A stretch of DNA of 64,000 bases from Thozetella sp. PMI_491 (lineage: Eukaryota > Ascomycota > Sordariomycetes > Chaetosphaeriales > Chaetosphaeriaceae). A program made the translations under genes and the position numbers. Under the pieces are notes generated by a model, which saw only the letters and a list, made by a program, of their open reading frames with translations, had not been told where the DNA came from and ran no database searches. Below are positions 1-64,000 of this stretch, piece after piece. Positions within the stretch are counted from its first letter, which is position 1. Each line of letters begins with the position of its first letter. The DNA lies in the NCBI GenBank assembly GCA_021432635.1, contig MU270031.1:941994-1005993 (forward strand), written 5' to 3'.

Positions 1-730
1 CTGTTTCGGTCACGAGCCATGACGCCAAGTTCGAGCCACACTGTATGTCTTGCAAATTGGTTTGCTACTATTTTCCCGGGGAGAGCAGGCCAAAGGGTGT
101 CTCATATGACTACTGTCGGCCCCACTCGATGCAGATGCCCTGATGGTCTCTCTTCAGCATGGCAAGCTACGATCACGATGTAGCACTGCTTCTACGTATA
201 CACGCATCAACGTACATATTTCGAACGAGATGATGTAATTATAAATATGGTGGAATCAGGACTGAATTGAAATCTCAGTCCTGCAAGAAGCATCATCTGC
301 ACCCCATTAGTGCCTCCACGAGCAAATATACTCACACTGGTTATGTTTTTGCTCTGAAAGCTTCGCTCATCCACAATAAATCCTGCCTATCAGGCAAAAA
401 TGGATGTTTTAATCCTAAGTTAGACCCCGGTTAGGCCCATCACCAGTAGCTATAAACTGTTCTCCGCACTTTTAGCGTCCAGGCTATCCATCAGAACCAG
501 CTTACTAGCCTCGTGCTGGTGATACCAACCCATTTACCCGATGATACAGCGATTCACTGGATTGATGCCTTGTACGCGTCTCAATTTATCTGGTATAATA
601 TTTGTACCGTGACCTTCTTCTATATGTTTCGTCCGCGGTTGTAATCTGTGGCAAGACTGATTCGTTCCCCTAAGTCAGGATAGCCACCGCTGCACCGGCA
701 ATGCCTGAAAAGCCGAATACACGACTACAC
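1..730. other. Intergenic, nothing recognised
   Basis: No reading frame here resembles a known family. The sequence is mildly AT-rich. It lies downstream of the 3' end of the degraded transporter on the minus strand. Confidence 0.5.
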
Positions 731-945
731 TTAGACAATTTTGGCCTGGAGCTCCTCTATGTATTTCTTGGTTTCATTTTCCCACGAAGCAAATCGCGTG
801 AGGCCGTCCTGGAGCATAGGATTGGTTCTAACGTCCTTATCGTTATAATCGTAAAGGACAGCGCCTGCGAGGTAGTCGGCATCAAGGGAGTAGACCTGGG
901 ACTCGTTGGTTTGGGCTAAGGCCCAAGCAATGCGCTCAGCGGGCT
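731..945 (-). pseudogene. Unidentified C-terminal protein fragment fused to the ABC relic
   Basis: About 65 codons run open on the minus strand, from roughly AERIAWALAQTNES through SLDADYLAGAVLYDYND to the stop at 731. They look like the end of a real protein, with balanced composition and no low complexity. They do not resemble an ABC transporter C-terminus, which should continue from the NBD2 Q-loop into the signature motif and Walker B. I do not recognise the family. The fragment is directly abutted by the ABC NBD2 remnant in a different frame, so it probably marks a deletion or rearrangement breakpoint. Confidence 0.35.
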
Positions 946-3870
946 CGCCCGGCGTCGGCCTGACGAGTCTAAGTGAGAGCGAAGACTCTCGTCTGGATTC
1001 AAGCAGGTCTCCTGAGGTAGCGTGATGAAGCACCGTTGCTGCAACAGCGGGCGCGGTATTTGCGCAATGTCTATACCGTCTAGCCTGATAGTGCCCGAAT
1101 AGTCTCCTAGACGTAAAAATGACGAAAGGAGCGTCTTTTTGCCACTATTGAGTCGGAATGGGTTAGGTCTTCCAGGAATGCCAATGCTAGAACAAGAGGC
1201 TCAATAATAAGGGCCATACCTTCCGCTGCGGCCACGAAGCAATAATTTCTGGCCTGGTTCAACTTGGAAAGTCAGGTTTGACAGCACTGGTTCACATCCG
1301 CTTTGGTAGAAGAGTTAGCTTATCTCCATCATCTCCATTGCATATTTTTCTGGCTCAACGTGCTTACGGGTATGCGATAGTCAAGTCATTGACTTCCAGT
1401 CTACCGATAGAAGGCCAACAAGGAGACGGCACTGTTAAATCTCTGCGTTCTTCTTCCTTGGGACTCTCAAGCTGCATGCCTCTCAACCTCTCCACTGCAC
1501 CGAGTGAGATATCAAGATTGGCCCACGAATCAACAAGTTGACGCAGGGCAGTAGAAATCCCGAGAAGAATGTTTAACGTGATTCCTATCCCCACTTTGCT
1601 GGAGGCGCCGGGCAGGTACATAGCAATAGCTATGACTGCAACTAAAAACCCAGCTTCGATAGTATTCAGAATAAAATCCAGCCACCTCTTGAGGGAGGAC
1701 ACGGTGTAGAAAGCTTTCTGGGATCGCTCGAGGCGCTGCATGCTGCGGGCTCTCATCATCCGTTGCCAATCCATGGCCCGAATGGTAATGACACCGTCAA
1801 CCTATGAACGGTGAGCTGACAGTTCGACTTCAAGTTTGTTCTAGGATGGCTAGAGATTACTGTTTCCAGAAACGAATCAAAGACGGCAGACCGTGACCCT
1901 ATGTCTATAAGTCGAAGTTGACGTGCCGTTTGCATGTATAACCACCGAAAAGAGTACAACGCAATGAGGCAAGGTGGCAAAAACACCAATGTCCGAACCT
2001 GAATGGTGCAGAGTACCATCATCTGGACAATCAACTTGCAGATTTCTAAAGACTCTGAGTCATATATCCGTAGTGAACACATCGATGAGTAAGGACTTAC
2101 GACTTGCAAGAGCCAGCACGGAGGAAGGCAGAGCCGTGTCGACTTGTTTAATATCCTGGCTAAATCTTCGCTCAGTCAGTCTCAAGATTTTTAATTGTCG
2201 AAACCAAGATTCCGTACCGATTCATTATCTCCCCGACATTTGTGTCAGCAAAATATGACACCGGAGCCCTGTTGATCATATGAAAGGTGTCAGTAGCGTC
2301 GGCAAAGGATGGTCTCCCTCGGGAAACCGAGAGATATCATCAGCTAGGCAGCAAACCCGAATCGCCTGGTCATATCTGGCCATATCAGCCTCTGTGTCAA
2401 AACCGCAGACAATGTCTCGGATCGTCGCATCCGGTATCCAAGGCTTTTGTGCACAAAAGCCTTAGAAGCGTGATAGCAATAGTAGCCTCTATACTATTAG
2501 CCAAGAGGTCGTAGAGCATCCAGCCCATGTCATTGCTGACGAAATCGCAGTCAGTACTCATCAATGCCGTAGCACGAGCGCCAGCAGCTGTTTCAACACG
2601 GAGAGTGTGCTCGTAGATGAGACTGACAAGAGTAGTACGTGTCTTGACACGCTGTCGGCTTAGCTAGTGCTCATAGACCAAATTCGAGGTCTATCATGGG
2701 ACTTCAATACATTTCTCACACCGCAACACTGAACATGTGAAATCGCAAGTGGACCGGGATCAACCTACAGCGATACCGAAAAAGATCAGAACGGCACTTG
2801 ATATAATCCACAAAGGGCTTCTCTCTGGGTTGGACCTGTCATGACCTGCAGGCACGAATCTTACGGCCTCACTGATTAAGACTGGCTGCATGAAGCGTAA
2901 TATGATTACAAACAGCCGCGGGACAAGTATTTTTTGCAGACCCCTTTGGATGATGATTAACCATGCCAAGGTTGTAGCACGGCTGATTTTAGATGTGACT
3001 ATCATGAACAGGTTAGCTTTAAGTCCTTAGATATAGGCAACTCAAGACTATACGAACGCTGGTTCTGCCATGCAACCACAATGTCGTCTTTCTCTTGATT
3101 ATATGCCAAATCGGGGTCCAGAGCAAGCATGTCCTCCCCCTTTAATCGCTAACATGCCCCTCGCCATACAATAGGGTTCATACACAGAAGGAAGGTTCTT
3201 GGAATGATCTCCATGCTATACTCTTGCGACTGCAGAGTGGAAATAGACGAGTCTGGTATGTTAGATCGGCTTTCTAGCCACAAAGAAAAGAACTGAAGTA
3301 CAAGCTTCATGTAGTGTATTCTGTCGCCCTTTGTCCACCCGTTTGTCAAGGAACCTGGTAAATTTGACGGAAGAGTCCACGTGGGCCTCAGAACCAGCTC
3401 GTGAGCCAAAGAGACTATAAGATAGATTGAAGTGATGTCTGATGGTTGACGCGACCTGACGTGCTCGAGCATGGACAGTGGGCACAGCACAAGGGGCGCT
3501 GCCAGGCCCAATAGATGCGCCGCCAAATTCACTGCCGATTAGGCAAGCCAGGCGAATCCATAATGTCAATAATGCCTCCCACCGTGGCTACGGCTATCAA
3601 TGCCATGAGAAACTATGAGGTGTGAGATGGAAAGGAGAAAAGGAAATCACACTCTAGGGCATTGGGGCGGATGCAGCCTACTGCCTTTGTCCTGCCATCC
3701 CAGGTTTCCTGAGACTTTTTGGATTCATGCCGCAGCTGAAGATATCGGCGCACAAAGCAAACCAGAAAGAAAATGTTGAAAAGTGCAAAGCCTGTTGGCA
3801 GCCAGAATTGGAATGGCGCCATTTCTGACCGCAAGTACGCTAGGGCAAGCCAGAAGGAGAGTGACAACTG
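946..3870 (-). pseudogene. Degenerate ABCC (MRP-type) multidrug ABC transporter
   Basis: Successive minus-strand pieces follow the order of a fungal full-length ABCC transporter. There are TMD0 helices (about 3870-3613), a TMD0/linker piece ending PRTFLLCMNPIVWRG (3532-3149) and TMD1 (3005-2500). Next come an NBD1 Q-loop piece with AQKPWIPDATIRD in the minus-strand frame (about 2460-2300), TMD2 with APVSYFADTNVGEIMNR and RFSQDIKQVDTALP (2285-1360), and an NBD2 start (1290-950). Frames change repeatedly and stops interrupt them. The second half of TMD1, the NBD1 Walker A and everything after the NBD2 Q-loop are gone, and the NBD2 P-loop reads GRSGRYG instead of GxxGxGKS. Intact relatives are about 1400 residues, whereas this relic spans only 2.9 kb. 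It cannot make a working pump. Confidence 0.8.
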
Positions 3871-4521
3871 CGACGAGTATTTTCTCTAGAAATATTATGT
3901 CGGTTATGTCTTGAATGAAATGTAAAAGATCATCGATCTCATACTAAGGCTAGACCGCCTGGAACGAACCGCTTCTTGTGCCCGACTTGTTCTACTAAAC
4001 GCTGCATAGGGAATCAGGCTCTAAAGCGGCTGCTAGATGCACCCCGGATGTCACGCAAAAATGCTCTCATTCTTCCTAGCTCCAGTTTCTAATAGAATAC
4101 AATTGAATCGTGAAGGAAGTGAAGGTGGCTTGTGGAGGCACAGTAAGCTAGTAAGCTGAAACAGGGATGGGTGAGCTGTCAGCAACTACTACAGTACAAT
4201 ACATAGTATATAATAGTACGTGCCAGGGTTCATATGCACGATGAGCCGGACTCCGGGGTCCCGCCCACAGGGGTGTTCTCACACTACATAGTGAGTATCC
4301 AGTAGCACTTAGCACTTTACGCCCTGTCCAAGGAGCGACCAAAAAACTGCCCAGGTGTGGCGCTAGCGAACGCTACACTGTAGTACCTGCTCCTAAATAG
4401 TAATGCATCTTCCTCGTTTATTCTAATGGTGGCCCGAAATAGTTAGAAATGAACTGAGTGAATTAATTGGGAGTTTTCACAACTTTGCAACATAGTTGTC
4501 AAAAAGTCAGAAACCGCCAGT
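3871..4521. other. Intergenic between ABC relic and SDR relic
   Basis: No family-like coding frame was found. The stretch serves as the 5' flank of both the transporter relic (minus) and the SDR relic (plus). Confidence 0.4.
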
Positions 4522-5574
4522 ATGTCGATGACCGTGGCCGACTGCGCTGGTGTCCGGGACGGGTTTCCCCGCTCAGTCCCGGACATCCCTACAAACGTGA
4601 TGGAGCAATTCAGCATGACCGGTAAGGTGGTTGTGGTGACAGGTGCTGCGGCTGGCTTTGGCCTTGCTGTCGCCACCGGCATGGCAGAGGCAGGCGCTTC
4701 CGTCGCTCTGTGATATAACTCGTACGCAGGAGATCTAGAGACCCCGGAGATATTCAACTAATAGAAAGATACAGGAATGCGGAAGCAATTAAACGCGCAG
4801 AGGAGCTGGGGAAGGCCGTTGGTACAAGGACTACTGCGTACAAGGTCGATGGTAATATTGGTGAACTCTGGCTGTCCTGCATCGTAAGCGCTAATTGATA
4901 TCTTAAGTTTCAAACGCCGAGCAGGTTCAAGAAGCCATCAGACGTGTCGTCGAAGATTTTGGCAGGATAGAAGTTTTTGTCGCCAATGCTGGTGAGAGGA
5001 CACCGATGTACCATTAGTTATAGGGTCCGGTCGATGCTAGCAGAGTCCAGGAAAGGCGAAATCCAAGGGAATCATAGAGCAGCCACTCGAAGAATACAAG
5101 GCACTGATGGCCGTAAACGGTTCGTTATTCTTTCATCTCCTTTGGGTCTATTCCTCGCTAAGAAGCTCAACAGTGGACGGCGTGGTACACTGCGCCAAGT
5201 TTGCTGGCGAGGTCTTCAAACGGCAAGGCTCAGGCAACCTAATCATCACCTCAAGTATGAGCGCGCACATTGTCAACGTGCCAGTTGACCAGCCAGTTTA
5301 CAATGCGACCAAGGCTTTTGTTGCTCACTTCGGCAAATGTCTTGCTCGCGAATGGCGGGAATTCGCCAGGGTGAACATTGTTTCCCCGGGCTTCTTCAAC
5401 ACCAAGCTAAGTGCAAGCCCCCGAGCGATCAATGGGGTTTATCGCATGTCGTCCTTGGGACGTCAAGGAGACGTGAAGGAGATCAAGGCTTTGTATCTAT
5501 ATCTGGCAAGCAATGCCTCGAAATACATGACCGGCAGTGAAATCCTCATTGACGGTGGCTACGTCCTGCCGTGA
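4522..5574 (+). pseudogene. SDR, sorbose-reductase/sorbitol-utilisation type, with in-frame stop
   Basis: This is a classical short-chain dehydrogenase/reductase frame. The cofactor motif VVVTGAAAGFG sits near residue 40, followed by VFVANAG, a catalytic ITSSMSAH serine, the YNATK Tyr/Lys pair, NIVSPGFF and a C-terminal GSEILIDGGY. Introns can be placed at about 4722-4778, 4852-4907, after 4990, and 5120-5173. After VAL the family expects a tryptophan and then YNS. Here the codon is TGA (4711-4713), so translation stops at residue 63. The junction near 4990-5060 also fails to give an in-frame splice. Relatives reduce ketoses such as sorbose with NADPH in the cytosol. The 3' two-thirds is well conserved, so inactivation looks recent. 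A sequencing error at 4713 would also explain the stop. Confidence 0.7.
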
Positions 5575-6300
5575 AATAAATTATAGGTCGGTTATTAGTT
5601 GAAGAATGATCTCTCGCACTCGTAGTATTGCGACAAAAAATCAATACTAACCATCTTTAAAAAAATAAACACACGCGAGAATAAAAGGACTGCGCGAATT
5701 GGTCTTAAATGGGTCATACTCGCTCCATTCAGCTTCTCTTCGCTATTGTTACACAATTCATATGTAGCATGGTCAGTGGCATCAATATACATATCATGGA
5801 GCGGGAACGCCTTGGTCGAGCGTGTATGAAGTGCCTCAAGTGGCTTGAAAGGGGAAGGACAGTCCGGTCCTTCAGATCGCTTTGCCTTGATTCTAGAAGA
5901 AATCGTTAAACATACGAGTGTTACCCAATCAACTATGTGCCGTGATCCAATCGATTAATATACATTTATCTAACTGTTGGTTTGAGGCGCAACTAGCTTG
6001 ATACTTGGATTATATCCCTACGAGTTGACCGTGTGAGGCACTAAAGGCAGCTCAAATCTTAGACAAGAAGGAGCAACTATAGCGGTAGTATTGATGCTAT
6101 TTTAGATTTAGAGAACAATAGTCCCATAGTATCAAGTCCCTAATAAAACATACAAAAATACTCTACTGATGCAGTTATACACTTTGCAAAATTTTAAGAC
6201 GTACAATCCTTGAAGTAACCTGGCTATGCGACAGGAGAAGCAAGGGACTCAGCAATCTACCCTAAACCCAGAGTCCTCCCATCCAAAATATGAGAATCGT
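5575..6300. other. AT-rich intergenic
   Basis: No supported gene. This is the AT-rich 3' flank of both the SDR relic and the repeat-protein gene, which are convergent. Confidence 0.4.
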
Positions 6301-6894
6301 TTAACCAATTACAACAGCTCCATCAGGATCCCGTCCAATCACGACAGCTCCATCAGGGTCCCTCTCGGCCACAACAGCTCCATCGGGGTCCCTCTCAATC
6401 ACGACAGCTCCATCGGGGTCCCGCCCGACGACAACAGCTCCGTCAGGGTCTCTCTCAGCAACCACGGCGCCATCGGGGTCCCGTCCGATGACGACAGCTC
6501 CGTCGGGATCCCTTCCTATCACAACAGCTCCGTCGGGATCTCTCTCGATCACAACAGCCCCGTCGGGGTCCCTCTCAATCACAACAGCTCCATCGGGGTC
6601 TCGCTCAGAAACCACAGCTCCATCGGGATCTCGTCCAATCACAACAGCTCCGTCGGGATCTCTCTCAATCACAACAGCCCCGTCAGGGTCCCGTCCGATG
6701 ACAACAGCTCCGTCGGGATCTCGTTCAGCGATCACAGCTCCGTCGGGGTTCCGGGTTATAAAGTTATTTGTGTTGTAGTTGGCTAGCGTGGATGTGATTG
6801 CTCGAGTCTTCTCAGTGTTCTCGATGGGCAGGGCTGCCAGGAATGAAGGGAGAAGCAACAACAAAGTTGCGTGAGGGGCATGGCTGATCTTCAT
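6301..6894 (-). CDS. Secreted decapeptide-repeat protein, 15 x RDPDGAVV(I/A/S/V)(E/G)
   Basis: This 197-residue intronless frame starts with a clear signal peptide (basic MKISH, then LLLLLPSFLAALP, residues 1-23). A short linker (24-47) leads into 15 contiguous ten-residue units that run to the last codon. The first unit reads RNPDGAVIAE. The other 14 keep RDPDGAVV exactly and vary only at the last two positions (IG, IE, SE, AE, VG). Codons vary at third positions between units, which suggests the protein sequence is being conserved. There are no cysteines and no Lys-Arg kexin sites, only a single Arg per unit. DPDG is a strong turn former and GAVV a beta strand, so a beta-roll or fibrous surface protein is possible. 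A repetitive peptide precursor is the alternative. I do not recognise the family. A TATA box lies about 100 nt upstream. Confidence 0.75.
   Translation of the reverse strand: MKISHAPHATLLLLLPSFLAALPIENTEKTRAITSTLANYNTNNFITRNPDGAVIAERDPDGAVVIGRDPDGAVVIERDPDGAVVIGRDPDGAVVSERDPDGAVVIERDPDGAVVIERDPDGAVVIGRDPDGAVVIGRDPDGAVVAERDPDGAVVVGRDPDGAVVIERDPDGAVVAERDPDGAVVIGRDPDGAVVIG
6304..6753 (-). repeat. 30-bp tandem repeat array, 15 copies, coding
   Basis: Fifteen 30-bp units, each encoding one decapeptide, abut without spacers. Differences cluster at synonymous sites and at the two variable codons. The period is a multiple of three and the units lack stops, so more than one plus-strand frame is also open through the array. 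Confidence 0.9.
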
Positions 6895-6992
6895 GGTGAA
6901 AGAAGTTGAGTTTGATGATCAGATAGTGTACTGGTTGATATGTGATGAAGCTGGCGTGTTCAGAAGAGCTTGAGAACACCGGCTGGATCGAC

Positions 6993-7000
6993 TTTATATA
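6993..7000 (-). promoter_or_regulatory. TATA box of the decapeptide-repeat gene
   Basis: The minus strand reads TATATAAA about 100 nt upstream of the start codon at 6894. That fits a core promoter with a short leader. It also supports the minus strand as the coding strand of the repeat. Confidence 0.5.
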
Positions 7001-7765
7001 CCCTAAGCACATCAAGTCGAAACTTTCGGATATAAAGACAATATGTGCTCGGAGGGTGAGGGGCTCTTCGACACACTTCAACTATCGATGGTCGATTGCA
7101 CGTGTGCGTGTTGCCATGTCCTGGCACATGCTGAGCCCGACATAGGCAAGGGCCGTGTCCGCTGACCCTCGCTCGGCCAGACTCGTTAAACATACAGGGT
7201 CTAAAGTCATCCTAAATCTAAGCCTGCACAAGGTGATCTCGTCTCTCTGTCAGGTTATGGATTTGTAATAGAAGATAGAAGAAGCACGCAGATGACAAGC
7301 GACGATACTCGTGTCTAGCAAGCATTGTATCAAGTAACTAACCGTAACTAGACTTGCTAGGTTAAAGTTAACTAAGGTTCCTAGGTAAGGTAGTTTACAC
7401 GACCCACAATATTTCGACGCCGACCCCCACCCAAAGCTCCACTCCCCTGGATCCAGGGTAGGTACCTATGTACTGTACCAAGCTTGGACAGGGGTGCCGA
7501 AACTAATGCATGATTACAACCTCGAGGATGCAGATCCTATGCTCGAACCCACGATTACTGCTAACTACGCATGCTGACGGCTTACCCCAGAGCTGCTAAG
7601 TGGCCATATCCTGGAGCGGCTGGAGAAACTCTACATAGTAAGAAACACTATTCGAACAATGATCTATCATGACTTGGAAGTAGACTTCTGTGTTTTAGTC
7701 GGTGGCAATGGGAAATTTAATGAGTTCGTTCACGGCCTGGATTTTGAACTATCAACGCAACTCCC
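7001..7765. other. Intergenic (divergent promoters)
   Basis: No supported gene. The stretch separates the divergent repeat-protein gene (minus) and the glycosyltransferase (plus) and must hold both promoters. Confidence 0.4.
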
Positions 7766-8853
7766 TTGGGCAACATGTGGAATGACCTAGCCGCCTTCTC
7801 CCGAGCAAGGCTACGCAATCTAGCCCTTGCTGCTGTTATACTGCTTCTTTGCATTCTGAGCCTTACGCAGCATCACCAAAGCTGGGCTGGCGCCTGGGGG
7901 GCTACGGCGACCGGCCAAAACACGACCCTCGGGGTAAAGGATTCGTTCGAAATATCCAAAAGCTCACATTTGCTGATTCACAGCTTGAATAGTTTGAAAA
8001 AATTGTTGTCGTGTCGTCAGGAACGTCATGGCGTGTCGATGGGTTGATTGAAGCTGCCAGGTTTACCGGCATCGGACTGGAGATACCGAAACAACCGGAG
8101 TGGTCCGACAAAGAAGTCGACGCGTTTCGGGGCGCCGATTCCGATGGGAAAGCAAAGAAGCTTGGTCCCGGACAGGCTCGCTGCTGGCTAGGACATCTCA
8201 ATGCGATGCACGAGATGCTTACCCAGCATTGGACCACTGCTCTCATCGTGGAGGACGACGCCGACTGGGACATTGCCATCAAAAACCAGGTCGCTGCGCT
8301 GGCGCCTGTTATCCGCAAGGTATCCAACTCCTCTGAAACTGGCAGTCAGTGGTCACCATACGGCGACTCGTGGGACCTCCTATGGGTTGGCAACTGCGGT
8401 GATCTATCGCCTGGCCCGGATGCTATCTCCATCATGGACATCACACTGCCAGACTCGCCACTCTACCGTGGCGTATATGGAAAATACAGTTACCAGGCAC
8501 CACATATAAGGACGGTATACCGATCGATATCGCCTTTGTGCACATACGCGTACGCGATCACAGCGAATGCGGCACTGAAGATTTATCAAGCCGCAAGCAA
8601 AGGGGTGGACCGCATCATTACCATAGAATTGAGAGAAATGTGCCGAAAAGGCCATCTCCGGTGTTTTACTGTCAGTCCGGAACTTTTCCATCACCATAAA
8701 AAAGCGGGCGAAGTTTCGAGCGAGATAGCTGTTGTGGAGGGCTGGGACGACCTCGCTACGACAGAAAAGGTCGGCTATACTGCAAACATACGGTACAGTG
8801 CACGATGCAATAGTCAGAATAAAGGTTTGGTGAAGTGCCAGGATGAGAATTAA
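7766..8853 (+). CDS. Glycosyltransferase family 25-like, type II membrane protein
   Basis: The two exons, 7766-7933 and 7993-8853, encode 342 residues. The intron (59 nt, GTAAAG...ATAG) restores the family-like segment TLGFEKIVVVSSG. A signal-anchor helix (LALAAVILLLCILSL) near the N-terminus predicts a Golgi/ER type II protein with a lumenal catalytic domain. GT25 hallmarks are GHLNAMHEM followed by ALIVEDDADWD (acidic EDD near residues 142-144), then DLLWVGNCG and a YAYAITANAALK segment. The usual DRRD stretch right after the first strand is not obvious (WRVDGL instead), which may alter donor binding. Fungal GT25-like proteins are common but rarely characterised, so the acceptor is unknown. 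The start could also be the Met at 7775. Confidence 0.75.
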
Positions 8854-9249
8854 AGTAGAAGCCAGTTTCGGGCTCCCTTAGGTAGTTAGGTTAGATACCC
8901 AATACATACGATATTTAGTCTAAGCTACCACTCCACCGTATCAAAATGTAAAGTGGATTCGGCCCGCCCCTAGAAGGAGCTTTGATGATCAAGGATGTTT
9001 AAACTACGAAGCTATGAGTTTCATCCTCAAATGTGGCTGCAAATGAACTTCCTGTCTGAGGCCTGTGTACCTATGGGAAACTCTTCTACATAGTTCAGGT
9101 TGAGTTGATCTGCAATGCTAGCCTACCGTAGGTACTGTGGGGATTAGCTCTGGTGTCACTCTGATGTTTCCAACTGATACAAACAAACTCTCTTAAGGAC
9201 ACCGCTGAAGAATAACGCATCTATTTGTTTTCAATCTCAACTAATTCTT
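8854..9249. other. Intergenic (convergent 3' ends)
   Basis: This is the 3' flank of both the glycosyltransferase and the esterase. No gene is seen. Confidence 0.4.
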
Positions 9250-11287
9250 TTATTTGTCAAGGATGCTGGCAAGTATTGTGCTGATATAGTCTGTTCCGGG
9301 TCTCCGCTGGTCGTCTTCCTCAACCCAGAACAGCTCTGTTTCGTTGAAAACAATATTTTGCGGATGTTTGGCCGAGTATTTCGGCCAAAAACTCGTCCCC
9401 TTGGTTGCAATTCCGATGTTAGGGTCGAGTGAAGTGATAAACCCCGCCCACATCAGTCCGACGGTACTCGCCATTTCATAATAACCGGGCTGACGGTGTT
9501 GGGACCATGAATCTTGGAAGTTCTGAAACACTACCTCAAGCTCGGCACCGTGCCTAGAACCCTCTTCCGGATTTCCGGATTTGAAGTTCTTTGGGGTATC
9601 CCATCTGTAGCTATAACAAGAAGAGGCTTGTGAATATGCTTTGCACGTGAGCCTGGTACCGGCATTGATCTCGATGTCGCCGAGCACGGCGTCGGCTCGC
9701 CGGTAGACATCAGCATCAGTCACAGACTGAATAGGGGGATCTAGCTGTTCCTGCGTATTTGCGGCTGGATAATGTGAGAGAAGACGGTCTACAATTGGGG
9801 GAGGAATGTGTCGATAAGAATCTGACATGACATCATGGTCAGAGAGTGCAACAGCTATATGTTGGGAAATCGGGATGAACACTCTCACCTCGTAGATGCC
9901 TCTCTAAATCGTCATGGCTCGCGAGATGGGGTGGAATCCAGTGAAATCCCTCGTTGGATGTGGATCCAATCATGATTGGGACCTTCACGAACTTGGATTC
10001 CGCCAGGCTGATGCTTCCGTATGTCTGGACAAAGTCGCCATCTATAGCCGGGAGCGCTAATGCAACCATGTCGACGCTTTTCCCTTGTGATCCGTCATCA
10101 AATGCGTTGTTGAGTTCTTCAAATGGCAAATTGCGAAGGCAGTCCAGCGTGTCCTCCTGGCCAGCACAAGTGGCTGCAACTACCCGGTCATAGGCTGCCT
10201 GGGCGGGGGCATGCCTGTAGTTACTCTTGACGACCGGACTTCCGCTCTGTAGAATAGCGGCTCTGAATAATCTGTCGTCCCTACCGCCGTACGCGGTCAA
10301 ATGCAGGCCAACATCGTCCGCGCCGCTGCTCCCACCCCATATCGTGACTTTGCGAGGATCTCCTCCGAAGGCAGCGATGTTTTCCTGTACCCAGTGGAGG
10401 GCAAGTCTCTGATCTCGGAGCCCCAGATTTAGGTTCCCCGTCCCTTGAGCTTCTCGGCCGGCCACAAAGCCAAGAATGCTCGACCGGTAGTTAAAAGAAA
10501 CAGCCAGGAAGGGCATGCCATGCCGCGCGGCATGCGACGCGATGAATGATAAGTTGTACATTCTGTGTCGTGCGCCACCGCCTTGCCCAGCGCCACCATA
10601 GATCCAGACTGCTACGGGAAGCAGTGTTGGGTTCCCGGCCGATTTTGGGGTAATGACATTGATCGTGAGGCAATCTTCGTCTTGTGGATACCCGGCGTAT
10701 TGATCCTGCAACACGAGATTTATTAATACCGCCTCGTACCGGCGATAGAAACGTATAATAGCACCTACATCGTATACCGGACATACGGGTCCGTAACTGG
10801 TCGAATTTCGAACCCCTTCCCATGATCTATTCACAGGCGCCGGTGGTCGGAAGCGAAGAGGGCCAAGAGGTGGTAAGGCATATGGCATTCCCAGAAATTG
10901 ATGCTGCTCATTCCTTTGGTCATAAACAGCCGCGTATGTTCCGTTGATTGTTTTGGCCAGGCCGTTGAGCCTGGCTACAGTCGTCAACTGTAAGCTCATC
11001 AAAGTCCACAGTATCCAGCCTGTGAGCAGGATAAGAAGCGGAATCGCCGCGCCTGGCCATTTCTTCCCGCGTGTCGCATTTGTGCTAATTCCATCCGCAT
11101 CAAGCTCTCTATCCCTTGGAGCGAGCCTCTGGTATCGTGTAGTTTGGAAAATGTTGAGCATGATTGGGATAGACAGCAGCTGCTCCTTACCGAAGCTTTG
11201 GTGTTTAGTCGGGCTGCTACCACCGAAGACTGACGTACTGGAGAGCCAATGTTCGATAGGCACAGATAATGGCTTCTGCGTGTTCAA
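9250..11287 (-). CDS. Type-B carboxylesterase/lipase family, membrane-anchored
   Basis: Two minus-strand exons, 11287-9889 and 9821-9250, flank a 67-nt intron (GTGAGA...TCAG). Together they give 656 residues. A single hydrophobic segment (IPLLILLTGWILW) about 80 residues in makes it a signal-anchored extracellular or lumenal enzyme. Carboxylesterase features in order are QFLGMPYALPP, EDCLTINV, an oxyanion-region YGGAGQGG, the nucleophile elbow WGGSSGADD (Ser near residue 319), the acidic SNEGFHW and the catalytic-His region RHGAEL. The elbow is GGSSG rather than the commoner GESAG, as also occurs in some fungal members. The family hydrolyses carboxylic esters; the substrate is not predictable. 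The start may instead be the Met at 11161, which better fits a short cytosolic tail. Confidence 0.85.
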
Positions 11288-12218
11288 TTGCTGGCCGAGG
11301 TGTGCGCTTAGCTACAAGCCATGGCTTCTGGACTGGCAAGCAGGCATGACCCTGGCCGAAGCGCTAGTTCAGGCAAGTGGGGGATGCATTGTAGTACTTG
11401 CAGAAGGATGATCCACTCCTGTTTTAGGGACAGTAATCGGATTACTGGGCACCATCTAGAACATACTCCGTAATCCTGCGCTGCTGAGACGCTAGTGCGA
11501 GCAAAGCAGTGAACCAGGGTCGTAGTTGTGGCCTCAGCAAGAATAATGCGGCCCCCCGCAAAAGCCCAACTAGCTACGGTACCCAGCTTTAATCATACAC
11601 CATAATCTAGGTTAGCTGACATAGTATGATACGGAAACTACTTGGCTCAATCTTCGGCGGACATTCCCCTGCAAATTAAAACTTAGCTGACCCAAGGTAG
11701 ATGCATCCAGCGCCACACTGTTGACATTACCGAGGTCAGCCCACTGTTCGTGCGGAGAGAGTGGCCAAGGATGTCTTCTCGAGGATTTCCGGGAGTTTAG
11801 AATCAAGTTTTCTGATAGAGATGGCCACCAATCAAGTACAGAGCAAGTCAAGATTTGGAAAGCTACGAAGAGTGGTAAGGGTATAGTTCCCTGGTTACAT
11901 AACTTCGTAGGCAGTATATAAGATCCAGAGTCTAGCCCAGTGCTATGTTCCGTAAACTCCCTCGTGTAACGGCCCATTGTCTCGCAAACTCCGTTCTTTG
12001 CAATCTTTAATATACATATTCGTGTCTGGACCCTTGAATAATTTTCTTAACTCCCCCTAACCTCCTTCGAATGGGATGCCCATATGATATGAAGAACGAG
12101 GCGTTAGATTGCTGCGAAGAACCCACTCGACTGATCACTCATATCGATGATGCAGTCAAAGCTAGTAAGATTAGTTTCTTTTTCATATGATATCTATTTT
12201 GGCCGCTAAACATTACGA
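11288..12218. other. Intergenic (divergent promoters)
   Basis: No convincing gene in either strand. It separates the divergent esterase and fructosamine-kinase-like genes. Confidence 0.4.
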
Positions 12219-13453
12219 ATGACTTTTCCTAATCTTAGCCGGTCGGTAGAATTGCCCGCAAATTGTGACATTACCAGGATCTCACCCTATGGGGAATCAT
12301 CTTGGGAATGCACCGCCAAGATAGAAACTCGGGATTCTAGTGGTAATGATGTGCCTTATTTTTTGAAGGTAAATCGTATTTTTTGAAGGTAAATCGTCTG
12401 CTTAACTTTGTGGCGGTGACCTAATCGTGAATTCAGGTCCATGTTGGGGATCAGTTCAGAGATTTGGTGATGGGAGAATACCACGCAATAATAGCTATTC
12501 ATCAGGCCATGCCGTCTCTGGCTCCTAGACCAGTTGCCTGTGGTAATTATATATCCCAACCAAATGCGTGGTTCTTTTTATCCGAATTCCGCTCTCTTGG
12601 CGAGGAACTGCCCGACGTAGAGGAGTTCGCTGAAAGGATAGCTGAGCTTCACACCCGAGGTATCAACCGGGACGCAGCATTTGGATGGCCGTATTCTGTG
12701 TTGGCAGGAGGGCATCCCCGCACCTACCCAGCCAGCGAATCGTGGGAGGAGACGTTTAAGAGCGGTCTAGAGCAAACTTTCGATCTCGAAGAGAAGATCC
12801 AGGGCTCAGATGAAGAATGGGTTGCGTTGAGGGCTGCCCTGATGGAGAAAGTGGTCCCACGACTCCTGAAGCCGCTGCAGATGGGCGGACGGAGTATCAC
12901 TCCTACCATTATGCACGGAGATATATGGCACGGAAATGCTGCAGTCGATACAAAGACCGGAACGCTCGTTATCTTTGACCCGATGCCAATGTATGGCCAT
13001 AATGAATTTGGTTTTCTCGTCAGTATCTAGGGCCGAATCCGTGCTAATCACATCTTCCGCGTTGTAGTGGAGCTAGGACCATGGTTCTGTCCCCGCCATA
13101 AGATCGGTATCGAGTATGTCAAGGAGTATATTAAGCATCGGCCGCCGTCCGAGCCACAGGAAGACTTCGACGATCGTTTGCGGCTATATGCGATGTAAGT
13201 TGATGCTAAAACCAGATTGAAGTTACGAATATTCCTAAACGAGACGCAGACACTTCGATGTGCAGTCATCTCTGAATTACCCGGGAAACCACCAGCAAAG
13301 AAATCTGTGCGAAGAGACAGGGCCCGGGGCAAAACATACGTTAAACCGATAACTGACTTTGTCTGTGTAATTCCTAGTGCGAGAGATAACATAAGACAAC
13401 TAGTTAAGAAGTTTCCAGATGGTTATGAAGGCTGGCTCATAAAACAACCATGA
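12219..13453 (+). CDS. Fructosamine/ketosamine-3-kinase-like protein
   Basis: Five exons, 12219-12368, 12437-13010, 13068-13194, 13250-13306 and 13378-13453, join in frame to 327 residues, the usual length for this kinase-fold family. Landmarks are ISPYGESSWECTAKIETRD and YFLK (ATP-site lysine region), MGEYHAI, the catalytic loop IMHGDIWHGN (Asp and Asn present), VIFDPMPMYGHNEF (metal-binding Asp), EDFDDRLRLYA, and a C-terminal QLVKKFPDGYEGW. Bacterial and animal relatives phosphorylate sugar amines on glycated proteins in the cytosol; fungal members are mostly uncharacterised phosphotransferases. The usual DAGS after VIFD reads DPMP here, a small deviation next to the metal site. An extra upstream exon cannot be excluded because a CTTAG acceptor lies just after the proposed start. 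Confidence 0.8.
12358..12397 (+). repeat. 20-bp tandem duplication carrying a splice donor
   Basis: ATTTTTTGAAGGTAAATCGT occurs twice back to back. Each copy has an AAG|GTAAAT donor (intron starts 12369 and 12389). Only the first keeps the reading frame, because the second would include an in-frame TGA. Confidence 0.9.
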
Positions 13454-13958
13454 GATGCGCGGACTGGTGGGCAGTAATGTAGCTTTGGAAGTGGCCAATT
13501 TCTTAACCTGCACGACAGCATCGCATGCTGCGAGGCGCGGTATGTATCGCATTTTTCACTGCTAAACGACAGGTTATTCGTGAGTATATCCCGGTGAAGA
13601 CATGTTTTCTACTGGCAATTAGGTAACCGAGAAAATTGCTCTGTCCGCGGATGTTTTAAAATGACGAAGAGGCTGCGTTCATTCCGCTGAAGATCGGGGG
13701 GGTATACAGGCACCTTTGGTATTTTGCAAGCTCCCTTGACGGTTATCATTCGCCTCCTTTTGGCTAAGACTGCTCAGCTACAAAACCACCATATTTAGAT
13801 TATACGATGTGTGGCTTAACATGCAAGGAACATGTGCATATCCGGGGGGTTCCACTCGGAGTCAATCTCGTCACCCGTTGTCACGACTAGCCTGTACCAC
13901 AGGGTCCCACACATCGTAACGTAAATCCCACAGAGTTTTATTTTCGGGTTCTCTAACG
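13454..13958. other. Intergenic
   Basis: Convergent 3' flanks of the kinase-like gene and the orphan frame. No gene is seen. Confidence 0.4.
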
Positions 13959-14771
13959 CTACATACAGCTCCCCTCACTGCTTTCACTGCACGTGGAAAG
14001 ACAGGTATCCTCCAAATCGCTAACAAGCTCCCCGCGCAGCACGGGAGTCTTGGTCACCACAAAGGTTCTAAACTTCCGCGCCATTTCTGAAAGATACGCC
14101 TTAACAATGCTATTCTTTTCAAGAATTCCGAAAGAAACGCCAAAACTATATAGTCGCCGAACGTCTTTCAAGGACTTGACGGCGTCCGAGGGCGCGGAAC
14201 GATGCTTCCCACGCCTCTTCGTGATTGCCCCGTGTCGAACGGCCCTAGTCCCGCCGTACGAACGATGATTCCGATGCGTTAAAGCATATGGAGAGGTCCG
14301 GCCTCCCCGGATGGATTCTTGTACTGAAGCCTGGCCCTCGAAAAGAACTGTTGGTTCGCTCCCAGAGTACATGGCAGGTACGCCTCCACAGAGCTGTGTC
14401 GAATAATACGCCTTGGCCAGCGGATTTGCCTCATCTGGAGTATATTCCCTATAAACCGGGCTCTTAAACGTCGACCCATCTCCGGAAACCGGAGTTGGAT
14501 AAGCCATCGAGCCTTGCGCCAAGGGAGTCTGACTATGCTGCACGGCTTCTGCAGCCTCCTGGTCGCATGGGCCCCACCCCATCGGTAGCATAGAGACTGT
14601 GTGGAGAGGTCCGTCTAGTTCAAACTGGGGCTTGGGAGGCTCGCATGCTGGTTTAGCCATAGCAGGAACCGATGACAGCAGCGTCATAGAAGGCGATGAA
14701 ATTAGGAGCTCGGTGGAATTTCTCACTTGGGATGTCGCGCGTTGTCCTAAAGCCAAGGGTGCGTTAAACAA
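13959..14771 (-). CDS. Orphan hypothetical protein
   Basis: This uninterrupted 270-residue frame matches no family I recognise. The N-terminal half is proline-rich (PACEPPKPQFELDGP). The middle is basic and Arg/Lys-rich (TKRRGKHRS), and the C-terminal third could fold as helices (SLKDVRRLYSFGVSFG, IVKAYLSEMARKFRTF). It ends in an acidic serine/cysteine-rich tail. No signal peptide or membrane segment is visible. The basic stretch could be a nuclear localisation signal. Because the frame is long and amino-acid use is balanced I favour a real but lineage-restricted gene. A chance frame is possible. Confidence 0.4.
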   Translation of the reverse strand: MFNAPLALGQRATSQVRNSTELLISSPSMTLLSSVPAMAKPACEPPKPQFELDGPLHTVSMLPMGWGPCDQEAAEAVQHSQTPLAQGSMAYPTPVSGDGSTFKSPVYREYTPDEANPLAKAYYSTQLCGGVPAMYSGSEPTVLFEGQASVQESIRGGRTSPYALTHRNHRSYGGTRAVRHGAITKRRGKHRSAPSDAVKSLKDVRRLYSFGVSFGILEKNSIVKAYLSEMARKFRTFVVTKTPVLRGELVSDLEDTCLSTCSESSEGSCM

Positions 14772-15917
14772 AAGGTTGTTCCGTCATGGTACAGTAGAAC
14801 GGCGCTGGAAGCTTACGATACCGTCTTTGCGACTCCCTGTTTTGGCGCCGGCGCCGTTCTATCTTCCTCGTTTCCTCATCCATTCCGGTCGACTTCAGTA
14901 CATGGCCTTCTAACTAGAGAACTGCCAAATCAAGATCAAGAGAACCGGGATGGGAAAGAGGCATCCAGGGGGGCGGGATTGCAGCTGCATATAATCGGTA
15001 ACGCCAGGGCCTTTTTTGTATGCTCCGGGTTTACCCTCTAACGGGGTCCTGTTAAAATCCTCCGGCTTCCTTTCACTTCGGTACTAGGTCTGGCGACAAA
15101 AGTCCTTGCGCAACAGCCAGTAAAATGGCACCGAATAAACGGGCATACCAATCCTTTTACTATCTTATATTTTATCAGAAAATGGTGCCGATTAGCATTG
15201 AAGAGGACATTGCGGCGTGATCTACCTTTTTGGTGGTGGGTAGGATCATAGCGAACCAGTAAACCACATACATATATAGCGCGTAAGCAATGTTTATAAC
15301 TGGACTCGATACAAGCACGGCCACTGAGATGGTGTAAGATCTAGTGGTAAGCTGAAGAGAGCAAGGCAGGTTTCACGCCAGAAATGGGGCCAACAGTAAC
15401 TCAGACGGGCAAAAAGACTACCTACACTACAAAACCACCGTAGACCTTGGCCCTCGCCTACTAACCCACGGAGTGCAACTTGTGGACGACTATCTTTCCC
15501 TCGACGGATAGTAAATGAAGGAGTCGGTTGGGTCAGTTCCAGTTATACGTGTATCTTCGGACAATATACTCTCTTGATGTCCATTAAGGCACCCCTTAGG
15601 ACGGCTGCGAGCGCACATACGGCTACTAAATTATGGAGATTAAGATGGCGGAGCGCAAGCTACAGTACCTGATGCAGATACCCAATCTAGGAGATCGCTT
15701 TAACCTAAAGTGGCCGAAGGGCGAAACTCCCATACCAGCGCTGATTAGACATAACTTCGGTATCCTCCCTTCCTACGACAGATAACACCTGGTAGTAAGA
15801 TGCTAGGTGACTTTAAATACGTATAAGTAGCGATTTATTCAAGATATATTAACCACAGCAATGGGGCTTTCTTTTTGCCATGTCACGCTGTACAAACTAG
15901 CCCAACACAACCGCACA
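14772..15917. other. Intergenic, nothing recognised
   Basis: 1.1 kb with no family-like frame on either strand. Confidence 0.4.
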
Positions 15918-16412
15918 ATGAAAAGCACTGCTTCTAAAGTAGCCATTGTAACAGGCGCCTCCTCGGGTCTAGGTCGTGCTAATTATTGCCTTATCCTTGT
16001 CAGAGTAAGCATGGTCGGCGGTATGCGCTGATCTCTCGCCCTCTGCTACAACCAAGCCTACCACTGCGGTTGATGCCATCAACCGAAATGGTCGCGGAAA
16101 AGCCTTGTTTGCTAAGACTGATATGAGCCAATGTTCTGATGTCCAGGGAACAGTGGCATACGCCGTATCGACTTACGGGAGATTGAACATTATTGTCAAC
16201 CACGATGGAATATCCATGGAGACATCACCTAGACTTGATATGCAACCAAATTAGGGAGGTGGACGGGGAAACGTTTTACACGAACATGGCCGTAATTACC
16301 GTAGGGTATTTCGGGGATGTAAATATGCGATTAAGCAACTCCTTCTTCAACAGCCCGGAGAGAGCGGGGAAAGAGGTTTCGAATGTCTCCTCAAGCGTCG
16401 GGATGGCTCACT
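15918..16412 (+). pseudogene. SDR relic, frameshifted
   Basis: The frame starts MKSTASKVAIVTGASSGLG, an SDR cofactor motif, then is lost. It resumes in another frame with CADLSPSATTKP, INRNGRGKALFAKTD and YGRLNIIVNHDGIS, where the family has NNAGI. A third frame then gives RRVFRGCKYAIKQLLLQQP. At least two frameshifts and a stop are needed to connect these, and nothing follows that corresponds to the YxxxK active site. The catalytic half has been lost next to the low-complexity block that starts at about 16410. Confidence 0.7.
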
Positions 16413-16690
16413 AAAATCCCCCCATAAATCCCCCCCAAGGAAGAGGGAGGGTCGTCGTACTGCTCCCGAAGATTTTGAAGAGAGAGAGCCTCGGAGGGGC
16501 TAAATATTGCAGTGAATGCGGAAAGTTGTGACACCCCCCCTCGGGAAGTTGTGACACCCCCCCAAAGGGTGGGAAGATTTTGAAGAGAGAGCCAGTGAAT
16601 GTCGGGAAGATGACCAATGACCACCCCCCTTTGAAGAGAGAGAGAGACGTCCTCTCCCAGGGCCTCGGAGGGGCAACAACTAACTTTCTG
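16410..16690. repeat. Low-complexity mosaic of short direct repeats
   Basis: The elements GTTGTGACACCCCCCC (twice near 16525-16565), GAAGATTTTGAAGAGAGA (near 16468 and 16568), GA runs and CCTCGGAGGGGC (near 16487 and 16662) recur in shuffled order. The block is C-tract and GA-rich, consistent with replication slippage. I see no terminal inverted repeats or transposase. Confidence 0.7.
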
Positions 16691-16937
16691 ATGACTCCCT
16701 TTTCCGAGTGGTGTGAATAGACCAAAGTTCTTTAGAAGCCTTGGTGCGATTTTAACTTTTATTTAAATATCTAGTGGATAGCAGAACCTTGATGACCATA
16801 CACTATGAAGCCAATCGAGCATCAACCATTGTAGGTATCCACTGCTGATACTCCTTCTTAGACAGTTGCCATCTTTAATCTTTATAATCCCAACTACCTT
16901 GTTTGAACAAACCCGTCCTAAAGCCACGGCTGGTGAG

Positions 16938-17000
16938 TGCAATGGCAAGGCTGCCCTGGTGACTGGCGCCGCAGGGGGTATTGGATACGCATACGGTTAA
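16938..17000 (+). pseudogene. Second SDR fragment, cofactor motif only
   Basis: Twenty codons read CNGKAALVTGAAGGIGYAY before a TAA. This is the beta1-alpha1 nucleotide-binding motif of an SDR with no downstream continuation. It lies 0.5 kb after the first SDR relic and is probably debris of a second copy. Confidence 0.55.
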
Positions 17001-17719
17001 AGCTGCAGGCTTATGCACGAGAGATTTGGGTTTATGTTCAAGACTGAGTAGATAGGTTGGTAGCTGATCAGAAATCGGAACCCACAGTTGAAGAATTTCT
17101 TGTTCATCCATTCGTCAAGGCCAGATCTAGCAAGGTGCTGTTAGTGAAAGTTTGACGTCAGGTTGATGTGTCTAAATGCCCAATATCCCCTTTCGGCGAT
17201 CGGGCGTGGGGCCTGTGTGTGGAGTGACCCAACTTCCTCGGATGCACCAACTATGCAGCTAAGCGGATGTATTGTATTCGGTGCCAAGATAGTTAGTTAT
17301 GCGCATTTCCAGACTCCAACCGTGACTGACCGATTGAGGGGGGACGGATCCAGCCTTGCAGCCGAAGTGGCGGCATCCTTGCCGCATTGGGCGGCTTCCC
17401 TGCGCCGCTCGCCGCCTGTAGTCACAGCAATACAACCTCTGCCGTGGTGACACGAACGCCCGGACGTCCGAACAGCTCGGGTGCTACAGGAAGAAAGGGA
17501 GCCAAGGGGCTAGCGCTTATAATCTGCCCCTTGCGTATGCAGAGGCGTCCTAACTTCGGGACAGTAGCGGCCACTGTTCGACTTTGTCTCTTACTAAGTC
17601 CCTCTCACCGCGTCTTCGCGGTCTAGGTCTAGCCCTTTCCCATAACAACGGGCATTCAAATGTGCTCCGTGAAGGTATCGGGAAGATCACACGCCTAAGG
17701 TCTGCCTCCAATTGCGACC
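17001..17719. other. Intergenic upstream of the BBE oxidase
   Basis: No supported gene. It should contain the promoter of the FAD oxidoreductase. Confidence 0.4.
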
Positions 17720-19401
17720 ATGGCCGTACTTGTCTGGTTCTCGTTATTTTTGTCGGCTCTGGGGGTCCAGTCGCCTATACGCTCGACGCCCCTTTGCAGC
17801 CAGGCAAACATAACCGATGCCTTGGGCCCGCTGTTGTCTGATAACGCCAAAATATATCTGCCAGGATCCTCCGGTTTTGTGAATGGGACCACGCGATGGA
17901 GCGCACTGGACCAGCCCACCATCGCTGCCGTCGTTAAAGTCGCGACCGAAGGGGACGTGCAGCAGACGGTATGAGTTGGAGCATGCCGCCGAGATGCTCT
18001 CGCGCTGACGGGCATCTGTAGATCAAGTTTGCCAATGCGCACAGCATCCCTTTCCTTGTCAAGGGGGGCGGCCACGGCACCAACCTCCATCTTGCGGAGC
18101 CGCAGGATGCCATCTACATCTGGACTCGGGGCATGTCCGAGATAACCTTAGCTGAGGATGGAACCAAAGCAATCCTCCAGGCGGGCGCAGAGTCCGGCGA
18201 GGTTATTAAAACGTTGTGGGACCTTGGGAAGCAAGTGTGTAAGTCCTTTTTGACTCGCTTTATCCTTCGCCTAGACTTCTCAGAAATGGAGCCATACTGA
18301 CGGCAGACAGCGGCAACTGCTTGCGACTGCGTGGGATTCATGGCGCCGATCCTAGGTGGAGGACACGGCTGGCTCCAGGGCCGGTTCGGACTCGTGACGG
18401 ACCAATTGATCTCGGCACGGCTGGTCCTGGGGTCCGGCGAGATCATCACTGTCTCGGAAACCGAGCATGCAGATCTCTTCTGGGGCATCCGCGGCGCTGG
18501 TCACAACTTTGGCGTGGTGACCTCAGTAGAGTTCCGTGTCTACGACCGCAAGCCGGAGGAGGACAAGTGGGCTTTTGAACAGTACATCTTTGCGCACGAC
18601 AAGGTCGAGGCTGTGTTCGAGCATGCTAACCAGATGTTGCCGAATGGAGATGGCATTCCTCCGGTCGAGCTCACGCACTATGCTCATTTCGAGAGGAGAC
18701 CCGAGTTCGATACCGAGAATGTGAGTGTAGCGATCGAGCGGCCAGCGCCTGAGGCGAACACGAAGCTAACCGAGATTCACTAGCCTATCATTCTGTTCTG
18801 GGTGATATGGCAGGGAACCAGTATCCCGACGAAATATACGTCACCTCTGCACGCTCTAGGACCACTCAATCTGACCAGCGGCGTGATCGATACGACGGGC
18901 CTGAACTTGCTCGCTGGGGCGGCGTACGATACTCCGAATTGCGGGAACGGGGCAAACACAATCTTGTTCCCCGTCTCTCTGGAGAAGTACAACACCACGG
19001 CTCTGCGGACGGCGTTTGACATGTATGCGGCCTACCCCAGCTGGCTCAACAATTCCATTGTCTTGCTCGAGGGCTACTCGACGACCGCGGTGCACAAGAT
19101 CCCAAGCGATAGCACGGCGTACCCGGACCGGTTCAACAACCTGCTCCTTGCACCCTTCATGCTGTCCTTCCCCGGCGCGAGCGGATCAGAGGAGGAGATG
19201 GCCGCGATTGGTGAGAGCGTGAGAAAAGTACTAGCGGAAGGGAGTGGGCAGCCGCTGAACGCATATGTGAATTATGCGAGGGGCGATGAGAGCCTGGAAG
19301 ATGTTTACGGGCATGAGCCATGGAGGTTGGAGAGGCTGCGAGCTCTGAAGGCGAAGTATGACCCGCATGGCCAATTCAACTATTACAACCCTATCCACTG
19401 A
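17720..19401 (+). CDS. Secreted FAD-linked oxidoreductase, BBE-like
   Basis: Four exons, 17720-17968, 18022-18238, 18311-18720 and 18784-19401, give 497 residues with all phases consistent. An N-terminal signal peptide ([15 protein letters not shown]) predicts entry to the secretory route. The PCMH-type FAD-binding domain carries [10 protein letters not shown] (residues about 96-105, where the His can bind FAD covalently) and [17 protein letters not shown], then [13 protein letters not shown]. The BBE C-terminal motif is AYVNYARGD followed by FNYYNPI. The family oxidises alcohols, sugars or alkaloid-type substrates with O2. Many fungal members sit in metabolite clusters, while others oxidise extracellular oligosaccharides. 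I do not see the Cys that makes bicovalent FAD, so attachment is probably through His only or non-covalent. Confidence 0.85.
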
Positions 19402-19872
19402 GTTACAGCAGGGAAATTTCTAAGCACAAGCATATTATAGATGCGCTCTTGAATGTATCTATTTTTAAACAGGGTCTTGTGGGGAAGACAGACTAGACGC
19501 CGGGGGCTGGACAAAACATCGGAAAACGCCCTAGTTGAGGTGAGGAGGGCCAAAGGTCCTAGTTAATACATTTAAGCTTCGCCATGCTTGGCGGCCCAGG
19601 CACTGAGCTCCAACGCCTCAACGCTCTAATGTCCTTGTCGCTTAGCTGGTCCTGAATCCTGAAGTGGACGCGCTACCCAAGTCGCGAGGCTGTGCCGCCC
19701 CCACAAACGCGCCACGTTTCGCAAACGATAGAAATCAAAAGCTAGGCAGGCACCAGCGAGCGTGCATTTTGTCTCCTGCCGGCACCATTCAACGTGTCCT
19801 TCATTCTCGCGAAGGCACAATTCGCCATAGGAGACGCTGACAGCTGCGAACTTCACACTCTACGCCGCAGCT
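19402..19872. other. Intergenic
   Basis: No gene is seen between the oxidase and the membrane protein. Confidence 0.4.
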
Positions 19873-20580
19873 ATGGAAGCAACCCCTACCGAGACGACGG
19901 CGCTGCTCCCGTCCAGCCGCGATTCCGAGTCTGCCGAGGGCCACGGCGTTCGCGAAGAAAATGCGGACGGAGAGGCCTTGGATGAGACACGGCGGCCGGA
20001 TTGGCTCAAGCGGAGCATCCAGCTGTCAGTCTCGATGATGGCCGCGTCTCTAAGCCTCGCGCTGGCTTTGACTATCATGTCCGTCTACGCGCCCAGCGGC
20101 TTCCGTTATAGCTGGCATCTTCGGGATGCCACTGGCGCCATTACCGCCCTTGTACAGTGCCACATGACCAGTGAAATGGGGAATGGCTCACTGACTCGGC
20201 CCTAGTCCCTCCCGGTTCTCGCCTTCGACGTGATTGAGCTACAACTCCGTCCAGGCGTGTTCCGGCCGTTCCTCATGTTCGTCGAAGGCGCACTCGACGC
20301 CCTTTTAGCACTCCAGACCCTCGCATTCGTGGGCCCTTCCCTCAACTTTTTCAGTGATAACTACTGTTATTCCGGGGGGACTCAATCCTGTCACGTGTTC
20401 CTTCCGTGGTTCCTCGCTCTCGCCGGCTTGTACCTGACATCCTGTACCATCCTCGGGTGCGAAAACCCCCCCCAGCCTTATGGATTTAAGGGCAACACTA
20501 ATTGTCGCTGGCAGACTCGCCCACTTTCTCTTGCTCATACTGCGCGTGCGGAATCTATGGTCCAATCGCTCTTGGCCTAG
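19873..20580 (+). CDS. Small multi-span membrane protein
   Basis: Two exons, 19873-20151 and 20206-20580 (54-nt intron, GTACAG...CCTAG), give 217 residues. A soluble acidic N-terminus with ALLPSSRDSES leads to a first helix (MMAASLSLALALTIMSVY). Further hydrophobic segments follow around LPVLAFDVIEL, FLMFVEGALDALLALQTLAFVG and FLPWFLALAGLYLTSCTIL. A helix count of three or four with short loops resembles small fungal MARVEL-like tetraspans, but I cannot assign the family. The C-terminal 40 residues are hydrophilic and less convincing, so a last intron may have been missed. Confidence 0.5.
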
Positions 20581-21243
20581 TTCGAACGAGAGCCTATCGA
20601 CTTTCCGGTTCACGGTCGGCCCTTTGGTTTTCCAGGCAAGCCTCGGCGTCGAGGGCCAACAAAGGTCGAATGCCCAAGAGAACAATCCCTAACCTGCAAG
20701 TTATGGTACAATCGCGCGCTTTCTACGCACGTTGCTCTTACAGGAGAGACTGTTGTAATATAAAGTGGAATTCACAATCATAGACATACATATCATATCA
20801 GCAAAGGTGAATCGTGAATACTGCTCGTATTCCTACATGAGGTGCACATAATTAGCTTCCCCACGAGCTCCCTCCCCATGTTATGGCACATCCCACGCAA
20901 AGCACTTCGTCAAATGTGAGCTGCTTCTCAGCGGACAAAGATGCACCGTTAGGGGCGCGCAGTAAGATAATTTGATCACTGCAAACCCTCCCTCCAGCAG
21001 CCATCCTAACAGTTTGCCAGAGCTGTGTGGGATTAAGCACATTGTGCATAGTATGGGTTCTGTGTAGAGCATGTGTATGGGCTTATACAGCCAGTCGGGC
21101 CTCGATAATTGGAACCCCCACATTGAGCGTACCTTAAAATTCTGAGTCAGCGAACGAATGCGTCATAAATCGGCCAGATTCAGGCCGTGTAAAGGCTATG
21201 CAACAGCAGCAGAGGGTGTGGAATAGTAGCCGCTAGAGGGTGC
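20581..21243. other. Intergenic
   Basis: No supported gene. Confidence 0.4.
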
Positions 21244-21648
21244 TCACCGAGAGATTGTCCCAGCCTCAGTAGGAGTAGCGGTGACTATCACTGTGTCCAT
21301 GATGGTTTCCGTGTATGTGTCCGTCTCAATACTGGTCACAGTTACGGTCTCAATCGACGGGATGCCCCCAGACGTTGGAGATGTAGTGTTCGAGGCTGTG
21401 AGATGATGAGCACGCTGCAGCTTGACTCCAGTCCTTTAGATACCTAGCTAACATGACGCCAGAGGGGTAGGTTCTGCAGATCTCAAGGCAAGCCCGGTGG
21501 ATATCAACTGAGGCAAGGTCGCGGTGTCAGCTGTCGATGCCACCGATACATCCCGGGCGTCATCTGTGTATGGAACGGCTGAGACGCGGAACGCAATGAG
21601 AAGCAGTGATGCGACAGCGAACCGCATGTTGAAAATATCGACGAGCAT
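21244..21648 (-). CDS. Possible small Thr-rich secreted protein
   Basis: A first minus-strand exon encodes a good signal peptide (MRFAVASLLLIAFRVSAVP, Met at 21627) and about 40 more residues before a stop at the cysteine after PTPLAS. Downstream in another frame (about 21410-21244) runs a Thr/Val-rich stretch, SIETVTVTSIETDTYTE and DTVIVTATPTEAG, that looks like a glycosylated stalk. Joining them needs an intron near 21460-21400 whose exact sites I cannot fix, because only weak GT sites precede the stop. It may be a cell-wall or effector-like protein. Confidence 0.35.
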
Positions 21649-22325
21649 CCCGGAGGTGGCCAGGGGAATCAGCAGTCTGGTCGACTGAGCCTAGAAGAAA
21701 CCCTGTCTCAAGGGGAGAAACCAGGTGACGTGCTCGTGGAGGTAGCAGCATAATAATATGATAAACCCAGAATAACGACATCATACGAAAGCAACCCCCC
21801 TTTTACACAGAGCCAAGTCCCTGGAAGTGCATCGACCGGGACGAGGGGCCGGCTCATATGGCACGATAAGCTAGACCATGTGTAGCGTGGCAGGGAAAGT
21901 GCGGTCCCAATATGCATTTTCAGGTTCTCATTGGCGAGAGCCAGGCTATTTTGCATCGAGCGACACGGGCCTCCCGGTCGCTTAGTGCAAGCTATAACGA
22001 TGCAATGTCTCGGCACGCAAGCTGACGTCCTTCGCGCTGCGGCGTTCTTTAGGCTGAAGTGCAACTGAGCAGATATCTTCCCGCGTAACCAACTCCGACA
22101 GCCCGGTCGGGCATAGCTAACTGCCTGCGCCTGCTTTCCGGGCCAGGGAGCAGCTAGAGGTCTAACTCGTTTCTACGAATGGGTTCGAGAGAAGTAAACA
22201 CACCCCTATTTGGTATCCACAAAAGCGGACCTTGATTAGGGTAACTAATCATTATGTCTTTGCTAGCCGCAGCTCGCTAGCTTCCAGCTTGGTTCCTTGC
22301 TCCTTTATCTCTATGCGATACCGTC
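21649..22325. other. Intergenic
   Basis: No supported gene. Confidence 0.4.
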
Positions 22326-25171
22326 CTAGTTCACCGTCCCATTCGTGAGCCGGATGACAGGGCCGAGCCAGGTATCATAGTCCTTGAACACGTGCTTGTC
22401 GCCTCCCCAACGCAGAACGCTGACCAGCCAGCGGTAGTCTCCCGGTCCAAGCTGATACTTCTGCCCACAGGCTGTCACGGTGAATCCGCCATTGCCGTTC
22501 GGCGATGGGTTGTTAGCAGGCGAAGTAAGGGCCTCGAGATCGATAAGCTTGCCATAGCTGGGGTAGCCGAGGAAGGTCGTCTTAGGGGGCGTAGATGGTG
22601 GCTGGTATGCAATGACGTTCGAGGGATCGAAACCGTAGGTGTTGGGAACGACTGGTGTGTTGGCGGGCAATATATCAACTCGGTACACGTACGTCCATTG
22701 GCTGAACGTGGCAGCAGAGCCGTATCGCATCGAGTTGTTCACCTCGATGAAGTCCTTCACAATAACCTGGTTCTGACCATCAGGGTAGAAGTAGATGAAA
22801 GGCAGGTTTGTCGTGCTCGTGTTGACTACGTTGATCTGGGGGGTGTTGTAGAGGCTGTAAGGCGGCCCGATATAGGGAATGGAGAAACTCTCGCCGTCCG
22901 AGTCCTGGATGGTGACGAAGCCGCCAAACACTGGAAGCTTCTTGGGCGACACGTCGGATGGCGGGTCGAACTTGACCGACACAACGGCGCTCTCGCCAGC
23001 GGCGACCTCGATGGTGTCCGAGGGGCCGAAATTTGCGCTGCCATACTTGGCGAGCTGGGCTCTCTCCATGTAGTCGAGGTAGTAATCCTCGTAGCCGGCT
23101 CCCTTGTGGCCGAGCGAGTATGTCTTGGGCTTCTGGCTCTTGTTCGTGATGGTAACGTTGGCGACCCCCCAGAGGGAGTGGGTGACATCTTCCACCTGAA
23201 TGTGGCCAGGCCAAATGTCGGTCTCTGACATGATGGAAGCGTACGCGTTGACCAGTCCGGCACCCTGCTGTGCAGTGGCTGACAGGATGGAGTGGTCGTT
23301 GATCCAATCAAGCGGCTTGGCACTCTTCTGCAGGATCGCTTTGATCTCCTCGGGCTTCGCGTTGGGGAACTGGGACTTGACCAGTGCATAGCAGCCGGCG
23401 ATGTAAGGCGTCGCCATGGATGTTCCACTGAGGATTGCGTAGTATCCGAACTGCCCAATGGGGTAGGTGGAGAGGATGTTCCCGCCCGGTGCCGAAATCT
23501 CCGGCTTGAGCGTGTAATTCAGCACCACTGGTCCAAACGAAGAGTAGTAGTCCATGTAGCCTCCAGTGATTTGGGGAGGGCTTGAGTAGCTGGCGGACTC
23601 TGGAAAGGTGATCTTGTAGTTGCCGAATCCGCCCGCGGCGTTGTAGTTGGCGAGAAGGTTGGCCGAATCCTCGATGTTCACGGCAACCCACAGGCTCGAT
23701 CCAATGCGCGACTGAGTGGGGAAGAGGTATGGGATATTGTAGATCTGCGCCGTATTGTCCCACAGACCCATGACATACACGGGCTGGCGCCCGTTAACAC
23801 AACACACGGTTGTGTCGCCGGGGCGGGTGTTATCAGAAATCTCAACGGCAAAGACGGTGCTGCCCATCTTCCCGGCAGCGGTCACCGCATTTATGGCATC
23901 CTGCCAGCTGGAGCTCGAGCCACCATCGTCGACGAGATAAACGTCCAGCTCTTGTCCCGGAATGGGATAGATGGAACCGTATTGGAACTCTGTGCCGGCC
24001 GAGTCCTTCGCGCCGTATGTCAGGGGATAGTCCAAGTTGGCGACAGAGCCCACACCGAGGGCAGTAGCCTCCAGAGCGGGCCAGGAGGACGTATACAAGT
24101 TGCGCGCATAGGCCCCTCCACTCGCCGAGTTTGACTCGGCGGCAACCACGCCAATTCCTGCATCCGTCAATGCCTTGACGGCATCGGCCAGCGGATCTCC
24201 GAGTCCGTTGATCGGCACCCTCTCGTTGGTCGAGAGAGACATGCTCACAAGATCGACGCCATCCTCATACGCCCTGCTCATGGCAGCCAGGATCAGGTCC
24301 GAGGTGCCGTTCGTCTCGGCGCAGTTGAAGATCCGATACATGCGGATTGAGGCCTCTGGAGCAACGCCGCTAAGAGGCAGACCCTCCGGAGCAGAGAGGG
24401 GGTTCATCCCAACGATGCCTGACCGTGTCTTGTTAGTTCACACCCATTTCTTCTAATGAGCGGATCTGGCATACCTGCGACGTGCGTGCCGTGAGATCCA
24501 CCATAGCAGGTGGACAAAGGATCGTCAATGTTTACGGGCTTGCCAGTGTCGTCGACCCACGAATGGCCACCAAGGATCTTATATCCCGGCCCCATACCAC
24601 CGCCCAGGGCAGGGTGGCGGTAGTCCACACCGGTGTCGATGATGCCGATGGTGATACCCTTGCCCTTGATACCCAGCTCGTGAAGCTTGTCTACTCCACC
24701 CGCCTGTAGAGCTGCCCCGAGACTCCCGGTTCCTGTCGTAAAGTTGTTGTTCTGCACAGCACTAATTTTTTGCGCAGGGCCTTCGAACGACATGAGCTGT
24801 AGCTCGGGGTCGGCGGCCGCGGTCGTGTTCTCCAGGTGCGGGATAGAGAACTCGTAGACAGGTGACACTTCTTCAACGCCCTCGATGGAGCTCAGGAGAG
24901 CGTGGCCATTGCGCACCGTAAGATCCTGGATGTGGACGGAAAGTCCATGGAACACCTCCCGGGTCTTGAACTCTTGCCGGACCGTGTAATCCAGGCCAGC
25001 GGCGCGCTTGTGGAACAGGGCATGGTGGTCAACATCGCGTGCCTCCAGCCCACCGTGCGGCACCTGAGCGAGCTTGATGATGAATGCACCTTCGACGATC
25101 TTGGCGGGCTCGGCAAGCACGCCGGCCGCGAGAGTGGCTGCCAGCAGGGAGCGGAGTATGGTCGACGCCAT
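22326..25171 (-). CDS. Secreted subtilisin-like serine protease, Vpr/minor extracellular protease type
   Basis: Exons 25171-24475 and 24418-22326 (56-nt intron) give 929 residues. A signal peptide (residues 1-20) is followed by an I9-like prodomain (about 28-115). The S8 catalytic domain has GIIDTGVDYRHP (Asp179), GGSHGTHVAG (His227) and LSGTSMATPY (Ser near 564). The large gap between His and Ser holds an inserted PA-like region (about 350-470), typical of Vpr-type subtilases. A beta-rich Fn3-like domain fills the C-terminal third (ESAVVSVKFDPPSDV and onward). All triad residues are present and the length fits the group, so an active extracellular endoprotease is expected. In fungi such proteases serve nutrition and host or substrate degradation. 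Confidence 0.92.
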
Positions 25172-28100
25172 GTCTCGGGGACTTGGTGGACAGGGAAGGC
25201 CGCTTGGCCAGAAAGGACAAGATCAACATTGTTCGCTAGACATGGCCGCCTTTATGTCTATTCCGCGGATGATCTGGAAGGCCAAGGTAACCTCGTCTTG
25301 GCTCCTGAGCCTACCAGGAAGGTGAAAATAGCCTCGAAGGAGCTAATGCAAATCGCCTGTCCCAGTGACGGCGCACTATTAGAGACCCTGGGCCGGGGGG
25401 ACCAGGTCAGTACGACCCTGTCTAGCGCCTTCCCGACGAGGGGAGAGCTCGAGGTTGGCAGGGCAGGCTGGCGAGGCGTGATGGGCATCGAAACTATCTC
25501 GCGAGTTGGAGATCGGTCCGTCGAACCGATCATGGTGGTCGGGGGTCGACTGATATACGCGGCGGTGAGGTAGGTAGACGTTATCTTTCTTGGATGCAAG
25601 TCACTATCAGCCCTGCCATCAGTCTCGATGTGGGCGTATCCCTGCGCGCGATGCCCATCGTGGGCACTGCGCTCAGTCCGTCTTATCAGAGGGCAAGGGG
25701 GGTGTGGCTGACGTACATATGCGGTGTTTGGCAACAGGGTTGTCGCCGCAGACTTTCGCATCTCCGTACCACATCTCAGCGTGCACCTTCCGTCAACGGA
25801 GGGGATGCGTTGTAGGATACCGCGGATGGCCAAGGATATGGCGTCCAATGCCACCGGTAGCCGGCCGCACAGAGCTCCGGTCGGCCCGGCCGTTTTGAGC
25901 CCTTGTGTAGCCGCTCGGGTCATCATCAGCGAGCTCACCAGCCCAAGGAGAGAAGCTCGAAGGGGGGGCATCGCGCTATGGGCCAGGGTTCCTGCATCTC
26001 GGCACCACCGCCGCTGCGGGATGGTCGGTCCTATAATTGGAGCTGCGGCACTCGAATACTAATGCCCGATCGGTATTTGGGCAACATCGCAATTGGAGAC
26101 GCCTCGTCGGCTAGGTTCCGCACTGCGACGTCGAAGTTTGTAATTGTGTATTGTACTGCGTACTTCCCTTCTGGAAATACCTAGCGTGGGGGATAAGATA
26201 CCAATCCCTGCCGGAGGAGCAACCCCCTCACCAAACGGCCGGGACCAAGGCGGAAGGTCGCATTGAGGCTCGGCTCAGAGAAGAAGGTCACCAGAGAAAG
26301 CGGCCGAAATCGCATGGCTCTATTAGCTTGTCCAGTGACGCGATATTGCGTCGAGGAAAGTGGCAACCGCCGGCCGTTGGGAGAGCGGGGGCTTCGCGCT
26401 CTGCCAAGGAGACGCGTGCACCCGCAGCCTTTTATCGATCCGAGCAGCAACGAGTTGGTGTTGCTTGCATGCGGGGTCGAGTTTTGGGTTGCATGCCGAG
26501 TATACCGTCTTCTCTGTGCAACAGCTTCCATGGAATGTCAAGCACAAGGTTTCTTTATCAACATTGGCAAATGAGTACCACGCATCTCGCGCATCTGAAG
26601 GTTGTATATGGTTGGCGGCGCTACTCGGCTTACGTAGGCCGTGGAGTCGTTGTATGTCCTGTCCCAGCGCCTTTACCTAGCTGGTGGCACTTTGCTCATT
26701 AGAATTTCATATATGTCGAGAGGGAAATAAGTGAGAATAAGTAGAGGCCTGTGCTTAATCTTGTTGTACGTCTAAAACGAGATATTCTACTTACCCGATG
26801 CACCTTGCAGCTAACGACCTACAATACGATATCTTGTGGGGCAAAGAAGCACGACCACCAATCAGATACCTCACTACTTCAACAGCTCGATAACTGCTAC
26901 GTGAAAGTAATTATACCTACCTATCCAAGGTATGCATGCTGTCAGTGCCTTCCTAGCCCCTGGGCCGCAGCTCGAGGCTATAGGGATCGCTAGAATCAGC
27001 GTGCAGTCACCCAACCCTAGCATACCCTAGAAAGGAAGGAATTTGCGTATTGATCGAACATACTATTCCAAGGCTACTAATATCAGCCTCCATGTGCGCT
27101 ATCATCGTTCCTGTCATGGGTGCTGGAAATCGTGTAAGGCTTTGATAGTGGGTGAATGACTGGTCGACCGCTTACGCAGGTTTTGAGCTTTCAATCTTTC
27201 TTTCAGTCATCATAGGAATATGAATAATATGTCTTAAATCTACCGAGGGAGGCGGGTCAATTATAGAAATGAGTTTGCCACCACGTGGGATAGAATGTTC
27301 CCAAAAACCACTCTTCACGTGGTAGGCTGGGACATCTCAAGACCACCTTCATGTGCCATTAATCGGCCTAGAGAAATCGATTATTTATCTTTTCCGACTA
27401 GATGTAGGTGTCTCTCGAGGATTCGGTCAGTTTTTTGCCAAGTTGTGCCGATGCGACATTGTATAGGGAAGTTCTGCCGGAAAGGGAACTGAACTGTCTT
27501 CGTACATTAGGCAGCCAGATTCTCTAAGCCTCATGCTAACTGGTGCTACAAACAAAATGAAATCCAGTTCGGAGTGTACACCAAAATCTCGCCGAAAGTC
27601 ACCGTCCAAGGGGCAATTAATGGACAGATGTCGCCCCCGGATGGTCAGATGTCGTGACTAAGATCCCGTGGTGTAAGCCGCCGAGTCACAACCTCCATCC
27701 GCACCCAACACATTTCGACGAAATAGCTATGTTAAACATTAAGAACAGCTTGTAGCTAAAATTTAATGTCGTCTAGCAGGAGAGCTGCCCTAGAAACATC
27801 TATTTTTGGCATTGCTTCCGTAACACTCCTGTCTTGCCCCTGGCCCCATTCTGGGGTGGGTTGCGAGGTTGAGCTACCCCCATTATCGCAAGGCCGCTAG
27901 GTAGAATAAAGATCATGTGGGGATACTATCATTCTTGCCACACTTGCACCCCCGCTGGAGATGTGTGGTCTTGTCGGTAGTAGGAAAGGCAAGACGGGCG
28001 GGCCGATTGTTGCACTCTAGCTTGCCTGGTTGCTTTTCTGATTGGCCAATGTCAACACATAGAACCCGGTAGCTTGAGATTTGAATATGCCTCAATCTTA

Positions 28101-28862
28101 TTAGCCCGGAATTACTGCCGCCTCAAGGCAGAGGGAGCAGTGGTGGAGGAGCTGGATAGCTGTGAGCAATGCTCGGCGAAATCTACTTTGTGCATGTGCG
28201 ACGACTCTTCGTCCTGGAGGCCATTGCAGAGAGGGGATGGGCTATTGCGGCTCTACTTTCGATAGTGCTCGAGATCGGGTGAGGAGTAAGACGGGTTGTG
28301 ACGTTATGGTCGGCAAGTGGGCGGCTTGTCGAATAGCGAGAGAAACCTTTCGGGGTCCGGAAACTAGGTAGTAAGTACGAAACTAAGGCAGACTATAGAT
28401 CTTGTCGGTCGACCGAATAATTGGAGACTTCACACGGAATAAAGAGGCCTGGTTACATGCGATTTCCTGCTGCCTAAGCCTCCAAGGCCAAATCAGGTAT
28501 GAAGGAGCAGGTGGGCTGCAGGGGAACAATAAATCGCCCCAACGCCTCCAATCTCAACCCAATATTATGTTACACAATTGGGAAACTTTCCTATACGACG
28601 ACCATGGCCGTGGTCCGTGACCAAACTCTACCTTTTGCAACAGTCTGCATTTGGACCGAGGCCTCGGCTTGGTCCGTGAACTAGTTACCTACAATGGTTG
28701 CAATGGTCTCGATTAGGACCGAACCTTTCATTTACAACGTCTCATGAGACACATCTACCACGATGATGCTGGGGATGTGGCCAGACCGAAGGGCCGAACA
28801 GAGGCCGGCGTACAATGTGCCTCGGGGGTTCGTTCTATGGCATAGAAAGTACGAGAGGAGAA
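25172..28862. other. Gene-poor interval of 3.7 kb
   Basis: Several 60-240 codon frames are open on both strands between 25.2 and 26.7 kb, where the sequence is GC-rich. None shows family motifs, sensible composition or splice continuity. The part nearest 25171 is the protease promoter and the part near 28862 that of the lysozyme-like gene. I found no transposon ends. Confidence 0.4.
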
Positions 28863-28870
28863 TATATAAA
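28863..28870 (+). promoter_or_regulatory. TATA box of the lysozyme-like gene
   Basis: TATATAAA lies 117 nt upstream of the start codon at 28987, a normal distance for a fungal core promoter. Confidence 0.5.
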
Positions 28871-28986
28871 GAGACTTGGTCTTCGAGAACAATGCCCCTT
28901 ATCTTCTGCATCCCTACAGTTTCATCTCTCAGATTCAGCAATACCAACTACTGCCTCCTCTCGCGGGTCTTCTCATAACAAATACA

Positions 28987-30092
28987 ATGCCTTCCCTGGT
29001 GAGTTCGTGCGAATATACATGAAAGATTGGCGAAATTTCTAAACAAGTCCAGCTCTTCATCACCTCCCTCTTGGCGGCGGCAGCCGTTGCTAGCCCAGTC
29101 CCAGCCGCTGAAGAGGCGGCCTCTCCCCTGACTACGCTCCCGTACTTTGGGCACAAGGCTGGCAACTTCCAGCCCGACTCTACCACCAGCAAGAATGTCA
29201 CCAAGCGCGATACGGGCGAGTGGGTGTCCATTCCCAACTTGGCCCGTTGGGACACCAGCAACATCCAAGATGGCATCGGCCAGGGCACCGATCAGTACAT
29301 CATGCGTTGGGGAAGCGGCCAAGTCTCCGCCGGTTGGCCAGCCCGGAGCCAGTGGGTCTCGTTCCAGCAGATGTGAGATATTCCCCTCGGTATTGAATCC
29401 TTGGCATCGTCGTTAATATGTCTCCAGGTTCGACTACAACAAGAACTTGATGTTTTCTTCCTGCTCCCAGTGGAACATGCCCAATAATTCGGGCGACGAG
29501 GTGGTAAGTCATAGAGCGCCGTCCCAGACGCACAAAGGGGAGAGACACTAACTGCGACCAGGGTCAAATCTGGAACGCGATCCAGAAGGTGGCCGGCGAA
29601 ACCGGTGTGGACCACCGCTTCATCCTGGCAGTGGTCCTCCAGGAATCCGGGGGCTGCGTCCGCGCGCCAACCAGCAACTACGGGGTTCGCAACCCCGGAC
29701 TCATGCAGGATCACGACGGCTCCGCCACGTGCCACGAGGGCGATTGGTATCTGAACCCCTGCCCGACGGCAACGATCGAGCAGATGATCCGCGAGGGTAC
29801 CGCTGGCACAAGCTCAGGCGATGGTCTCGCCAACTGTCTCAACAGCGCGGCGAGCTGGAACACGAACGGGGGCAACGACTCCGACTTCTACCGCGCGGCT
29901 CGCATCTACAACAGCGGGTCCATCGCGGACGGTAACCACCTCGAGGCCGGCATCGCCACCCACTGCTACGCCAGTGACATTGCTAAGTAAGTCTATCTTC
30001 CTATCTAGTATTAAATCAACTCTCTAACAGCAATTGGCAGCCGTCTCACCGGATGGGCTTATGCCGCCCATGGATGCAACCTGGACGGCTAA
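28987..30092 (+). CDS. Secreted lysozyme-like protein (SLT/GH23-type fold)
   Basis: Five exons, 28987-28998, 29053-29372, 29428-29503, 29562-29986 and 30041-30092, assemble to 294 residues. The 12-nt first exon plus the second creates a signal peptide (MPSLLFITSLLAAAAVAS). The catalytic-type domain covers about residues 130-294. It contains FILAVVLQESGGCVR (the Glu near residue 164 is the expected general acid of SLT/goose-type lysozymes), YGVRNPGLMQDHDG, TIEQMIREGTAG and YRAARIYNSGS. The last exon ends LTGWAYAAHGCNLDG. Six or more cysteines suggest disulphides. Family members cleave peptidoglycan-type glycans, so an antibacterial or wall-active role is likely but inferred. The N-terminal 110 residues have no clear homology. 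Confidence 0.75.
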
Positions 30093-30350
30093 GCAGCTTT
30101 GCAACGCTGTATTTAGCAAAGTGCAGCTTGTACACCTTGGAAGCTTCCTCTTCCATTTTTATTTTCTCGTGTGAATATGCTACTTTCTGTTACGCTTTGT
30201 ACATAGTCTTCAAAATTGTCAATTTGTATATACAAGCTCCGAATATACTACCATCATGCATTGAATTCCAAGTTCTCCTAGTAGTGTGTCTTGCGAGCGC
30301 AACATATATCTGCCTCACAGCTTGATAGCAGGAAAGGTACTGTGTGTTCT

Positions 30351-33300
30351 CTACTCGCGCATCTCCTCGGACCAGAACCGCTCCCAGGCTTCGGTCCACT
30401 TCTTCTGCTTTAGCTCCAACAGCCAGACATCGAACTTGACCTCCTCGGTCTCGAATTTCATGATGCCGTCCTTTAGGCCCTTCCATCCCTCCACCGGGGC
30501 TTTGATGTGCTTGTGGCCGACAGGACAAAGCGTGCGCCAGTCGGGCGGTAGCTCGCCACTTTCTCTGGCCAGCTTCTCGTGGTAACACTACACACGGAAT
30601 CCAGGTTAGCACCTCGGCATCGTAAAGGGCCAAGCCTCCAAGAAAGCATACCTTCTCACACAGGGTCAGCTCAGTGCAGTAATAACACATATAGACGGAG
30701 CCGTGATGCCAGTCTTTGATCTCCTCCCTGCAGTTGTTGCAAGTGATTTTGCCGTGAAGATCGTCGTAGTCTTCGTCGGGATACGTGGGCTCTTCATTGG
30801 CGTCTTCCTCTTTCTTCTCGCCATTCGCCTCAGTTTCCTTCGATGCTTCGGGCTCGTTTGCTGCTCCATTGGCCGCCTCTGGCTTCTCATCCCCGGTTTC
30901 TGTTGCCTTTGCAGCTCCATCCTTTGCTTCCGTGGTACCGTTAGTCTCAACGCCATTGGTCACGGCTCCATTTGCCTCGGCCCCGTTAGTCTCAATTCCG
31001 TTCATCTTGGTCCCGTTTACGTCAGGATCTTCTGATTTCTCTGTGATGTCGTCTTCTTTCTTCTCCATTTCCTCCGAGTCGTCCTCATCATCTTCGGCAT
31101 CCGACACCCGTTGTTCATCTTCCTTCTTGTGGAGTTCCATGTCGAGAATATACAGCTGGCACGTGGCCGCGATCCTCGAGTCGCGGTCTAGGCCGGGAAC
31201 ATAGGCGAGGACTCGGGCGAGGATGCGGAGACTCTGGCTGTCGTTTCCCACCGTTGCGTCCGTTAGCAGCCCGAGACAGCCTTGGAAGGTCGCCTCGAGG
31301 CCCTTCTGGAACTCGACGGCGGCGAGCTTGCGGGTCATGTAGGCAAGTGGAATGGTGGTTTGCGATTGGGTCCAGTCGAACTCCTGGATGTTTTCGCGCA
31401 TCTTGGCGACCAGGGCCTTCATCTCGCTCTGCGCCATCATCTTCTTGTTAGGGTCTCGCGTGCTGCGGAACTCCTCCACCAGGATATCGGCCACATAGAA
31501 GGATGCCTCTGAGAGCTGATCGCTCTCGTTCGATACGCTCAGAACCTTCCGCAGCAGCTCCTTGGCGCGTTTGAAGCTGTCGGGACCCCGGATGACGGTG
31601 CGATAGAAGGTCGCGAGGGGCATGATGATATTGGCAGAATACGAGGCCGGAGCCCCCCACGTCAGTATCGTGCGGAGACCGTTCTCATACGTCTTGATGA
31701 CCTGTTCCGTCTCACCTGTCTCCTTGCCGGCGCGCTGCAGGTGGATTCCAACCTCATTGTAATTCCAGGCCCATACCCATTGCAGGTTTGCGTCATCGTC
31801 CTTCATCACCCTCGTCATATCTATGATCCGGGACCACTGGCTTAGCTTGGCAAGATTCTCGATAATGCCGCTAGTGTCCATGGGTCTATTTTGCAAGGGA
31901 ATCTTGTTGGCCTCTTCGATGTACGAGATCAGGTTGTCCGAGCTGCCATTGAGGAGCTCAGCCTTGGCGCGTGTGACGTGGATAATGACGATAGCCCTCT
32001 TCAGCTCAGCATCTTCCTCTTCCTCCTCGGAATAGGAGATCTGGGGAATGAGTTCGGCCGCGGTCCGCAGTGTCTCGCAGGCTATTTCTACCCAGTTCTT
32101 GGGGGGCTTGGCAGGCTCATTTGTCGGCTTCTCACCCTCTGCGTCGGGCTTATTGCCGGCTTCTTCCTTCGAGCCCTCCTTCTCTCGCTCCTTTGTCTCC
32201 TTTTCTGCCGTTTCTACCTGCTTTGCTGCCAGCTCATAGAGTGCTTGTCCCATTTTGCAGTACACGAGAAGCTTTTCTTTTTCGTCGTCATCCGCGGTCT
32301 CCAATGCGGTTTGGAAGTGGTCGATGCTAGCCTCGAAATGGTCATACCATTTCAGGGCCATGCCTATGGCTCGGTAGCACTGGGACGTCATTGTCATCTG
32401 CATCTGCCAGAAACTTTTTGAAACAATCGTGATCGAATCAGGCGTGATATCAACATCAGCATCTTTTTCTCGCTTCTCGAAATAGTCGCGCAGTTCTGGC
32501 TGTTGTTTTAGAAGTGCCTGACCGTTCTTGAGGGCGTTATGGGCGAACAGGAAAGAACACCGAGTCGCGATGTCGTCCTCACCGTGGTACATGAACCAGT
32601 TGTTGACGTGGCCTTCTGCTAGGCGGATGTGGATGATATCAGGGTTGCGGATGAGCGGCCGCATCCACTCAGCGGTGCCGGGTGAAAGCTTCGAGGCTGG
32701 TAGATGAATGGCCCTCGACGCCCATGCCTTAAGCGTCTCAAGGGTCTTCTCGGAGTCCTCTCCGAAAACTGAATCACCGCCAAATCTCTCAAACGCCTTC
32801 AGGGCGTTGTTTCGGTTAGACAGGAGCGCATATATGCCTTCGATGACCTTCGCCGCTTCGTCGTCGCCCAGCTCGTCGATTTTGATCTCAAAAAGGTGGG
32901 CGATCCAGTGCGAGCTCGCGTACCGAGCAAGATCCACGTTGTTCCATACGAAGAAGGACTTTGGGAACGGCGTACTCGTGAGGATAGAGGCAATGCTCGA
33001 GAAAATCATGGCGTGCCCCTGGGTTGGTGAGCTGCGAAGACCAATCTCCTCCGTCTCCTTCTGGCAGAAGAATTGGCGAAGTGAGCGCTCTTGGAAGCCG
33101 AGGAATATGGTCCAGTCTTCGGAAGAGCCTTCGTCATCACGGTCCTTGTCGTTGTCGCCCTTTTCCGATTCCTTGTCGCTCACATCTGAATCTCTTTCAT
33201 CATCACCCCAGGTGACATTGGACAAACGGAGGACTCTGTATATTTTCATCAGTCATGCGTGCCATCGGAAGAAAAGCTTTCTGGAAAGGCTCTCACAAAG

Positions 33301-35527
33301 CAGATCGATGCTCGACCTCATCATCGACATTTAGCCTATTGCTCTCGTCGATGTGCTTTAGCAGTTGTGTGGCTTCTGCCATGTTGAGCGGCTCTTTGGT
33401 GTATGCTAGCCATGCAAAGAAGATTCTCAACACCTTTCGGTCTTCTTCGGTGCGTGGCCGTGCACAGTCATCGAGCATAAGTTTGTAAAGCGCCTTTGTA
33501 TCCTTCGGCAGGCTTTCGAGCTCTTTCATGATCGGTGCTTCTCTTCCAATGCTGTTCAGCCTACGCATCATGTGGTCGATGTATCGGATGTCTAGGGCTG
33601 TGTCAGCGAAGCTCAAGGAGTGGCCGTAGAGTGGCCGTAACGTTGCGGTCTGAAACGTACTATCTGCCTTCTCACAGATCCTCCGCGTTATCTTCCCCTT
33701 GGTCCTGGACCTCAGTTTGCGAAGTATGGAGAGCTGCTTCATTCTCGCTGTGACAATGATTTTCATATCCTTCTCGAGTCTCTTCTTGTTGAGTTCGAAC
33801 CTGACCACCGGGGCCTTGATGGAATCAAGGAAACCGGGCTCGCTGGTAAATACCATCTGAATGTTGGTCTCAGATTTGTGAAATGAGTTGACGAGTTTGA
33901 CGAGCTCCTTCCGGGACTCCTCTGACGCCTCGTCGACTCCATCAAAGAGCAGAACGACTCTGCGATGCCCTTGCTTACCAAATTTGGAGAGGAAGAGGCG
34001 TTTCCACATCTTCAGCGTAGGCTCCCTATAGTAGGTTACGCCGTCATGCTGCAGGTCAGCCAGGACTTCTTCGCGGTATCGGACATCCTGCTGCGCAACC
34101 TGGAATGACATGGCTCGGAGCGCTATTGCAGCACTTCCGTAGTCCTCTTGGTCTTGGCTGAAGAAGGCACAGGCCACGGACACGTCCGACTCGCCCTCAA
34201 ACTCTTCCCGCAGCGCTCTCTGCATTGAGTAAACCAAGGATGACTTCCCCATACCAGGCGCGCCACAGATCCAAACAATAGGTACTGTTCCCCCTTCCAG
34301 ATCTTGGAAGAACATCTCGTCCCTGAGCCATTGGAATGTGCCATGGACGTGAGAGGTTTCGATTTCTGTGAGCAGCTCCTTCCAGTCGTCTGAAGGGTAC
34401 ACCATTGCCTGAAACATTCGCATGGCGGTCGACCTACGTGCCCCGCCGTCCATGTTCTGATCGGTGCCGGCCTTTCCCCGTTGCTGGGGCGTCCGCATCC
34501 GCTCGATCTTGCGCTCGATTCGCTTCATGGCAGCATTTTGCTCCTGCTCGTTGCCGTCCTGGCGGTTTACAACGTCTAGGATCTCCTGAGCACGAAAAGC
34601 AGCCTCCATAGCGTGCTGCTTCCCATCGACGGCTACCGCTATCGCCTCCTCTCCTAGGGCGTATATCATTTGTCCTTGAGCAAGGTTCTGCTGGCCCACG
34701 ATGAGACCCTGCTGTCCCAACTCGACTGCCTGGTTTACTCCTGACTGAATCGCCTTAAATTCTTTTCCGTACGAGTCAACCTTCCTCGACGTGTCGATGG
34801 TGACCCGCAGTGTGGCGATCATGGTGGCCTGCTCGAATCTCTGGAGGTGCAGGTGTAGGGAATCAAAAGCACCTGTGAGGCTCTTGTCGTTCTTCTCGAC
34901 CAGGGCCTTTGCCCATTTCTTGAGGCGACCCTGTTCCGTGCGATACTTCCTCGCAATGGCCGCAAGGGTGAGCAGCGACTTGAACACGTTCATGAGAAAG
35001 ACCTGGAACTGTTTCAGATCCGGCATTCTGTTTTCAAGCATCGCGATGCGCTCGAGGAAAGAATTCATGATGTCGAAGAATTGGACCACCATGTCGTAAT
35101 CTTCGGACACAGCCTTCGAAGCGCTCATGACGTAGTTGAAGGCTCTAGAAGCGCGGTTAGTACCCGCCACCCTGGAGATAATTCATGGAGTCGCTCACGT
35201 CAGGATGGCAGCACTAGGCGGAAATGCGGTGCTGGCGGCATTGGCGACGTAAGTAGCCACGTTCTGAATGATGGCCGAGTTCTTAGAGACGAGGGTCCGG
35301 AGCTTATCCACGCGGCCCTTGTCATGGCGGAACTGGCCGAAGAGTTGTAGCTGCTCCTCTTGTTCGCCCAGGATTCTCCCCATGTTCCAGCGAGAAGAAT
35401 CGGAACCTCGCAGGTCCGTTCCACCCGATTCATGATAGTAGTCGTTAATTGCCTGCTCCCATAGAGCACCCATGTCCGTTACCTCGTCGCCCATCGGAGC
35501 GCCGCTGTAGTAGCTTGCAGCGGCCAT
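30351..35527 (-). CDS. NLR-like STAND receptor: Goodbye - NACHT - helical/TPR-like - ZZ zinc finger
   Basis: Five minus-strand exons (35527-35199, 35144-33661, 33597-33297, 33235-30652, 30587-30351) join to 1644 residues with all phases consistent. The N-terminus (about 20-135, from ALWEQAINDYY) resembles the fungal STAND Goodbye domain, a death-inducing or signalling region in fungal NLRs. A long helical linker leads to the NACHT NTPase, with Walker A ICGAPGMGKSS (about 403-413) and Walker B VVLLFDGVDEAS (about 508-519). A winged-helix-like part follows (LPKDTKALYKLML). Residues about 600-1400 are helical with TPR-like pieces (CYRAIGMALKWYDHFEASI). Then come an acidic Asn-Gly-rich linker and a ZZ-type zinc finger (about 1535-1572): CNNC, then CYYC, then LCEKCYH. 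Such proteins sense non-self or damage in the cytosol, often in heterokaryon incompatibility. The 63-nt intron at 33598-33660 is optional because it is stop-free. The start at 35527 is preferred over the Met at 35635. Confidence 0.85.
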
Positions 35528-37529
35528 CTCGTCGCCGGTAGCCCCACTGACCGAGGCAGCAGGGGATCGTGGTAGTTTCTTAGCGTCGTATGCGAGTAGG
35601 ATATAACGATAAGAACAGGTGATTGACCACCGCACTCCTCTACCTCGTGAGGCACTCTCAGGGCATAGCCTAGAAGACTAAGTAGGATACGATACTTGGT
35701 ACGTGTCCACAAAAGGCCGAGGCCCTTCGAAGATATCTTCTGCAGGTAGCTCTCCCGGCCGGCAACCCCCCTGGCGCGGCTGATGGCGCCCTTTCCCCTG
35801 CCGCATCCTTATTGCAACAACCTTAGCCCGTAGAGTATCAGTATGGAGAGCCGCGCAAGCGCTAGGGTGCACATGGGTCAGAAGCTGAGAGGCACCACAC
35901 CCTGGTCGTTCCAAGTTGCGAATCAAATAGCGCCAATGGACCCCCGCACCAGTCAACCGACATGATAGTCCCATGCACTAATTGCTGACTTGCACTCCCA
36001 AGATAGTACTAGACAATTAGCAATCAGCTGGGATCAGCCAGCCTTGCCGGCCCAACTTGGCAAATTGGGTACAGATAGATTAATGGTATCGCACCACACT
36101 GCTCGGCGACGGATAGTGGGTCTCATGCGGGCGGGTGCCTCGGCCTTACCCTACGCATCACCAGCCAGCCAGCCAGCCAGCCACTCGCTGGCTGCCCAAG
36201 GTAGTACCGGCCATGCCGACATCCTGTATCTCGATGTCGAGAACCTAAGCCAGGTATTATCTCAACAGGACCGTATAGTAGAGACAGTAGGCGTGAAAGG
36301 GGGGATGAGGACAGACCTGATGACATATTGTATCGTGCAAGCCCAGGAATCTCGAAAGTACAGCTTATCATGCGTTTTTGTTGTCGCATGTATCGTCGTC
36401 TCACCACTGCTGACGAACTCTTCAGAGCCAAATGGCTGTCTCACCCTTCTCACCGGATATCAAGCAGGACTCGCATGTAGCACATATTCTTTGGCACTCT
36501 TGCTCAAACTCGGGAATAAACAACGCTACTTCTGTTCATAGTGGAGCAACCTGTGACAGATGAGTGTTGAGCAGTTTGCTCACTTACATGCATGCAACAT
36601 TAAGACGCGGCGATAATGAACCAGGGTCCGCGTGAGATTATCTTATATACAGAAACTTAGTGTCATCCTCATCGCTATGCATGCAAGTAGTTGCATTAGC
36701 CTAACGGCTTGACTGGAGAGAATATTCCCTGATCGAGGAACAACGGTGGCTGTGGCTCTCGCCCCGGCAGACGATCCAGTTCCCCGCCCCCAGACAAGGA
36801 ACGGCCCGCACTCAACGGTCCACGAAGCTCGTCGCGAGGATTATGAAGCCGGCTGAGCCTCCCGAAACAACCCTGCAGCACTAGTCTGTGGCTAGATATG
36901 TTTCGTAAGCAGCAGTATTACCACAATTACTCGTACAGACACATACGAGCTGCAATCATAGTCGAGAAGCAGTGGTGCCAAGGATGGGTGGTTGGCCTCT
37001 AGGGTGCTAAGTCAATGATTTGCCCCTGATGGAAAGTAATATTTAGGGAGAGCGTAGAGTACCTTGTCTTACACATCCACGCTAGAGACGATGGGCGGCT
37101 ATTATCGCAGCCAAGTGTACTATTCTATCTGTGCACGACAGTCAATATGAAACGGATACCTCCTCTTGACCAGCCCTACACCAGGGTCCATATATGTATG
37201 AGTAGATATTTTGAAGCTTCATAATAAAGATGCGTTCATTGGTTCTCCCTTTTTTTGCGCCTAGCAGGACTTCCGGACGTAGCTCTATCTAAATAGGCAC
37301 AAGTTTGGACCATCAGCGATATCGGCCCTGAAATGGCGATTAAAGTTCGCCAAGACCCAAGATGGGACGAACTCGCTCATATAGGGGAGATATTTGGCAA
37401 AGAATAGGGGCTAAACTAGGATTATATGCAACCTCTATAGTTTCTTACTCATCAACTGTGCTAGTATTGCAGCACTGCCCCGACTACATACCTAATTAAC
37501 AACGCTGAGATCTTGTTCCCTCTTAAGCT
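35528..37529. other. Intergenic, 2 kb, with a CAGC microsatellite
   Basis: No family-like gene. The promoter of the NLR lies in the first few hundred bases. A 183-codon plus frame at 35990-36541 is crossed by the microsatellite and has no recognisable domain. Confidence 0.4.
36160..36198. repeat. CAGC tetranucleotide microsatellite with hairpin
   Basis: Five to six CAGC units are followed by a short inverted copy (AGCCAG...CTGGCT), giving a small stem-loop. Confidence 0.7.
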
Positions 37530-39060
37530 CTAAAGCTCCCAAGACTTTCTGACAACACTGGCAAATCGCTGTATCCCAATTTCAATTTCCTCTTTCTACA
37601 AGCATGTCAGCATGACTTAGAAATCTCCGCCTTGGTGGCAAATAACCGTGGTCATCGAGAAGGCGAGACGGAGGTTCATAGTTTCCGCCTCAGCACCCCT
37701 AGCTACGGTCGTCACGCGATCTTGTCCTTGCCATGGGTGGAAAAACGCGCCAGGAACAAAGAGAATCTAGCACACAGTTTAGCGTCCGTGAAGATAATTG
37801 TGAAGGTCAAACTGGAATGTCGTACGCTTTCTTCAACGAGCAGCTCCCACAGCTTCTGGACAAATTCTTGCTCGGGGTCGGATGAGCCACCACCCAATTT
37901 TAATACCCGAAAACTCGGGTTCGATGTTAGATGGATCTTGAGCCAGATGAACATGCCACCAGCTGGTGGGACAAAACTAAAGATCGGGATAGACCTAGAT
38001 TTATCCACCGTAGTCATGGCCGCAACTAGACCTTCCACTTTAAGCTCAGGGTAATCTGCTGCCAGCACCAGCTCGAACTGCTGAAGGAACGCATTCATGA
38101 CCCAGCCGCAGCGTTCCTCGTATTTACCGCATAAATTCCTTAACCACGAGACGTACCCTTGCACCCCCCATGAATGAAGTAAGGAGAATGCTACGGCCTG
38201 GGACAAACCGGAAGGATCCTGCGTTTCCACCTCGCTGGCACGGAGCAGGCGCTCACTAAAGAGAGGGTTGGCGACGAAGTACCCGAGCCGAAGGCCGGGA
38301 ATCAATGTTTTGCTGAAGGACTCGAGACGAATAACCCGGCCTTGGTAGTCGTACTTTAGAAACGATGGGGACAGCTTCTGGAGGAAATCTTCATTTGAGA
38401 CTGGCTTCTCCTTCCGCGGGTCACCCCCGAGTGTGAACTGGGGGAACTGGAGAAAGTAGTAGGGGTCGTCCTCTACTATCACAACGTCTTGTCGAAGGGT
38501 ATAATATCAGTACACCAAGCCTGGAATGGGTAATAAAGAAAACTCACCATATTTCACACAAACTTCATATAATTCTTTCTTTCGCTGTCCGCTGTAGGTC
38601 ACCCCAGAAGGGTTGGAGCCAACTGGGACGGTATATAATACGTGCGGCCGACGAGCACCTGGATGTTGGGACTCCCATTGCGCGAGAGTTTTTTCGAGCA
38701 TATCGGCACGCATTCCTTCCGAATCCAGTGAAATGGGCGCCCCGAGATTACCCTTGGGCATCCATAAGGCCTGGAACATGGGATAAACAAACTCCTCGCA
38801 GAGGATGTAGTCTCCCTCTTCGAGTAACAGGTCTACAACCTTGCTCCAAGCATTCGTATTTCCCCCGTGGCAAAGCGTCTCGAGGTTGCTATATGCAGGC
38901 TGGTAGATCTCCTTGGTGAAATCGAAGCACCACTTTCGGAGCGCCGTGTTCCCCGCTGCATTTCCTGCCGTACGTATTAGCGGGTACACGGTTCACCAGG
39001 CCCGTCCTCTCACCATATTGAAACCATTGCGGGAGGTCTACCTCCGGCAAGACTGATCAT
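37530..39060 (-). CDS. Class I/II aminotransferase (ARO8/kynurenine-aminotransferase-like), N-terminally shortened
   Basis: Exons 39060-39042, 38964-38548, 38487-37826, 37766-37647 and 37595-37530 join in frame to 427 residues; relatives are nearer 480-550. PLP-site features are intact: VPVGSNPSGVT, VEDDPYYFL, the Schiff-base lysine in SFSKTLIPGLRLGYF, and a FVPPAGGMFIWLK arm. The C-terminus continues through two introns (ILFVPGAFFHPW, then FSMTTKEEIEIGIQRF). The N-terminal arm jumps from MISLAGG straight to NAAGNTALRKW, skipping about 80 residues that normally include much of the first beta strands. An intron with a GCTAATAC branch site spans the gap. Family enzymes transaminate aromatic or kynurenine-type amino acids. 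With the missing segment the fold and activity are doubtful. Confidence 0.7.
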
Positions 39061-39197
39061 CCCTTCATATCCATATACTTGATAATTCCCTTCAAAGGGC
39101 TAGGAGTCCTTGCACGGGACCTTGTGCTGATATGGTGAGAAAGGTCCACTGCATCGGGAATGCCATTTGGCTTCGTGCTCGATTCCGTGAGCAGCAT
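39061..39197 (-). pseudogene. Frameshifted original N-terminus of the aminotransferase
   Basis: A start at 39197 reads MLLTESSTKPNG and then SRARTPSPLKGIIKYMDMKG, which matches the family N-terminus. It hits a TGA one base out of frame with GMISLAGG. The family expects these parts to be continuous, so a single-base loss near 39068 has disconnected the true N-terminus. Confidence 0.65.
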
Positions 39198-40077
39198 GTT
39201 GCTAGCAACGCTTCCAATGAAGCGACCAGATGAGGATTACCTAAGTTCTAGGATACCAATAAACTAGCCATTTTACCCTATCGCCTACTTCTCGGCGTTC
39301 TATATTGTGATTTATCACTGGACAGTTTAAATCGTCGCACTTACACCGGGGCCGAAGAGCGGCTCTCTGGATCCGCCTCGACCCACTCGTGATCGGCTTC
39401 TTCCGGACACCTCGAATTCATTCGGAAGTTTCCACCTACCATTTCCTTTTGCAATGCACCGCAGACAAGGTGCTACACAAGATACATAGGTACTTTAGAT
39501 AAGACGAATTTCCTGTCTCGAGGTATAAGCAAGATACCTAGGTAATGGTATCAGTTAGGTCAAAACCGAGATCCACTCAAGTCGCGCACCATTTGCAACG
39601 CTGCCCCTTCTGGTAGTTCATGTGGAGGACTTATAGGCATGTTCTACGAACTGTTTAAGCGGTGATACAATCCTAACAGTACGCTACATGAAGTTTTCGC
39701 TCGTCTAATTTCTCCACATTGGCATCACGTAACAAATCCCGATCCTGGTAGTCCAACTTTTGAAGAAGACCACCCATAATTATAACCCATATGAACATGT
39801 GCGGCCGTCACATTCAAGCACACTAGACCAGTCGACGACTCACCACCCCGGCCGATGAACGCAGGCTACCATCATGAAGAGCGATAAAGGTAAAAAAAAT
39901 AAAAATAAAAAGTGATAGGAAGCAATGCCCCGTCAATGCCCTGCTCATAGTGGCTTGAGCAACGAAGAAGAGAGTGTTGCAAGTCGAAAGATTCTGAATA
40001 TCTGTCTCTTCTGTCCATCAGTTGGGATTGATTCGCACCGTTAAAGATACGACATCGACTCACAATTATAGTGGCCA
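39198..40077. other. Intergenic
   Basis: No gene seen. An A-rich run (about 39890-39912) lies within it. Confidence 0.4.
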
Positions 40078-41972
40078 TTATCTTCGGGTTATTCTGACCC
40101 AAAAGTCTTCTATGATCCAGATACCCTGCACACAGTTAGCCATGGAGAGGATGAGAAGGCATCGCGCAACTCACGGCATTGCTAATCTTTGCCGGTGTGC
40201 CTGCATGAGTGACAGAGAATTCAAATCGACGAAGGAGCTGGGCAGGCGGGGCCTGGTGTTAGCACGCCGGTGGACCAGACGCGAAGCGAGTGGGTATCGG
40301 TCGGTACCTCAACAAAGATTTTGTTAAACTCCATCCACGCGACGGTCTTGCCAAGACACTGGTACTTTCCGTAGTGAAACACCAAGTCAACGGTGCGGGT
40401 CATCGAGGCAAAGCGTTCAGGATTGGCTTCCAACCAACGATCCGGCCGGAACATCTCGGCGTCATCGCCGAACAGCTCCTTGGAGTGGTGGATGCCAAAC
40501 GGAGAAGAACCAATCTGGGTTCCTTCAGGGACAAACTTTCCATTAATGGTGTCGCCGCCGGGAGGTACAGTCTTGAAGAAAGCCCCAGCGGCAGGTGGGA
40601 GAATCCGTAGTGCCTCTTTTATCACCGCTTGGAGGTATGGCAATTCGCGTGCTTCGGCGTCTTTGATCGGGGACGAGATTTTGCCTGTGGATATTCCATC
40701 ATCAATCTCTGCTTGCAGGGCTCTGTAGGCAGCTGGGTTCCCAAGGAGGCCGAGTAGTACAACCCGAATCGTTGATGCCGATGTATCGCTTCCGGCGACG
40801 ATTTGCAGCAATGCTTCTCCCGAGGCTTCCTCTTGCGTCAGCCCATGGCGTATGAAAGACCCGAGCATATCCGGCTGCGACTTCGCTTGAGATGTAAAAC
40901 GGTCTGCCACCAATCTTTTTGCTACGCTGCACGTGATAGTCAGCGCCGTCTCTTAGGAGCCGCATGGAGTCTGGGACACTCACCCGATGAAAGCACCGAA
41001 GCCAAGCTTGTCACTCTCTTTTGGCAGGAGTCCGCGCAAGGGGCGAGACTGAAGCAGCGTCGCAAGCGATGGAATGTTGGCTAGAATTAACATGATGGGG
41101 ATAAAGGAATTAGTAATCTTGATATACTCGAACACATCGTCGTCCTGTTCCAGATACCCAAAGGCTTTGCCGAACGCAAGATGGCTGATCACGTCTAGGG
41201 TAAAATATTGAGTCTTTTGTGCGAAATCCATGGGCCGGTACACCTGCGCGGTCGAGAGATACTTCGTCTCGATCAGCTGGATCAGGTTGTCGATTTCCAG
41301 CTCAATTGTACACTCCATGGACTCGTTTTCTTTGCCCGAGTACTGCGCACCATTGATTAGATGTCTTGACAGCTTTAGGGTACGCGACAGGGAGGGTGCT
41401 CACTCCAGCGGCCATCTTGTAGCGCAGCTTAGTATGAGCGGCCTCGTCGCGCATTGAGAACAGGTTGTCCCTCTCGGGATCGAAACGCATCGCTTCGTAC
41501 CCTGCAGAGCGTACGTCAGTTTGCGACGGCGCAGTAGAAGGCTGTCGCCGGTCGAGCATACATGGGCCTCTTTCGTACGACGAGCGGACGGCCATAATGC
41601 GCCGTAGAACCTCCGGGTCGTCAGTCACCAGCTCATTCGGACCGATCCGTGCTAATGAGCCTATAAGGGTTGTGCGCGTGCGCGCTGCGTTAATGCCGCC
41701 GCCGCGAGTCGAGGGAGGAAGCGCGCTGCATGCAACTCACCATATTTGTCGGTCACCTCCTTGATGGCGGTAGGCTGTCGTCCTCGGAGCGATTCTCGAA
41801 CCATCCAGTACTTGGAGAAGGCCGCCCAGAACGGACCGGGTATGTGGGACAGGCGGTACCACTGTGCGACGGCGGGAATGGCCCACGCAACGACCACGGC
41901 GGCCAGCGCTGCGACAAACGCGGTCGTGGCACTCCATCTGGGCGATGGCCCTAAATCAGAGGGAGTCTCCAT
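40078..41972 (-). CDS. Cytochrome P450 monooxygenase (pisatin-demethylase-like group)
   Basis: Seven exons, 41972-41741, 41660-41562, 41501-41404, 41342-40984, 40926-40308, 40237-40175 and 40125-40078, give 505 residues. The N-terminal anchor helix (FVAALAAVVVAWAIPAV) places it on the ER membrane, followed by LSHIPGPFWAAF. Core P450 motifs are all present: I-helix VAGSDTSAST, ExxR in KEALRILPP, the PERF region MFRPDRWLE and the heme loop FHYGKYQCLGK, whose Cys ligates heme. The last two short exons restore FVELLRRFEFSV and the terminal WIIEDFWVRITRR. It diverges from the methyltransferase gene across 511 bp, so shared regulation is plausible. The substrate is unknown. Confidence 0.9.
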
Positions 41973-42483
41973 GGCAAATAGGGTGAGTTTCCGCGTGAGC
42001 GACGAGCAGCGATTGAGGTCAGCGTAGCATGGCGAGAGAAGGGATGCGAAGGAGGAGGGCCCGCGCTGGCTGCGACGCTACCAGTTCCGGGGAGGCGGGT
42101 TCAGCCGAGAAGCTGGGCTGACGGGTCTACCACTTAAAACTATCCAAGTTAGTACCGAGGGGATGGGTCTTGGCTTGACGTGGTTGATAGCAAGCGCTGT
42201 CTTCCTGTTCCCCACGAAACAAGAAATGTCGACCAGACGATTGGATTGTGGCGAGACTCGGCGGGGGGTGTCTCAGTCGGGTGCCGGCAGCTCAGCACGC
42301 ACGGCGTACCCTGCGTTTTCGTACCCACTGACCCTATTTATCCAGCTCCAGAATGCGCCCTCAACTCAGACATGTCCATCCCGCCCATCTGTCTCTCCCT
42401 CTCTCTCTCCTTTTCCTCCGGGCTTCGTCGTCGGCCAGGACAGAGAGAAAAAAAAAGGGTTGCCCTGCCCAAAATAGCCCGCC
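41973..42483. promoter_or_regulatory. Bidirectional promoter between P450 and methyltransferase
   Basis: These 511 bp separate two divergent start codons. A CT-rich tract (about 42386-42420, CCCTCTCTCTCTCC type) lies just upstream of the methyltransferase start and is typical of fungal 5' leaders. I recognise no specific factor site with confidence. Confidence 0.45.
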
Positions 42484-44076
42484 ATGCCCACCAGCAGCCC
42501 CCTTGCCAGCTCGCAGGCCACGAGCCCGGAACCAACGACCGACGTTATAGACGCCGCCGTAATTGAGGCAGCGCCACTCGAACCCGATGTGCGCATCTCG
42601 TCACACAAGGAATTGGCAAAGAGGGGAAACTGACAGGCAAAAAAAACACAGGACCACGAAAGCGACCATGTCCTCGACGATGCCGATTCGGCTCTCGGGA
42701 GCGTACGTATAACAAGCTCCTCCTCGCGCTAGCTTATACGGCCGTGTCCTAATTAGGCAATCGCGCGTAGGTGCAATCCTCGAGCGCCTCGTTCCGCGAA
42801 GAGATGATCAGGCAACGGCGCGAACACGGGCGGGAATATCAAGGCTATATGGAAGCTAGTGCGTGGCTCCGCGGTAAGGCACTTAGTGCGAAGCTAATGA
42901 GCTCGAGATAGAATACGTCCTGCCCATGGATGAGGTACCGATACCACATTCGCCCTTCACACCGTCTCAAGGGCCATACTAACGATACCAACCTTGCAGC
43001 AAGAACTAGAGAGACTCGGTGAGACCTCCGCCCCTTTCCCTCCTTTTCCCTCCCTTCCCCTTCCTTTCCTCCCCTGTCTACCCCCGCCCTAGTGCCTTAC
43101 CTTCTAACGCCCCGAAGACTTTCAATGTCATCTGGTCTGGCTTACTCTGGGCAAACAAAATGGGTTCGCACCGATCAAAAGCCCGGCACGGGCACTGGAT
43201 GTCGGCACGGGCACGGGCATCTGGGCCATCCAGTTTGGTGAGACTCTTCCCCGACTCCGGCTCTTCGACGCCCAGCCTCCACTGACTCATAGCAGCCGAT
43301 GAACACCCGGAGACGGAGGTCCTCGGAGTTGATTTAGCTCCAGTGCAGCCAGACTTGTAAGTCAACCCGATTCAAAGTGTCTGAAACTGTGGACTAACCA
43401 GGGCGCCCGAAATGGGCCGCCCGCCGCAGCGTGCCCCCAAACCTAAGTTTCGAGGTGGACGACCTGGAACAGCACTGGAACTTTTCCCGCAAGTTCAACT
43501 ACATCCACTCCCAGCTCATGATAGGCGCGTTTCAAGACTGGCCCAAGTTTTTTCGACAGAGCTACGAGTACGCCCAGGCCCTATCACGTCTCTGCCCGCA
43601 CGGGCACAGCTAATTCGACCCATGGTAGATTCTTGGAACCGGACGGTTATCTCGAGGTGCACGACATTGACTTCGTCATCAAATGCGACGACGGCAGCCT
43701 CCCGTACGACTCTGCGCTGGTAAGGTGGCATATTCATATGCACGAGGCCGCGGCCAAGGCGGGGTTTCCGCTCGATGCCATCTCAAAAGTGCCGGATATG
43801 ATGAGAGGCGCTGGATACACCGACATCGTCGCGCGGCCGCTCAAGTGGCCGATCAATACGTGGCCCAAGGATGCAAAGCACAAAGAGCTGGGCCGCTGGG
43901 CCATGGAGAACTTCATCTGGGGCTGCGAGTCAATGAGCCTCGCCCTCTTCACCCGCGTCCTGGGCTGGTCGGCCGAGGAAGTTAGCGTCTTTATGGCTCA
44001 CGTAAGAAACGACTTGCGCAACAGGAAGATGCATGCATATTGGAACTTTTGGGTGATTTATGGTCGCAAGCAGTGA
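42484..44076 (+). CDS. LaeA-like SAM-dependent methyltransferase
   Basis: Nine exons, 42484-42588, 42652-42702, 42771-42858, 42894-42934, 43000-43018, 43118-43237, 43296-43356, 43430-43567 and 43629-44076, give 356 residues in one frame. The SAM site is ALDVGTGTGIWAIQFADEHP, followed by VLGVDLAP, FEVDDLEQHWNFS and GYLEVHDIDF, all typical of the LaeA/UMTA-like class I family. A low-complexity N-terminus (MPTSSPLASSQATSPEP) precedes it. These proteins act in nuclei or cytosol; LaeA regulates secondary metabolism, while many paralogues are cluster tailoring enzymes. The intron placed at 42859-42893 is only 35 nt, unusually short. Without it the frame stops, so the gene may be damaged there. Confidence 0.75.
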
Positions 44077-45955
44077 AATGGAACCGGCGTTTAGGTCAAC
44101 TGAGTAAGGGGCTTTAGGGAGCTTAAATTAGTGGCGCCAGCCCCTGGAAATCCATCTAGTTTTTTTTTTTTTTCTAAACCATAAGCACGGATATAATATT
44201 CTCCTTTTTTTTTATCCTTGGGCAAGCATATTCTCTAATTGTCCAGTGCCAAAAGTCGGGTTTGGGTGCATCCGATGTGGAGGATAACTTCCATGCTCTT
44301 CGACAAGGCTATGAGCTCCAACCCTTGCTCGCTACCTTTGATCCAGTGATAATCGTGAGGCTCGTTATTTCAAAGGACCTAACTGCGGCAGACAGCAGCT
44401 TTGTGGCGTACGTTGGTAGGTTATCCAGCCTCTAGGCCGGGACGAGGGGGCGCCGAAGTTACGCTGGTGCGACCCCACGATGAATAAGGCCAGCGGGAAG
44501 GGTCCGAGCCCTAAGAGGCGAGCCAAGATGAATTCTTCTCCCGCGCTAGACATAGCGGGCGGGGTTCGTGAAACCTCGGGTCTGCTCGGAGAGACGGTTT
44601 GTTGAGCTGTTGGGAATCGGCGAAGGTTGCAATCGGCCAAGGAAGCCCGGGAAGCTGTAATTGGGGCGTCATGCAGTGAGCCGCCTCCCGCCACTGTCAC
44701 ATCAGGTCCTCACGAGAATCAACGCGGTGCCAGCACATGGCCAAGCCCGCGTGCTACTCTTCAAGACTCACCAACAGCCAGCAAGGCTTATCGGCCTATC
44801 AGGTGCATCATAGGTCTAAAGATAGCGATATGGTAGGATCGGGGGCAATGGAAAGTACCCAAGCGAAGTTCTAGAATGAATACGCGTATGCTTGGCGACA
44901 ATCAGAGGAGAAACGCGGGCTAGTACCTCAGCTGCACATCATCCACATAGAACGAAGAAGCAAATTTAAATGCGCTCTTCTCCTTCGTTTTCGTACACAA
45001 CTCCGAAGGCTAGTCTAATAGGACGCACGCAGAAGAAATTCTGAAGCGTCACCGCTAGGGGGTGGTCTATTGTAGCTCAAGGCAACCAGATGCGCGAACC
45101 CCTGATCAAGAGTTTAGTTGACTTCTATATACCACATAGCAGCGGCCAAGGGGTAGATGCTAGGTGCTAGCGACTACTTCTGGCTTACTAGATCCTAGAA
45201 ACGACAAATAGATTGGATGCCATTGGACCCGAGCACGTATTGACAGGTGCCAGCAGCAGAATCGGTCCCAAATACCTAGCCGACTTCGAGGTCTAAGACA
45301 AGCAGTATTGACAGGAGCCGCCACTTTTCTAACACCAGCATCCCTTGACTTGTGCAATAAACATTTCGCAGACGCCAAGGCACAGTCTCTTGTCAATCCC
45401 AGATCAATAAGAAACGATTGGCTTATAAGGAAACATGGTGGCTTCCCTGGTGCACACACACCAAAAGGAAGAATGTTGTCCGCGCTTCACTTAGACGCCC
45501 GAGAAACTAAGTCTAGCACTAGGACATTCCGGAGTCGATTATACGTCTCCAGCTCCCTAACCCCTTGTCGGGTCTTTTTTGTGAGACGGTCAAATAATTA
45601 CCGGGGTAGCGGTACATGGGAAAAATGGAGCCTAGATCGCAGCACTGGGCGCAGTTCTCCACTTAGCTTAAAGGCGACTGTAGCGCAGCCAAAGACAACA
45701 TGATCGGGAAATACGCCGGCAGGAAGCATGTATCCGGCCCGGACCGCAATCGGCGATATGATTAGCCCATACAACAGATATAGAGTGCGGCTTCGTCCGG
45801 CCCGTGTGGAGCCATGGCCTATGAATCGTCCGAAAGCGCCGGGACGGCGCGTCTACCTACACGATCGAGACGCCGCCGGATTTCGTTGACTCGGCCCGCT
45901 TTCATCTCCAAACTACCTTTTTTCGAATGTGATTACTCGACGCCCATATCTTGCG
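44077..45955. other. Intergenic, 1.9 kb
   Basis: Starts with two poly-T tracts (14 T at 44160-44173 and another near 44203-44214). A few 70-130 codon frames are open, none with recognisable domains. Confidence 0.4.
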
Positions 45956-47012
45956 ATGCCTCGAATTTGTGTTTTGGGATCTGGCATCATCGGCCTAGCA
46001 TCTGCCACGCTCCTTGTGGATGCTGGGTATGAGGTCGTTGTCGTCGCTAGGGACATGCCAGGTGACCCTGCCGGTCTATCATGGGCAAGCCCGAGGTAGG
46101 CAAGTTCCCATGCTTGCAAAAGCCTGCCGTTCGACTGACATTGCCAGCGCGGGTGCGATTATCCAGCCAGGGCCTGACTTGAAGCCGGCAAGCCGGGAGC
46201 TGCAGGCAGAGTCGTTCAAGTATTACTGGGCCCTGGCAAACCGCGATCCTACCAGCGGTGTTCAGATCATTCCCACCAAGCTGTACCTAGACATCAGCCC
46301 CACGGAGGCAGGTATCTGGGGCGAAACCGTCTTCCCCGGTTATCGCAACCTGAAGAAGGATGAGCTGCCAGCGAGCGTCCCTTTCGGCGTCACCATGAAG
46401 GCCTGCGCAGCTAACCCTACCGCTCTCCTGCCTTGGCTCAAGAATAGTCTCGAGGAGCGAGGTGTTAAATTCATCCGCTTCACGGTGACATCCCTGGAAC
46501 AGCTTCTCGAGCTGACCAACGCCGATGCCTTGGTGAATGCCACGGGGCTGGGCGCAAGAACGCTGGCGAACGACCCTAACGTGGTTCCCGTCGGCGGTCA
46601 GACGATGTTTATCCGTAACAAAGCCCACTGGGACCACATCATTCTCCGACAGGGAGGCGCTGAATACACATATGCCATCCCACGCCTGCTCTCTGGGGGT
46701 GTTATCGTTGGAGGTACCCGCAAGGTCGGCAGTGTGGATACCTCAGTCGACACCGAGCTTAAGAAGGACATTCTGCGGAGGATCAACAGAATTGCCGGCG
46801 ATGCCTTCGCGGATGTCGACGTGGAGAAGGATGTGGAGGACATTGTTGGGTTCCGGCCCGGCCGCGAGGGAGGCTACCGCCTGGAGCGCGAGGGCAAGAT
46901 CATCCACGCGTATGGCTTCGATGGGAAGGGATATGCTTATTCCTTCGGAGCTGCCAAGAAAGTCACCAAGATGGTTGGTGAGCTCTTTAGAAAGACCAAG
47001 GCGAACCTATAG
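45956..47012 (+). CDS. D-amino-acid oxidase (DAO family)
   Basis: Exons 45956-46095 and 46148-47012 (52-nt intron) give 334 residues. The N-terminal FAD Rossmann motif VLGSGIIGLASATLL is followed by GLSWASPSAGAI. Further family features are ALVNATGLGARTL, GGQTMFIRN, TYAIPRLLSGGVIVGGT and FRPGREGGYRLE with the substrate-carboxylate Arg, then YGFDGKGYAYSFGAA. The enzyme oxidatively deaminates D-amino acids to keto acids, ammonia and H2O2. The C-terminus ends KANL, not a canonical peroxisomal SKL-type signal, so it may be cytosolic. It sits between the methyltransferase and formamidase genes on the same strand, and a role in handling D- or imino-acid intermediates is only inference. Confidence 0.88.
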
Positions 47013-47897
47013 GACATTCCTCTGCGATCCAGTTGACATTCTGGACCCAGAGACCGAATGCCGCGAGGGTTGATGGAAAGATATCACATTTGTACCTCCA
47101 TAAGCACACCAATGGCCGTTAGCTTTCTCCTTTTGCTAGGGAGATAAGGATGCTTCCTCTGCAGAGCATGATACCTTGATTCTGGGCGAACTGGGTTATT
47201 GACCCGAACAAGCGTCAGAGTCAGGTTATTATCTGCTTTGTGCCAGTGCCCACTCCTTTCTGAATATTCCTCCAGATGCAAGCAGCCTCAGTCTCTACCA
47301 AGACCTCGCTAGTTGGAGTTTATCTCCTTCTGACTTTCAATACGCCCGAATCCCGACCGCATTCCTTGTACATCATTGGATGGGGGAAGTGCGGAAGCGC
47401 AGGAGTGCCACAACAGGGCTACTCGAGGCTTTTGCAACAGTACTAGTGAAAATTCATTGGCTAGGGATATAGTGTCTGTTGCATGACTATTGTGTTCGGC
47501 GCAGGCTGCATATTAGCTAGGAGCCTCGCGCTGGTTAAGATCGAGTGAGTCGGTCAGGTGAAAGAGCAAACAGACCTGAGCTAAACCAGGATTAAAATAC
47601 AATGGCATAAAAAGGAAGTAAGGCTCATGCAAGATAAGAGTAAGCAAATGGCCATTTGTTGTTTGAGAGATTTAATATGCCGTAAAACCTACCATAAGCA
47701 TACCCATTTCGCCCTGTTTCGTCCCAGCGCAAACTCTCTTCCTTGACGTATATAAACACGCTGCCACCCCCCACATTTTGCTATAAATATTGATTGAGAT
47801 TTGGCACTCGCCTGGTAGTTTATCCTCTACCCTTACCTTAGCCAAGTACCTTATTTATGCGTGGGACTTATGAACAATACTGTACCCGTGCTGGAAA
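47013..47897. other. Intergenic with downstream promoter
   Basis: No gene seen. It includes the promoter of the formamidase-like gene. Confidence 0.4.
47749..47756 (+). promoter_or_regulatory. TATA box of the formamidase-like gene
   Basis: TATATAAA lies 142 nt upstream of the start at 47898. A second weaker TATAAAT is near 47783. Confidence 0.45.
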
Positions 47898-48929
47898 ATG
47901 GAGAATAACACGGCGACGTGGCAGCTCACAGAGGTTGCTAGTCCCAATATCAACGAGCCCGTCCCTGTCGTCGCAGCTAAGAACATACTATATATACCGG
48001 GCGGCAACCGATTCCAGAATATCAGCATATACCTTCCAAGGAAAACGGAGACAGAGGCTCTGGTTGGTACCCTCGTGGCCTCCCTACCAGGACTTTCGCC
48101 GGTTGGCAAGCTCCCACGCTGGCACGTCCATATCCACGGCGGGGCTTGGCGAGATCCCCAACTCACGTCGGCATCGATCGAGCCTGCCGTTGCACACGCA
48201 TTCTTAGCGGCCAACAAAACATCGCCGCTGATCACCGCCGTTGCCTCAATCAACTACACTCTTTCGCCTTTCCCAGCCCATCCTACTTTGCCTTACGATC
48301 CGACCACTGGAGATCATTCTGATCCGTCCCGAGAGGCCTACCACCCGGAGCATGTCCACGATGTACTTGCTGGATTCGCCTTGCTCCGCTCTCTTGGCCT
48401 ACAGGATGATTCTTATATTCTATCCGGCCATAGCGCCGGCAGCTGTCTTTCGTTCCAGTCCACTCTGCAGCCAGCCAGTTACTGGCATGCCAATCCGCTA
48501 CCGGACCCGCCGCGCCCAGCTGCTATCCTCGGTCTCAATGGTCTCTATGATCTGTGGGGCCTAGTTCATGATCTTGGCGAATCGCATGCAAGCCTTGATA
48601 GTGTGTATCGTACATTTCTTAGCATTACCTTCGGTGCCGACCAGACCTTATGGCCGGCCGCTAGCCCAGCGAGTTTCGATTTGAGTGCTCTAAACGATCG
48701 TATGAAAGTGGGTAAGATAGCTCGACTCGTTGTGCTAGATCAGAGCAAAGAAGACCAACTCGTTCCCATGAACCAGGTGGAGAGGTTTCAGGCACACCTG
48801 ACGGAAGTTGACGGTCTACGGCTAGTCAGAGGGCATCGGTGTGAAGGACGGCACGTAGCTCCTTGGGAGGAAGGATACATGATCTGGGACAGCATTCAGG
48901 ATGTCTTGCAGCTGCTTTCTGAGGAATGA
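47898..48929 (+). CDS. Kynurenine-formamidase-like alpha/beta hydrolase
   Basis: This single-exon gene encodes 343 residues. The oxyanion motif WHVHIHGGAWRDPQ and the nucleophile elbow ILSGHSAGSC (GxSxG) define an HGGxW-type alpha/beta hydrolase. A basic/acidic pair near the C-terminus (LVVLDQSKEDQLVP and later EGRHVAPWE) fits the Asp and His of the triad. The order SINYTLSPFPAHPT, YHPEHVHDVLAGFALLRSL and then the elbow matches fungal N-formylkynurenine formamidases (BNA7 group), which hydrolyse N-formylkynurenine to kynurenine in tryptophan breakdown. A related arylformamidase or esterase is the alternative. Its 3' end is only 76 bp from the convergent second P450. Confidence 0.78.
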   Translation: MENNTATWQLTEVASPNINEPVPVVAAKNILYIPGGNRFQNISIYLPRKTETEALVGTLVASLPGLSPVGKLPRWHVHIHGGAWRDPQLTSASIEPAVAHAFLAANKTSPLITAVASINYTLSPFPAHPTLPYDPTTGDHSDPSREAYHPEHVHDVLAGFALLRSLGLQDDSYILSGHSAGSCLSFQSTLQPASYWHANPLPDPPRPAAILGLNGLYDLWGLVHDLGESHASLDSVYRTFLSITFGADQTLWPAASPASFDLSALNDRMKVGKIARLVVLDQSKEDQLVPMNQVERFQAHLTEVDGLRLVRGHRCEGRHVAPWEEGYMIWDSIQDVLQLLSEE

Positions 48930-49005
48930 ACGCCAAATGGCTGAGAAGATAATTTTTACCATTTCAATTAGGAGACATCTATGGCAGGATGGCCATAAAG
49001 ATCCT

Positions 49006-50901
49006 CTATTCTGCTTCACTATCGAGTAACGTAATCTCGCACTTCCCACCTTTGGGGAACCCTAGGAACTTAGTCCTTAGCTCCATCATTTCGTCGGTCA
49101 TGCCCTTGCCCAAACGAGCACCGCGGAGCTCCCTGAAGAAGAGAGCCAGTGCAAGACGCATCTCTATCTTTGCCAAGTGTTGCCCGATGCAGTTTCTGGC
49201 GCCGAGACTGAATGGTTGGGCCGAGCGCTTTTGCTGAGGGGTCATGGTTTCCCATCGAGTCTCGTCAAATCTAGAGTATGGCAGTGGTCAGAAAGCCAGC
49301 TCTCTTGCCGTCCTAACTTTTCATGGAATGACTTAAGCTCTTACGTTTTGGCATCTTCAAATAGCTCCGGGACTAAGGCGAGCGACTTGTGCTGCGCTCC
49401 AACAGCAGTTCCCTCTGGCAGAAAATGGCCGGCAATGGTAACACCCCCTTTAGGCACATCCCTTGGTAGTAGACCTTGGGCGGCGTTATACAGTCTCGCG
49501 GCTTCGTCAATGGTGTTGTTGAGGGTCGGGAGTGCCTCAACGTCTTTATCAGTAAACGATTCTGGTAGCTGGGCGACCTCGAGCTCAATCTTCCGTTGCA
49601 ATTCTGGCCTTCGGAGAATGCACCAAACGGTATAGGTCAGGGAGATGGCGGTGGTCTTCCCATGGGTCGGTCAGTGAGGGGCTCGAGAGAGGGTAAGAAG
49701 AGGAATTATGGGTATGGCTGGCCGGGGAGCTGGCAGGATACCGGGATCCACACGGATCACTTACGTCGGACCCTGCAACCATGAAGACGACGGCCTCGGC
49801 ACGGATGGCGTCGTCGGTAAGCTCGGACTTTTCAGATTCTTCGACGTCGGCGTCGGCAACCACATTGCTGAACAAGCTTGGTCTGTCCTTTGCGCTACGC
49901 ACGCTCTCAACCGCGATCGTACCTTGGTCATGGATGACTTTGTACGCGCCGAGGATCTCGTCCACCGCCTTGAAAGGGAAGATGTAGCGGAGGTATGTGA
50001 CAGGGAAGGGTAAGATGTCACGTATAACCTGCAGGAAGCCGATGTTCACCAAGGCTCTGAAGAAAGGCGTCTTCTTTCCGTCTTCTAGCATGTGGAACGT
50101 CTCGCCAAACGAAAGCAGCGCGATCACATCGCCGGTCAGCAGGCGCCACCACTTGTAGACGTCGGCGACGCCTGTCTCTGCGTCGCTCTTGATCTGTCGG
50201 ATGCAGAGCTCCACCACTTCACGGATGGGAGCCTCCCAGTTATTGCGCAGACTCTCCAGGGTAAAGGCACGCGCGAACAGCTTTCGACGCGCGGCGTGCT
50301 GTTTCGGGTCCTTCATGGTGAACATGGAACTGGCCGGGCCAAAGTTGAGTCTGTCATAGAAGTCACTCTTGCGGAAGCCGCTGCCCATGCGGCAGATGTG
50401 CGCCCAAGAGTCGGCATCGGCGACGGAAACCAGGTTCGGCCCTACCCGCACGACTGGCCCGTACTTCTCGTGGAGACCCTGAAGATGATCTACACCTACG
50501 CCCTGCACCCGCAAGACATCGGGGACGATCCGGGTATAGTTGGAGTGCCACGTCCCCGGGAGATGCCTGCGCGGGTTGGTCAGGCCCGCGAAGACCGTCT
50601 GCATTTTTTAGCGTGGTTCAGAGGCTGAAACATGACTTTGCAAGAGCCTGATGCTCACCTTCAGGATCGAGTAGGCCACATAGGCCAGCGCCAGATACCC
50701 GGCGATGGCAAACGGTGCAAGTGCCATGGCGATATTGAGGATAAAAATAAAGGCGAGCGCAGCTTGCTGCCCTGCGGTACCCTGGAAGGTCAATACGTGT
50801 AGAAGCCCAAATATGAGGGTTGCGATAGCACATGCAGGCCGAGGTGTGTGTAAAAGTTCCGAGACGGCTGAAATCTGTGGCGCAGCTGCGGTCGCTTTCA
50901 T
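49006..50901 (-). CDS. Cytochrome P450 monooxygenase
   Basis: Four exons, 50901-50659, 50598-49765, 49655-49345 and 49270-49006, give 550 residues. The unusually hydrophobic N-terminus has several segments (IATLIFGLLHVLTF, LAFIFILNIAMALAPFAIAGYLALAYV), implying more than one ER helix. Core motifs are VVFMVAGSDTTAIS (I-helix, across an intron), DEAARLYN (ExxR), FDETRWE and the heme loop FSLGARNCIGQHLAKIE with its Cys ligand. The phenotype resembles fungal cluster P450s (benzoate-hydroxylase or CYP-type near O-methylsterigmatocystin enzymes), but the substrate is not predictable. Confidence 0.9.
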
Positions 50902-51608
50902 TTCCCCGGTTCGCCAGCTTGGGCCAATTGCACCAATGTCTGATACGTATAACTGCAGTAGTGCTGACCTGGGCGGGCTTCTAAAACATGGCGCCTCCTA
51001 CCGAGTATAGCTAGGTATGCAGGTAGCCACCAAGTTTCTGCTTCCCAAATACGTCTAAATATGCGAATGCGCAGGTAGGTAGAATGTACTACCGATAACC
51101 TCGATATCCGGTACTTTAATACACAAGCAAGCAACGTTGGCAGCAGAAAAGCGATGACACTGACACCGAGCCAAAGTGACGCTAACCTTGCTCAGGCGAT
51201 CATGTCCAAAATGGCACCCGCTAGTCTGTTCTTGGCTAATCCCTAGCGCAAACCAACATCCCACTCGTATGGACCGTCCACTTGCTTGTTCCCCCGGGAA
51301 CCCATAAGTAAGCCTTATACAGATAGCCTATTCCCTATCTCGCAGGTGTTTCTTTACGTAGATTCCTGACCTTGCACAAGTACATGGTGATTCCGAGCTT
51401 GCGACGGTACTGGAATTAGCATGTATCAAGCAACGATACATTCAAGAGGGCACAAGGGGGGGGGGGCTAGTCCGTCTGTATGCACACCCTTATAGCTAGT
51501 AGGAGTATTCGCCTATTGAGGTAGATACACCAAGGGGAAAATAGCTTAAAGAGCTCGCCATAATGGCGGTATTAGAGCAAGGGACGGCATGCACAGCTCT
51601 TCACTGCC
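50902..51608. other. Intergenic with an 11-G run
   Basis: No gene seen. A run of 11 G occurs at 51456-51466. The stretch lies between the second P450's 5' end and the 3' end of the NTF2-like gene, both on the minus strand. Confidence 0.4.
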
Positions 51609-53891
51609 TCACATAACCCGGAACGACACCTGGCCTGGCTTAAGCCGATCGCTGCCCAGGTATCGCGCAGTCAAGCCCCTGGGATTCGTCCCCTTCCAGG
51701 CCGCTAGCGAAAAGACAACTTCGCTCTCGATCGCTTCCGTCAAGGTGACTGACAGCGGCTCCGCGATGTCGCCGTCCAGTCTCACCACCCCGGTCACAGG
51801 CTCGCCAGGACCCGCTGACACCTTCACAGTCACCTTGGCCGGTTGGTCGGCAGTAGCGGGCGCGACCTGGGCAGTGAGGATGGTCGGCCCAGTTGGCGGC
51901 TCTTGGTATCCATTGCTGGTCAGGTTCCATGCCGGGCGGTGGTGGCATGGCACACACCCCGGCCAGTACGAGTCCGGCACGCGGCCGCTGACTAGGTTGC
52001 GATACGCGAACCACATTCTCAGGATCTCGGGCCAGGTCGTAAATCGCCCCACGCCACCCTGGAAGCCGGTCTCCCGTGGTGCCCCGATCTCGGTCAGGAG
52101 CAGATCCGGCGGGTACTGCTTTGTGAGGTCCCTGTCCGCCGGGTTCGTTGCGTTTGGCGCGCGTGCCTTGACTCCCGGCCATCCGTCCTTCCACTTGGAG
52201 GAGGTCCAATAGAACTCGTCAATGGTGACGCTCCAAAGCCGCCAGATACCATCCTCGAGGATCATTTGGTCGTGGTAGATGGCACCCCGCAGAAGCCCGT
52301 CGCCGGTCCTGTCCGTGGATGGCTGGAGCAGTCGGGCACGGAGGCTGGCGGAGCGACCATCCTGGGAGACGAGGATCACGGGCTGTGGCCTCCAGTGGAA
52401 ACTGATGCCCTTTCGGCTCAGGGTGGCGTTTGTACCGTAGTATTGTGTGCATGCCTTCAGGACCCGCTCCCGTGTCTGGTAAAAGCCGGCAAAGGGGGAC
52501 TCCTTGTTTCCCTTCCTAGCATGTATGTTGGCCATGTTGGTGCAGCCGACGCCGTCAATGAAGTCTATGTAGAAGCCGTACGCGTTAGAGACATTCTCGA
52601 CACCGTCATAGGCAGCGGACTTAGATAGGCGGCGTTGCAGCTCAGCGAGGTCCGTACTCGTTCCATCAAACGGTGGTCCTGCCAGCGTGGATTCCTTTCG
52701 TGTGTAATCCAGGAACGGTGGAAGGTCTTTCTCAGCAATCAGCGGCGAGGTACTGCCGCTTACCCAGCCGGTCGAGTAGTTTGCTACCACCAAGGGCGAT
52801 ATGCGCACGTCCTTCAACTTCCATATTCCATCTTCCTTGATGAAGCGGTTATAGAAGAGGTTGAACTGCCACGCTCCAGCAGTGTTGTTCGCGTCGCCAA
52901 CAATTCCAATTTCTAGGCCACGCGTCAGAGCTTGCTGGTTGCCGTTTTCCATAGGCCTTGGATGGATGTGGACCATGGTGTTGAAGATAAGACGGTCATT
53001 TAGCACGCCCTGGCTTAGTCCCTCAGGTCCCATCCACTTCTCCAAACCTTGTCGGATGCCGGATCGCTCCGTGAAGGTACCAAACTTGTCGATCTGGAAG
53101 CTCGCATTTCCCGTCGGGAATAGGTCCACGACATCTGCCCACATGCGGCGGTCGACGTAGTACCCATACGCATGCTGAACGTTGCGTACTTCATCTTCGT
53201 CATTGAGCATTGCGATGCGCCGAGCGAGGTCCTCCGGAGTCAGGTCCGTCTTTGGCGCACTGCCAGTAGGCGGAGGAATAGGTATTCCGGATTCATCACT
53301 TGTAAAGTGATATGGCACGTTTCCCAGAGACTGCCCTCCAGGATTGTGCCAGCCCTCAACGTAGGTGCCATTGTAGAGCGGATAGTATCGAAGCAGCGAA
53401 ATCTTCCAGCCGTCGTCTCCCAGCTTGTATTCGTTCTCGTATATGCCACCCTGAAGCCTCGTCTTTCCTTTTCCATCTCCTTGAAACCACCAGCCGTTGT
53501 ATCTTGCCTTTGCTGATTTACTATCACTTGCGAGGTTAACCAGAGGATTTGCGAGCACCATGGCGCTGAGTGACCCCGGGTTGAGGCCGTCCATGTCTCC
53601 TGATTCGGTTTTGAGCCATCTCTCAATCGCGACTTGGCCCTTGGCAATAGATCGATCCCACTGGATGAGGCCATCCTCGCTGAACAGAGAAGCCATCTGC
53701 TCCCAGCGCCCCACCTGCGCAAGCTGGGCGTAGGTAGACGTCACATCTTTGATCACCCGGACCGACTCCACCGCTTGAAGATCTCGGGCAATGGCATCAA
53801 GGGAAATATTGACTTGAAGGGCAAGTGAGACATTGCCCAACGCAAGGAAAGCTGGCAACCTCATGCTGTAGGTTGGCGTTGAGAGCTGCAA
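51609..53891 (-). CDS. Secreted protein with three NTF2/SnoaL-like units, a CxxCH motif and an Ig-like C-terminus
   Basis: This 760-residue frame has no introns and begins with a signal peptide (core MRLPAFLALGNVSLALQ). Three related segments recur. Unit 1 is about 30-175 (STYAQLAQVGRWEQMASLFSE), unit 2 about 220-375 (HAYGYYVDRRMWADVVDLFP) and unit 3 about 415-570 (NAYGFYIDFIDGVGCTNM). Each continues with a conical-barrel pattern ending in WKISLLRYYPL, WKLKDVRISPL or WRLWSVTIDEFYW. This is the SnoaL-4/NTF2-like fold of scytalone dehydratase and polyketide cyclases. After unit 3 comes GCVPCHH (about residues 645-651), a CxxCH pattern as in cytochrome c, then a beta-rich Ig-like end (VKVSAGPGEPVTGVV). 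Catalytic residues cannot be assigned by eye. I infer a secreted dehydratase/cyclase-like or binding protein. Confidence 0.75.
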   Translation of the reverse strand: MQLSTPTYSMRLPAFLALGNVSLALQVNISLDAIARDLQAVESVRVIKDVTSTYAQLAQVGRWEQMASLFSEDGLIQWDRSIAKGQVAIERWLKTESGDMDGLNPGSLSAMVLANPLVNLASDSKSAKARYNGWWFQGDGKGKTRLQGGIYENEYKLGDDGWKISLLRYYPLYNGTYVEGWHNPGGQSLGNVPYHFTSDESGIPIPPPTGSAPKTDLTPEDLARRIAMLNDEDEVRNVQHAYGYYVDRRMWADVVDLFPTGNASFQIDKFGTFTERSGIRQGLEKWMGPEGLSQGVLNDRLIFNTMVHIHPRPMENGNQQALTRGLEIGIVGDANNTAGAWQFNLFYNRFIKEDGIWKLKDVRISPLVVANYSTGWVSGSTSPLIAEKDLPPFLDYTRKESTLAGPPFDGTSTDLAELQRRLSKSAAYDGVENVSNAYGFYIDFIDGVGCTNMANIHARKGNKESPFAGFYQTRERVLKACTQYYGTNATLSRKGISFHWRPQPVILVSQDGRSASLRARLLQPSTDRTGDGLLRGAIYHDQMILEDGIWRLWSVTIDEFYWTSSKWKDGWPGVKARAPNATNPADRDLTKQYPPDLLLTEIGAPRETGFQGGVGRFTTWPEILRMWFAYRNLVSGRVPDSYWPGCVPCHHRPAWNLTSNGYQEPPTGPTILTAQVAPATADQPAKVTVKVSAGPGEPVTGVVRLDGDIAEPLSVTLTEAIESEVVFSLAAWKGTNPRGLTARYLGSDRLKPGQVSFRVM

Positions 53892-54534
53892 GACCTTCGC
53901 TGTCGTGTCAGTGAGGGGTGAATCGGGGCCCGCTTGACGCTGTTATCATGGTGATGACAGTCCGACATTTAAACCAAGGCACGGTGGCGTCTACAGGTCA
54001 AGCTGACGGAAATTAAATTGATCCTTAAGATGGATGTCGGCAACGGGACCTGAGCAGGCGGCGGTAGCTATGGGATTCGCTTAGTACCCCAGATCTTACC
54101 CGCCCCCGGGAAATATTTACGGCCCCTCACAACGAATTATAGGCTCAAGTCATGCAACCACACAAAATACCCTAGGTCCTCTCAGTCGGCACCACACTTC
54201 CGTCGCCAACCAAACAGCGCTATAAGCTACAGACCGCATGGCTTGGCATTCATCAATATCCCACGGGGTAGAGGCGGCCCGCAGCGCACTGCACATTCAT
54301 GATGTTATGGCACAAAGTCTCGGAGGACTTTTCAGACTGTTGCATCGATGAGAAAGATTTTTTTCGGCTTGAACAGCCTCGGTTCTCTTCGTGGTTCATC
54401 GGTTTGCTCGCTGTCGATTCAGGGGAAGTCAACAAACAATAAAACGTTGCTTGCCTAGAACCATATGCGGGACCCTAACCCTGACGATATTGCTCTTCAT
54501 AACAATCTATGCATTGGGCTGACCAGCGAATGAA
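53892..54534. other. Intergenic (divergent promoters)
   Basis: No gene seen. It holds the divergent promoters of the NTF2-like gene (minus) and the YjbQ-family gene (plus). Confidence 0.4.
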
Positions 54535-55304
54535 GTGCCCCTCATTTTCAATGGCAGCCCCAAACCCCACGACCCCACCATGCCGATGCCGTCACAGACT
54601 GCAAGCTCTTCGGCCGCTCCTTCCTCTGTGCGCACACGTGCTCTGTCCAAGATATCCATAGCGGCTCTAGCGATACTCGCACTACCTCTCCTTTTCTCGC
54701 TTCTGTGTAGACCTATCAACCTTTTTACCTGCCCGACACCAGGCACAATGTCCTGGTTTCAGAAGCAGTTCAGCCTCCCGTCGAGGTCGCGGGGCTCCTA
54801 TCTTATCACCGACATCATAGTCAAAGAGCTCCCAGAGATCAGGGACTACAAAATTGGCCTGCTCAACCTGTTCATCCAGCACACGAGCTGTGCGCTGAGC
54901 TTGAATGAGAACTGGGATTCTGATGTTCGGGCGGATATGAGCGATGCGCTGGACCGGATCGCTCCGGCCGAGGGACCCAAGGGCGAGGCTCTTTACCGGC
55001 AGTATGTGGCAGCCACGCCCAGACAAGAACCCCAAGAATTATGTTAACACGAATTGACGATTAGTGACGCCGAGGGGCCGGACGACATGCCCGCGCACGT
55101 CAAGAGTGCCCTGATCGGAGCAAGTGTTACCATCCCGATCAAGGACGGCAAACTGGTAAGGCGTGAGGCAGTCCCGTATAACCGAAGTCTGGCGGCTAAC
55201 TTCGGAAGGCGACTGGAACTTGGCAAGGCATCTGGCATCTCGAGTTTCGAGACGCTAAGCACACTCGACGCGTCGTTGCGACCATTCAGGGACAGAAGGC
55301 TTGA
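54535..55304 (+). CDS. YjbQ (UPF0047) family protein with possible N-terminal anchor
   Basis: Exons 54535-55001, 55065-55155 and 55209-55304 are in frame. From the Met at 54748 ([16 protein letters not shown]) the product is 146 residues, exactly the usual family size. From 54535 it is 217 residues. Family features: [37 protein letters not shown] with the conserved His, TIPIKDGKL, and after the second intron [13 protein letters not shown] and VVATIQG. Bacterial YjbQ has been linked to thiamine phosphate synthesis, but its physiological role is unsettled. The upstream extension holds a hydrophobic segment ([17 protein letters not shown]) that could target it to a membrane or organelle if the longer start is used. 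Confidence 0.82.
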
Positions 55305-55444
55305 GACTCCGGTCATGCATTCGCATATCACCATCGATAACGCCACGGATTTTCACGAACAAAACCTAAGTCAAATTTTGCTATAGAATGCGCCAATTAC
55401 AAGAGAATATTGTCTCTCCTCAGACGAAATACTCTTGAGGCTTG

Positions 55445-58400
55445 TCACGTTATCTTGATCTCAAAGTATTCTCCTTGCTGCCGTGCTGCCGCTGGGTCAG
55501 AAGTTGGGCTTGGCACCCGCAGAGGAGTCATCATAGCCGGTAGGTCCTTAGATACGGCCGAGTTCTCCGGAGACGACTTTACAAGCTCCCAAGAAGGAGT
55601 TGTTGGCGTTCTGGCAAACACGGATGACGACTGGGTGAGAAGGCTTGACCTGGTCATCGACCCCTCTTCGTCGTCACTGTTTGTGCCGCTGCTGGACTGC
55701 ATGTATCCAATCGCCACCAAGTATCTCAGTGACTTTCGCAATGCCATCTTCACAGCTTCTTGTTCCTCCCTCTGCTCCTCCTCTGACAACCCGTTCAACG
55801 GCTGGCCCAGGACTCCTTTCTCATCCAAAAAGTGTAGCACTGGCCAGAGGCGATGCGTCTTCCCAATCTCGCTCACATATTCTCTCATTGAGGACACCCA
55901 CTTCTTGGCCTCCACTTGGTCGATGGCTCTTCCAGTCTCTTCCATGACAATGCTCCAGAACTCGCCTACCGTGATGCCGCAGAGCACCTTCTTGATAGTA
56001 ACACGGACATCCCCATTGTCGAGGCAGCTGGCCAGGACGGTTCGTGCCACTAGGTCAACGCCAGCAGCAGCTAACCACATGTCATTCTCGCTACCGTTGT
56101 ACATACCCGAGTCCAGTGCACTGGCTGTCACTCGCCACAAGAAGTCGTCGGTGTTTGCAATTCCGTCAACGGAGTCGCCCATGATCAAGGGCGGCTTGAC
56201 TATCGATATGCTTTGCGGCAAGTTATGCGCAGAATGTCTCGCTGCGAGCTTCGCAACGAGGTTCTCGGCCACGAATTTGGTCTGGCTATAGGCAGGGTAT
56301 GCAGATGTGTTCATCTCCTTGGCTATCTCGCCAACGTTATCCGGCGCGGTGGAGAGGTGACCGCCGGAGACATAGGTAAAACGTGGCACAGGGCGACCGG
56401 GGATAGAAGCAGCTTCGCTGATAGCATGCAAGAGGTCCGCCGTAGATACAATGTTGGCAGGTGTGAGTGCCGTATAGTCCGCTAGCCAATGCACCACAGC
56501 GCCGTTGTGAATGATGGCATCGACATCGTCAGCCAGGTCAGCATTACGGTGGCAGAGGCGGTCCCACTGGGAGTTATCAAGGCCGAGCCTAGGAAGAGCA
56601 AGATCGCCATGCCAGACTTCAATACGCCCTGCATAGTCATCTTGCCACCAGGGATTGGACTTTCCGACGGACAGCAGCCTTGCGGTTGCATGTGCAGGGT
56701 CCCGGCCTCGAACCAGCGCGATGACCTTGCGCGTTGCAGAACGCTGAAGCAGCTGCGCCATGATCTGACTTCCGAGGAATCCAGTCGCGCCGGTGACCAA
56801 CACAATCTCTGGGATCTCCTTCGGAGGTGTAACTGTTCCTGGCAAAGTGTGCTTGGCGATCTCGGCATCGTACTTCTCGATCTCCTTTAAGAAATCTGTG
56901 TTTTCTGCAGCGCTCGTGGGCTCCATTTCTGCTACCCGTCTTTGCTTCGCACTCATAACCCAGCCAGCGATGTCGCGTATGGTGGCGCTGCTTGTCATAT
57001 ACTTCTGCACAGGGATGCTGACCCCGTACGTCTTCCGAACAAAGGTTGAGAGGGAGATGACTTGGATTGAATCCATCCCAGCTTGGTATGGGTTGAAGTT
57101 TCGTCCGCGCAGTGTGCTTCCGTACTCTGGATCTGTGGAGAATAATTGATCGACGAGGACACGGCTTATCGCCATGGCCACCTCTTCCGAGTCCTCAAGT
57201 TTCTCGGGCCCAGAGTTTCTTCCGTTTGAGGACACAAGCGCATGGAGCTCGCTTGGTGATATTGAAGAGGCGTGTTCCCGTAAGGCCTTCCTGTCCAGCT
57301 TGCCGGTCGAGGTGAACGGCATCTTGTCGACAGGGATGAAAGCGGACGGGATCATATACACAGGCAGCACGGCCCCGAGCTGCTGCTTGAGCTTTTCGGA
57401 GAGGCCGCCAATAATTGCAGTCTGCTCGGCCTGTGAGTGCTCTCCTTGGTGGCCAAGCCGGACGAAAGCAACCAGCGCTTTGGCAGCCGAACCAGGAAGC
57501 ACAATGGCGTCTGCAGCGACGACAGAGCCCTGTGGGAGACTCGCGCCAAGGTGATACTCGATCTCACCCAGCTCAACGCGCTGGCCACGAATCTTGACTT
57601 GCGTGTCCTTCCTGCCAAGATATACAACAGACCCGTCCGGGTTGTATCTGCCCAAGTCGCCTGTTTTGTACAGCACGCGACTCCTCCCGGATGTTTCGAA
57701 TCGGGACATCCACTCGGGGTTGGTTATGAATGCTTTGGTAGTCTTTTCATCGTCATCATGGTAGCCCCTGGCAACATTGGGGCCTTCGAGCAGCAGTTCT
57801 CCGACGCTACCCACGGGTATAAGCTTGTCGTGGTCATCTTGGTCCACAAGCCAAGTAAGACAGTTTGCCCCAAATCCGATAGTGTCTGCCGGAGCGGTTC
57901 CGTCACTCAAGTTGGTTGTTACGCAAACCGCCGCCTCGCAAGGACCATAGGCGTTTACCAGGGTGACGGAGTTGGCCCAAGTAGCGATGCTCTCGCGGTC
58001 GACAGCCTCTCCACCCAAGTTCACTGTCCTCATTGTAGGCAGGTCGGCTGGCCGAAGAGTTGATGCGAAGGAAGGGGTGAAGAAGGCCCAGTCAGCCCGG
58101 GAACGAGTCACAAACGCCGCAAGGTTACCGGTGCGGTCCGATTCTGACGGGATACACAGAGTCGCCCCCAAGACCAGCGAGTTGACTATCTCAATGATGC
58201 TCACATCGAACACATGAGCGCTGAACTGTAGGATCCGCGACGAACTCGTCATGAGCATCGGCCCCGACTCTCCGTATGCAGCGGAGGCTAGGGTTTGGTG
58301 CTCCTGCACCACGCCCTTGGGTGTTCCCGTTGAGCCAGATGTGAAGAGAATAGAGGCTGCGTTTCTGGGGCTGACTTCAGTGCTCGAGAACGGTGCAACG

Positions 58401-61400
58401 TTTTCCTGCTCAAGTGTCTCCATGAGCTCTTGGTTGACCGTAATAACAAGTCTTCCGAGGTTTTCGAATTTGGGGGCATTCGTGTTCGATGCAGTGACTA
58501 CCTTGGCTCCGATCTTGTCGAGAATAAACCTCTTCCGTTCCTCTGGATGTGCTGGGTCCAGAGGAACCATCGCTCCACCTGCCTTGAGGATCGCGAGCAT
58601 TGCCACCACAGTGAACTTAGACTTCTCGAAACAATATGGAACTTGCACCTCCGGGCCAACACCAAGGTCGACCAGCTTACGAGCCAGCCTTGAGGCCCAA
58701 TCGTCCAGTTGGCGGAAGTTAAGGCATCCGTCCCAAGAAAATATAGCTTCCTTCTCCGGTTGGATCTCTACTTGCTGCTCGAAGAGCTTGTGGATGCAAG
58801 AGCGGACAACTTGAGGCTCTGAGCTATTCCACTTCCTGATTTTATCAATGTCCGCGGGGAGGAGATCGCCGAAGAAGTCTTCAAGTGGTCTTGTTTGGGC
58901 CCCTTCCGAGCACAGGAATGCCACCGCTGCTTCCAAATAGTCCACAAGCCTGGATATATGGGCGTCTTCGATTACCGCGCTGTCGTAGTTGGCGTTCACG
59001 TGCACATCCCCTTCGTTCCCAAGGCTGCATTCCACCATTATAGAATACGAGTTGAAGGCGTCAAGGTCTTGCGGCTTCTCAAAGTCGCCAAACAGGGAAT
59101 CTCCAAGGCCCATGTCAACGTCAGCTTGGACGATTAGGAGACTTTGGAATGCACAGGCAGCATGGCAATCCGTTCCCAACCTGCTGATAGACTGCAATCC
59201 GGCCTGTTCGAACGGTATCATGTCGATTCCACCCAGCTGGGTTTCTTCGAGAAGCTGCAGCACTGTTGTCTCCTTCCCGCATTTGACTCTGAGCGGTACC
59301 GTTGCAATTGTTGGTCCGAAGATCGACTCGAGATGCTTCACGACGTTATTCCGGCCGGTAGATGTCACCCCGAAAACGACGTCGTGTGAGCCGGTGAAAA
59401 GACTTATAACCAGTGCCCAGGCCGCCCGTAGCACTGTCGAGCTAGTAATTCCAAGATTCTGGCTGCGAGCTTTGATAGATCGCTGAATATACGAGCACGG
59501 TCGTGGCACATACGACGCGGACGGGAGCTTCGGGAACGTGGTGAACTCGGGGTTGGAGAACTTGGCCCGCCAATATACGGCAGCTGCCTCCGTGTCGATA
59601 TCGACGATGGACTTGATAAAATTCGCAAAGGTGGCGACCGGGGGGTGTATGCTGCCATGATATGCGTCGCGGACGGCGCGAAGTGTGAGCCCAACAGAAT
59701 GGCCATCAATAACTGCGTGGTGTCCAGACCACACAAGATGAGATGCTTGTCCATCCGGCCCGCGGATGATCCCAAACCTATTCAGTGGGATTCCAAATCC
59801 AGATGGCTTTGCCATGTCTTGTTCCAAATAGGAAGCAAGATCGGAGGCCTCACCCCACTCTAGCTCTTCGTCGACTACTACCTGAACCATACCAGCATCC
59901 AGGACGTTGACAATGCGAGTCCGCAGAATACCATGAGCCTTGGCAACGGTTCCCCATGCTGTCTTCAGCCTTTCGACCTGGACTTCCGGGGTGAGATGCA
60001 TGATATGCTGGGCGATATAAGGGGTTTCAGACGTCGTGAGCGCCATGAACCCTTCCTGCAGCGGGGTGCAGGGGTAGGCATCCTCGATGTTGTCAGGGAG
60101 TATCCCGCACTCTTGTGCGATCTCTCTCAGCATATTCACCGTGTCCCATTCAGGAAGCAACTCATACTGATCGACGCGCGGGATCGCTTCCGCCAGATCG
60201 TCTGACTCTTCCCTAAGCAGGTCACACTGGTCCTCAAGGGTAGGATTGCGAAAGATGCCTGCTACGGTGATGCTGTGGCCAGCCTTCCTAGCAGCTGCGA
60301 CTAAGCGCATAGCAGTTATGGAGTCGCCACCGAGACGGAAGAAGCTGCTTTTCCGAGAAACAAGGGTCGGTTCGAGGCCTAGGACGCCCACCCACAGGTT
60401 CCGTAAGAGCTGCAGCCTGGGACTCTCGCTGGTATCCATGCCAGCGGGTTCAGGGGTATCAAGCATGAAGGCGGAAATGTCATGGACGCTCAGGGACGAC
60501 GCCTCCGCGCGCAACCGCTTCACGTCGGCTTTCCCATTGACTCCGAGCGGGAAAGTTCGGAGCGGAAGATAGACAGAGGGGATCATCCATCGTGGCAGTA
60601 TTTTAGCTAGTTGATCCTCAACTTGAGGAATCATCCCAGCCAACTTTGGATCTTGACGAGGTAGTAGGGCTCTCGAGTTGGTCGCGGTATCATCTTCGCT
60701 ATTCTCGAGGCACACGTACGCTACGAGTACTTTGCTCTGCGCGCTGTTGCTCTCGGCACCGGGTCGCTCTATCACGTCGACCGCGATATGCGGCGTTCCG
60801 AACGCCGCCCGGAGGTGATGCTCAACTTCGCCGGCCTCGAGTCTTTGTCCCGAGATCTTGAGCTGTGTGTCCTTCCGTCCTTCGTAATAGATGTTTCCGT
60901 CGCGATCAAACCGGCAGAGGTCACCAGTCCTGTACAGCCTTCCACGGCGTCCTTGACGGACAAGCCACGGCGGATCTCTGATGAAGGCCGCGTTTGGTCC
61001 TTCGCCTTCGCCAAATCCGAGGTAGCCTCTCGCGAGCTGAGGACCTTCTAAGAGGAGCTCGCCGGTGCTGCCCGGCGGCATGAGGCGGTTCGGATTGGCC
61101 GGGTCAGCTATCCAGCATACGCTTCCGACTCCCCGGCCAATTTGCCCTGCTTTTGCGGTCGGCGGAAGTGCGCACATGACCGAGAACACAGTGTTCTCGG
61201 TGGGGCCGTAGCCATTAATGAGATTCCGTCCAGGCGCCCACTGATCGATATTGTCCTGTGCCACGGCTTCGCCGCCGAGGACGAGTGTGTGCAGCCCTGG
61301 AACCTCGGCGGGGTCCAAGAGCCGGATGAGAGAGGGGGTGAAGAAAGACCAATTCGCGTGTTTCTCTCGGATGACATCTGTTATATTGTTCATGCGCTCT

Positions 61401-62760
61401 TCCTCCGAAGGCACCACGACGCATCCTCCGTGGATGAGGGGGGTGATGATCTCGCAGATGGAGGCGTCGAATGTAGGCCGTGCAAACTGAAGTGCTCTAG
61501 TGTCTTTTCCCACGCCTGTTGCTCTGCCGTGGTATACGGCACTTGAGCATGCTGCTATATGGTCAATCATGACACCTTTGGGGTTTCCTGTACTGCCAGA
61601 TGTAAACATTATATAGGCGAGGCTCCATGGCGTTGTGCTCCGAGGCGTCCAACCTTGGGGCAAGGACACGTTGTTCAACGAGGTGTGTTCGACGACCACC
61701 ACCTCTTCTGATAGCTTCTCAGCAACCTGCGCCATGGTCTTCGAGCTCAACACCACCGCAGTGCGAGTCTGCTGAACGATTGCGCGCAAGCGCTCTTCTG
61801 GTTGTGACGGGTCCAGAGGTACGAAGGCGGCTCCGGCCTTGAGGATGCCCAAGTTTGCGACTATGTACCACATGCTCTTCTCAAAGCAGAGTGCAACTGG
61901 GGATCCCGGCGATACACCTTTTTGGGTTAACTGGTACGCCACTGCTGTCGCGGCTTCGTCTAGCTGGGCATATGTGAGGCAGCCATCCCAAGCATCCACT
62001 GCTGGTCTCGATGGAGCCGAGGCGACGTGCTCACCGATCATATCATGAACACATCTCTCTATTGCCCTAGGAACGTCGCGCTTCCAGGACAAACATTTCT
62101 GGTAGTCGAGGTCGCTGAGGAGCTCGATGTGTGTAAGTTGAATCGAAGGATTTGAGAGTAGGTCTTCCAAGACCCGGGCGAAGGTGGATAAAATGCTGCT
62201 TGGCCTCTGCGCCAAAAGAGAATCTTCCAAGTGAGTGTGGCTTACAAGATATCCACCGGTAAGAGGATTCGGCGATACTGTGGTAAGAGCCTCGATCTTT
62301 GCTGTGTTAGCTGGCTTGCCGAGACCATGTGTGACCTTCAGCTTACTTCAGGTATAGCTTTTTGTAGGTTCTGAAGTCGTTGTCCCTCCCAAGCTTTCAC
62401 GACTGATGTTTCTTTCGAGAGCACGGAAATTGCGAGCCGAATACCACTCTCTAATGCCGGTAAGGCCGCGAGATTGTCCGGTCCGTGGGCTTCATCATCT
62501 TGTAGTAGTTCCAGTAGAGTGGTGTCTGATGCGAGAGCCTTCTTCCATATCCTCCAGTCTCCGTCATCATTGGATACAGCAAGGGATATGCTATCCGTAT
62601 GGATATGTGCCTGTGCAGCAACCGCATAGGCGACCCTCAAGATCACGGCCACCGAGCATCCCAGTGTGTCTCCCAGACTCTGTAGTCTGTCCCCGCGTTC
62701 GACGTCCAGTTCCAGGGAGCTGGTAACTCCCACGGCTCTGGGACCAGCCTCCACGATCAT
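55445..62760 (-). CDS. Dimodular NRPS with terminal reductase: (partial C)-A-T-C-A-T-R
   Basis: Exons 62760-62347 and 62296-55445 (50-nt intron) give 2421 residues. Residues 1-200 look like the tail of a condensation domain lacking its HHxxxDG. A1 (about 230-770) has FTSGSTGNPKG and YRTGDL; T1 has FFRLGGDSI (Ser near 793); C (about 850-1290) has HHAVIDG near 999; A2 has FTSGSTGTPKG near 1460 and YKTGDL; T2 has AGMDSIQVI (Ser near 1879). The thioester reductase has VTGATGFLGS near 1975 and YSQTK near 2142. A disordered Ser/Thr/Pro tail of about 85 residues ends the protein. Hand alignment gives specificity residues DACFVGGVF (A1) and DVIFNGAVC (A2), which I cannot assign to amino acids; both keep Asp235, so alpha-amino acids are expected. 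The reductase should release a dipeptide aldehyde or alcohol using NADPH. Confidence 0.92.
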
Positions 62761-64000
62761 AATGATTTACAATCTCGGAGCACGAAGCGTAGGTAGCATT
62801 CACCAAGAGTATAGGTACGGGAGGATGGGAAGATTCTAGGAGCAATAGGTAATGCACAAAGGCGATATGCTCCTAGCGATGCGTGCCGGTGTCTTGGGCA
62901 AAGATTCCCAAAGGAGATAGGGCGCCTAGAGCCAGACAAGGCAGGACAGTGTATGCTTGGGCGAGACGAGGGGGGGCCGAGGACCCATGTGCTAAGATCT
63001 ACCAGGACTTATACCCATTAGACCTAGGCCTTCGTGTCGTGCTCTGGGCGGCGCTTACCGCCGCCAGGTTGCGTCACCGCTCTTGCTGAAGCTTCCCTCA
63101 AGGCTTACCACTCCGAGGAGTACGCATGTTGATGCTAGGGCAGTGACCGTCAACCTCAGCTTGAAGCTGGAGGCCAGCTTGAACAGACGACGACATTAGG
63201 GGTTACTAACCATAGGGCGCGTAGGTCACGAGGAGGTTAAGGGCAGCCTCGACGTCAGGTACACAGTCTCGGGCTGTAGCCTAGGAATGGCAACTGCAAG
63301 CATAGGAGCCGTGAGTCATGTAATTAGATTTGAAAGCATGAGGACGGCAGTGTCGCTTACGCCAGACGGCAAAAGCACCATGAACCCAGCAATAGCTAGC
63401 TATGTTACTATGTACAGATCTTCTTGACGGTCCCTCTTTTACTACGGGTAGGAAAGGCACAGCAGCCGCCAAGGAAGATGACGGCGGCGGCCCATCGGAT
63501 ACCTTGCTAGTGAAAACGGCGGTAAATCACCTACCTGTACGGTGCAACTAGAGCCACCGAGGTCTGGTGCTGGGCCACAAGCCGGGGTGTTCACGTTCTA
63601 TGGTGCAAGTTTTTTGCCATGGTTTCGCGTGGTTCCGATCTGGGAGGATTCTGTGTTATTCCCCTTCCGGGCCGCCGAGGGATACGCCAAGAATACCACT
63701 GCAGCGTCTGCGGAGGGCAAAACCTATTAGGAAGGAGAGGTTACATGGTAGAGGCATCCCTGGCAGCAGAAGACTTTGCGGACTCCATAGCGCCGATTGG
63801 CCCCGCACAGGGCCCAGCAAAGTTCCCCCGGTCCGGACATGTCGCCGCGCCGAACATTGTCCTCGGCGGTGTAGGCATACCGTGGTGTCCTGTACAGACC
63901 TTTGGTGTTCGTGGTCATCACGATGCTCCGCAGCGGCGTGAGAAGTTGCGCTCCTGCCCTCTTCCTCCCTTGATCATCTGTGTACTTCAGGAGGCACGGG
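62761..64000. other. 5' flank of the NRPS, no gene recognised
   Basis: I looked for a missing N-terminal condensation domain exon or a regulator and found neither. A 64-codon Cys-rich minus frame at 63727-63921 has no signal peptide or known family. Confidence 0.4.

Follow-up and report, generated by a model that had tools for sequence, protein, structure and literature searches.

A secreted-type decapeptide-repeat gene of Thozetella sp. PMI_491 with single-arginine junctions

The locus and the repeat protein

The window (the whole stretch of 64,000 nucleotides of Thozetella sp. PMI_491 DNA that was analysed) holds an uninterrupted open frame of 197 codons on the minus strand at 6301–6894, with its ATG at 6894 and its stop codon at 6301–6303. 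The frame is under purifying selection across its repeat units and encodes a putatively secreted decapeptide-repeat protein of 197 aa. Residues 1–22 (MKISHAPHATLLLLLPSFLAAL; 6829–6894, minus strand) resemble a signal peptide as judged by eye and by hydropathy only (best 9-residue mean of 2.58), the position of the cut being assumed. They are followed by a spacer or pro-region of 25 residues (aa 23–47; 6754–6828, minus strand), which ends in FIT and leads directly into Arg 48, with which unit 1 begins. The remaining 150 residues (aa 48–197; 76% of the protein) form an array of 15 contiguous 30-base units with the pattern R[D/N]PDGAV[V/I]xx (6304–6753, minus strand), delimited from the sequence and by Tandem Repeats Finder, which reports a 30-base array of 15.0 copies. 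The final unit stops at the stop codon, with no Arg after it. Upstream, 106 bases from the ATG, TATATAAA (6993–7000, minus strand) is a possible, weak promoter element, the window containing 5 such matches where 3.8 would be expected.

A sequence-only reading of this locus had described 15 contiguous RDPDGAVVxx units reaching the last codon, with variation confined to positions 9–10 and to synonymous sites. The array, its coordinates and its frame stand as described, and for 14 of the 15 units so do the unit sequence and the confinement of the variation; unit 1 (RNPDGAVIAE) departs from both, since it differs within the core. Across the 15 units, positions 9–10 read IG in six, IE in four, AE in three, SE in one and VG in one. 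Both positions seem to be linked, as Ala or Ser at position 9 is accompanied by Glu at position 10 (4/4 units), and Gly at position 10 is always paired with Ile or Val at position 9 (7/7 units), a linkage that may reflect descent within the array. The array is composed exclusively of V, D, G, A, R, P, I, E, N, and S, lacking Tyr, Trp, His, and Cys, and a scan of the whole protein found no Cys, no N-glycosylation sequon, and no adjacent basic pair.

The neighbours of the gene are a short-chain dehydrogenase (ending at 5574, plus strand), a match to glycosyltransferase family 25 that lies below its cut-off (8011–8853, plus strand), and carboxylesterase frames (9250–11311, minus strand). Further left, among the short frames at 731–3885 (minus strand), one of the six scanned has a weak ABC_membrane match below cut-off, and these frames are perhaps an ABC transporter in pieces. 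Elsewhere in the window, a frame with a Goodbye domain adjoins an NPHP3_N/AAA frame (33293–35677, minus strand), together a fungal STAND-type protein, and a 777-aa frame contains three SnoaL_4 stretches (51609–53942, minus strand). An NRPS-like enzyme is encoded by a frame of 2300 aa (55445–62347, minus strand), in which a condensation domain and two carrier domains accompany two AMP-binding stretches and NAD_binding_4 forms the terminal reductase. The window also contains a DAO-type oxidase and P450 frames.

Selection on the array and the coding strand

The decapeptide array is a selected coding array, neither a product of chance nor a young microsatellite. Its units differ on average by 7.16 of their 30 bases (all 105 pairs; range 1 to 13, with units 4 and 8 differing by a single base), and therefore the array is not a fresh expansion. 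Selection preserves the eight-residue core: compared with the consensus, 49 base changes have accumulated in it and only two residues are altered, both in unit 1. Neutral simulations (n = 20,000), whose null takes the units as independent even though duplication produced them, gave a mean of 32.0 residue changes and a minimum of 19, with none of the 20,000 as low as the two observed. The pN/pS is 0.028 for the eight-codon core and 0.42 for positions 9–10, and the Arg codons of the array include both CGN and AGR.

Two frames on the plus strand are also open across the array, and they bear on whether the minus-strand gene might be non-functional, either as a minisatellite or as the complement of an antisense frame that codes instead. 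One of them (6305–6775) would encode TTAPSGS-type Ser/Thr/Pro repeats with a pN/pS of 0.23, although its first ATG (6488) falls inside the array, with none before it. The other begins with an ATG at 6226, but its pN/pS is 1.53 and no hydrophobic start can be recognized by eye. At 0.12, the pN/pS of the minus frame is the lowest of all six, and its core codons vary almost only synonymously, CGN/AGR swaps at Arg included. Antisense coding has been rejected on these pN/pS values, the TTAPSGS frame being explained as a shadow of the aligned third codon positions, and a non-functional minus-strand gene is thus highly improbable.

Unit junctions and candidate proteolytic processing

The sequence-only reading had stated that the protein carries no kexin sites. 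This holds for the dibasic kind, as neither KR, RR, KK nor RK occurs anywhere in the protein, but not for the expanded Kex2 motif, which 14 of the 15 array Arg fit before being followed by Asp-Pro. This expanded specificity, [L/I/V]-x-x-R, is described in PMC6258133, where a library screen strongly prefers LxxR and where Kex2-dependent cuts of Candida Ece1 are reported after IVAR, LITR, and VSER (and LIKK), the preferred P2 still being Lys or Arg. According to PMC8528282, P2 alternatives include Glu and Thr, and Val or Ile is possible at P4, whereas Gly is absent from the P2 residues that it names as tolerated. On the other side of the cut, PMC2515848 describes an enrichment of acidic or small residues at P1', P2', and P4', and reports that one KR/D site no longer works as KR/A. 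The motif of Ste13 processing, XP or XA after the Kex2 site with X often Asp or Glu, is given in PMC9769878, which also mentions peptides of Pichia apparently cut after a single Arg; cleavage after a single Lys or Arg has been reported for the yapsin Yps1 as well (PMC4353680).

In the array, 14 of the 15 Arg lie in the context [IV]-x-[E/G]-R followed by D-P-D-G, and the fifteenth, which precedes unit 1, reads FITR|NPDG; VSER itself is present at aa 95–98. The motif [LIV]xxR is matched by 14/15 array Arg compared to 89/514 among the Arg of 20 further reading frames in the window that serve as background (frames, not confirmed genes), and the same motif followed by [D/E][P/A] by 14/15 compared to 4/514. 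An XP/XA dipeptide follows the Arg in 15/15 cases (14 Asp-Pro and one Asn-Pro) against 73/514 in the background. When an aliphatic P4 is combined with a P2 among Lys, Arg, Thr, Pro, Glu, and Ile, the fit falls to 8/15 against 56/514, Glu occupying P2 at 8/15 sites and Gly at 6/15. These counts refer to a motif that was sought post hoc, once the sequence was known. All 15 sites are also copies of a single unit, so that together they weigh nearly as one observation, comparable to a single draw with a chance of about 1%.

Two readings had been offered from the sequence for this protein, a peptide precursor cut at single Arg residues and a structural protein with DPDG turns. Both still stand, but the [LIV]xxR fit and the Asp-Pro that follows 14 of the 15 Arg shift the balance towards the precursor. 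At a probability of about 0.6, we favour a secreted repeat protein that would be processed by Kex2 at monobasic sites, akin to the precursor of alpha-factor and to other Kex2-processed repeat proteins (KEPs). Once the signal peptide is removed, cleavage behind the inter-unit Arg, in the context [I/V]-x-[E/G]-R|D-P, would fall to a kexin-type protease or to a yapsin. The Arg would then be taken off by a carboxypeptidase of Kex1 type, and the Asp-Pro (Asn-Pro in unit 1) by a dipeptidyl aminopeptidase of Ste13 type. The expected products would be up to 15 peptides of the form DGAVV[I/A/V/S][E/G], unit 1 yielding DGAVIAE; without trimming they would read DPDGAVVxx. If secreted, they might act as signal or surface peptides. 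Cleavage would be easier where P2 is Glu than where it is Gly, so that products of 20 or 30 residues may persist.

Consistent with such a route, the array opens with an Arg and closes at a unit boundary without one. The genome contains one match to the kexin P-domain, which has stop codons inside and is read across introns or breaks, and three matches to DPPIV_N. Other features argue against it. Only 8/15 sites satisfy P4 and P2 jointly, with Gly at P2 in 6/15, and the combination of DPDG with AVVI would be equally expected of a beta-turn/strand repeat. In addition, no dibasic site is found anywhere in the protein, whereas a canonical KEP of the same genome has KR at every junction.

This KEP is a protein of 166 aa with a hydrophobic start, encoded on the minus strand of another contig (C18; locus L011, 1441–1941). 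It holds 13 units (ten DVEPFTGI and three GETEPFTGI), each after KR, and its last unit is followed by the stop codon with no KR at the end. Its geometry is that of the array: a ten-residue period in most units, an Arg-Asp junction in 10/13, and a last unit without separator. Unlike the array, it has no XP/XA after the cuts and so gives no support for the Ste13 step. Nevertheless, it shows that the genome does encode such precursors, and because of it the probability given to the precursor was raised from 0.55 to 0.6 and that of an uncut structural protein was somewhat lowered. The contig was reached through a search of the genome with the whole decapeptide-repeat protein, which returned four matches at E up to 10: the protein itself, two antisense frames of the array, and the match on C18 (25% identity, E 0.19). 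The latter has been rejected as a homologue, as the matched frame is antisense to the KEP and the units of both proteins have no visible homology.

The uncut structural protein would be one in which the DPDG/NPDG segments form type I turns and AVVI(E/G)R short strands, giving a beta-meander or a solenoid of two units per coil, capable perhaps of self-assembly at the surface of the hyphae or within the matrix. Propensities do alternate along the unit, with 1.50 for turn at DPDG and 1.46 for strand at AVVI (Chou–Fasman-type values). Weak sequence matches to PDB entries point the same way (19 at E up to 1), the best being PkwA (E 0.00025), whose matched chain we take to be a beta-propeller, followed by designed beta-trefoils, with PDG in common. 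Models of RHS and YD repeats also exceed their cut-offs, sharing with the array a DPDG turn followed by beta-prone residues. RHS/YD repeats carry Tyr-Asp in each repeat, while the array has no Tyr at all, a ten-residue period, and a secreted-type context. Moreover, the scores (46.1 bits against a Pfam or NCBIfam cut-off of 22, and 50.4 against 15.8) are taken here as inflated by repetition because the unrelated KH_2 model passes its own cut-off too (28.4 against 22), and membership in this family is not accepted here. In addition, KEPs formed a minority of the secreted tandem-repeat proteins of fungi surveyed in PMC7329392 (7878 of 69,264). By itself, however, a structural role leaves unexplained why Asp-Pro follows an Arg in kexin-like surroundings and why the array ends exactly at a unit boundary, and we consider it the less likely reading, although one to be taken seriously.

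Acting whole would not require a beta fold. The pI of 4.05, a net charge of about −22 for aa 23–197, and two Asp per unit in 14/15 units would suit a secreted acidic repeat, disordered or ligand-binding, with for instance a Ca2+-binding, adhesive or effector role. The AVVI core is strand-prone, however, and the Pfam and NCBIfam matches include no calcium-binding repeat, which makes such a protein improbable.

Known repeat precursors and distribution of the unit

Like the KEPs, among them the alpha-pheromone precursors, Ece1, and Rep1, the protein combines a signal-peptide-like start, a short pro-region, and tandem, nearly identical short units, with Arg at P1 of the separators, a Ste13-type XP after them, and the last unit at the stop codon. 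Its 15 units of 10 aa fall within the KEP range of at least three tandem repeats of 8–100 aa. The separators differ, being [IV]-x-[E/G]-R (FITR before unit 1) in place of the KR, KK, RK or RR of PMC7329392 or the KR, RR, and KK of PMC6339444, and as dibasic separators are absent, the gene is not a KEP as defined in these publications; if cut, it works like one. Under the expanded motif, an Arg at P1 and an aliphatic P4 are found at 14/15 of its sites, and under the Ste13 subtype, XP/XA after the cut at 15/15. The core of ascomycete alpha pheromones, described in PMC6339444 as bearing two Cys in Leotiomycetes and Sordariomycetes or as PYG[LM]P[IV]G in Pleosporales, is not found in the protein in either form, and neither is any Cys. 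The Ustilago Rep1 repellents are also secreted repeats, and their amyloid-like assembly provides an analogue for an uncut structural protein. Rep1 repeats measure 34–55 aa, with Kex2 sites between them (PMC4617103), compared to the 10 aa of the array units.

Neither of the two genome-wide KEP surveys consulted (PMC6339444, PMC7329392) would list the present gene, as paired basic separators are required in them; the latter excluded 61,386 of its 69,264 secreted proteins with tandem repeats. If the array is cut at single Arg residues, the excluded proteins may include hidden peptide precursors, and a wider KEP rule could be put to the test with peptidomic protocols that already exist. The LxxR motif itself is already known and, applied to effectors with pro-domains, has enlarged the list of Kex2 substrates (PMC8528282); the novelty, if true, would be a repeat precursor that relies on LxxR alone. 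More tentatively, and with less confidence than for the precursor itself, there might be a class of fungal repeat precursors with purely monobasic [LIV]xxR separators followed by an acidic residue and Pro, processed by kexin, Kex1, and Ste13 and overlooked by dibasic-only surveys, of which the present gene would be the clearest form and in which P2 (Glu or Gly) would tune the peptides freed. With 15 sites that are almost alike and vary chiefly at P2 and P3, the gene also offers a natural series on which the specificity of kexin could be measured.

Searches by sequence and by pattern found no second copy of the array in its own genome of 72.3 Mb, and the N-terminal 58 aa have no paralogues there. 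A lone DPDGAVV occurs on another contig (C50), the control patterns giving counts of 1 and 1, and a looser pattern of the unit has 200 genome matches, the 15 of the array included and about 100 of them listed, against 201 for the reversed control. In viral contigs and prokaryote genomes, collections that by their description hold no fungal genomes, a peptide pattern matched 28 and 208 stretches, respectively, none of which was confirmed as a relative. A search of open-access papers found no DPDGAVV, and PDGAV only in unrelated contexts.

The dikaritin RiPPs (ustiloxin, phomopsin, and asperipin) share with the protein the architecture of a secreted repeat precursor, but its units contain no Tyr, Trp or His, it has no dibasic sites, and no UstYa/DUF3328 gene was found near it. 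For this search, a profile was built from three UstYa genes of the same genome, with which a held-out fourth was recovered at E 1e-53. Among frames of at least 40 aa, it gave no significant match either in the window or in the 30 kb to the left (best E 1.7). Genome-wide, 149 UstYa matches were listed (150 of 203 candidates scored), and none of these lies on the contig of the array (C17). Four frames with a bare HxxHC, two in the left 30 kb and two in the window, have been discarded as UstYa, having no profile support. Tyrosinase-family matches were likewise absent from the 30 window frames scanned against Pfam, in agreement with the sequence-only reading, which had seen neither a DUF3328 nor a tyrosinase gene nearby. 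The absence of Tyr, Trp, His, and Cys from the units makes a dikaritin unlikely; cyclisation by UstYa would find no support in these sequences, and a RiPP of UstYa type has been rejected for the lack of Tyr in the units and of a UstYa found near. The genome as a whole is rich in UstYa (PF11807), with at least 149 exon-level matches in 72 Mb and several tight clusters (e.g., on contigs C36, C20, and C5); the matches listed on C18 lie about 32 kb or more from the canonical KEP.
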